Shown one piece after another: positions 1 through 30,413 of a stretch of DNA of 30,413 bases; the stretch's first letter is position 1, and every line of letters starts with the position of its first letter. The DNA is from a virus. The stretch is from positions 1 to 30,413 of IMG/VR virus record IMGVR_UViG_3300011013_000053, one strand, 5' to 3'. The translations under genes were made by a program, and so were the position numbers. The notes beneath the pieces were generated by a model that did not search any database, was not told the DNA's origin, and saw only the letters and a list, made by a program, of their open reading frames with translations.

Positions 1-122
1 AAGAATCGTGCCAACCCTCGTCTAGCAAGAATCGTGCCAACCCTCGTCTAGCAAGAATCGTGCCAACCCTCGTCTAGCAAGAATCGTGCCAACCCTCGTC
101 TAGCAAGAATCGTGCCAACCCT
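1..122. repeat. 26-bp tandem repeat array
   Basis: Four complete identical 26-bp units at 1-26, 27-52, 53-78 and 79-104, followed by a partial fifth unit to about 122. Each unit begins AAGAATCGTGCC and ends CGTCTAGC. Copies abut with no spacers, so this is not a CRISPR array. The array touches the window edge and may continue upstream. It could be an iteron-like replication or partition site, a recombination site, or an assembly junction; the sequence alone does not decide. No gene is visible from 1 to 268. Confidence 0.95.
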
Positions 123-143
123 CTTTATGGCACGAATCTTGCT
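102..143. repeat. Hairpin closing the tandem array
   Basis: The last repeat copy supplies the left arm AGCAAGAATCGTGCCA (102-117). After a 10-nt loop the right arm TGGCACGAATCTTGCT (128-143) is its reverse complement except for one mismatch. No T-tract follows on either strand, so a terminator is unlikely. It may be a protein-binding site or mark the end of the repeat array. Confidence 0.8.
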
Positions 144-268
144 ACGGATTCCACCCGGAACCAAGAAACCCAGATACATATAGACCCCGCGACATTGTGA
201 GGAAAGTTTTGCTTATATGGGTAGTATTGGCTTACAGCGCTGCTACACCGATACATTGTGCTGAGAGG

Positions 269-550
269 CTACCGCTGTATATAGCTGATAGTAGCGTTCC
301 CTTTGTGGGAATTACAGTCGCGACACAAAGGCTGTAGATTATTCAGAGAGTTCGACCCTCCCTCGCTGACTGGCTGAATATGGTCTTTCGTCAGACCACC
401 CCCGTCATCGAAGTCTCGATGACACGACGGACAGATAAGATGCTGCGCCACTAGGTCACGCCATTCGCGGCGCGTGTGCGTGCCTCGTGTGCTGGCTATC
501 ATCTCTCGCTCGCCTCTGCGCTGTCGTTTCTCCTTGCTTTTGTCTCTCAT
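269..550 (-). CDS. HNH endonuclease, small
   Basis: 93-residue protein of the classical Cys-containing HNH family, metal-dependent DNA-cutting enzymes common as free-standing homing endonucleases in phages. A basic N-terminus (about 1-35) is followed by the zinc pair C40-x2-C43, the catalytic D56-H57 in KDHIQPVSEGG, the Asn-containing NNLQPLC stretch and the second zinc pair C76-x2-C79. The frame is open 17 codons further upstream to a GTG at 601, but GGGGAGG at 561-567 (read on the minus strand) lies 10 nt before the ATG at 550, so that start is preferred. It is the last gene of a short leftward unit with the 40-residue ORF and the NUMOD4-like gene. The target site is not deducible. Confidence 0.85.
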   Translation of the reverse strand: MRDKSKEKRQRRGEREMIASTRGTHTRREWRDLVAQHLICPSCHRDFDDGGGLTKDHIQPVSEGGSNSLNNLQPLCRDCNSHKGNATISYIQR

Positions 551-552
551 TA

Positions 553-675
553 TCAGCAATCCTCCCCGGCGGGGAATCCCATCGAGGGTAGCTGGGCGCA
601 CACAGCAGATATCACATATCTAGATAGACGGATATCTTGTACTGGGACTCCTGAGATGAAGATGCCGCCTGTCAT
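553..675 (-). CDS. Tiny ORF (40 aa) between NUMOD4-like and HNH genes
   Basis: A 40-codon frame starting MTGGIFISGVPVQDI. Its ATG overlaps the stop of the upstream NUMOD4-like gene as TGATG, and its own stop lies 2 nt before the ATG of the HNH gene. The tight spacing suggests translational coupling. No domain is recognised and no separate Shine-Dalgarno site is evident. It may simply be leader sequence between two endonuclease fragments. A weak call. Confidence 0.35.
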   Translation of the reverse strand: MTGGIFISGVPVQDIRLSRYVISAVCAQLPSMGFPAGEDC

Positions 676-896
676 CATCGTGATGGCTGTCGGAATCTGC
701 TGGTTGAGCTGACGCGACGGGCTCCCCATGCGTCGGAGATGAGTCGAGAAATGACGTATAGGTCGCCTTCGATGCTAACCGCCTCTACGTTGTTTGTGAT
801 GGTCTTAGGCATGACGTAGCCTTCTTCGTCTCTAACCTTCCCCTCCTCTGATATGGAGTAGCCGGGCAGCGAGGGGATATTTCTGTATTGAGTCAT
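675..896 (-). CDS. NUMOD4-like small protein
   Basis: 73 residues. The start, YRNIPSLPGYSISEEGKVRD, resembles the NUMOD4 DNA-binding motif that normally precedes an HNH domain in phage homing endonucleases (W-x-IP-x-GY-x-VS-x-GxVR pattern). The later segment VISRLISDAWG resembles the usual follow-on 'hrLVaeaF' element. No HNH residues follow, so this is either a truncated endonuclease or a stand-alone DNA-binding remnant. AGGAGAA lies about 8 nt before the ATG, and a consensus promoter lies upstream at 931-960, so it should be expressed. It leads a unit continuing into the 40-aa ORF and the HNH gene, which may be two pieces of one former NUMOD4-HNH gene. Confidence 0.65.
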   Translation of the reverse strand: MTQYRNIPSLPGYSISEEGKVRDEEGYVMPKTITNNVEAVSIEGDLYVISRLISDAWGARRVSSTSRFRQPSR

Positions 897-930
897 ATCA
901 TTGGGTTCTCCTATGTTCTCCTATAATATT

Positions 931-960
931 ATTATAGCATAATTCACGGGTTCGTGTCAA
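931..960 (-). promoter_or_regulatory. Consensus sigma70-type promoter, leftward
   Basis: On the minus strand TTGACA (955-960), an 18-nt spacer ending in ATGC, then TATAAT (931-936). Both hexamers are perfect matches. It drives the NUMOD4-like/HNH unit. It overlaps a divergent rightward -10 box at 970-975. Confidence 0.85.
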
Positions 961-966
961 GTTCTG

Positions 967-975
967 TGGTATAAT
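967..975 (+). promoter_or_regulatory. Extended -10 promoter, rightward
   Basis: TGGTATAAT has the extended -10 form TGn-TATAAT, with no convincing -35. It lies 32 nt before the ATG of the FmdB-like gene and should drive the 1008-3139 gene chain. Confidence 0.65.
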
Positions 976-1007
976 AGAGTATAAGAAACTGAAGGAGGAA
1001 CCAATCA

Positions 1008-1232
1008 ATGCCTTTATATCTGTACTGCTGCCCCAAACACGGGCAGTTTGAGAGAATTGTTCGTCTGGGCCGTCTAGGGAAGTTCGTTGCAAAATGTGCC
1101 ACTGAGGGCTGTAATTACAAGACGAAAAAACGAGAGTTGACCACACCGGGTGAGGTACGGTTAGTTGGCGGGTCTGGTGGGTTCACTGGTTCCAAGACTG
1201 CGAAGGTAGTTCATAAGCGTATTAGCTCGTGA
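1008..1232 (+). CDS. FmdB-like zinc-ribbon protein
   Basis: 74 residues. The N-terminus MPLYLYCCPKHGQFERIVRL follows the FmdB/CxxC zinc-ribbon pattern (MPxYxYxCxxCGxxFE), with one position filled by His (C-P-K-H). A second Cys group follows (KCATEGC) and a Gly-rich tail (VGGSGGFTGSKTA), as in the family. The role is probably metal binding with possible nucleic-acid or protein contact; phage FmdB-like proteins have no firmly established function. GGAGG sits 9 nt before the ATG. The stop overlaps the next gene as GTGA, starting a run of coupled genes. Confidence 0.75.
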   Translation: MPLYLYCCPKHGQFERIVRLGRLGKFVAKCATEGCNYKTKKRELTTPGEVRLVGGSGGFTGSKTAKVVHKRISS

Positions 1233-1474
1233 TTGAGGCACTGACAGTTTGGGTTGGTGCGGTAGCCATTGCCTTCTTTACGACGGTTGGTGCTCCTACG
1301 CCTGTTGCCGACGCTCCCGCGCCCACGCCGGAACCGGTAGCTGAGACTAAGCCCTTCGTCATTAACCCCCACGGCAGACACCTGCACGCCCTAACCCCCA
1401 CCAAGACTACCACTACGACTACTACTACCTTGAGCCACTGTGAGGCAGTGTCAAGCTGCTGCTCCTGTAAGTGA
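1229..1474 (+). CDS. Small membrane-anchored Pro/Thr-rich protein
   Basis: 81 residues from a GTG that overlaps the preceding stop (GTGA). Residues about 4-21 (ALTVWVGAVAIAFFTTVG) form one hydrophobic segment, followed by a Pro/Ala linker (PTPVADAPAPTPEPVAE), a run of eight Thr and a Cys-rich end (CEAVSSCCSCK). This is the layout of a membrane-tethered extracytoplasmic protein, possibly spanin-like, but there is no sequence signature to prove it. It is preserved mainly by its position: both ends overlap neighbours as GTGA. Low complexity means some risk it is not a real gene. Confidence 0.5.
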   Translation: MIEALTVWVGAVAIAFFTTVGAPTPVADAPAPTPEPVAETKPFVINPHGRHLHALTPTKTTTTTTTTLSHCEAVSSCCSCK

Positions 1475-2082
1475 CTAATTATCTTAAATACAGGCGGCGA
1501 TTCCTGCTGTGGGCTATGGAGACTCGTCTCTACAGCTATATGCTGAGGTACGTCATCCCCAAGATACGCTTTACCACGGGACACGGCGGTATAGGCGGGC
1601 GCAAATTCTGGAAGATGTATGCTGAGCTACAGCCCGGTGACATCGTGCTGTCCATCGACGCTAAGAAGCTGACCACGATGCTGATACCCGGTATATGGTC
1701 GCATGCTGCTGTATGCGTCAGTAAGGACAAGGATTTCGAGATAGCTGAGATGGTAGCCACGGGCTATAAGCAGACGACCTTCATGGACTTCTGCGCGGAG
1801 GCTACAAGGGTGTGCATCATCAGGGGCAAAAACTTCGATAAGTACTACGTGCGGATATTTATTGATAATACTTTAAGCTACAAGGGAACGCCGTATGACC
1901 AGAAGTTTAAGCTGGGCGTCGGAGCCTTATCCTGCTCGGAGCTGGTATATATGGCCGATACTGAGAAGAGGCTGGACTGTAGCCTAGAGGACATAGCCGG
2001 TCTGGGACGCCCCTACATCAGTCCAACTGGTATTTACTTCAGCGAAGTGGATGTGATTAGCGATTCTGACGCTATTATGTGA
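1471..2082 (+). CDS. YiiX-like permuted papain-fold (NlpC/P60-type) hydrolase
   Basis: 203 residues from a GTG overlapping the previous stop (GTGA). Features of the permuted NlpC/P60 (YiiX/YebB-like) cysteine hydrolases are visible: the QPGDIVL strand (54-60), the putative catalytic His in WSHAAV (H78), an acidic EIAEM segment (E90/E93), and the putative nucleophile in LSCSELVY (C155). His before Cys is the permuted order. Family members cut amide bonds in peptidoglycan-like or lipid substrates. Its place between small membrane and secreted proteins suggests cell-envelope degradation or lysis, which is inference. There is no signal peptide, so access to the wall would need a holin or export helper. 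An alternative is a head-associated protease-like enzyme. Confidence 0.7.
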   Translation: MTNYLKYRRRFLLWAMETRLYSYMLRYVIPKIRFTTGHGGIGGRKFWKMYAELQPGDIVLSIDAKKLTTMLIPGIWSHAAVCVSKDKDFEIAEMVATGYKQTTFMDFCAEATRVCIIRGKNFDKYYVRIFIDNTLSYKGTPYDQKFKLGVGALSCSELVYMADTEKRLDCSLEDIAGLGRPYISPTGIYFSEVDVISDSDAIM

Positions 2083-2088
2083 TATACT
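2083..2088 (+). promoter_or_regulatory. -10 box six nt before ATG (leaderless-type)
   Basis: TGA-TATACT, an extended -10 box whose last base is followed by exactly six nucleotides and then the ATG at 2095. A transcript starting at the usual distance would begin at or next to that A. No good -35 is seen. It lies just after the stop of the hydrolase gene. Confidence 0.55.
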
Positions 2089-2094
2089 GAAGGT

Positions 2095-2406
2095 ATGAAC
2101 ATATTAAAACTCTCTCTCGCAATACTACTCTTTCTCCCGGTTACATCTTACGCTGCGCCTATGCTGCTGAACGTAGTCATCCCTGAGGATGCTGTCCCTT
2201 ACTTGGAGGCTGCTTCTGCTCATGCTGGTTACGACAATGTTGACGATTACGTCCTCAGCGTCATCCACGAGGACATGACTCGACAGAACTTACAGGCAGA
2301 CGAACAGGCCGCTCGCGCCGCAACTCGTGACGCTGCTAAGGCGAAGTCACAGGCAATACGGGACGCGCTGCCTTTGCCCGCTCGTCCTGACCGCATAAAC
2401 CCGTGA
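2095..2406 (+). CDS. Small secreted protein with signal peptide
   Basis: 103 residues. A typical Sec signal peptide covers residues 1-20: Lys at position 5, hydrophobic core LSLAILLFLPV, then SYA before AP. The mature part has an acidic helical segment (EDAVPYLEAASAHAGYDNVD) and an Ala/Arg/Lys-rich helical tail. No family is recognised. The ATG lies six nt after a -10 box, while GAAGG is too close to act as a normal ribosome site, so the gene may be translated from a leaderless mRNA. Its stop overlaps the next gene (GTGA). Confidence 0.65.
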   Translation: MNILKLSLAILLFLPVTSYAAPMLLNVVIPEDAVPYLEAASAHAGYDNVDDYVLSVIHEDMTRQNLQADEQAARAATRDAAKAKSQAIRDALPLPARPDRINP

Positions 2407-2801
2407 GCCAGTACACGCCTGAACAAGTAGCTAAAGCTAAGAAGCAGATGCGCTCGAACGTGCATAAAATGGCTGTAGATAATCCCATGACTGCCGAGCA
2501 GATTCAGTCTGCTATCGAGCGTGGCGACCGTATTATCGATAAGATGATGGCTTTCACTGTCGAGGAAGTCGAAAGCATGACTCAGACCGAAATGATTGAG
2601 GAAGCTGTCGAACAGCTCCCCGAGGTCGGGGCAGGAGACAGGAAGCGTATCGTCGTCAAGTCTAAGAAGATTCTCGACAAGTTTGAGGCCATCCCGCCCG
2701 TCTACCCCGGTACTAACGCTGCTATGTTTATGCTCACCATACTGTGCGTCTCCTTTGGACTGGCCCTCTGGTGCGCTATCCTCTACAGGATAGTGCTGTG
2801 A
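2403..2801 (+). CDS. C-terminally membrane-anchored small protein
   Basis: 132 residues from a GTG in a GTGA overlap. Residues 1-100 are hydrophilic and helical with many Glu/Lys. One strong membrane segment lies near the C-terminus (about 107-131, from AAMFMLTILCVSFGLALW on). This tail-anchored layout is seen in some phage lysis accessory proteins, but no family match can be asserted. The next gene begins inside its stop codon, again as GTGA, so the two are probably made together and may act at the membrane together. Confidence 0.6.
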   Translation: MSQYTPEQVAKAKKQMRSNVHKMAVDNPMTAEQIQSAIERGDRIIDKMMAFTVEEVESMTQTEMIEEAVEQLPEVGAGDRKRIVVKSKKILDKFEAIPPVYPGTNAAMFMLTILCVSFGLALWCAILYRIVL

Positions 2802-3139
2802 GTGCGTTTGCGTCCGTTGCTGACGCCTCCAAGAACCTCGTGCTTATCTGCGCTGGGTTAGGTCTGATTGGTTCGATAGTCGGAGGGGCCTTTTGGGGCG
2901 TCAACGATGTCCTAGCCCAGATTGACAGCATCGCCACTACTCAGCAGCAGCAAGAGACGAACACTACGGCTATTAAAAAGCAGGGTAGGGCTATCAAGAG
3001 CATCGAGGAGACTGTTAGTGTTATTGACCGAGCGCAGGACAAGCTCATCGACAATCAGAATACCATGTGGGAAAAGCAGCAAGCCACAGATGCTAAGATT
3101 GACCAGATTCTAAAAGCCGTCGCGCCCCCACCAAGCTGA
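2798..3139 (+). CDS. Membrane protein with coiled coil, holin- or spanin-like layout
   Basis: 113 residues from the GTG at 2798, chosen over an upstream ATG at 2744 because it forms the same GTGA overlap used by the preceding genes. One membrane segment (about 12-36, NLVLICAGLGLIGSIVGGAF) is followed by a long predicted coiled coil (about 38-105, rich in Gln, Ile, Asp, Lys) and a Pro-rich end (APPPS). The layout resembles inner-membrane spanin or haemolysin XhlA-like proteins, but assignment is by architecture only. Its 3' end overlaps tail-to-tail by 30 bp with the minus-strand HNH gene. Confidence 0.6.
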   Translation: MSAFASVADASKNLVLICAGLGLIGSIVGGAFWGVNDVLAQIDSIATTQQQQETNTTAIKKQGRAIKSIEETVSVIDRAQDKLIDNQNTMWEKQQATDAKIDQILKAVAPPPS

Positions 3140-3784
3140 CCTGTTCCCCTTAGCGCTGTGGTAGCGTTTGACTATCTGGCGAGCGTTACTGGGGTATGAG
3201 ATGTCGTGCTTGTCAGCTACCTCCGGCCAACTCATCCCGCCGTCTCTATCGGCGGCCATCTGGGCGTGGTCGAGGGGCTTCTTACCTGCCTTCAGTCGTT
3301 GCGAGTCACTGTGGCTCCTCAATTTGACACCTTCAGACTTTAGTATGTCCTTTGCCCGACTGAGTGGCAAGTCTAGCTTGTCCTCTACTTGATACGTAGA
3401 CAAGAACTCCTTCGTATAGAGTCGCACCACTTCGGCCCAAGTCTCTGGGCTGTCCTGCCTGTGAGCCCTCTGGTGTTCGTGGAACGTGAGGTGTACGAGG
3501 TTACTGGGGTGATAGTTAGTCTTACTGAAGTCAATGTGGTGGACGTCAGTCTTGGTTGCAGGGTCGGGGTTATCCACGAGTAGGTCGGCTACTGCCTTGT
3601 GGACGTGGACTCTTGTCTGCTTCCCCATGCTAGTTCTCACTGCGTATACAGCAGGATAGCCTAGATGTAAATGCACCTTGGGCTTGAACCAGTCCAGCTT
3701 ATCAGTAAAGCGCCAAATCTCTAGCTTCTTTGGCTCTAGATAAGCGTCGGTATCGTCTATTGGTAGTAGGTCTTTGATGTTCAT
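3110..3784 (-). CDS. HNH homing endonuclease, paralog A
   Basis: 224 residues. An N-terminal domain starting MNIKDLLPIDDTDAYL precedes an HNH core: HKAVAD (62-67), VHHIDF with H82-H83, NLVHLT with N95, and H104. Two helix-turn-helix-like segments follow (about 117-155, and GGMSWPEVADKHD onward), suited to DNA recognition. It is about three-quarters identical by eye to the gene at 7408-8076, so one is a copy of the other. It follows thyA by 22 nt. No clear Shine-Dalgarno site is seen; ATATAAGATG at its start is shared with thyA. Its end overlaps the opposing gene at 3139 by 30 bp, suggesting insertion or read-in at that edge. Confidence 0.85.
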   Translation of the reverse strand: MNIKDLLPIDDTDAYLEPKKLEIWRFTDKLDWFKPKVHLHLGYPAVYAVRTSMGKQTRVHVHKAVADLLVDNPDPATKTDVHHIDFSKTNYHPSNLVHLTFHEHQRAHRQDSPETWAEVVRLYTKEFLSTYQVEDKLDLPLSRAKDILKSEGVKLRSHSDSQRLKAGKKPLDHAQMAADRDGGMSWPEVADKHDISYPSNARQIVKRYHSAKGNRSAWWGRDGF

Positions 3785-3806
3785 CTTATATGCACCATCA
3801 CCCCCA

Positions 3807-4613
3807 TCAAACTGAAATCTTAGCCTTTATCTTCGGATGATACCGATAATTCTCTACCACGATATCGTGATACGTAAAGCCATCGATGTCTGTGATTTCA
3901 GGATTCAACTCCAGTGTGGGGGTGTCGTATAGTTTGTCGGCTCTGTCTAGTTGAAGATGAACTTGCTCTAGGTGATTGCAGTAAATATGCGCGTCCCCTA
4001 TCGTGTGGATGAACTCCTTGGCCCTCAATCCAGTGACGTGAGCTATCATGTGCGTGAGTAGCGAGTACGAAGTAATGTTGAATGGTACGCCCAGAAAAGC
4101 GTCTGCACTCCGTTGGTACATGTGAGAGGACAGATGATTCTCTCGAACGTAGAACTGGAACATCATGTGACACGGTGGTAAAGCCATCTGGTCTAACTCA
4201 CCGGGGTTCCATGCGCTAACTATGTGCCTACGAGAGTATGGGTCGTCCTTGATGTTTTGGATAACGTTGGCTATTTGGTCAATGCCGGGACTGTGTAACT
4301 GTGCGCCCCAGCTTCTCCACTGGTGCCCGTACACCTTGCCCAGTTCTCCCTGTGCGTCGCTCCACTCGTTCCATATCTTAACTCCTCTTTCTGTCAGGTA
4401 CTCGGTATTCGTGTCTCCACTCAGGAACCATATTAACTCATGGATGACGCTGGGGAGGTGTACGAACTTAGAGGTAACGACTGGCAGGTTGTTCTCTGTC
4501 AGGTCGTAGCGGGACTGAGTACCGAATGTGCTAATAGTACCCGTGCCAGTACGGTCATCGCTCTGGACGCCGTTAAGCAAAATGTTGCCTAGTAGGTCTA
4601 AATATTCCTTCAT
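3807..4613 (-). CDS. thyA: Thymidylate synthase ThyA
   Basis: 268 residues, near the usual ThyA length of about 264. It methylates dUMP to dTMP using methylene-tetrahydrofolate. Family motifs are intact: phosphate-binding R21 in DDRTGTGT, the RR pair in YSRRHIVSAWNP (about 128-129), the active-site C148 in LPPCHMMFQFYV, RSADAFLGVPFNI, and HIYCNHLEQ near the C-terminus. In a phage this supplies dTMP for genome replication. A 61-bp element at 4624-4684, repeated before the gene at 5620, lies just upstream and may carry its control signals. No Shine-Dalgarno site is evident before the ATG. An HNH gene follows in the same direction. Confidence 0.97.
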   Translation of the reverse strand: MKEYLDLLGNILLNGVQSDDRTGTGTISTFGTQSRYDLTENNLPVVTSKFVHLPSVIHELIWFLSGDTNTEYLTERGVKIWNEWSDAQGELGKVYGHQWRSWGAQLHSPGIDQIANVIQNIKDDPYSRRHIVSAWNPGELDQMALPPCHMMFQFYVRENHLSSHMYQRSADAFLGVPFNITSYSLLTHMIAHVTGLRAKEFIHTIGDAHIYCNHLEQVHLQLDRADKLYDTPTLELNPEITDIDGFTYHDIVVENYRYHPKIKAKISV

Positions 4614-4623
4614 CTTATATAAC

Positions 4624-4684
4624 GTTTACGCCGTGCTCCGTATCATGTAAAAAACTCCCCACAAACAAGCCTAGCTGTAAAGTC
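4624..4684 (-). repeat. 61-bp duplicated upstream element, copy 1
   Basis: This stretch matches 5622-5682 over 61 bp with six mismatches and no gaps. Each copy lies immediately upstream of a minus-strand start: thyA here, the Imm5-like gene for the other. Read leftward it contains CTTTACAGC, TTGTTTG, a run of six T and TGATACGGAGC. It is probably a shared promoter or regulatory region; a leftover of duplication is possible. Confidence 0.8.
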
Positions 4685-4688
4685 GTGC

Positions 4689-4775
4689 TCATCCCAGCTG
4701 GTCTATAGTGGGCAGGATGATCGATGGGCACCGCGGCGCAGGCTCCACCTCGAACGTCCGTAGTGTTACTTTCAT
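4689..4775 (-). CDS. Very short ORF (28 aa) with strong ribosome site
   Basis: A 28-codon frame, MKVTLRTFEVEPAPRC onward, preceded by a perfect GGAGG at 4785-4789 with 9 nt spacing. Its stop lies just before the 61-bp element upstream of thyA, so it could be a leader peptide or small regulator. No family is recognisable. The remaining stretch 4776-4990 shows nothing else that can be supported. Confidence 0.4.
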   Translation of the reverse strand: MKVTLRTFEVEPAPRCPSIILPTIDQLG

Positions 4776-4990
4776 CTCTGTAATCCTCCAATTTCCAACT
4801 CTTAGGGTATTCCTAAGTGTTGCCAATATGCACGACAAATCCGTTCGTGGTTCACGGGTCGGCGTTTTGTGTCCAACAAAGCGTCTTATAGTCAACAGAC
4901 GAACCGCAAGATGGCCGGAAGCGAACCCTCATGAACATCTCCGAGCTCGCCGTCGAAGACGTGGCCTTCGATATCCTTGCAGGGCTCGGC

Positions 4991-5620
4991 TTACTCATCA
5001 GGCTCCTGCAACCATCCGGCAATACCGGATAGTTGCCTGACGTTTCCGCTGGCGGCGCTCACAGTCTTGGCCTCCAGTCTCTTGATTAGCGCATCGACCT
5101 GCCACTGGGCCTCCTTGCCCCACGCCTCCTCTAGGGAGGCATCCTCCGCCCCCTCTACGACGGCCCATTCGGCACCTGCGGCCCGTGCGCTACGTGCGCC
5201 GACATCCGCGGCGACCTCTGCGGCGGCGGCCCATCCGGTGGCACGTGCGGCCCATGAGACCTCGGTGGCGGCGGCCCACGCAGCCATCTGGGCGGCACGG
5301 AGTTCCTCGTCGGTGGCGTCCCCCTCGGCGTACCGACGGGCAACCTCGATGGCTTGGCGCGGGCGCTTGTCGTCAGGGAATTTCTTCTCCAGCAGGGGCA
5401 ACACACGCTCTGCGCAATCGCACGCAAACAGCCGCAACGTTGCGTCATCTACCCACTCCTCGCGCAATACAACCCACAGCCGGTCTACAGCGGGGCAATC
5501 CTCGACGCGCAGAATATCAAGCGCAGTGCCCTGCCAGTCTTCCGGCAGGTATTTAGATGGGTCATAGCACGGCGACTCGTTGCGTATGTCACCTATTGTT
5601 CGGATTGGTAATTTATCCAT
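4991..5620 (-). CDS. Imm5-like ('putative immunity protein') Ala-rich helical protein
   Basis: 209 residues. The block FACDCAERVLPLLEKKFPDD followed by KRPRQAIEVARRYAEG resembles the Imm5-like family often annotated 'putative immunity protein', in which a DCAERVLP-type motif precedes Ala/Trp-rich helices. Here residues about 108-165 are a near-continuous Ala-rich helix with repeated WAA and RAA units (AAWAAATEVSWAARATGWAA). In bacteria such domains are linked to polymorphic toxin immunity; a role in a phage is unknown and could be host-factor or toxin neutralisation. The copy-2 61-bp element sits directly before the ATG. GGAG lies 13 nt upstream, a weak ribosome site. The Ala-rich DNA gives long spurious frames on the opposite strand. 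Confidence 0.7.
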   Translation of the reverse strand: MDKLPIRTIGDIRNESPCYDPSKYLPEDWQGTALDILRVEDCPAVDRLWVVLREEWVDDATLRLFACDCAERVLPLLEKKFPDDKRPRQAIEVARRYAEGDATDEELRAAQMAAWAAATEVSWAARATGWAAAAEVAADVGARSARAAGAEWAVVEGAEDASLEEAWGKEAQWQVDALIKRLEAKTVSAASGNVRQLSGIAGWLQEPDE

Positions 5621-5621
5621 T

Positions 5622-5682
5622 GTTTACGCCTAGCTCCGTATCACGTAAAAAACTCCACACAAACAAGTCTGGCTGTAAAGTC
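5622..5682 (-). repeat. 61-bp duplicated upstream element, copy 2
   Basis: Second copy of the element at 4624-4684, 55 of 61 positions identical. It ends inside the stop codon of the next upstream gene (5681-5683) and begins 2 nt from the ATG of the Imm5-like gene, so it fills the whole intergenic gap. Confidence 0.8.
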
Positions 5683-6046
5683 ACCACGAGAGCCTGAGCG
5701 GCCCCACTGACAGGCCGAAGGTGGTCTTTTTTGGCCATCTCCAATCGAACGGCAACAACTCAACCCTTATATTTATGCCCTCAAGCCACTCCCACCAAGA
5801 CTCAACTTCCTCAGCAGCGTCATACACCTCTATGACAGTTTTTCTGTCTGGGTTATCTCTGCACTGCTCCAGCAAATTTATCGCTTCATCGAGATATTCG
5901 GAATTAAAGTCCCAGCAGAGCCCCGAGTCGGGGTCATCATCATCGAAAGGCTGCCAGATACATATCGATTCGCCACCCTTATACACTGTACGCTCGACGC
6001 GCAAATGTGGCCCAGCAAAGTGGCTCTCTGTCTCTATAATATCCAT
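5681..6046 (-). CDS. Hypothetical acidic protein
   Basis: 121 residues from the ATG at 6046, chosen because GGAGGAG lies 8 nt before it. The frame is also open to an ATG at 6088 that overlaps the end of the upstream gene; that longer form (135 aa) cannot be excluded. The protein is acidic with a DDDDPDSG stretch and is Trp-rich toward the C-terminus (VESWWEWLEG, FDWRWPKK). No domain is recognised. Its neighbours are a small membrane protein and the Imm5-like gene. Confidence 0.6.
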   Translation of the reverse strand: MDIIETESHFAGPHLRVERTVYKGGESICIWQPFDDDDPDSGLCWDFNSEYLDEAINLLEQCRDNPDRKTVIEVYDAAEEVESWWEWLEGINIRVELLPFDWRWPKKTTFGLSVGPLRLSW

Positions 6047-6080
6047 TAGTTCAACTCCTCCATTGGTGTTCGGTTGTATT

Positions 6081-6293
6081 TTAGTCATAGTATACTATCA
6101 CCCCCATCACATCGACGATTAACAACACGGCGTCCAGTAAGGCTAAGCTCCAGATTCTTGCTCTCACACCGTAGGTCAGCCATAATAAATCGCCCGTTAC
6201 GCTCACAACGAACCCAGTACCCATGAAGCCGCCAACAAAGAGCACCCTACCCGCAAGCACACAGACCGTTCCAATCCACCCTAGCCAGCTCAT
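6081..6293 (-). CDS. Small integral membrane protein
   Basis: 70 residues, mostly hydrophobic, with about three membrane segments: roughly 4-20 (LGWIGTVCVLAGRVLFV), 22-42 (GFMGTGFVVSVTGDLLWLTYG) and 48-68. The 'TGDLLWLTYGV' turn recalls small PnuC- or SemiSWEET-like phage membrane proteins, but this is only a resemblance. A TACACT box lies about 23 nt upstream with a possible TTACCT -35, and no Shine-Dalgarno site is clear. Its stop overlaps the alternative start of the following gene. Confidence 0.6.
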   Translation of the reverse strand: MSWLGWIGTVCVLAGRVLFVGGFMGTGFVVSVTGDLLWLTYGVRARIWSLALLDAVLLIVDVMGVIVYYD

Positions 6294-6344
6294 GTTACTT
6301 GCACTCTACTTAGTAAGTGTACCACAGTGGGAGGAGCAGGTAAC

Positions 6345-6890
6345 TTAAGTCTTAGTCACCCCCCAGAAGTACAAATCATTGGGGGAGCAGTTAACCTCGA
6401 AAGCATAAGAGGAAAAAATCGTATCAAGGTCTAGGGCATTTTTTATATCACCCTCTGTTAAATTCTTATAGTAATTTCCCCACGCCTCGTCCCCTATACT
6501 CGTAGTTCCTGAATCGCTTGGAGTTGTTCTTTCAGTTCCATGTTCAGGTCGCCCGACTGTCGCACAGGTAAACATTAGTAACCCTCCGGGCTTGAGGATT
6601 CTAACACAATTTTTCAGCGTAGCTTCGTAGTGCATATCGTGCTCAAAACACTCTGTAGATATGACGACGGCACACTGTGCCGAAGGGGAGAATTCATGCC
6701 CCGGACAAACTACATCAACATTTTTTCCCTCCACAACATCCACGCCCGTATACGACCCCCCACTAAAAAGATATTTGTTGTTCCCGTTTATATCTAGGCT
6801 TCCTATATCAACTACTGCGGTATCAGTAAAAAAGTTAGGGAACATAGCCTTAACTCTCATACAGAACTGTTTTTGTTGTCCGTGTGCCAC
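6345..6890 (-). CDS. Class I SAM-dependent methyltransferase
   Basis: 181 residues from a GTG that overlaps the previous stop by one base, with GGAGG 7 nt upstream. The S-adenosylmethionine-binding motif I is VVDIGSLDINGN (about 26-37). YTGVDVVEG (47-55) matches the second strand with its acidic end. STECFEH (about 78-84) and the ILKPGGLLMFTCATVGRPEH segment match the post-strand-4 and strand-5 region of Methyltransf_11-type enzymes. The substrate is unknown; close relatives in phages and surface-sugar clusters often act on small molecules or glycans. It is translationally coupled to the DUF3310 gene. Confidence 0.8.
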   Translation of the reverse strand: MAHGQQKQFCMRVKAMFPNFFTDTAVVDIGSLDINGNNKYLFSGGSYTGVDVVEGKNVDVVCPGHEFSPSAQCAVVISTECFEHDMHYEATLKNCVRILKPGGLLMFTCATVGRPEHGTERTTPSDSGTTSIGDEAWGNYYKNLTEGDIKNALDLDTIFSSYAFEVNCSPNDLYFWGVTKT

Positions 6891-7411
6891 TACTTGTCCT
6901 CCTTGCGCTTGTCTTCTCTGCGGCGTATCTCCATCAAGTCGTCGAAGTAGCCACGAATCTCTGGGTCGGCGGTCTCCATGCGCTTGGCAATGGCCTCCTC
7001 CAATGAGGTAGGCTCGGGTGTGGTTAGAGCTTCACGCGAGTAGTAACCGGCCCATCTCTCGCGCAAACCATCTCGGTATGCGTCGTGAGCGGGCGTAGAA
7101 GAGACAGGCTTCGGCAGGGTGTCATCCTGACCAAGTATACCGCGCTCCTCGTTCCAGTCGTCGAACAGTTTGGAAAAGTCCCCACTGTCGTCCTCCTGTT
7201 CAGCCGAGAACTCTTCAGCCTCAGCCCACTCCTCCTCGTCGATGAGGAACTGGAGGTATTCTATCGCTTTCTCAAGGTCGGCAACACCGCCCTTAGCACG
7301 CCAACGAGACACGTACTTAACGACGTTTCCCTCACAGAAGTCAAGCCCGTTCGCCAGTATGTAGGCGATGGGTGAAATGGGTGTGTCATAGTGGTCTGGC
7401 TTCTTGGTCAT
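6890..7411 (-). CDS. DUF3310 family protein
   Basis: 173 residues. The N-terminal 60 residues match the phage DUF3310 pattern: HYDTPISPIAYILANG, then FCEGNVVKYVSRWRAKGG, then DLEKAIEYLQFLID. That pattern is common in phage nucleotide-metabolism regions, though its biochemistry is unsettled. The rest is an acidic helical extension (about 60-173) without a known domain. A strong GGAGG lies 8 nt before the ATG, and the start overlaps the upstream HNH stop as ATGA. It is followed by the methyltransferase with a 1-bp overlap. Presence with ThyA supports a nucleotide-supply role. Confidence 0.85.
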   Translation of the reverse strand: MTKKPDHYDTPISPIAYILANGLDFCEGNVVKYVSRWRAKGGVADLEKAIEYLQFLIDEEEWAEAEEFSAEQEDDSGDFSKLFDDWNEERGILGQDDTLPKPVSSTPAHDAYRDGLRERWAGYYSREALTTPEPTSLEEAIAKRMETADPEIRGYFDDLMEIRRREDKRKEDK

Positions 7412-8076
7412 AGTGTGTCCTCCTGTAGGTCTGTATCTGCTAGTCGGGTCTTGTAGCGTTTGACGATAGTGTGAGCGTTACCGGGGCTTAGGATATCGTG
7501 CTTATCGCACACCTCCTGCCAACTCATCCCGCCATCTCTGTCAGCGGCGACCTGAGCGTGGTCGAGGGGCTTCTTACCTGCTGCTATTCGTTTTCCGTCA
7601 CTGTTGCTCCTCATCTCGACACCTTCAGACCTTAGTATGTGCCATGCCTGAGTGCGTGGCAAGTCTAGTTTCTTATGGATTTGATACGTAGACAAGAACT
7701 CCTCCTTGTAGAGTCGCACCACTTCGGCTCTAGTCTCTGGGCTATCCTGCCTGTGGGCTTCTCTGTGTTCTGCGTGAGTGAGATGTACGAGGTTACTGGG
7801 GTCGTAGTTGTCCCTGCTGAAGTCAATGTGATGGACGTCAGTCTTGGTTGCAGGGTCGGGGTTATCCACGAGACAGTCGGCTACTGCCTTGTGGACGCGG
7901 ACGAGTGTCTGCTTCCCTGTGCTCGTCTTTACTGCGCTTACAACAGGATAGCCTGCATGTAGGCACACACTGGGCTTGAACCAGTCATTGCGCTCGGTAT
8001 AACGCCAAATCTCTAGCTTCTTGGGGTCAAGATAAGCGTCAGTGTCGTCAATCGGTAGTAGGTCTTTGATGTTCAT
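7408..8076 (-). CDS. HNH homing endonuclease, paralog B
   Basis: 222 residues, starting at the ATG at 8076 rather than the upstream in-frame start at 8112. That region holds the promoter, whose TATAAT ends exactly six nt before this ATG, and the protein then begins MNIKDLLPIDDTDAYL exactly like paralog A. The HNH core is VHHIDFSRDNYDPSNLVHLT (about 81-100) with following His residues, then two HTH-like segments including GGMSWQEVCDKHD. It is about three-quarters identical by eye to 3110-3784. The mRNA is predicted to be leaderless. Its 3' end overlaps the DUF3310 start by 4 nt, so it sits inside a working operon. Confidence 0.87.
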   Translation of the reverse strand: MNIKDLLPIDDTDAYLDPKKLEIWRYTERNDWFKPSVCLHAGYPVVSAVKTSTGKQTLVRVHKAVADCLVDNPDPATKTDVHHIDFSRDNYDPSNLVHLTHAEHREAHRQDSPETRAEVVRLYKEEFLSTYQIHKKLDLPRTQAWHILRSEGVEMRSNSDGKRIAAGKKPLDHAQVAADRDGGMSWQEVCDKHDILSPGNAHTIVKRYKTRLADTDLQEDTL

Positions 8077-8082
8077 ATGTCT

Positions 8083-8112
8083 ATTATAGCACAATTGCGC
8101 TGCTGCTGTCAA
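8083..8112 (-). promoter_or_regulatory. Consensus promoter, leaderless-type, for HNH paralog B
   Basis: TTGACA (8107-8112), an 18-nt spacer ending TGTGC, TATAAT (8083-8088), then six nt and ATG at 8076. The -35 overlaps the stop codon of the preceding gene (8109-8111). Confidence 0.85.
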
Positions 8113-8405
8113 GGGCTCTTAGTACATAACTGCTTCGAGAATTCGCCAAGGCAATCGAGGCTGCAGAAAAAGTAGATTACTTCTCTATCGTCCTCCGCAA
8201 AGTACATGCTGGGTTTACGTCCGCCTCTCGTGTCCTGCTGTGAGCCACAGCAGTGACAGTCTGGGTAGTGCGGGTGGCTCACGAGCTTTCTGACGATGAC
8301 TGGCTGTTCCCGGTCAGAGACATCCACCCAGTAGAAACGCTCGGCCATCGCTCTGTCAAGCGACGAAGAGCGTCGATGGTAGAGGCGGTAAAGGGAGTCA
8401 ATCAT
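8109..8405 (-). CDS. Small zinc-finger-like protein
   Basis: 98 residues from the ATG at 8405, which overlaps the stop of the upstream small membrane gene as TGATG; an extra in-frame GTG one codon upstream is less likely. The pair CHCCG (about residues 51-55) and FFCSLDCLGEFSK near the end look like a treble-clef or TRASH/MYM-like zinc finger, where C-x2-C is followed by FCSxxC-x3-F. This suggests metal binding and protein or nucleic-acid contact. No catalytic residues are visible. It may be a regulator or assembly factor; the function is open. Confidence 0.6.
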   Translation of the reverse strand: MIDSLYRLYHRRSSSLDRAMAERFYWVDVSDREQPVIVRKLVSHPHYPDCHCCGSQQDTRGGRKPSMYFAEDDREVIYFFCSLDCLGEFSKQLCTKSP

Positions 8406-8575
8406 CACAAAACGCTTCGTATTCGTTTGAACGCGGAAGTAACGACGTGCTTGAGGAGCATAGCAATCTCCGTTGTGACGAGAACCAACGCAGTGACGGT
8501 GCCGAAGAGAAGCAGAAATAGGCCGTCGCTCAGCTGGCGCTGGTTAACAGCTTTCTGGAGTCTATTTTCGCCCAC
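8405..8575 (-). CDS. 56-aa single-span membrane protein
   Basis: 56 codons from a GTG that starts 11 nt before the end of the metallopeptidase gene, with AGGTAAG just upstream. A hydrophilic start (MGENRLQKAVNQRQLSDG) leads into one membrane segment, about residues 19-34 (LFLLLFGTVTALVLVT), then a basic tail (FKRIRS). The stop overlaps the ATG of the zinc-finger gene (TGATG). Overlaps at both ends and the clean hydrophobic segment support a real gene. Size and topology would suit a small holin-like or regulatory membrane peptide, without proof. Confidence 0.55.
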   Translation of the reverse strand: MGENRLQKAVNQRQLSDGLFLLLFGTVTALVLVTTEIAMLLKHVVTSAFKRIRSVL

Positions 8576-8981
8576 GTTTCTTACCTACGATTTCGTTGAT
8601 AATAGCCATAACGTGTTTGTTGTCGAGGAATATCCCAGCGAGGCCGTGGCCTAGCGCTTGGACTATCTGTTCCTCTCTACCGAGCTTGAAATCCTCACGG
8701 CAGCCCGTGAGTTCACACAGTGCGTGGAGAAATTCGTGCAGCATGGTCTCCAGTGCCATACTGTCCGCTAGTTCAGACGAGAAGGCCAGTTCTAAGGTAG
8801 CCGGGCACATGTAGCCGTAGGCGTGGCTCGCCTTACCGAGGTTGTGCTTGTTCGACTTGACGTCGCCGGGGTTGAGAGGCCAGAGTCCTTTACGGACTGA
8901 CACGTCGAACTTGTGCGCGCCTATCTTCACCTTCTTACCATCTAGCGGAGCTAGTATGCTTTTTTTGCCTTTAAGAGCCAC
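8562..8981 (-). CDS. Putative zinc metallopeptidase (HExxH)
   Basis: 139 residues from the GTG at 8981, chosen because AGAAGG lies upstream at suitable spacing; the frame is open to a GTG at 9017 that has no ribosome site. The zinc-peptidase signature is MLHEFLHALCE, with HEFLH at residues 82-86. A downstream EEQIVQALGHGL (about 103-114) could supply the third zinc ligand, as in ImmA/IrrE- or SprT-like small peptidases. Family members cleave regulatory proteins or chromatin-bound proteins; the target here is unknown. The start overlaps the end of the SNase-fusion gene by 11 nt, and its end overlaps the small membrane gene. Confidence 0.72.
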   Translation of the reverse strand: MALKGKKSILAPLDGKKVKIGAHKFDVSVRKGLWPLNPGDVKSNKHNLGKASHAYGYMCPATLELAFSSELADSMALETMLHEFLHALCELTGCREDFKLGREEQIVQALGHGLAGIFLDNKHVMAIINEIVGKKRGRK

Positions 8982-9687
8982 TTGGGGCCGCCTTCTTGGG
9001 TTTACGTGAGCCGCCACAGTATGCTTTTCCCGAGTGCTTGGAGGCGTGGTTGCCTGATGTGATAATGTCCACGTTCAGGAAGTCGTTTCCGCCTTTCACG
9101 ACAGACAGTGCGCGTCCGAACTTGCCTTTACCGAAGTATATGAGCTTGAGGTCTTTGTGTTCTTGAAACCACTTGATTGTGTAAGCCTTGGCGACCTCTC
9201 CCTCGGGCTTCTCTACGCCGCGTGTCTCTGGGGTGTCAACTCCTATGAGGCGGGTGCGTATGAGCGTGTAGGTGTCGAAGCCGAGGTTTATCAGCAGGTC
9301 TTGCGTGTCTCCGTCTATAATCCGCACTACCTTGTCAACCTCAAAGATGCCTACGGGGTTTTTGCCGCAGGCCACGTCCGCGATAGTAGGTGGGGCAGGG
9401 GCGGATAAGGCGAGGGTTGGCGAGGCGAGAGTCAGAGCGAGCAGGCAGGCTATGATGGGCTTAGGGAGCGCTCTACGCCTGCGCTGGTAGTTCTGGTTCT
9501 TCTGCTTGACCTTATCCTTGTTTGTGGAGGCCCAGTTGTTATAGTATTCCGGGTTATCCTTGCGCCACGCCTTAGCGTAGGCTTTGCGGCAGTCCTTGCA
9601 GGGCTGGACGGGTTTACCCTTGACACTGTAGAATAATTCGGCTTCTTTGATGTCGTTGCATTTCGAGCATTTCTTGTTCAGGGCCAT
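8971..9687 (-). CDS. Zinc-finger / membrane segment / SNase-like nuclease fusion
   Basis: 238 residues in three parts. Residues 1-70 form a basic zinc-finger region with C7-x2-C10 and C30-x2-C33, then KAYAKAWRKDNPEYY, like the N-terminal module before endonuclease VII or HNH domains. Residues about 76-97 are a hydrophobic segment with signal-peptide character (PKPIIACLLALTLASPTLAL) after RRRR. Residues about 112-225 are a staphylococcal-nuclease (thermonuclease) domain with the catalytic set present: IDGDT (D125), RLIGVDTPE (R146, D151, E154) and FGRALSVV (R192). SNases cut DNA and RNA with Ca2+. The middle segment implies a membrane-tethered enzyme with the nuclease outside the cytoplasm, which is inference. 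GGAGG precedes the ATG. Confidence 0.8.
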   Translation of the reverse strand: MALNKKCSKCNDIKEAELFYSVKGKPVQPCKDCRKAYAKAWRKDNPEYYNNWASTNKDKVKQKNQNYQRRRRALPKPIIACLLALTLASPTLALSAPAPPTIADVACGKNPVGIFEVDKVVRIIDGDTQDLLINLGFDTYTLIRTRLIGVDTPETRGVEKPEGEVAKAYTIKWFQEHKDLKLIYFGKGKFGRALSVVKGGNDFLNVDIITSGNHASKHSGKAYCGGSRKPKKAAPSGS

Positions 9688-9711
9688 TAGTATTCCTCCA
9701 GTAATATATTT

Positions 9712-9717
9712 AGTATA
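9712..9717 (-). promoter_or_regulatory. Extended -10 box before SNase-fusion gene
   Basis: TGA-TATACT read leftward, 24 nt before the ATG at 9687, with GGAGG between them. No clear -35. Unlike several neighbours, this gene has a normal leader. Confidence 0.55.
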
Positions 9718-9725
9718 TCACAGCT

Positions 9726-10295
9726 TTACTGCACAAATCGCTGCCAATACGCATTATCCGCGTCGGCTTCTATTAAGCGCAAGTGGGTGGGGCCGTTTCG
9801 TATTTTGGCTTCGGGGGTGATACGACAGAACTCGATAATGTGGCCCGATTGGTTCAATATAACGGCAGGTACGGCGTCGTTGGTTATCTTCATCAGCAAC
9901 TCAGTTGCAGCGGAGAGGTCAGGCACCGACAGGCAGCCCAGTTCAGGGAAGGGGGCTTTGCCGTGCTTCCGGCAGGCCCGGCCTAGGACACCTTCGACGT
10001 CAATGGCGAAAAAGGGTCTGACCTCTATCTGGGGCCGGTATCTGTGGGTGGAGCCTCTCTCTGGGTAGCGAGCGTTGAACAGCTGGCTGTCCATGTCGAA
10101 TAAGCGCCTCTGATACTCGGTGTAGGTTGTGAATGTCATGGCTATGTCGCCCAAGCTGTTTTCCAGTAGCTGCTGGTGCCACGGCCCTCCTCCCTTGCGC
10201 CCGTTGGGGTCAGGGTACTGGGTCGCAGGTGTGCGACCTCTGTACTCTGCGTACTCTTTCACGGTATCGACGGGTATTGGCTTAGCTGGAATCAT
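9726..10295 (-). CDS. Hypothetical protein, leaderless-type start
   Basis: 189 residues from the ATG at 10295. An in-frame ATG at 10313 lies inside the promoter and is rejected. The protein begins MIPAKPIPVDTVKEYAEYRG; a central region has CRKHGKAPFPELGC, possibly metal binding, and the C-terminal 70 residues look like a compact alpha/beta domain. No family is recognised. The promoter at 10302-10331 ends exactly six nt before the ATG. It follows the terminase ATPase gene, but its own promoter suggests separate control. Confidence 0.65.
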   Translation of the reverse strand: MIPAKPIPVDTVKEYAEYRGRTPATQYPDPNGRKGGGPWHQQLLENSLGDIAMTFTTYTEYQRRLFDMDSQLFNARYPERGSTHRYRPQIEVRPFFAIDVEGVLGRACRKHGKAPFPELGCLSVPDLSAATELLMKITNDAVPAVILNQSGHIIEFCRITPEAKIRNGPTHLRLIEADADNAYWQRFVQ

Positions 10296-10301
10296 ATACC
10301 C

Positions 10302-10331
10302 ATTATAGCACATTTAGCCTTCTGTGTCCAA
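10302..10331 (-). promoter_or_regulatory. Promoter, leaderless-type, for 9726-10295
   Basis: TTGGAC (10326-10331), an 18-nt spacer ending TGTGC, TATAAT (10302-10307), then six nt and the ATG. The -35 lies inside the 3' end of the terminase ATPase gene. Confidence 0.75.
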
Positions 10332-12230
10332 TCTAATGTCAAAACCTTTCATGGCTTTTGAGTAGTCTTCGGCGTACTTGTCGGCGATGAGCACCTCTTG
10401 TTCGATGCTCTCAAAGTCGTCGCTGACCCGCTGGATGAGGATTCCCCACCTGTCACGGACTTCTGGGTCGTTGATTATCTCACCTGCCAAGTCCCGCTCG
10501 TGCCACCGGGTAGCAATCATGATGGCGCTGCCGGTCGGCTCGATACGAGTGAGCCAGACTATTTTGAAAGTGTTGTTTATAGCGTCTCGCTTGGCGGGCT
10601 GCGCGATGACTGAGTTGTAGTCTCCCAAGTCATCTGCGAGCAGGTAGTCGCAACGACCACCAATACCCGTAGAGGTCACACCCTTCGCATCGATGCTTGC
10701 ATCCTTGGCGTTGGTTGTTCGCTCTACGAACAGTCTGTGCTTTGTCCATTCCCTCTTCTCGTCAGGCTTCAAGCCGGGGAAGATGGCCTTCACGTCCTCA
10801 TCGTGTGCGATGTAGGTACGGATAGATGCTAGGCGTTCTTTAGCTGAGTCGTCTGAGAGGCCGATAAGTTTGAGTCGTATGTTAGGATTTGAGCCAATCA
10901 AGTAGACCGGCAGAGCAATCCCGAACAATTGGGTCTTACCTGAGTTGTGGTCTACGGTGAAGTCGTCGAGTAGGTAGCGTCCGTCGTCTGTCACCTTGAA
11001 TCCGAAGTACTGCTCGGTCTTATTCGTGGGTTCGATGTTGAATCCACGAACGAGTGAATCCTTCTTCCACAACGCCTCCCTACCGTCTGCTGCTTGTTTG
11101 CGAAGAACTCGGGTTGGAATTTTACTAGTATCTCCTCCAATGTAGACGCGGTAGTAAGCTCTAAGCACAGGGTTTTTTGAGTTCGTCGCTCGTTTCTGGC
11201 ACTTGTTGACCGAGGCCGTAAGTCCTACGCTTCGGGCTAAGAAAACCACGTCGTTCGCTAACTGCTCAGACTTACTTATATAATCAAAGCTGCGACCGTG
11301 GAGGTGGCCGTCTGTGTCGAGTAGCCCCGCTAGAACCTGAAGCTGTACGGTTTCGGCATTGACCTTGTACGCCTGCGGGACGCGCTTAGTCCCGGACAAG
11401 CAACGGTCTAGTCCTACTTGGGTGAACATCTGTTTGATGACCTGTCCTCGGAAGTTCACAGATACGACATCGTTCCTCTTATCAGGCTCCAGTCGGTACT
11501 CAATCCCCGCCGCAGTCGCCATGTCACCAACGGCCTCCAGTAGTTCAGGGTCAGGTGAAGTAAACGAGTACATCTTCCCAAAGTAACCGTCACCTAGCAT
11601 AACGCCCATAAAGTATGGGTCGATTGCTACTGAGCTAGGCTTCCACTCCACTGCTGTCTTAAACAGTTTATAGACTGACTTTTTCCACGTAGTCCAAGTC
11701 AACCACTCATCGACTGTGACCTCAATCACCTCGCCCGCTAGTCGGTTAGCTGCACCACCCGTTACCGACTCGGTGGTTCGCTTTAGTACGAGAATGTGGT
11801 CGCCAGTAACGGTGTACGAGTGTCCTCGGTCTGTGATGTTGTATGTCGGTTTTTCTCCTGTGTGGGTCTCTGTGACTTTTCGCGGCTTAGAGTCCGGGCC
11901 TACTAGGGTGTCGCCAACAACTACGTTCTCTACTTGCTTTGTCGAGCCATCTACTAGAAGTACGCCTTGACCCGCCGTATGACAGCCCATAGGAGCCAAC
12001 ACGAGACAGTTAAGCTCGTGCTCAAGACAGAACCTCATGTGGCCTACCCACGCCCTATGTAGAGGAGCGAGCGTGATGGCCTTGCCGGTCACCTCGTCTT
12101 TGATGGCCATTTCGGCAAAATCCTCAAAGCTTTCGCGAGCCTTCTGGAGCTTGCGCTCACGCTGCATGTTTTCAGCAGCAGCGGCTAGGGCTTCTAGCTC
12201 TTCCAGCTCCTTTATCTGCGTAGTCTTCAT
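10314..12230 (-). CDS. Terminase large subunit, ATPase half, with intein
   Basis: 638 residues, of which 83-429 are an intein; the spliced product would be 291 residues. The extein shows a TerL ATPase: ITLAPLHRAWVGHMRF near the start, the Walker A P-loop rebuilt by splicing as LAPMG/SGKT, Walker B CDYLLADDLGD (about 527-536) and the coupling motif IATRWHERDLAG (about 572-583). It would hydrolyse ATP to drive DNA packaging. The protein ends about 55 residues after the coupling motif, without the nuclease domain, which lies on the opposite strand at 14485-15243. The start overlaps the upstream gene as ATGA. Each half keeps its own key motifs, so a two-protein terminase is plausible; a relic with an intact TerL elsewhere is possible. 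Confidence 0.92.
   Translation of the reverse strand: MKTTQIKELEELEALAAAAENMQRERKLQKARESFEDFAEMAIKDEVTGKAITLAPLHRAWVGHMRFCLEHELNCLVLAPMGCHTAGQGVLLVDGSTKQVENVVVGDTLVGPDSKPRKVTETHTGEKPTYNITDRGHSYTVTGDHILVLKRTTESVTGGAANRLAGEVIEVTVDEWLTWTTWKKSVYKLFKTAVEWKPSSVAIDPYFMGVMLGDGYFGKMYSFTSPDPELLEAVGDMATAAGIEYRLEPDKRNDVVSVNFRGQVIKQMFTQVGLDRCLSGTKRVPQAYKVNAETVQLQVLAGLLDTDGHLHGRSFDYISKSEQLANDVVFLARSVGLTASVNKCQKRATNSKNPVLRAYYRVYIGGDTSKIPTRVLRKQAADGREALWKKDSLVRGFNIEPTNKTEQYFGFKVTDDGRYLLDDFTVDHNSGKTQLFGIALPVYLIGSNPNIRLKLIGLSDDSAKERLASIRTYIAHDEDVKAIFPGLKPDEKREWTKHRLFVERTTNAKDASIDAKGVTSTGIGGRCDYLLADDLGDYNSVIAQPAKRDAINNTFKIVWLTRIEPTGSAIMIATRWHERDLAGEIINDPEVRDRWGILIQRVSDDFESIEQEVLIADKYAEDYSKAMKGFDIRLDTEG
10944..11984 (-). 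other. LAGLIDADG intein in the TerL P-loop
   Basis: 347-residue in-frame insertion (host residues 83-429). Block A begins with C83 (CHTAGQGVLLVDG). Block B has TxxH (T142-G-D-H145). Two LAGLIDADG-type motifs carry the homing-nuclease aspartates: MGVMLGDGYFG (D214) and LAGLLDTDGHL (D307). Block F is YFGFKVTDDGRYLLDDF, and block G ends V-D-H428-N429 followed by Ser430. Cys1, the penultimate His, terminal Asn and +1 Ser are all present, so splicing and homing both look competent. The site splits the Walker A motif between Gly and Ser-Gly-Lys-Thr, a highly conserved spot typical of intein insertion. Confidence 0.95.
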
Positions 12231-12832
12231 CCCAAAGGCTTCCGTTTGTAGTCAATCGGTTCCTTCTTCTCGGGTTCTTCAACTTCCACGTCGATAGCGT
12301 TAAGTTTGTCCTGTGCTATCCTGACACGCTCGTTGATATCCTTCTCACTCATGTCCTTGCTGATGTCGTGCTTGTGTTCGTGCTCGACTTGTGTGACGTT
12401 GTCAATGTTCACCATATTTTGCACTAGTTTGAGCGCCTGCCCGATGCTGGCAGTCAGGTCTCTGACAGAGGCGACTTCAATCTTGTCGCTGTCGAGAAGT
12501 GCGGTAGACGCGGCTTGGATGAATGTGGTAAGCTTGAGGACGGTCTCCTTCTTGCGGTCTTGGTAGAAGCGCATGAGCTCGTCATCGTCTTCGAAGACTT
12601 TGGGTAGCAGCCCCTTCTTGTAGTCGCTGTAAAGTTTCCAGCTTAAGTCGGCTATGTCGGGTGCGCTACCGTACAGCGCGAGGTCGGTGAGTTGTTCGCC
12701 AGCCTCGTCTAGGTGCTTCTCCAACTCGTCAGCCTTCATTACAAGGTGTGAGTCGTCGGGCAGGTTTTCAAGGTCAATTTCAATAGTACGTTTATCGAGC
12801 TTCGGGCCTTTCTTCTTGGGTGCTTTCTTCAT
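12227..12832 (-). CDS. Putative terminase small subunit
   Basis: 201 residues. The assignment rests mainly on position, directly before the TerL ATPase gene with a 4-nt ATGA overlap. The protein has a basic N-terminus (MKKAPKKKGPKLDKR), long helices in the centre (about 95-145, with LTASIGQALKLVQNMVNI), a His/Glu stretch (VEHEHKHD) and an acidic-basic tail. Central helices fit the oligomerisation region of small terminases, but no helix-turn-helix is obvious. The ATG lies six nt after a TACAAT box, so the mRNA is probably leaderless. It could instead be another packaging-associated protein. Confidence 0.55.
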   Translation of the reverse strand: MKKAPKKKGPKLDKRTIEIDLENLPDDSHLVMKADELEKHLDEAGEQLTDLALYGSAPDIADLSWKLYSDYKKGLLPKVFEDDDELMRFYQDRKKETVLKLTTFIQAASTALLDSDKIEVASVRDLTASIGQALKLVQNMVNIDNVTQVEHEHKHDISKDMSEKDINERVRIAQDKLNAIDVEVEEPEKKEPIDYKRKPLG

Positions 12833-12838
12833 ACTTCT

Positions 12839-12844
12839 ATTGTA
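12839..12844 (-). promoter_or_regulatory. -10 box six nt before ATG (leaderless-type)
   Basis: TGA-TACAAT read leftward, exactly six nt before the ATG at 12832. The -35 position (TGGCTC) is poor, so the extended -10 probably matters. It should drive the small terminase and TerL ATPase genes. Confidence 0.55.
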
Positions 12845-12927
12845 TCACAGACTGGTGACTAAGAGCCAGCTTACGACCAAAATAATCTTAATCGCCCAGT
12901 AGATTGCCAAGTATTTTACAAACTTAT

Positions 12928-13782
12928 TCATATGCACTTCTCACAGAAGGGCTTGAACCGCTCCAGCTTGTTGTAGTCTAGTAGCGCTAACTGTTCACGT
13001 CCTGTCCCGAGGGGTACGTGCGTTCCGTCGAGTCCCCACATGGGTTCCTCGGGTTTATCCTTGCAGCCCACTCCCGCGCACTTGCCCTTCCAGAGGTACT
13101 TGTAGCAGTCGTCGAGTATGGCCTGAAAGCGAGCCGGGTAGAAGCCTAGCGTGACCTCCTGCTCCTTCAGCAGGTGGAGGTTGCTGAACAGCGTGTACGG
13201 CGGCACGGCGTCAGGGCCGGTGGGCAGGATGCGGCAGGCGCTTGCGAACCTCCTCCACTTCCCTTGGCACATTCGTTTGCCCTGCTTCACGTCGTCCACT
13301 CCCGACACCCTCAGGTTGTCGAGCGCGAGGTTGAAGGGGTCGCCGTCGAGGTGTTCCACGTCCGTGACCATGCCGACCGGGTAGAACTGGTTGACGAGGA
13401 GGTCGGCGGCACGCACCTGCTTTCTTGCGCCGTCCCGATGGAGCCGAACGCATATCACCCCACCTCTCTCCTCCCACTTCCTTTCTGCTGGTTCTAGGTC
13501 GGCTGCCTTGAACACCCTAAAGAACTGACCTGAACGGTTGATGCCGCAGTTTGGCCAGCCGAGAGGACTGTGGATAGTCGTCTCTCGTTGTACGTCGAAA
13601 GCTGTTTGGTGGAGCTTAGCGCGCATCTCGGTGAACTCCTCTACCTTCGCTGTGTCGTTGGAGACTTGGGCGCTGATAATTTGGCCCACGATAAGACTGT
13701 CAAGAGCTGAGTCCTCGGGCTGAAGGTTGTCCGTATAGAACAGCCCGGTGTGTCTCTCTGCTGGTTTGTGTTCGATAATCAT
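12928..13782 (-). CDS. HNH_3-type homing endonuclease with zinc-like tail
   Basis: 284 residues from the ATG at 13782. The frame is open to 13992, but the extra 70 codons cover the promoter and inverted repeat and contain low-complexity TRGG stretches, so the inner ATG, six nt after TATACT, is preferred. INRSGQFFRV (about 81-90) looks NUMOD4-like. The HNH_3 core is DVEHLDGDPFNLALDNLRV (141-159), with Glu where His or Asp is common before the His. The C-terminus holds C-x4-C (CAGVGC) and C-x2-C (CEKC), a probable zinc site. It lies upstream of the small terminase gene and faces away from another HNH gene across the divergent promoter region. Confidence 0.75.
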   Translation of the reverse strand: MIIEHKPAERHTGLFYTDNLQPEDSALDSLIVGQIISAQVSNDTAKVEEFTEMRAKLHQTAFDVQRETTIHSPLGWPNCGINRSGQFFRVFKAADLEPAERKWEERGGVICVRLHRDGARKQVRAADLLVNQFYPVGMVTDVEHLDGDPFNLALDNLRVSGVDDVKQGKRMCQGKWRRFASACRILPTGPDAVPPYTLFSNLHLLKEQEVTLGFYPARFQAILDDCYKYLWKGKCAGVGCKDKPEEPMWGLDGTHVPLGTGREQLALLDYNKLERFKPFCEKCI

Positions 13783-13788
13783 ACTTCG

Positions 13789-13818
13789 AGTATAACACAA
13801 CGGCCCCCCTCGTGTCAA
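13789..13818 (-). promoter_or_regulatory. Consensus promoter, leftward arm of the divergent region
   Basis: TTGACA (13813-13818), 18-nt spacer, TATACT (13789-13794), six nt, ATG at 13782. The spacer contains one arm of an 11-bp inverted repeat whose other arm lies just upstream of the -35. Confidence 0.85.
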
Positions 13819-13836
13819 GGGCCGTTGTGCTTTTTT
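13796..13836 (+). promoter_or_regulatory. 11-bp inverted repeat with T-tract over a promoter
   Basis: CACAACGGCCC (13796-13806) and GGGCCGTTGTG (13819-13829) are perfect reverse complements with a 12-nt loop, followed by C and TTTTTT (13831-13836). On the plus strand this has the form of an intrinsic terminator, yet no plus-strand gene precedes it. The arms bracket the -35 of the leftward promoter, so an operator is equally possible. It could also be a terminator left from an ancestral gene order. Confidence 0.7.
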
Positions 13837-13935
13837 GTGTAAAAGGCCTAAAAGCAAAAACTGGCCCCCCCTAGTTGGTCTATATGGTGTATTTATTATT
13901 ATGAACAAAATAAACCGGTTACTACCCCCCTGTGG

Positions 13936-13971
13936 TGGTGGCTTTTGGCGTTTTGCACCAAAAAGCCCACC
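13936..13971. repeat. Imperfect hairpin in the divergent region
   Basis: GGTGGCTTTTGG pairs with CCAAAAAGCCCACC around a 9-nt loop, with two bulges. It lies between the outward promoters. The region also repeats C-runs at 13803-13809, 13865-13871 and 13924-13929, about 60 bp apart. No gene is supported between 13783 and 14031. Confidence 0.5.
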
Positions 13972-13995
13972 TCTAGTACATTTTTGTCCCATCTA

Positions 13996-14025
13996 TTGAC
14001 ACAGACTCCTTCAGTGTGCTATACT
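13996..14025 (+). promoter_or_regulatory. Consensus promoter, rightward arm of the divergent region
   Basis: TTGACA (13996-14001), an 18-nt spacer ending TGTGC, TATACT (14020-14025), six nt, ATG at 14032. It is built like the leftward promoter at 13789-13818 and should start the HNH, TerL-nuclease transcript. Confidence 0.85.
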
Positions 14026-14031
14026 TAGAGT

Positions 14032-14484
14032 ATGACTAAGGTAGAACACGAGAAGTGGCTTGACTGCTTAGACCTCGAACCGCACGAGCTGGTATGCATG
14101 CGCCGTTGGTGCGAGGAGGCCGAAAGGACTGGTAAGTGTGACCCACTCCGGTATCTCATCGAACACGCCAAGGCCAAGGTGCAGGAGGCCGCGACTCAGA
14201 AGCGCAAGGAGAGAAGCCGCCAACTTCGCACCGCAGCCAAGTCCATCCGCGAAGGGGCTAAAAGAGCTAAAGCTGTCGGCACGTATGAACCGAAGTCCAG
14301 TGCTACTCGGACAGGTAAGGCTTACATGGAGAAGTGGGGGATGACCCCGCCCTGCCAGCACTGCGGCACGACTGAGCACATGAGCATCGACCACATTATC
14401 CCTATCTCCAAGGGCGGCACCAACGCACTGGCTAACTTGCAGCCGCTGTGCCTGCCCTGTAATATAGCTAAGGGAGACAGGTAA
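14032..14484 (+). CDS. HNH endonuclease next to TerL nuclease gene
   Basis: 150 residues. A helical, basic N-terminal half (about 1-100) precedes a classical HNH domain with C108-x2-C111 (PPCQHCG), catalytic D120-H121 in IDHIIPISKGG, ANLQPLC, and C140-x2-C143-N144 (CLPCNIAKGDR). It is transcribed from a strong promoter with the ATG six nt after the -10, so probably leaderless. Its TAA is followed directly by the GTG of the TerL nuclease half, and AGGGAG inside its end serves as the ribosome site for that gene. The endonuclease is thus first gene of the packaging-nuclease transcript. Confidence 0.9.
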   Translation: MTKVEHEKWLDCLDLEPHELVCMRRWCEEAERTGKCDPLRYLIEHAKAKVQEAATQKRKERSRQLRTAAKSIREGAKRAKAVGTYEPKSSATRTGKAYMEKWGMTPPCQHCGTTEHMSIDHIIPISKGGTNALANLQPLCLPCNIAKGDR

Positions 14485-15243
14485 GTGGCTCGATTAAGTA
14501 AGGACATCGACCTCTGGGTCAAGTGGGATAAAACTGCTCTTGAGCGCAAGCGTTCTGAAATCGGTGGAAGGGAATTTGACCGAGGTTGGAGACAACGAGC
14601 TATCTCAGCCGACGACATGCTTATCCAGCCCGCTCACGTGGACGCCTGCAAGAACTTCGATGCAGAGCTACTCTACCCCGGCGACCCAGACTGTGAGATA
14701 TACAGCAAGGGCAAGTGGTCTACCTTCTTCGGAATTGACCTCGCAATCGCAGGCACCGAGCGCGGGGGTGACTACTTCGTCATTACGGTCATCGCCGTGG
14801 AACGCCCCAGCTTCAAGCGGCACATCGTAGGCGCGTACCGACAGCGAGGGCTGACCTTCAAGTCCCAGCTAGAGATGGTAGAGCAGTACGATGCGGCCTT
14901 CAACCCGACGCTTGTCTGCGTAGAGAACGTCGCCTATCAGGATGCGTTCGTTCAGGAGCTACAGAGGACGACCCCCATCCCCGTCCACCCGTTCGCTACC
15001 TCAGCTATCAACAAGCACAGCCTTGAGAGCGGCCTCCCCCGGCTGGCCGTGGAAATTGAGCAAGCCCGCTGGAGCATCCCGTGGGCTGAGGGCAAGACTA
15101 GAGACACGATGAGGATACTCACCGATGAGATGGTCAACTACGGCATCGCCCGGCACGACGATATGCTGATGAGTCTGTTCTTCGCCCGGATAGCAGCTAC
15201 GCAGGTCAAAGTATCCACCAAGAAGCGCGTGAGAGTGATATAA
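14485..15243 (+). CDS. Terminase large subunit, nuclease half
   Basis: 252 residues from a GTG directly after the HNH stop. The RNase-H-fold nuclease of TerL is clear: catalytic D85 in FFGIDLAIAG, E147 in VCVENVAYQ, and D225/D226 in RHDDMLMSLFFA. Residues about 15-50 (KTALERKRSEIGGREFDRGW, then DDMLIQP) match the linker that normally joins ATPase to nuclease in intact TerL. No Walker motifs are present, so this is only the C-terminal half; the ATPase half is on the other strand at 10314-12230. It would cut concatemeric DNA during packaging. The portal gene follows after 61 bp, the usual order. Confidence 0.92.
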   Translation: MARLSKDIDLWVKWDKTALERKRSEIGGREFDRGWRQRAISADDMLIQPAHVDACKNFDAELLYPGDPDCEIYSKGKWSTFFGIDLAIAGTERGGDYFVITVIAVERPSFKRHIVGAYRQRGLTFKSQLEMVEQYDAAFNPTLVCVENVAYQDAFVQELQRTTPIPVHPFATSAINKHSLESGLPRLAVEIEQARWSIPWAEGKTRDTMRILTDEMVNYGIARHDDMLMSLFFARIAATQVKVSTKKRVRVI

Positions 15244-15258
15244 AAGCCCTAAAAACCA

Positions 15259-15267
15259 TGATATAAT
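15259..15267 (+). promoter_or_regulatory. Extended -10 promoter before portal
   Basis: TGA-TATAAT preceded by TAAAAACCA and followed by AGACGTATAG. The same arrangement recurs before the protease, capsid and 20124 genes. Confidence 0.65.
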
Positions 15268-15304
15268 AGACGTATAGATTAGAATCTTGGAGGATTATAG
15301 CTAA

Positions 15305-16708
15305 ATGGCGTTTATCGACCGGATAAAGAAGGCAACGGGCATAGGACTAGCAGAGAGAAGCATAACCTCTATCGACACTGAGGAGAAAGCCTCGGCTGCT
15401 GCACCTCTTATCCACGAGGATACGAACCACGGAGCCAGCAATATCTTCCAGCCACCCTCCTCAGGACAGGGATATGGTGACCTAGGCATCCAAGGCGACC
15501 AGAGTCACACCGACATGCTCGGGCAATACGCTCGCAGCCTCTGGGTTTACATCGCCATCAACCGCATCACGAACGCCTTGAATCAGATTTCCCTAAGAGT
15601 AGTAGACAAGCGCAAGAAAGGGAAAGCCAACGACGAGGTCAAAATAGGCCAAGGACTCGTTAAGCTCCTTGAGCAGCCCAACCCTCACACTACCCGCGTC
15701 GAGTTTCTTGAGACCATCATCCAGCACCTCTTACTTACGGGCAACGCCTTCATCGAGAAAGCCGAGACCGATAGCCGAGGCCGACCCAAAGAGCTCTACA
15801 TCCTCAACCCCAAGAACATGGTCGTCGTGCCTGACCGCAAGCACTTCATCAAGGGCTACCGTTACGTAGTCAACGACAAGACCATCTCCTTCCCGAAGCA
15901 GAGCATCATCCACATCAAGCTGCCCGACCCCCGCGGAGAGAGCAGATACGGCCTGTCACCTATACAAGCAGCCCGTAGCATGATTAACACTGACCACCAA
16001 GCAAGAAGCTGGAACACGTCGTACTTCAACAACGCGACGTGGCCGTCCGGTATCATCACCTCAGAGGAGGCAATGAGCGAGACCGAGTTCAGGCGAATGA
16101 AACGCGAGCTACGCCAGAACTACGAGGGCACCAGCAAGGTTGGTAAGGTATTGGTCTTAGAGGGAGGTTTGAACTGGCAACAGACGACCCCGAACCCCAA
16201 AGACCTCGACTGGCTGAACACCCTGAAGAATGCACGCGAAGAGATACTGTCTCTGTTTGGCGTACCCCCCTCAATCGCAGGCGTGTTCAACCAAGAGTCC
16301 AGCAGCGGAAGAAGTGCTGGCGTTAGAGACCAGAGCATGCAGTTCTGGACTAATACTGTCAACCCTCTCCTAGAGCGCGTGTTGGTTAGACTCAATTTGG
16401 AGTTGGCTGACCTGTTCAGTGAGAACTACGAGATAGTAGGTGACACCGACAAGATTCCTGCCCTCAAGGATACTGTGGAGATGCAGTTGGGTAAGGCCGA
16501 GGCTTTCAAGACGCTGGTAGACGCTGGCTGGCCGCCCAACGATGCGCTGGCTGAGTTCTACCCCTCAGTGAAACCCTTTGAACACGGAGACAACCCCCTG
16601 CCTGCGCTCAACTTCAAAGGTGAGGTCGATGCTGCCGCCGAGACTGCCGCTAATGTTGCGGCTGCTGCGACTGAGAAGCCTAAGAAGGACGCTAATGGAA
16701 ACAAGTAG
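15305..16708 (+). CDS. HK97-family portal protein
   Basis: 467 residues, normal for the family. Portal rings sit at one head vertex and pass DNA. Family features include YARSLWVYIAINRITNALNQ (about 75-94), the LLEQPNPHTTRVEFLETI block, GNAFIEK, the LYILNPKNMVVVPD strand set, RYGLSPIQAARSMI and LFGVPPSIAGVF near residue 320. The C-terminus is Ala/Lys-rich. GGAGG lies upstream of the ATG with a rather long spacer. The gene lies right after the TerL nuclease half and overlaps the next gene by 14 nt. Confidence 0.95.
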   Translation: MAFIDRIKKATGIGLAERSITSIDTEEKASAAAPLIHEDTNHGASNIFQPPSSGQGYGDLGIQGDQSHTDMLGQYARSLWVYIAINRITNALNQISLRVVDKRKKGKANDEVKIGQGLVKLLEQPNPHTTRVEFLETIIQHLLLTGNAFIEKAETDSRGRPKELYILNPKNMVVVPDRKHFIKGYRYVVNDKTISFPKQSIIHIKLPDPRGESRYGLSPIQAARSMINTDHQARSWNTSYFNNATWPSGIITSEEAMSETEFRRMKRELRQNYEGTSKVGKVLVLEGGLNWQQTTPNPKDLDWLNTLKNAREEILSLFGVPPSIAGVFNQESSSGRSAGVRDQSMQFWTNTVNPLLERVLVRLNLELADLFSENYEIVGDTDKIPALKDTVEMQLGKAEAFKTLVDAGWPPNDALAEFYPSVKPFEHGDNPLPALNFKGEVDAAAETAANVAAAATEKPKKDANGNK

Positions 16709-17234
16709 TGTCCTCATCCTTGCGATAGCGGGAGTAATTCTTAAAGAACTCATCTCTACCTTCTGGGGTAATAGGGACAGGAATAGCAAAGCCCAGTATG
16801 AGAAGCTCATCAAGGGCTGTGACACTATCCTCAAACAGGTTACAACTAACGCCGAGCAGGTTAAAGCTGCCCAAAACGCCCTCATCAGTATCACCCAGAA
16901 CCAAGTGACGGAAGCCCGTAGTAGCGCAGAATGTCAGGTGAAGATAACTGAGATTCACACCGCTACCGCCAAGATAGCGAAGTTAGAGGCAGACACCCGC
17001 ACTCTCCGTGCCTCTGTGTACGAGACACTGGAACTGAGCAAAGAGCTACTCACAATGCACAAGAAGGTAGACAACGACGGCATAGAGGTGTGGTATTCTG
17101 CTCCCTACTACACCATCCACGAAAAGAGCATCGCAGCATTGAAAGAGTGCATAAAAGACCTTGACGGCAAGGTAGAGCAGATAGAACGACAAGTGGCAAT
17201 CCTCACTCAGCAATACCGAAAGTCCAAGAAGTAG
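16695..17234 (+). CDS. N-terminally anchored coiled-coil protein
   Basis: 179 residues from the ATG at 16695, where AGAAGGA lies 5 nt upstream. The longer frame from 16578 runs through portal sequence and is rejected. A single hydrophobic segment (residues about 4-20, SSVLILAIAGVILKELI) is followed by a long helical, coiled-coil-like region (about 30-175, many Lys/Glu/Gln/Ile) with a short break near WYSAPYYTIHE. Position between portal and prohead protease is odd for a membrane protein. It could be a scaffold-like, injection or membrane factor. No family is recognised. Confidence 0.65.
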   Translation: METSSVLILAIAGVILKELISTFWGNRDRNSKAQYEKLIKGCDTILKQVTTNAEQVKAAQNALISITQNQVTEARSSAECQVKITEIHTATAKIAKLEADTRTLRASVYETLELSKELLTMHKKVDNDGIEVWYSAPYYTIHEKSIAALKECIKDLDGKVEQIERQVAILTQQYRKSKK

Positions 17235-17260
17235 GGAAATGCAAAAACTGCACTTTTCTG

Positions 17261-17269
17261 TGCTATAAT
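17261..17269 (+). promoter_or_regulatory. Extended -10 promoter before prohead protease
   Basis: TGC-TATAAT. The 18 nt upstream, AAAAACTGCACTTTTCTG, closely resemble those before the capsid promoter at 18425. Confidence 0.7.
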
Positions 17270-17304
17270 AATAGTACAGGCCAATGGCCAAGGAGGATTT
17301 TAGA

Positions 17305-18282
17305 ATGGTAGACTTTGAGACTAAAGCAGGGAAGATTATGTCGATTGGCGACGTAACCATCAAATCTTCCAAGGACGGCAAACGACTTATTAAGGGCCTA
17401 GCTAACGCGAACACGGTTGACAGAAGCAACCAACGCATCGAGCCTACGGCCTTCGCCGCGAGCATGACTCGCTTCATGTCCAACCCGGTTATGTTCCTTA
17501 ACCACTCGTGGAACATCCCGGTAGGTAAGGTAGTAGACTTCTCTATCACACCCGAAGGACTGGAGATAACCGGCGAGATAGGAGAGGGTTGGGCAGAAGC
17601 CGACCTGACATGGTCAATGATAGAGGGCGGTGCCATTCGCGCCTTCTCAGTTGGCCTTCGCCCAGAAGAGATTGAAGAGGACGACAAGGGTGTCGAAATC
17701 ATCACCTCGGCTGAGCTGCTAGAGGTCTCGGTTGTGGGAATCCCCATGAACGCCGAGAGCCTGTTTGACATCGCTGGAGACGGTAGCCTGAAAGGCATCC
17801 GTGTCGTTGTTGACGAAAAGGAGATGACCTACGAAGAGCTTTGCAAGAGCAATGAGCCTGCGAAGATTGACATGGTCGTGACCGAAGAAGCTGCGGAAGC
17901 AGTAGAGGAGAAATCTGTGGAAACTACAGAAGAGACTCTCGAAGTTATCGAAGACGAAGTCGAAGTCAAAGTCGAAGAGACCGAGGAAGTTGAGCTTAAG
18001 GAAGAGGAGACCGAAGAGGTCGAGTTGGAGCTTAAGGAAGAGACTACCGAAGTTGAGCTAGACAGCGATGAGATAGAGTTGAAGGAAGAAGTAGACACTG
18101 ACGCCCTTTTGGCCAAACAGGAAGTCATGGTAGGCCTCGTACAAGAAGCCACTGACAAACTGTCCAGCCTGAACGACGAAGTGGAGACCCTGAAGGCCGA
18201 GAATCTCAACCTTCAAGAGGCACTCAAAACCTTCATCAGCGATTCGATAGCCTCGGCATCTAAGTCACTATTCAGGCGATAG
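17305..18282 (+). CDS. Prohead protease (S78-like) with acidic scaffold-like tail
   Basis: 325 residues from the ATG at 17305, which has GGAGG 8 nt upstream; the ATG at 17284 lies before that site and is rejected. Residues 1-155 form an HK97-type prohead protease: GLANANTVDRSNQRI, catalytic H67 in MFLNHSWNIPVG, S115 in IRAFSVGLRP, and the SAELLEVSVVGIPMNAESL block with E140. Residues about 193-275 are an extremely Glu/Val-rich stretch with repeated EEVEL and KEET units, followed by a coiled coil. The tail probably acts as a scaffold removed during maturation. Capsid protein follows, as usual. Confidence 0.9.
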   Translation: MVDFETKAGKIMSIGDVTIKSSKDGKRLIKGLANANTVDRSNQRIEPTAFAASMTRFMSNPVMFLNHSWNIPVGKVVDFSITPEGLEITGEIGEGWAEADLTWSMIEGGAIRAFSVGLRPEEIEEDDKGVEIITSAELLEVSVVGIPMNAESLFDIAGDGSLKGIRVVVDEKEMTYEELCKSNEPAKIDMVVTEEAAEAVEEKSVETTEETLEVIEDEVEVKVEETEEVELKEEETEEVELELKEETTEVELDSDEIELKEEVDTDALLAKQEVMVGLVQEATDKLSSLNDEVETLKAENLNLQEALKTFISDSIASASKSLFRR

Positions 18283-18326
18283 AATAAATCTGTACATTTT
18301 TGTACGGTTCCTGATAATTGTCTGAC

Positions 18327-18356
18327 ATTCCATGAGATTCCATGACATTCCATGAG
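18327..18356. repeat. Three 10-bp-phased ATTCCATGA repeats
   Basis: ATTCCATGA occurs at 18327, 18337 and 18347, exactly 10 bp apart, so the copies lie on one face of the helix. A small inverted repeat GTACA-TTTT-TGTAC lies at 18292-18305. Both are in the 219-bp gap before the capsid gene. A regulator-binding site is possible. Nothing in the gap looks like a gene. Confidence 0.7.
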
Positions 18357-18424
18357 AAGCAGGGGAGCTGTTCTTACTCGACGAGAGTCCTAAATAAGGT
18401 AGTTGTAAAAAACGCTATTTTCTA

Positions 18425-18433
18425 TGCTACAAT
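18425..18433 (+). promoter_or_regulatory. Extended -10 promoter before major capsid gene
   Basis: TGC-TACAAT, preceded by AAAAAACGCTATTTTCTA and followed by GAACGTATAGG. The leader to the ATG is 68 nt and ends with AGGAGA. Confidence 0.7.
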
Positions 18434-18501
18434 GAACGTATAGGACATTCGTCCTTGGTTTGTTTGATTGACAAATCTAATTCAAAGGAGAATTATCTAA
18501 A

Positions 18502-19962
18502 ATGGATACAGTAGATAAGTCTGACGACGTGCAAGCGACTGACGACAAAATCGAAGTTGACGTCAAATCTGGTGACACCTTCTCTGAGTTGGCCAAGGAA
18601 GTGAAAGCACTTCGTGAAGCCGCTGAGAGCGCTGATGCCCGTGCGAAAGAGACTTCGGAGTACAAAGAAAAGACTGATGCCATGACTTCTGAGATTGAGG
18701 CTCTGCGCAAGCAGTTGACTCGCGAGACCAAGACCGCCCGTCAGGGTGAGTTCGAGGTCACAGACTCGGATGTCAATATTCCGTCTTACACTGGCAAGCA
18801 GCTCGATAGGCTCTTCACACTCAAGGCTCAGGCCGGAAGTGACGTGGAGCGTATGCAAGAGGGCAACGACATGCTTTACATAGCCAACACGATTCTCGGT
18901 GGAAATGCGATGAAGCATGCCGAAATCGCTGACTATGTGGGCGAGCAGTACCCTGAGCTGGCGAAAGCTATGGATACCGGAGACAGCACTCAGGACGTTA
19001 CGACGTCTACAGGCTGGATTCCCACTGGCTTTTCAGCCAGTATGGTGGAAGCCGTGAGGTTGCAGCTTAACGTTGCTAACCTGCATGGTCGTTTCAGCAT
19101 GCCCACGAACCCGTACAAGCTGCCCATCGAAGGTGCTGACATCAACGCCTACGTTGTGAGCGAAGCGACTACGGACATCGCAGACCACACTGAGTACGTG
19201 ACTGCCCAGACATCCGACACAAGCAACGTAGTGTTCAACGCCAAGAAGATTGGCGTTCGCACCGTGGTTTCGACCGAGATGACTGAGGATAGTATCGTTC
19301 CTGTGCTGCCTTACGTTCGTGACAAGATAGCGCTGGCGCTGGCCGAAGCTCAGGAGAACGTCCTGATAAACGGTGACCTCCGAACCTCGGGAACCACTAA
19401 CCTTAGTGGTCTCACGTACGCTTCGGGTGGACAGCTTCAGGCGTGGGATGGCTACAGGCGTATGGCTCAGATAAGTGGCACGACCACTGACTTGAGCGGC
19501 ACGTTCTCGTTGGCTAACCTGCGTAAGCTGCGGACTGCAATGGGTAAGTACGGTGTTTCGACCCGTAACTTGGCCTTCGTGGTTGGCATCAACGCATACC
19601 ACACCCTTCTGGACTTAACGGAAGTCGTGACTGTTGATAAAATCGGCAGCCGCGCTACTATCCTCGACGGCCAGATGGGCAGCATCGACGGCATCCCCAT
19701 TCTCATCTCGGAATTCGTTAGCGAAGACTTGGATGCGGTTGGTGAGTCTGAAGGTGGTGGGGGTGGAACCACAGAGATTCTGTGTGTCCGCACCGACGCG
19801 ATGCGCTTCGGCGATAGGCGTGGCATCACGCTGAAGAGTCGTGAACAGATAGAAACCGACCAAAATGTGGTGGTGGCTTTACAGCGCCTCGACTTTAAGG
19901 CCGTTCAGAGCACTAGTGATTCGATTGTGTCGGCTGGTGTTGGAGTTGCTCTGAAGGCGTAA
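18502..19962 (+). CDS. HK97-fold major capsid protein
   Basis: 486 residues. Residues about 1-115 form a coiled-coil delta-domain-like region (FSELAKEVKALREAAESADA), likely removed by the protease. The rest follows the HK97 capsid order: GWIPTGFSASMVEAVRLQL, the N-arm and E-loop strands (NPYKLPIEG through VVFNAKKIGVRTVVSTEMTED), the spine helix YVRDKIALALAEAQENVLING, then the P-domain with LRKLRTAMGKYG, AFVVGINAYHTLLDL, GSIDGIPILISEFV, and RGITLKSREQIETDQNVVVA near the end. A Gly run (SEGGGGGTTE) marks a surface loop. Shine-Dalgarno AGGAGA precedes the ATG, and a terminator follows. Confidence 0.93.
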   Translation: MDTVDKSDDVQATDDKIEVDVKSGDTFSELAKEVKALREAAESADARAKETSEYKEKTDAMTSEIEALRKQLTRETKTARQGEFEVTDSDVNIPSYTGKQLDRLFTLKAQAGSDVERMQEGNDMLYIANTILGGNAMKHAEIADYVGEQYPELAKAMDTGDSTQDVTTSTGWIPTGFSASMVEAVRLQLNVANLHGRFSMPTNPYKLPIEGADINAYVVSEATTDIADHTEYVTAQTSDTSNVVFNAKKIGVRTVVSTEMTEDSIVPVLPYVRDKIALALAEAQENVLINGDLRTSGTTNLSGLTYASGGQLQAWDGYRRMAQISGTTTDLSGTFSLANLRKLRTAMGKYGVSTRNLAFVVGINAYHTLLDLTEVVTVDKIGSRATILDGQMGSIDGIPILISEFVSEDLDAVGESEGGGGGTTEILCVRTDAMRFGDRRGITLKSREQIETDQNVVVALQRLDFKAVQSTSDSIVSAGVGVALKA

Positions 19963-19990
19963 GCTAGAAGAACAATGTTCTATTACCTCG

Positions 19991-20022
19991 GCCCCTCGGA
20001 GAGCAATCTCCGGGGGGCTTTT
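19991..20022 (+). terminator. Intrinsic terminator after capsid gene
   Basis: GCCCCTCGGAGA and TCTCCGGGGGGC form a 12-bp stem (one G-U pair) around a GCAA tetraloop, followed by TTTT. It sits 28 nt after the capsid stop and before a new promoter. Confidence 0.9.
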
Positions 20023-20060
20023 GCGTTTGGGACAATTACTAACTAAACCGTCAAAAACCA

Positions 20061-20069
20061 TGCTATAAT
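20061..20069 (+). promoter_or_regulatory. Extended -10 promoter before 20124 gene
   Basis: TGC-TATAAT preceded by TCAAAAACCA and followed by GAACATAGG, matching the other late promoters. Confidence 0.7.
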
Positions 20070-20123
20070 GAACATAGGTGGAACGTATAGTCCCACCTCA
20101 ATTTATTTAGGAGAAATAATAGC

Positions 20124-20732
20124 ATGGCTAATAATGCCCCCAGTACACAGTTTATGCAGATACCCACCTCGGGCGCGACCACAACCGTGGACACCCCCGG
20201 CGAGCGTATCGCCATTGTTGGAACCACTCTGGCCACCAACAACGGCACGACCGACACACAAATTACCCCTTGGGATTTCGGCACAGTCGATATCTCAGCA
20301 GGAGCCGCTAACTCAGCGGTCTTCAACCTTATCTGGACGGTCACTGCCGACAACGGCAACACGACCGCTGACAACTTTCGCTTCTGGATGTCCAACGATG
20401 GATTCGCTAGTACGACAGACCTAAAATACGCCTGTCTCTCTGGCCCTGAAATCAACACGACTACAGACTCTAACATCGACGCGGTTTACGTGGCGAGTGC
20501 TACCACTGGTAGTTACACGTACCGAACCTCGAACGACGAAGGTGAAGGCGAACCTACCGTGAACTTGGCTGCCGCAGACGATACTAACAGCTTGTCCCTG
20601 TCCTCAGGTTCGACTGATGGTATCCATATTGCAGCTTACTTTGCGGTGGTTGACGAGGAAAAGACAGGTACTTATCAAGGCACGACGGCTGGTTACGAGC
20701 TACAGTGCAGTTTGAAGTTCGACTTCAGCTAA
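20124..20732 (+). CDS. Putative virion protein, beta-rich
   Basis: 202 residues, with AGGAGAA before the ATG. The composition is Thr/Ser/Ala/Asp-rich with alternating hydrophobic residues, typical of beta-sandwich virion proteins (AIVGTTLATNNGTTDTQI, then FNLIWTVTADNGNTTADNF). Position right after the capsid gene, between its own promoter and a strong hairpin, suggests an abundant head decoration or similar structural protein, but no family is recognised. Confidence 0.65.
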   Translation: MANNAPSTQFMQIPTSGATTTVDTPGERIAIVGTTLATNNGTTDTQITPWDFGTVDISAGAANSAVFNLIWTVTADNGNTTADNFRFWMSNDGFASTTDLKYACLSGPEINTTTDSNIDAVYVASATTGSYTYRTSNDEGEGEPTVNLAAADDTNSLSLSSGSTDGIHIAAYFAVVDEEKTGTYQGTTAGYELQCSLKFDFS

Positions 20733-20779
20733 CCTCGAAATCTACCTTGGGCCTTGGCCTCCAAAAGAGGCGACTGCTC

Positions 20780-20820
20780 TTAGCCCTCCTCTTCCGGTAA
20801 TACCGGGGGAGGGGGGCTAA
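20780..20820 (+). terminator. Long hairpin after 20124 gene
   Basis: TTAGCCCTCCTCTTCCGGT (20780-20798) pairs with ACCGGGGGAGGGGGGCTAA (20802-20820) over 19 positions, three of them G-U, with a 3-nt loop. All three departures from Watson-Crick pairing are G-U on the plus-strand RNA, which indicates an RNA structure read in that direction. Only a weak T-run (ATTCT) follows. It is probably a terminator or mRNA-end structure. Confidence 0.7.
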
Positions 20821-20836
20821 ATTCTACGTAAAACCG

Positions 20837-20845
20837 TGCTATACT
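20837..20845 (+). promoter_or_regulatory. Extended -10 promoter before 20878 gene
   Basis: TGC-TATACT preceded by GTAAAACCG, 32 nt before the ATG, with AAGGAGG in between. Confidence 0.65.
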
Positions 20846-20877
20846 GGTAGTACTGACTACATTTAAGGAGGATACCA

Positions 20878-21468
20878 ATGCCGGGGCCAGAGATAAAACA
20901 AGGTTACATACAGTTTCTTTACATTCATCGCAATGGAGACGTCGAGTCTTCTCGTGACTTCCACTGGCGTGACATCGAAATCGAGACCTTGGTTCGTATC
21001 GAGTGTTACTGGCGGCGTGGTTCCTTCGTCCTAGACGTAGACGACCTCCCCCCTGACTTCTTGGAGTTCGTATCCTACCGCTCCTCAGGCACCACCAAGA
21101 TTACGCTGTCGGACGGCAGCTCAGCCATCGTCCCCCTCGACTCAATATCGTTCGGGTACACAAATGGCTCACAGGAGTTTCTTACTGAGTTCCACTATTT
21201 TGATGGAACCATCCTAAAGAACGACCTCGTCAACGTACATGTATCTGACCCCAACATAAACCTAACCCACTTTCACCCTCGCTCCGTTCGTCCCATACCT
21301 GACATCGTCAAAGGTAGAGGCCCGTTTCAATCATGGGTGCCGGGTCAGGGTAAGCCCCCGTTCCCAGTCACACGCCGCCAAGCAGGGCCGAGACATCCGA
21401 GAAGCAAAGCAGGCGGGCCACAAGGAAGACCAGACATTCAGGCCAAGCCCCAGCGCAGGAGAACCTAA
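20878..21468 (+). CDS. Hypothetical late protein with basic tail
   Basis: 196 residues with a strong GGAGG. The first 130 residues look beta-rich and compact (GYIQFLYIHRNGDVESSRDF, DISFGY-like strands). The last 60 are Pro/Gly/Arg-rich and strongly basic (RRQAGPRHPRSKAGGPQGRP), probably disordered and able to contact nucleic acid or acidic proteins. No domain is recognised. It is the first gene of the transcript leading into the secreted-protein cassette. Confidence 0.65.
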   Translation: MPGPEIKQGYIQFLYIHRNGDVESSRDFHWRDIEIETLVRIECYWRRGSFVLDVDDLPPDFLEFVSYRSSGTTKITLSDGSSAIVPLDSISFGYTNGSQEFLTEFHYFDGTILKNDLVNVHVSDPNINLTHFHPRSVRPIPDIVKGRGPFQSWVPGQGKPPFPVTRRQAGPRHPRSKAGGPQGRPDIQAKPQRRRT

Positions 21469-21471
21469 CAA

Positions 21472-21882
21472 GTGGCTGGTTTCGGCGCAATTACGGTGTC
21501 CAACGACGCTCTTACTGGGAGCGCCACAGCAGACGTAGCAGTACAGGACGGCCCAACCGTAGCAGCATCAGAAACTATGGTGCAGGTTATGTCCACGGCG
21601 TCTGCTGAGAACACCGTCACACAGGCAGGCCAGACCATCACAGCTTCTGCCCTTATCCTTTCAGCAAACAACAACCGCAAGAGCTTCGTTGTCCAGTCCT
21701 TCACTGTCGACGGTACAGGGAACAATGACATTGTTTACATAGGGGATGCCTCGGTTTCGACTACAAACGGGTTAGCCCTACTTGATGGCGACTCCTACAC
21801 GGACGATAGGTGGACTGGCGTAGTTTACGCCGTGACCGCCAGCGGCGAGACCGCTTACGTGCGGTTCTGGGAGCGCGACTAG
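21472..21882 (+). CDS. Small virion-like protein
   Basis: 136 residues from a GTG, with AGGAGA 8 nt upstream, 3 nt after the previous stop. A Thr/Ala-rich N-terminus leads to ILSANNNRKSFVVQSFTVDG, VYIGDASVSTTNGLALLDGD and GVVYAVTASGETAYVRFWERD. This pattern (reply to 'NNNRKS', 'VYIGDASVTTTNG', final 'VRxWE') recurs in small phage structural or head-associated proteins of unknown role. Beta-rich, no signal peptide. The next gene starts 1 nt after its stop. Confidence 0.65.
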   Translation: MAGFGAITVSNDALTGSATADVAVQDGPTVAASETMVQVMSTASAENTVTQAGQTITASALILSANNNRKSFVVQSFTVDGTGNNDIVYIGDASVSTTNGLALLDGDSYTDDRWTGVVYAVTASGETAYVRFWERD

Positions 21883-21883
21883 G

Positions 21884-22288
21884 ATGAAAATATTACTTAG
21901 TATCTTAATGGTGAGTCTCATGGCTGTACCTTCCTATGCGGGATGTATAGACGAGGTTGTCTCCTTAGAGAGAGAGCTGGTTGCTACCAAGCAGTACGTA
22001 GGGGAGATGTCCCTCGTAATGAATGCAGTAGGCGCAGCAGCTTGGGCCAGACGAGCAGACGGCACCTTATGCCGCGACATCCCACCCGAAGCGGCCTGTC
22101 GCAGCGACATGGGTGACTTCCGTTTCCTCCTTGCTTACTACACCCAGATGACAAAACTTCGTGATGCAGTGACTACTGCCTGTGTGGGTGAGCCGAACGC
22201 TAACGTGCGCCTCTTCAGGGACGCCATACTTAATAGCTTAGACATAAATATCGCTAAACTACACGCGATGGAAGACCAACGCAACTAA
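21884..22288 (+). CDS. Secreted helical protein with signal peptide
   Basis: 134 residues. Residues 1-19 form a Sec signal peptide (MKILLSILMVSLMAVPSYA, then GC). Cys right after AG gives a possible lipoprotein-like site, but the lipobox is not convincing. The mature part is helical with four Cys (positions around 21, 63, 72 and 100) that could form disulfides. No family is recognised. First of five consecutive genes with signal peptides. Confidence 0.65.
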   Translation: MKILLSILMVSLMAVPSYAGCIDEVVSLERELVATKQYVGEMSLVMNAVGAAAWARRADGTLCRDIPPEAACRSDMGDFRFLLAYYTQMTKLRDAVTTACVGEPNANVRLFRDAILNSLDINIAKLHAMEDQRN

Positions 22289-22314
22289 TCAAGATTAAGT
22301 AGGAGGGTATAAAG

Positions 22315-23184
22315 ATGCGTAAATCACTACTCCTCGCAGCCACGGTGTTAGTAGTCGTAGGCTCCTTTCTGTCCTCGGACGCGCTCCGAGCGCGCATCTC
22401 TTCGCGTGGCCTCAAGATATTCAGTAACGCTGCATACCAAGGTAAGGCTACCACACTCAACTTTGATGCTAATTACAGCGTAGACTGTGAAGCAGAGAAG
22501 AAGACCTGTCAAGTGGCGCTGGACAACGACGCGTACATAGTAGGCGAGACCGTTCCCTATCTAGCCACAGACCTCCCCATAACAGGCACCGCGTGGAGTC
22601 CCGGCATCGACATCATCCAACTGCTTGACGCACCAGACAGTGCCAATGACCCAGTAAGTAAATCCTACGTTGATGCCTTTGACACCAACGTCCCTCCTCT
22701 CCGCAGGCAGGTAGTACTGTTCGCCAACGTCGATGTCATGTCAGGTGATGGAGTATCTCGGGTTTTTACCTATTCCGCAAGCGATACCTTTGGCCCCATA
22801 ATGAGCACTAGCGTTGGGTTCGACGGTACGTGTCACACCTTCTATGCCCACATAGAAGGTGTCACAGGCGAAGCGGACGAACAGGTATCCATCCAATTCC
22901 GGTTGAACGCACAGACCTCAGACTACGTATTCTCCTGTTACATACAGACGGATACCGATGTTACCTGTACCAACTTAACCGACAACAGCACTTGCACGGC
23001 AGCCAACACACCAGACCACTGCTGCTCCGGCTTAGGAACAGGAGTGTGTGGCACGCTGGCGGTAGCCGCTACTGACACGTTCTACTTTGGCTTCCAGTGT
23101 GATGACCTAGTTGGCACCCCCTGTCCACTGAACGGTTCTGACCCCACTGTAAGTGCAACCCTAGCCTGCACGGAGGATTTCTAA
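22315..23184 (+). CDS. Secreted fibre-like protein, paralog 1
   Basis: 289 residues; GGAGGG precedes the ATG. Signal peptide at about 1-24 (MRKSLLLAATVLVVVGSFLS). Then a module shared with the next two genes: GKATTLNF, CQVALDNDAYIVGET, DLPITGTAW, and APDSANDPVSKSYVDA. The last resembles the 'SANDxxTKSYVD' element of phage tail-fibre and collar proteins. The C-terminal half is Cys-rich and contains CCSGLGTGVC, also found in the 1513-residue protein. Together these suggest an exported, disulfide-bonded surface or fibre protein, which is inference. The stop and next start overlap as TAATG. Confidence 0.65.
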   Translation: MRKSLLLAATVLVVVGSFLSSDALRARISSRGLKIFSNAAYQGKATTLNFDANYSVDCEAEKKTCQVALDNDAYIVGETVPYLATDLPITGTAWSPGIDIIQLLDAPDSANDPVSKSYVDAFDTNVPPLRRQVVLFANVDVMSGDGVSRVFTYSASDTFGPIMSTSVGFDGTCHTFYAHIEGVTGEADEQVSIQFRLNAQTSDYVFSCYIQTDTDVTCTNLTDNSTCTAANTPDHCCSGLGTGVCGTLAVAATDTFYFGFQCDDLVGTPCPLNGSDPTVSATLACTEDF

Positions 23185-23990
23185 TGAAGCAGCTAGGAAG
23201 AGTACTGGCACTATCCTTAGTAGCCTTCTCTATCTCCTACGTCTCAAACGCTGGGCGTGTCGCTACTAGACACGTCTCTGTCCAGAAAGAGGGCGTGACA
23301 GTAGGCAGAGCACGCGTCCTCAACTTGAGTACAGGCTTTACAACCACCTGTGTTGGAGGAGGTAACCCTGAATGTGATATATCCCAAGACGCTAACGTGT
23401 ACGTAGAAGGCGAGACGACACCAGCTACCGCCGCTGACCTTCCTACGTCAGGCTCGTGGACAGTTGACCAAAACAACATACAAATTACGGCTGACCCAGA
23501 TAGTGCTAATGATGTAGTTCGTGCGGGCTACAATCGACAACACCGAAAGAAGATGTTACGATTCTCGACAAACAACCTATCCCTAGCAGACGGCACTCTT
23601 CAGTATTGTAGTATGGCTAGATGCTCCACACTTAGTCCTATCACACGCACTTCGCTCGGGGGGGTAGGGTCGGGTCTGAGCCTGTATTGCGATGAGATAA
23701 ACGTGGAAGTGACAGGCAACCCGGTTGAGGCAGGTAATAACGCAGACGTCACTGTGGGCTTGTGGCGTAATGCATCCTTCACTACGGGCTGCGCGTGTAC
23801 TCTTTTGATTAAAAGTACCACAGGGGCGAGTACATACGCGTGTACCGATACTTGCACTTACTCCTTTAACGAGTCTGACGACTGGGTTTTTAAGGTACAA
23901 TGTGATGGAGCAGGCTGCCCTATATCGGCAGGCTTCGGCGTCAACGTCTCAGGCGCAGCACGCTGCTTCGTAGATGATGGGTACAACTGA
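23184..23990 (+). CDS. Secreted fibre-like protein, paralog 2
   Basis: 268 residues. Signal peptide at about 1-23 (MKQLGRVLALSLVAFSISYV). The shared module follows: VGRARVLNLSTGF, CDISQDANVYVEGETTPATA, ADLPTSGSW, QITADPDSANDVVRAGY. The C-terminal half has about a dozen Cys with DECYS-type spacing (GCACTLL, YACTDTCTY, VQCDGAGCPIS) and ends ARCFVDDGYN. Like its neighbours it appears exported. It overlaps both neighbours by one base (TAATG and TGATG), which favours translational coupling. Function unknown; probably acts with the paralogs as a group. Confidence 0.65.
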   Translation: MKQLGRVLALSLVAFSISYVSNAGRVATRHVSVQKEGVTVGRARVLNLSTGFTTTCVGGGNPECDISQDANVYVEGETTPATAADLPTSGSWTVDQNNIQITADPDSANDVVRAGYNRQHRKKMLRFSTNNLSLADGTLQYCSMARCSTLSPITRTSLGGVGSGLSLYCDEINVEVTGNPVEAGNNADVTVGLWRNASFTTGCACTLLIKSTTGASTYACTDTCTYSFNESDDWVFKVQCDGAGCPISAGFGVNVSGAARCFVDDGYN

Positions 23991-24754
23991 TGGACAGGTT
24001 TTATTTCATAATAGCACTGCTGGCTTTCACAGGTTCTCTGTTTCTGGGTGACAACCTGAAGGCACAGCGCGTACCTCTTCGAGGGGTTGCCATACAAGAC
24101 AACTCCGTATTGAAGGGTAGCGCGACTACCCTCGACTTCGCAAGTGACTTCACGGTGGTCTGCAACTCAGGAGGCCAAGAGTGTGACATCGCACCCCTGT
24201 CCACTGTGTATATGGTTGGAGAACTAACACCTGACACCACAGCGGAGCTACCCACCACTGGAGTATGGGAGATAAATCAAGACACCCTACAGATTAGTGC
24301 TGACCCAGATAGCAACAACGACATAGCGCGCAAGTCATACGCAGACAACGCACAGAGAATGTGGCTAATGGCCAGCTTGTCTCACGACACCACACTGACT
24401 AACGGCACCCACCGCTACTACAATCAGAATGGTGGTTGGGCGTCTAACAATGAGGCAGAGATAGTAACGGCTACCGCCTTTACCTGCGACCATCTCTGGG
24501 TAGACACGATTGGACTTGGCACACCTAACACTGACGAGACTATGGAGATATGGCTGCTGAAGAATGATGTCGCCACCGACTTGACTTGTACCATAGACAC
24601 GAGCGCTGAGGTAGACTGCGACGACGCAGGCTCAGCATCCTTCGTCCTTGGTGACACCTACTCATTTGAAGCAACCTGCGATGGCACTGACTGTCCCCTG
24701 AGTGCTGCATTCGGGCAAAATATGACTATGATAGCGGACTGCTTACTGGATTAG
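23990..24754 (+). CDS. Secreted fibre-like protein, paralog 3
   Basis: 254 residues. Signal peptide at about 1-25 (MDRFYFIIALLAFTGSLFLG). The shared module: RGVAIQDNSVLKGSATTLDF, CDIAPLSTVYMVGELTPDTT, AELPTTGVW, QISADPDSNNDIARKSYADN. The C-terminal part ends with EATCDGTDCPLSAAFGQ, closely matching the VQCDGAGCPISAGFG block of paralog 2. The three genes therefore arose by tandem duplication and divergence. It starts inside the previous stop (TGATG). Confidence 0.65.
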   Translation: MDRFYFIIALLAFTGSLFLGDNLKAQRVPLRGVAIQDNSVLKGSATTLDFASDFTVVCNSGGQECDIAPLSTVYMVGELTPDTTAELPTTGVWEINQDTLQISADPDSNNDIARKSYADNAQRMWLMASLSHDTTLTNGTHRYYNQNGGWASNNEAEIVTATAFTCDHLWVDTIGLGTPNTDETMEIWLLKNDVATDLTCTIDTSAEVDCDDAGSASFVLGDTYSFEATCDGTDCPLSAAFGQNMTMIADCLLD

Positions 24755-24764
24755 AGAGGATAAC

Positions 24765-27700
24765 ATGACGAAAATACTTACAACAATACTAGCTGCCACC
24801 CTCTTATGGGGGGCTCCCGTGGTCGCTGCTGACCGCGAGTATGGTGACTTCCCGTTTACTGATGGGTTTGAGTACTGCTTTCTCGCTGAGGAAGCGGGCT
24901 TATCTCACTGCGAAACTGACGCTACCGTTCGCTGTACACAACGAGGAGGTAGGTGTATCTCATCTGTTTGTACTGACTCGGTTAACGCCGCGTCGTGTAC
25001 TACGGATGCTGACTGCCACCATCCAGAGCTAAACTGTAGTGAGGAGGTACCATCAGGCCAAGCCTGCCTCGAACGTAGGAGCGGTAGCACTGCATGGGAC
25101 GTGCCTATTTATAGCCACATGGCCTCCGGCACTATAACCGCCCAAACCAGTAGCCCAGACGGAACTCCGTTTGCTGGCTTTACCTACCAAGGAGACGGCT
25201 TTGACATTTTCACGACCGGCGTTTGCGACATAAGTCCCGGCAATAATCGGACATATAAATGTTTCGTGGACGCCGATTGTGCCGCGAACTCCGACTGCAC
25301 GGCGTCAGAAACTCCCGCAAAGTGCTGTACCGGCTCAGGAACAGGTACGTGCCTTGGCCCCGGTTACTCGGTTGGCGCTTGTGATGCAGGCACTGACATA
25401 CCCTACAGCCGAGGCTATCCGGGTAGCTCTTGTGCTATGGCCTTCGTCGCTGACGCTAGTCAGACGGAGTGCTCTACCTCCTCAACTTGTGATGGCACTG
25501 CTCCTAATAAGTCATGTTCTAATGACGGAACCTTTTGTAACGACGCGGACGACTGTGACGATTTCTGCACTATTGACGCGGATTGTGCTGTTGCATGCAG
25601 TGGAACAGCCAACGGAGGGGACGCCTACATAGCCCGTGTAGTGGAGGAACGTTCTGCTGTCGTTCACGCAGCTATCGCTATGGATTCTCTTGTGACTAAC
25701 AACGTTACTACCCTTGGACTGAGAAAGCCATTCATGGGTTTCATGGACTCCAATTACGAGAATCAGTGCCACCTACAGGCCGAATTCGTTTCGTGCGACA
25801 TCTATGACGTTGGTAAGAAAGAGTGTACCACAGCACAGTGGAACTACAACGTTTCGCTTTATTACAAAGAGGACAAGTTCAGGTGTGACGCAGGTAGTCG
25901 TAACCCCGACACAGCCTGCGAACCCGACGCGAACAACCATGACGACGACAACTGCGCGGCGACTACTGCTGGCGAGGCTCTATGTTCCTCGGGTGCTATA
26001 GCTGTTGGGCAGGTTGACGCTGGTACGTTCGTTAACATGGCTATCGAGGAAGACCACGGAACCTGCGACGTTACACCCGCTTCTACTAACTGTGGAAACA
26101 CAGAAGCGGGTAAGTGCGACAACGACGTCACTCAGACATGTGCCTCAAACTCTGACTGTGGTCTATGCTCAACTGACAATAGTTGGTGCGCAAACGCCAA
26201 CGACTGTCCACAAGGGTTGCTTATTTGCGGCGCGTGGCTAGACGGGGTTGATATAGGTCATTCTACCTTTCTCGCGGGAGCCTGTACCGAAGACGGCTGG
26301 GCCTGCGGAGACAACGACGACTGTCAGTATATGGGAACGTGTGACGCCAGTGTGTGCACTAACACAGGTGATGCTTGCTCTGTAGACGGCGACTGCGAGT
26401 GGGACGGAAGGTGTAGTAGTTGGACGCTCAACCCTACGTGTCTCGTGCTGGCAGGCGACGACAAGTGTAGCAACAACGGGTCTACCACATGCACGACCGA
26501 CGACGACTGCGACCTTGATTACCCATTCGACGAATCAGCTCAACGCTGTCGTACCTCGGCTGACTGTTCAGGCAGCGACACGTGCGACGTACAGACGTGT
26601 GACACCACGAGTGTGAAGCAACTAGAAGAGACATGGCTTGGTTTTAAGGGGCAAATTACTAACTACGCGTCTATCCCTCCTAGTCAACGAGGTACTGGTG
26701 GTTACTTCGGTATGGTTGCTGATGACTGGATTGGAGTCAAAGGCCCCAACGAAACATCCGCCATTCGTGCCCGCGTAATAACGTGGTTCCCACAGGAAGA
26801 GTTCTTAAACACAGGAAGCGAACAGAATTGGAACCCCAACAGTTGTGCTGGAACCGACCACTGGGAGTGTGTTAGTGACTGGTCATTCGAGTCTGCGACT
26901 ACCGGAGGTAGTACTGTTGATGACAACCTAGGGGGCAACGCCAATAACGAACAAAGCGCGTGGGAGATGGGAGTTGACTGTATTAACGACAAATGTTCCG
27001 TGTCTGGCTTAGTATCTGACATTCACGACACAGCTAACGCATGCTCTCCTACATATAGTTGTTCTGCCGGATTTTGTACACAAACAGGTGCAACCTCAGT
27101 AGCCTGCACACAGAACGAAGACTGTAACGGCGCTGAGTGTCCGCTTGTCGAGTTGTGGTCTACCGACTGTGATGTAGACAACAACCAGTGTACTGCTGCT
27201 AACGTCCCCGCTGCCTGCTGTACTGGCAGCGGCACTGGAACTTGCACCGGCACGTTTGAGTGTAACGAAGGACATTGTAGTGTTGACCGAAACACAACCT
27301 GCACTGTTGATGCCAACTGTTCCTCGTTATCACCCTCGGGACAGGTCTGTGTCTTGACCGTATGTACCCAAGATGCAGACTGCGCGGAAACCATCCACAT
27401 AAACACACCCCTCACTACAACCAGTCTGATGTCTGACTCGACAGAGGGCTGCACAGGAAGCCAAGACCCAGCCGATAACACCGGAGGCACCAAGGGCGTT
27501 GTACCCTACTTGTTTGACGCAGATGGTGGAGCTACCGCAGAAGATTGTAGCGCCGGTACACTGTGCAGTATTGGCACTGACACTATTGTTGTAGGAACCA
27601 ACGTCTGTAGCGACTACGCGGCTGATGGAGAGGCCAGCTTTATCAACGACTGGAACGACCTCGACTGGACTCTCGCTAAACTGAATGACGGTATTGGGAT

Positions 27701-29306
27701 AGGCATACAGTACCAGAATGTCCCCGGCGCTAATAAGATTATTAGGATGGCCAGTAACATGGTTTCCGTACCTGTTAGTCTGCCCCTGAACGCTTGTAAC
27801 CCTTCGTTGCCTGACGTCAACGGTGATGGCCGGATAACCATGTGTGTCACAGGCGATTCGACTTACGCTAGCTCAGAGTTTGAGAGCCAAGTAACCTCTA
27901 AGATATGTAACCCCGACGACGTACTGTTTGCCGCAGCAGGGTCGATTAAGGCTGCTGACGTTACCAAGAACATTACGTATATTATGAATGGCTCCGGTGG
28001 AACTGACGTTGACCCTCTACTAAAAGCTGACGCCCTCCGTGGTTCGGTATGCGATGCCACTGCGGGTACTTGTAGCGGCTGCGACTACACAGTAGTAGGC
28101 ATTGGAATTAACTCCATTCGGTCTAGTATTCGAGGAATAACAGTTTCGCAGGGTTACTGTCACAACCCCGGAGCAACAGACTCGGGAGATGGCTGTACGT
28201 GTCCCTCCTCGTCGGCAGCAGTCAGCACAGCAGATAAGCTAGGCTACTGCACCCAGATACCATCAGGCCAGACGTACAAAACTGGCTTCGCTTTTAAGAC
28301 TGCCTGTAACACAGGAGAATGCACAACCGCTCAATCAGGATTTGCAGGACTGGCATATGAACAGGGCATACCCTTCTGTTTCCCCGGTCGGAGCAAGTGT
28401 ACGGCTGGTGTATGCGAAGAACCACGTGCGATTACCTACTGGGGCAACTTCTCCGAGACTTGTAACGTAACCAACGCCCCTAACGTGTGTGGCGGAGACA
28501 TGACTACTGCATGCACCAGTGACGCCGACTGCTACAGAAACAGCGACTGTGACGGTACGGCTAGTGACTTTAGCTGCTGTACTGGTCTAGGCACCGGTAC
28601 TTGCACAGGGGGTGCCAGCGCCCCCGGTGGAGGTTGTGGCTCTGCGGACTGTGATGCATTCTTTGACTGGTGCGTTCCCGCCTGTGACAACTCCCCTAGT
28701 TGTGGTGGCCTGTGTTTCGACGGAGGCACCCAGAGCCAATCCAGCGTGATATCCTCTCACATACAGATGATTGATGAAGCAGACCACCGCAACCTTTTCC
28801 CCTACTGCGTGAATGACACAGACTGCTCCAACAACGTCTGCACCGACTTTCCTGACATAGCCTGTGACGTCACCGGAGACTGCCCTAACAACTCTGCTTG
28901 TGGTGGTACTAAGATTGGTGGCACATGTGTCGCTAACCAGTGCACGGGTAACGACACGGAACTAATTTTCATGGCACAACCCGCCGGTAACGCCGTCTAC
29001 AACGAGAACAAAGATGACGGGCAGCAGCCCGCCGGAGACAGTGGTTGTTGGTTCGGTTCTTTTGACGAGCTTGACAGTCAAGCAAATGCCATCATCCAAT
29101 TAGCAAAGGACAGAGGCGTACACTGGATTGACCACAACGGGTACGCCCACGAGAACTGCCCCAAGCACCAGAGAGGACGCTGCACCTCAGATGGCATCCA
29201 CTATGACACCGAAGGCTCAGTCATCGCTGCCGAGGTGCTGAGAAACTGCATGGCGAATACATCAGGCACGTCGGGTACTTATTACGACTGTGACTTCACG
29301 CAGTAG
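24765..29306 (+). CDS. Giant secreted Cys-rich protein with SGNH-esterase-like C-terminal region
   Basis: 1513 residues, preceded by GAGAGGA. Signal peptide at 1-21 (MTKILTTILAATLLWGAPVVA). About 125 Cys by hand count, many in C-x(3-8)-D-x-DC repeats such as CTTDADC, CFVDADC and CTQDADC. CCTGSGTGTC-type modules occur at DNA positions 25323, 27216 and 28575. The C-terminal region has SGNH/GDSL-hydrolase marks: block I VTGDSTY (S1032), a possible block III GIGIN (N1116) and block V DGIHYD (D1476, H1479). The spacing is far longer than in ordinary SGNH enzymes, with Cys-rich insertions between III and V. SGNH enzymes remove acetyl or acyl groups from glycans and lipids. It is likely an exported surface- or fibre-associated esterase. 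Confidence 0.75.
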   Translation: MTKILTTILAATLLWGAPVVAADREYGDFPFTDGFEYCFLAEEAGLSHCETDATVRCTQRGGRCISSVCTDSVNAASCTTDADCHHPELNCSEEVPSGQACLERRSGSTAWDVPIYSHMASGTITAQTSSPDGTPFAGFTYQGDGFDIFTTGVCDISPGNNRTYKCFVDADCAANSDCTASETPAKCCTGSGTGTCLGPGYSVGACDAGTDIPYSRGYPGSSCAMAFVADASQTECSTSSTCDGTAPNKSCSNDGTFCNDADDCDDFCTIDADCAVACSGTANGGDAYIARVVEERSAVVHAAIAMDSLVTNNVTTLGLRKPFMGFMDSNYENQCHLQAEFVSCDIYDVGKKECTTAQWNYNVSLYYKEDKFRCDAGSRNPDTACEPDANNHDDDNCAATTAGEALCSSGAIAVGQVDAGTFVNMAIEEDHGTCDVTPASTNCGNTEAGKCDNDVTQTCASNSDCGLCSTDNSWCANANDCPQGLLICGAWLDGVDIGHSTFLAGACTEDGWACGDNDDCQYMGTCDASVCTNTGDACSVDGDCEWDGRCSSWTLNPTCLVLAGDDKCSNNGSTTCTTDDDCDLDYPFDESAQRCRTSADCSGSDTCDVQTCDTTSVKQLEETWLGFKGQITNYASIPPSQRGTGGYFGMVADDWIGVKGPNETSAIRARVITWFPQEEFLNTGSEQNWNPNSCAGTDHWECVSDWSFESATTGGSTVDDNLGGNANNEQSAWEMGVDCINDKCSVSGLVSDIHDTANACSPTYSCSAGFCTQTGATSVACTQNEDCNGAECPLVELWSTDCDVDNNQCTAANVPAACCTGSGTGTCTGTFECNEGHCSVDRNTTCTVDANCSSLSPSGQVCVLTVCTQDADCAETIHINTPLTTTSLMSDSTEGCTGSQDPADNTGGTKGVVPYLFDADGGATAEDCSAGTLCSIGTDTIVVGTNVCSDYAADGEASFINDWNDLDWTLAKLNDGIGIGIQYQNVPGANKIIRMASNMVSVPVSLPLNACNPSLPDVNGDGRITMCVTGDSTYASSEFESQVTSKICNPDDVLFAAAGSIKAADVTKNITYIMNGSGGTDVDPLLKADALRGSVCDATAGTCSGCDYTVVGIGINSIRSSIRGITVSQGYCHNPGATDSGDGCTCPSSSAAVSTADKLGYCTQIPSGQTYKTGFAFKTACNTGECTTAQSGFAGLAYEQGIPFCFPGRSKCTAGVCEEPRAITYWGNFSETCNVTNAPNVCGGDMTTACTSDADCYRNSDCDGTASDFSCCTGLGTGTCTGGASAPGGGCGSADCDAFFDWCVPACDNSPSCGGLCFDGGTQSQSSVISSHIQMIDEADHRNLFPYCVNDTDCSNNVCTDFPDIACDVTGDCPNNSACGGTKIGGTCVANQCTGNDTELIFMAQPAGNAVYNENKDDGQQPAGDSGCWFGSFDELDSQANAIIQLAKDRGVHWIDHNGYAHENCPKHQRGRCTSDGIHYDTEGSVIAAEVLRNCMANTSGTSGTYYDCDFTQ

Positions 29307-29318
29307 GTAATTTAGCGT

Positions 29319-30413
29319 ATGAGCTTGCTTCTCCTCTTTAACGGACTAAAAGCAGCAGTTGTGGTAGCGAGCATTAAGCTCGTTATTAAAGACTCTCGCT
29401 TTGACGTTCTCAACGCCAAGCTCATCATACAGGACGTACTGGCGTCTATCGTCAACTCTAAGCTCGTCATCGAGGACGATAACGTAACCCTAGTTGACCT
29501 CCGGCTCGCTGTGCAGGATAATCTGACAGCTATCCTAGGTGGCAAGGTGGTAGTCTCAGACGCCCTCCAGCCTATCGTTGACGCTAAGCTCCGGCTTAAG
29601 GACGAGCTAACTGCCGTCCTAGACTCCAAGCTAATCACGACAGACGACTCCACAACGGTAGCTGACCTCAAGCTCATTCTACAAGACAACCTGTCCCCTC
29701 TTCTGGACGCCAAGCTCATTACGAAGGACGAACTAACCTCCATCCTCGACAACAAGATAGTCCTGAAAGACGAGGTCAACAACTTACTCGACGCCAAGCT
29801 CATCACGCAGGACAACATAATCAACGTCCTCAACGGCTTGGTAAAGGTGCAAGACTCGTTGGTGCCTACCCCTGACGCTAAGCTAATCGTCGCAGACGCC
29901 ATCAGCACCATCGTTGACACCCAGATACAGGTCGCCGACACTTACAACCCTGCCGCTGACGCTAAGCTGATTGTCCAAGACACAATCCTCAATACTGCGG
30001 ATGTCAAGGTAATCCTCAAAGACGCGCTGACCACCCTTGTCAACCAGAAGCTCATCATCACGGACGACGCAACCAACGTACTAGACTCAAAGCTCATCGT
30101 ACAGGAGAACCTCGTTAGCCTCGCCGACCTGACAGTGATAATCAAGGACACCCTCGACTCCGTCACTGACTTTAAGATGATAGTGCAGGACGCCCTCACA
30201 GCGACAGCCGACATGAAGGCTATTGTGACGGACGACTCCAACACTGTCCTCGACCTTAAACTGGCCGTGCAGGAATTCCTCAGCACCATAGTTGACGCAA
30301 AACTCATCGTACAGGACGACCTCACAACAGTAGCTGACCTCAAGCTCATTGTGCAGGATAGCCTGACCTCGATTGTTGACGGCACGATGACCATCCAAGA
30401 CGCTGCTAGTAAC
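29319..30413 (+). CDS. 14-residue-repeat fibre-like protein (partial, runs off window)
   Basis: 365 codons from the ATG at 29319 with no stop before the window ends. After a 19-residue start (MSLLLLFNGLKAAVVVASI) come 24 consecutive 14-residue units and part of a 25th, with no insertion or deletion. Consensus is about K-L-I-V-Q-D-x-L-T-x-I-V-D-A. Position 6 is Asp in 22 and Glu in 2 of the 24; position 13 is Asp in 19, Asn in 4 and Gly in 1, so acidic residues recur every seven positions. Alternating hydrophobic residues suggest a regular solenoid or fibrous shaft. It has no signal peptide of normal form. Place at the end of the structural region suggests a fibre, not proven. Confidence 0.8.
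   Translation, partial: MSLLLLFNGLKAAVVVASIKLVIKDSRFDVLNAKLIIQDVLASIVNSKLVIEDDNVTLVDLRLAVQDNLTAILGGKVVVSDALQPIVDAKLRLKDELTAVLDSKLITTDDSTTVADLKLILQDNLSPLLDAKLITKDELTSILDNKIVLKDEVNNLLDAKLITQDNIINVLNGLVKVQDSLVPTPDAKLIVADAISTIVDTQIQVADTYNPAADAKLIVQDTILNTADVKVILKDALTTLVNQKLIITDDATNVLDSKLIVQENLVSLADLTVIIKDTLDSVTDFKMIVQDALTATADMKAIVTDDSNTVLDLKLAVQEFLSTIVDAKLIVQDDLTTVADLKLIVQDSLTSIVDGTMTIQDAASN

Follow-up and report, generated by a model that had tools for sequence, protein, structure and literature searches.

Five consecutive genes (E1–E5, positions 21884–29306) next to the head genes of an HK97-type tailed phage encode predicted exported proteins that are rich in cysteine as a group. The window, i.e., the whole stretch of DNA analyzed, is an IMG/VR virus record of 30,413 nt (30.4 kb). 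The explanation that is favored, tentatively and at somewhat less than even confidence, is that the cassette encodes exported, disulfide-stabilized host-recognition proteins that would fold outside the cytoplasm and probably join the virion at lysis. The features that suggest this can be read in the sequences themselves: the signal peptides, the parity of the cysteine counts, the homology to fiber-like proteins, the gene order and a set of catalytic blocks. The features of the locus are as follows.

15305–19962, + strand: portal, prohead protease and major capsid protein (MCP) genes of an HK97-type tailed phage (starts at 15305, 17284 and 18502)
19990–20019, + strand: terminator-like hairpin 3' of the MCP gene; the number of such hairpins is not above chance
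20124–21882, + strand: three small genes without signal peptides (20124, 20878 and 21472), between the MCP gene and the cassette
21884–22288, + strand: E1, 134 aa; signal peptide of about 19 aa (...PSYA|GC); 4 Cys in the mature chain
22315–23184, + strand: E2, 289 aa; signal peptide of 23–26 aa; 12 Cys; fiber-type motif APDSANDPVSKSYVDA; C-terminal Cys-containing domain with one CCSGLGTGVC module
23184–23990, + strand: E3, 268 aa; signal peptide of 23 aa; paralog of E2 and E4; 12 Cys
23990–24754, + strand: E4, 254 aa; signal peptide of 25 aa; 8 Cys
24765–29306, + strand: E5, 1513 aa; signal peptide of 21–22 aa; 126 Cys; many C-x-D-x-D-C-like repeats; three CCTGxGTGTC modules; C-terminal third SGNH-hydrolase-like
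27852–27860, + strand: E5, SGNH block I (GDS), conserved with a relative's protein, L117b
28104–28112, + strand: E5, SGNH block III (G-x-N), conserved with L117b
29190–29201, + strand: E5, SGNH block V (D-x-x-H), conserved with L117b
29319–30413, + strand: repeat protein with KLIVQDxLTxVxDxK units of about 20 residues, directly 3' of E5 and cut at the contig end

The five ORFs were found where the initial annotation had placed them, and they follow one another almost without gaps. E1 starts 2 bases past the stop of its neighbor, and the start codons of E3 and E4 overlap the stop codon of the preceding gene. Shine-Dalgarno-like sites are present immediately 5' of the signal-peptide start in E2, E3 and E5. 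Start sites downstream of the signal peptides, which had been raised as a finding that would count against export, are unsupported because these sites and the stop/start overlaps fit starts at the signal peptides. Downstream of the hairpin at 19990–20019 there is only one weak hairpin on the same strand (25092). A 36-base imperfect palindrome lies within E2 at window positions 22831–22866 and has an 83% match to its own reverse complement. E1–E5 have no significant match in Pfam, PHROGs or NCBIfam, and pattern searches from the single sequences E2 and E5 found no relatives.

Each of the five ORFs opens with a Sec-type signal peptide, and the head genes do not. The N-termini have a positive n-region and a 12-residue hydrophobic core with a mean Kyte-Doolittle value of 2.07–2.88, followed by a cleavage-like (A-x-A-like) site that was placed by rule after residues 19–26. 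By n-region, core and cleavage-like site E1–E5 are predicted substrates of Sec and signal peptidase I. The calls were made with a hydrophobicity rule of our own, which separates signal peptides incompletely from uncleaved anchors; all five products pass it, bearing out the claim of five consecutive Sec signal peptides in a phage structural region. Of 26 other window genes checked, a score above 1.5 is reached only by 2095–2406, far off in the left arm. A flag of the filter on the 29319 repeat protein is judged false because there is no proper c-region and the homolog in relative L117 is without such an N-terminus. A lipoprotein (signal peptidase II) reading was rejected, as there is no lipobox: E1 has Y-A-G-C, and no Cys is close to the site in E2–E5. 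The same filter finds no second transmembrane stretch in E1–E5, and a second membrane anchor was rejected on that ground.

Controls were drawn from IMG/VR and passed through the same filter: 76 loci around distant portals (1064 ORFs) and 78 loci around GDTMTGDL tail fibers (683 ORFs). Signal-like ORFs amount to 1.8% around the portals and 2.9% around the fibers. Runs of at least two signal-like genes occur at 1 of 154 control loci, a count that leaves out L158 and L177, two fiber loci with signal-like fiber N-termini and signal-like neighbors; with these included it is 3 of 156. The run of five signal-peptide genes in the window is not due to chance.

The cassette holds 162 Cys in 2458 aa (6.6%), as compared with 5 in 1819 aa (0.3%) for the head genes and 82 in 6090 aa for the other genes. 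By gene the numbers are 4 in E1 (3.0%), 12 in E2, 12 in E3, 8 in E4 and 126 in E5 (8.3%). The description of most of the products as Cys-rich is fair overall; E1 and E4 are merely moderate. The number of Cys in the mature chain is even in all 11 complete exported chains from the window and relatives L032, L038 and L117 (p = 0.0005 under random parity), a value to be read with cleavage sites placed by rule and with chains of the same lineage that are not fully independent. One further chain, L032a, is cut by the contig end and was left out. Two chains, L038a and L117a, have an odd total that becomes even once the single Cys of the signal peptide is removed. Among non-exported chains parity is unbiased: the window has 9 even and 7 odd counts, and the 68-kb contig of relative L117 has 17 even and 16 odd. 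In unrelated contigs exported chains are even in 22 cases and odd in 6 (p = 0.002), and the remaining chains are 62 even and 49 odd. Even mature counts are what complete disulfide pairing after cleavage predicts. Taken with signal peptides in four genomes, they make export with disulfide formation a well supported prediction.

Relatives of the window were reached through the capsid protein or the portal and comprise L032/L037, L038, L117, L036 and L039. MCP identity to the window is 91% for L032/L037, 55% for L038 and about 53% (best segment) for L117. The L036 contig stops after the portal and that of L039 within the capsid gene. In L032, L038 and L117 the portal, protease and capsid genes are followed, as in the window, by the three small genes and then by signal-peptide genes; L032 and L117 have additional genes inserted. 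The three small genes at 20124, 20878 and 21472 have the same order in these relatives, the third being only positional in L117. A search for the cassette in related contigs, which had been proposed as a check, thus finds signal-peptide proteins at the same site in L032, L038 and L117. The proteins behind the signal peptides differ between the window and the three relatives, and a homolog of E1 was not seen in these.

One inserted gene, L032:8052-9839, separates the capsid gene from the prohead protease gene in this nearest relative and encodes a signal-peptide protein with an HExxHxxG metalloprotease motif and a weak dockerin match. The L117 contig has dockerin-like genes with signal peptides. 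In L036, positions 6612–7875 (- strand) hold small mercury-transport-like genes, judged by eye as a metal-binding-like signal-peptide protein and a membrane protein. The large terminase of the window is split into two genes on opposite strands. The ATPase gene (10314–12230, - strand) carries an intein with Hint and LAGLIDADG parts; the separate nuclease gene (14485–15243, + strand) is adjoined by an HNH gene (14032–14484). L032 and L036 have the ATPase gene on the - strand without insertion and the nuclease gene also on the - strand; the latter has thus been inverted between lineages. The ATPase region of L117 (4489–5593) is apparently interrupted by intein- or homing-endonuclease-like pieces, as judged by eye.

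The sequences behind the signal peptides in the relatives point to fibers. L038a consists of a signal peptide followed by tail-fiber sequence (PHROG tail fiber, E = 2.4e-10). L117a matches no PHROG or Pfam family, and its signal peptide is followed by the shaft motifs ADGGTGA and WAGDNTWDTP, which are fiber-type by eye. L032a has a spike-like start, a weak match to a PHROG tail protein (0.004) and the end GDTMSGDL...AVNKTY. E2, E3 and E4 are paralogs, with identities to E2 of 28% (E3) and 31% (E4), and share the conserved stretch ADPDSANDxxxKSYVD. Their N-termini match that of L038a (E2 4e-6, E3 3e-4, E4 3e-7), and the C-terminus of E4 matches that of L117a (E = 3e-9). On their own they have no significant match to a curated tail fiber family. 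E2–E4 are best read as fibers without a shaft, i.e., an attachment segment plus a head, where the short conserved N-terminal segment could be the attachment domain. Structure models from shallow alignments are poor (mean pLDDT 48 and 29). The weak model of E4 is beta-rich, and a Foldseek search with it returned many trimeric heads of the C1q/TNF type as well as C1q or collagen-repeat proteins of phages, which is no more than a hint of a C1q/TNF-like head.

The likeness to the tail fibers of Caudoviricetes thus lies in the PHROG family of L038a, the shaft motifs of L117a, the N- or C-terminal parts that E2–E4 share with these two, and the K-x-Y-V-D-like motif that E2–E4 carry. The differences are that a signal peptide replaces the usual tail-attachment domain, that the cysteines are predicted to be paired, that E2–E4 are without a shaft and that the genes adjoin the capsid genes. 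Tail fibers usually lie behind the tape measure gene. In the 68-kb contig of L117, the cassette follows the capsid-side genes and precedes the head-tail adaptor gene, with another 9 kb to the tape measure gene; this position would also fit head fibers or non-virion proteins. That the L117 cassette is not behind the tape measure gene argues against the fiber reading, as does the finding that only 2 of 69 GDTMTGDL fibers elsewhere have a signal-like N-terminus. The lack of a curated fiber family for E2–E5 and L117a, the poor structure models and the cytoplasmic assembly of tailed phages count against it as well.

E5 has its closest relative in L117b (6e-7), and the same repeat protein is 3' of both; L117b and L038b are Cys-rich, as is E5. 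The homolog of the repeat protein at 29319–30413 lies at L117:18823-19911, directly after L117b (E = 1e-32). The alignment of E5 with L117b shows SGNH blocks I (GDS), II (G), III (GxN) and V (DxxH) in order, which is shared with the SGNH/GDSL hydrolases, including those of phage tail spikes. In contrast to these, E5 and L117b have large Cys-rich insertions, a signal peptide and family scores below threshold. L117b scores 17.5 bits against Pfam Lipase_GDSL_2 (cut-off 32.9) and E5 has no match; the sole PDB match is a GDSL lipolytic protein at E = 0.55. In a check for the SGNH alpha/beta/alpha fold, the model has a pLDDT of only 29. By its residues E5 looks like an SGNH esterase, and its membership in the family is putative, the scores falling below the cut-offs.

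Besides its single copy in E2 (as CCSGLGTGVC) and the three in E5, the module CTxxxxPxxCCTGxGTGTC is present in another 29 IMG/VR contigs. A signal peptide opens most of the ORFs that contain it, and on several contigs such genes follow one another (L005, L008 and L027). It is also found in metagenome-assembled genomes (MAGs) of Deltaproteobacteria, Binatota, Planctomycetota, Acidobacteria and Nitrospirae, a distribution that gives a weak hint of the host; tRNA genes were of no help in host assignment. The fibers of L158 and L177 with signal-like N-termini, about 2 of 69 sampled, suggest that exported fiber-like proteins recur outside the lineage. In L158 (1090–5476, - strand) two neighboring fiber-like proteins (GDTMTG) have signal-like N-termini and are rich in N-x-T/S; this may be an archaeal virus.

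In the favored explanation the cassette proteins would be made alongside the late genes, sent through Sec, cut by signal peptidase I and oxidized outside the cytoplasm. Export would be needed because the cytoplasm is reducing and would not let the disulfide domains fold. Once the cell lyses, the proteins would mix with the released particles and bind them by the conserved N-terminal segment. E2–E4 would each bring, behind the signal peptide, a possible attachment segment, the K-x-Y-V-D motif and a Cys-paired, beta-rich head, and E5 would be a very large exported Cys-rich chain carrying an SGNH-type esterase domain. The proposed steps up to export are well supported by the sequences. Cleavage, export, oxidation and esterase activity are what these features would predict of the cassette proteins, and joining the virion is the least certain step. 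Tailed phages assemble in the cytoplasm, and we know of none that builds virion parts outside it; in T4, fibers can be added to finished particles in the test tube. That a lineage of tailed dsDNA phages sends virion fibers through the Sec and disulfide machinery of its host, completing its particles outside the cytoplasm, is a possibility to which about a third of our confidence goes.

The receptor-binding virion protein pIII of filamentous phages has a Sec signal peptide and disulfides and is folded outside the cytoplasm. The cassette proteins are predicted from sequence to share these three properties. However, pIII is anchored in the membrane by its C-terminus and enters the particle as this is extruded, whereas here the phage is of the HK97 type and there is no second transmembrane segment. 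No relative of E2, E5, L038a or L117a was found among 50,697 phage records, and the portions consulted of the open-licence literature on signal-peptide phage fibers and structural proteins, and on exported proteins and superinfection exclusion, hold no description of an exported tail fiber in tailed phages. These negatives, from non-exhaustive searches, agree with the initial annotation, which knew of no named system composed in this way. Neither fibers nor SGNH enzymes are new in themselves; what is rated as new is that an HK97-type phage would export them as a cassette.

Of the roles that had been suggested, fibers added outside the cytoplasm fit best because at this locus relatives have tail-fiber-like proteins behind a signal peptide. 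The main rival, though a rather unlikely one, is surface display or superinfection control. Here the exported proteins would stay with the infected cell, where fiber-like domains in the periplasm or at the surface would occupy or mask the receptor and the SGNH esterase would deacylate surface polysaccharide; such display would block superinfection and keep progeny off debris. Signal peptides and disulfides fit an envelope location, fiber-like heads would recognize the phage's own receptor, and the distance of the cassette from the tail-tip genes is in line with a role outside the virion. There is a precedent in lambda Lom, an exported outer-membrane protein whose gene lies between the tail spike and tail fiber genes (PMC12309495), so that a gene lying amid the tail genes of such a phage may encode an exported protein that is not part of the virion. 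Lom is a single outer-membrane beta-barrel and not a fiber, whereas the cassette has five consecutive genes with Cys-rich, fiber-like products. The C-terminal residue, where a Lom-type barrel signal was looked for, is non-aromatic in E3, E4 and E5 and F in E2. Against display, E1–E5 show no lipobox, second transmembrane segment or obvious outer-membrane anchor, L038a and L117a retain long fiber-type shafts that a masking protein would not need, and a place among late head genes is late for exclusion.

It is less probable still, and doubtful, that the proteins are secreted cargo and not fibers, i.e., enzymes and binding proteins whose target is the matrix surrounding the host and which aid progeny in leaving clusters or biofilm. 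The SGNH blocks of E5 and L117b, the L032 signal-peptide protein with HExxHxxG and a weak dockerin match, the dockerin-like genes of L117 and the mostly exported CCTGxGTGTC proteins of bacterial MAGs are in line with this. However, E2–E4, L038a and L117a are fiber-like rather than enzyme-like, and the cassette keeps one site within the structural operon. Quite improbable is a reading of the N-termini as uncleaved hydrophobic anchors or assembly elements of cytoplasmic or membrane-bound proteins. The hydrophobicity rule cannot tell every anchor from a signal peptide, but the cores are short and precede A-x-A-like sites, the Cys content is high, two chains reach an even Cys number only without the signal peptide, and the other head genes have no such N-termini. 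A fusion of bacterial secretion genes to a phage contig, suggested by bacterial MAGs that also contain the CCTGxGTGTC module and repeats rich in Cys, is scarcely credible, being refuted by the same gene order in contigs of other metagenomes and by L117b and the repeat protein inside a 68-kb phage contig with adaptor and tape measure genes.

The assembly of tailed phages is taught as entirely cytoplasmic. Signal-peptide, fiber-like proteins with complete predicted Cys pairing at one locus, across about 50% capsid divergence, make a two-compartment assembly directly testable. Wherever the proteins act, such genes escape annotation, as the five of the window match no curated family. If the proteins stay on the host, they would represent a large family of exported, envelope-remodeling phage proteins. 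If the two-compartment route is true, part of virion assembly would fall at or after lysis.

Follow-up and report, generated by a model that had tools for sequence, protein, structure and literature searches.

At its 3' end the window, by which we mean the whole stretch analysed, an entire linear IMG/VR virus record of 30,413 bp, encodes an array of 14-residue repeats that probably forms the receptor-binding fibre shaft of a tailed phage, a stack of beta units with two co-assembled or accessory partners, C1 and C2, the set being exchanged as a module. The same repeat is present on at least 20 further contigs, 19 of them viral and one from an Omnitrophota MAG and, to judge from sequence, these constitute a new family of phage fibre-like arrays, met so far only in uncultured phages in the collections searched.

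The array ORF opens with an ATG at 29319 and has no stop codon before the contig ends at 30413, as the first-pass annotation had it in describing a gene that runs past the window. Its description of a gap-free array of 24 copies also stands: the units start at residue 19 (nt 29373), 24 are complete, a 25th is incomplete and there is not one insertion or deletion. Its positions 6 and 13 are positions 7 and 14 in the numbering used here, and at these the acidic residue reported for the former is Asp in 22 of 24 units and Glu in the other two, while the latter is Asp in 19, Asn in four and Gly in one. Residue identity within the array is 0.31 at a lag of 14, and 0.37 at lags of both 28 and 56, against a maximum of 0.172 in 1000 shuffles over lags 1–59, and there is a 7-residue sub-period with peaks at lags 7, 21 and 35. 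Strict 42-nt periodicity accompanied by divergence had been proposed, and the units do average only 36% identity as protein and 52% as DNA. Where two units share a residue they use the same codon in 0.59 of pairs vs 0.56 expected from codon use. Since synonymous codons are thus close to random between units, the protein pattern has been kept by selection and not by recent duplication; the strong constraint envisaged acts at the protein level, with synonymous change saturated. No recent duplication is visible in the window array and its units are old. Tandem Repeats Finder misses it, as expected at such divergence.

Table. Positions of the array gene, its partner genes and the head genes in the window
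Feature	Position	Strand	Remarks
Portal protein	15305-16708		phrog_12, E 4e-69
Major head protein	18502-19962		phrog_10, E 7e-24
C1, partner, 202 aa (192 aa in most relatives)	20124..20732	+	On every array contig found
C2, second partner, 196 aa (~135 aa in relatives)	20878..21468	+	Pairwise similarity weak, 25%
Array protein, 3' end missing	29319..30413	+	18 N-terminal residues, then 24 complete units of 14 and the start of a 25th
Short N-terminus with LLFN motif	29319..29372	+	Common to nearest relative L306/L142; without lectin-like domain
24 gap-free 42-nt units	29373..30380	+	Consensus (A/G)K(L/V)x(I/V)xD-xLTx(I/V/L)xD
Partial 25th unit, 11 residues	30381..30413	+	Cut by contig end

The search for other proteins with the pattern, which the first-pass annotation had advised, is what yielded the family. 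Relatives came from scans with degenerate DNA patterns that span consecutive units, the candidates then being given a 14-column score that is higher when units keep in register. An initial, less strict pattern gave at least 119 stretches, and the tally of arrays in the collection is accordingly a minimum. Because the position-specific score used for unit counts was derived from these same arrays, it undercounts weak units; its thresholds of 5, 6 and 8 served different counts (5 for the 327-unit composition given below, 8 for arrays at C1 loci). Among the matches listed, nine viral contigs were found by pattern (L081, L142, L154, L140+L171, L144+L285, L163, L133, L282 and L287), L001 and L002 being the window itself; L186, L204, L203, L165, L260 and other low-complexity matches were left out of the family counts. 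In the genome collection one of 88 pattern stretches was judged real, that of the Omnitrophota contig L267, the others being, by profile score and reading, coiled-coil, simple repeats or chance. A direct search of the viral contigs with the window protein gave nine pattern matches and no confirmed relative, and no genuine array relative was found in 50,697 phage records. The top match there, MT835791, is a permease-like protein with long coiled-coil-like stretches and was set aside, with four further weak MT83 records also left aside; a match to the cultured Alteromonas phage XX1924 (E 3e-3) was rejected since the gene annotated there is on the other strand. A literature search confined to open-licence papers, and so weak evidence of absence, found no publication on the 14-residue repeat. 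PHROG has a family of function not known, phrog_30105, which spans only part of an array and matches part of that in the window at E 2.4e-8, that of L081 at 5.4e-4 and that of L142 at 0.003.

The family consensus is GKVIIKDSATNLLD, or by position G K V/L/I x I/V K D x x T D/N L L/F D (327 units from 20 proteins). The closest BLAST match of the window array is that of L142 (E 3e-38, 33% identity over 284 residues); both proteins have the LLFN motif near their start, and at position 1 of both the commonest residue is Ala or Ser, not Gly. In this nearest relative (L306/L142) the array stops after 21 units and is followed by ~65 residues. The 42-nt rule is not absolute family-wide: in the loci of 19 relatives 225 of 263 unit spacings are exactly 14 residues and 16 are larger multiples of 14, the remaining 22 being off register, mostly 15, 16, 29 or 30. 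In L295 (1-2688) a four-unit block has been duplicated recently, with units 9 and 13 identical in all 42 nt, which shows how arrays can grow. The array at L310:9220-10683 has His in place of Asp at position 14 in 87% of its units, usually after Phe or Trp, perhaps to stack like side chains in a ladder or to bind a metal. L140 and L171 are one 137-kb contig with two array cassettes whose N-terminal sequences differ; either the phage has two adhesins or separate pieces were joined in assembly.

What might such a unit look like? Over the 327 units the share of hydrophobic residues is 85% at position 3, 97% at 5, 84% at 12 and 97% at 13, positions 6, 7, 11 and 14 are mostly polar, and proline is down at 0.3%. 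Gly occupies position 1 in 73% of units, giving Asp-Gly or Asp-Ala across 14-1, and the strongest period in the hydrophobicity spectrum is 2.33, with a weaker one at 3.5. These preferences point to beta strands, not alpha. Each array is uniform at positions 13 and 1, and arrays differ from one another there (Fst over 15 arrays 0.38 at each position, with shuffle maxima of 0.032 and 0.045); other positions reach at most 0.12, save 14, whose high value is due entirely to L310 (0.475 when that array is included, 0.022 when it is not). Codon homogenisation was little or none in the nine stretches tested, L292 being slightly above expectation. Uniformity of positions 13 and 1 within arrays whose codons are hardly homogenised suggests that like positions of adjacent units are in contact, as in a stacked fibre, though founder units, and not stacking, could also have produced it.

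The first-pass annotation had offered a solenoid shaft as an example of the structural constraint. The hydrophobic pattern of beta type, the uniform turn residues within arrays and the lectin-like domain that precedes the array in relatives favour the shaft; a monomeric solenoid model was not obtained. An AlphaFold2 monomer of the whole window protein from single sequence has a pLDDT of 43 and is strand-rich in its C-terminal half; one of ten units from a 17-row alignment (used in place of a 12-unit alignment that was discarded for its gapped register) has a pLDDT of 40 and is strand-rich throughout, pTM being at most 0.37 in these models. The models are of low confidence yet strand-rich, so the disordered chain against which the array was to be checked is not indicated. 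Such poor monomer models fit an obligate oligomer but also plain prediction failure. Searches of solved structures gave no significant match, the best E values being 0.13 with the profile, 0.046 with L306 and 0.99 with the window protein.

The array has company. Only three of the 39 window ORFs, namely the array, C1 and C2, have BLAST matches in the flanks of the relatives, leaving aside L003, from a phage closely related to that of the window, on a contig that stops short of the array. C1 is 69–82% identical to the reference copy of L282 in seven other relatives and 46% in the window. A C1 search of the viral contigs gave 23 loci, at 19 of which there is an array ORF with at least three units; as background, two of 10,559 ORFs from other loci reach three units. 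The four C1 loci lacking an array (L291, L304, L308 and L309) are on contigs that end 2.0, 1.2, 3.1 and 3.7 kb past C1, with several kb upstream of C1 present in all four. Conversely C1 is on 11 of the 11 contigs, window included and among the matches listed, that were found through the array alone, being recognised on L133 via L289, on L142 via L306 and on L154 only with the wider contig. C1 and array occur together on 21 contigs, though L299/L300 and L302/L303 look like near-copies, and among the 287 loci L001–L287 C1 is confined to array loci and L003. A C2 scan gave seven loci, all on contigs already known; the C2 profile was built with the window C2 among its members. The members of C1 and C2 that were tested matched no Pfam or PHROG family; neither has a match in the 50,697 phage records, nor C1 in 72,556 plasmid records. 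Searching 285 Omnitrophota genomes with C1 returned the genome of L267 and one weak partial match (E 1.5e-5), and no host is claimed. Gene order varies: the array is just ahead of C1 on some contigs and directly, or several genes, after C2 on others. Apparently array, C1 and C2 are a conserved cassette, mobile between otherwise unrelated phages.

Judged by its portal and major head genes the window is from a tailed phage. A search of ten neighbouring proteins showed a tape measure in L140 and L142 and a different capsid family in L282; head genes differ among array-bearing phages. The N-terminal domains differ as well. Among 17 array proteins scanned, those above the Pfam cut-off are Laminin_G_3 in four (L287, L282, L140 and L154), SPRY in one (L133) and DUF285 in one (L300), other array proteins having unnamed N-terminal sequence; the Pfam scan gave no N-terminal domain for the array proteins of L142, L310 and the window, whose 3' end is missing. 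A lectin-like domain before the array in relatives fits a shaft role. In many tail fibres the binding domain is not N-terminal, the reverse of this placement. Many array proteins end in short beta-like repeats of ~10 residues (judged by eye), and L298 and L301 have only three units followed by a large protein, which in L298 has a tail-related PHROG match.

Other features of the window phage may be recorded here. The 10314-12230 (-) ORF encodes a Hint domain with a LAGLIDADG homing endonuclease (Hom_end_hint E 2e-13) and so has the look of a putative large terminase interrupted by an intein; in L003 the homologue is shorter and its alignment falls into two parts, as though the intein were missing. 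Directly upstream of the array is a 1513-aa protein with 126 cysteines (24765-29306, +) and no Pfam match; GDS and DGIHxD motifs towards its C-terminus resemble those of SGNH hydrolases. Five consecutive ORFs in 21884-29306 (+) have signal-peptide-like N-termini by eye, unusual beside a putative fibre, those at 22315, 23184 and 23990 being paralogues. The contig starts with 4.7 perfect copies of a 26-bp direct repeat (1-123), the ORFs at 3110-3784 (-) and 7408-8112 (-) are related (one was tested and has no Pfam match), and there is an HNH endonuclease ORF at 14032-14484 (+).

Several other readings of the array deserve consideration. That it is a coiled coil or other helical rod is highly improbable: its 7-residue sub-period, and the coiled-coil-like proteins with similar letters (L186, L204) that surfaced in the same scans, might encourage the idea, but the a/d hydrophobic fractions in the best heptad phase are 0.15, 0.97, 0.45 and 0.84, Glu and Met make up 2.2% and 0.2% of residues, and the frequent Gly at position 1 also tells against it. 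A YadA-type left-handed parallel beta-roll, as in the heads of trimeric autotransporter adhesins, has more to recommend it and is nevertheless unlikely. PMC9543794 gives the YadA-head motif as GxNSVAIGAxSxAx, with a conserved Gly at 8 and a period of 14 residues. The phage array resembles such heads in its period, two half-units (a 7+7 layout is possible), long arrays and adhesin context, and differs in having one Gly position, Asp at 14 and Lys at 2, and in sitting in a phage gene with no membrane anchor seen. In the best phase the second, conserved Gly of the motif is present in only 2% of the 327 units and the motif letters match 17% on average, and no YadA-type head is among the profile matches to solved structures at E up to 10.

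A viral rod bearing a binding domain brings to mind the triple beta-spiral of the adenovirus fibre and reovirus sigma1 (PMC3150272, PMC8869412), here shortened to 14 residues. This would be the same kind of object, and if its trimers are intertwined and obligate, that could account for the weakness of the monomer models. However, the array does not follow the 15-position pattern given in PMC3150272, hydrophobic at c, e, g, k and m with Pro/Gly at j: whichever phase and permitted single deletion is chosen, the weakest hydrophobic position reaches 28% at best, and Pro/Gly at j is 0%. In the array proteins, unlike those shafts, the lectin-like domain is on the N-terminal side; we consider a triple beta-spiral improbable. 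No better are the prospects of a non-adhesive role, as a flexible spacer or in capsid decoration. No binding domain was found in the window protein and C1 comes soon after the capsid gene, but a spacer or decoration protein sits poorly with the lectin-like domains of the relatives, and a disordered spacer would not be expected to keep so strict a period.

In the shaft that we prefer, each unit would contribute a pair of short beta strands, one at about positions 2-6 and the other at about 10-13, with a turn at 7-9 and another at the Asp-Gly/Ala of 14-1 connecting them, and units stacking in register would yield a rigid rod, most likely a homo-oligomer and, by analogy with other fibres, probably a trimer. 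Many relatives would have the lectin-like domain at the N-terminal end of the rod and the short beta-like tail at its C-terminal end. We infer a place on the virion and receptor binding for such a fibre, of which C1 and C2 would be co-assembled or accessory proteins, the three being swapped together between unrelated phages. It is a more speculative and somewhat doubtful proposition that the array has a fold absent from all solved structures, in which 14-residue units carry a ladder of Asp-Gly turns, and that with C1 and C2 it is a self-contained host-recognition cassette, placing different lectin-like heads on one type of shaft and passing among phages whose head and tail types differ and whose hosts are uncultured bacteria.

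Host recognition by uncultured phages is mostly unreadable from sequence. If the shaft reading is true, the adhesin gene could be picked out in their genomes by a simple, easily recognised unit and two conserved partner genes, and the repeat shaft would show where the binding domain is located and give structural studies a rigid repeat scaffold. In the L310 array, where nearly every unit has exchanged Asp for His at position 14, we have Nature's own experiment on what holds the units together.
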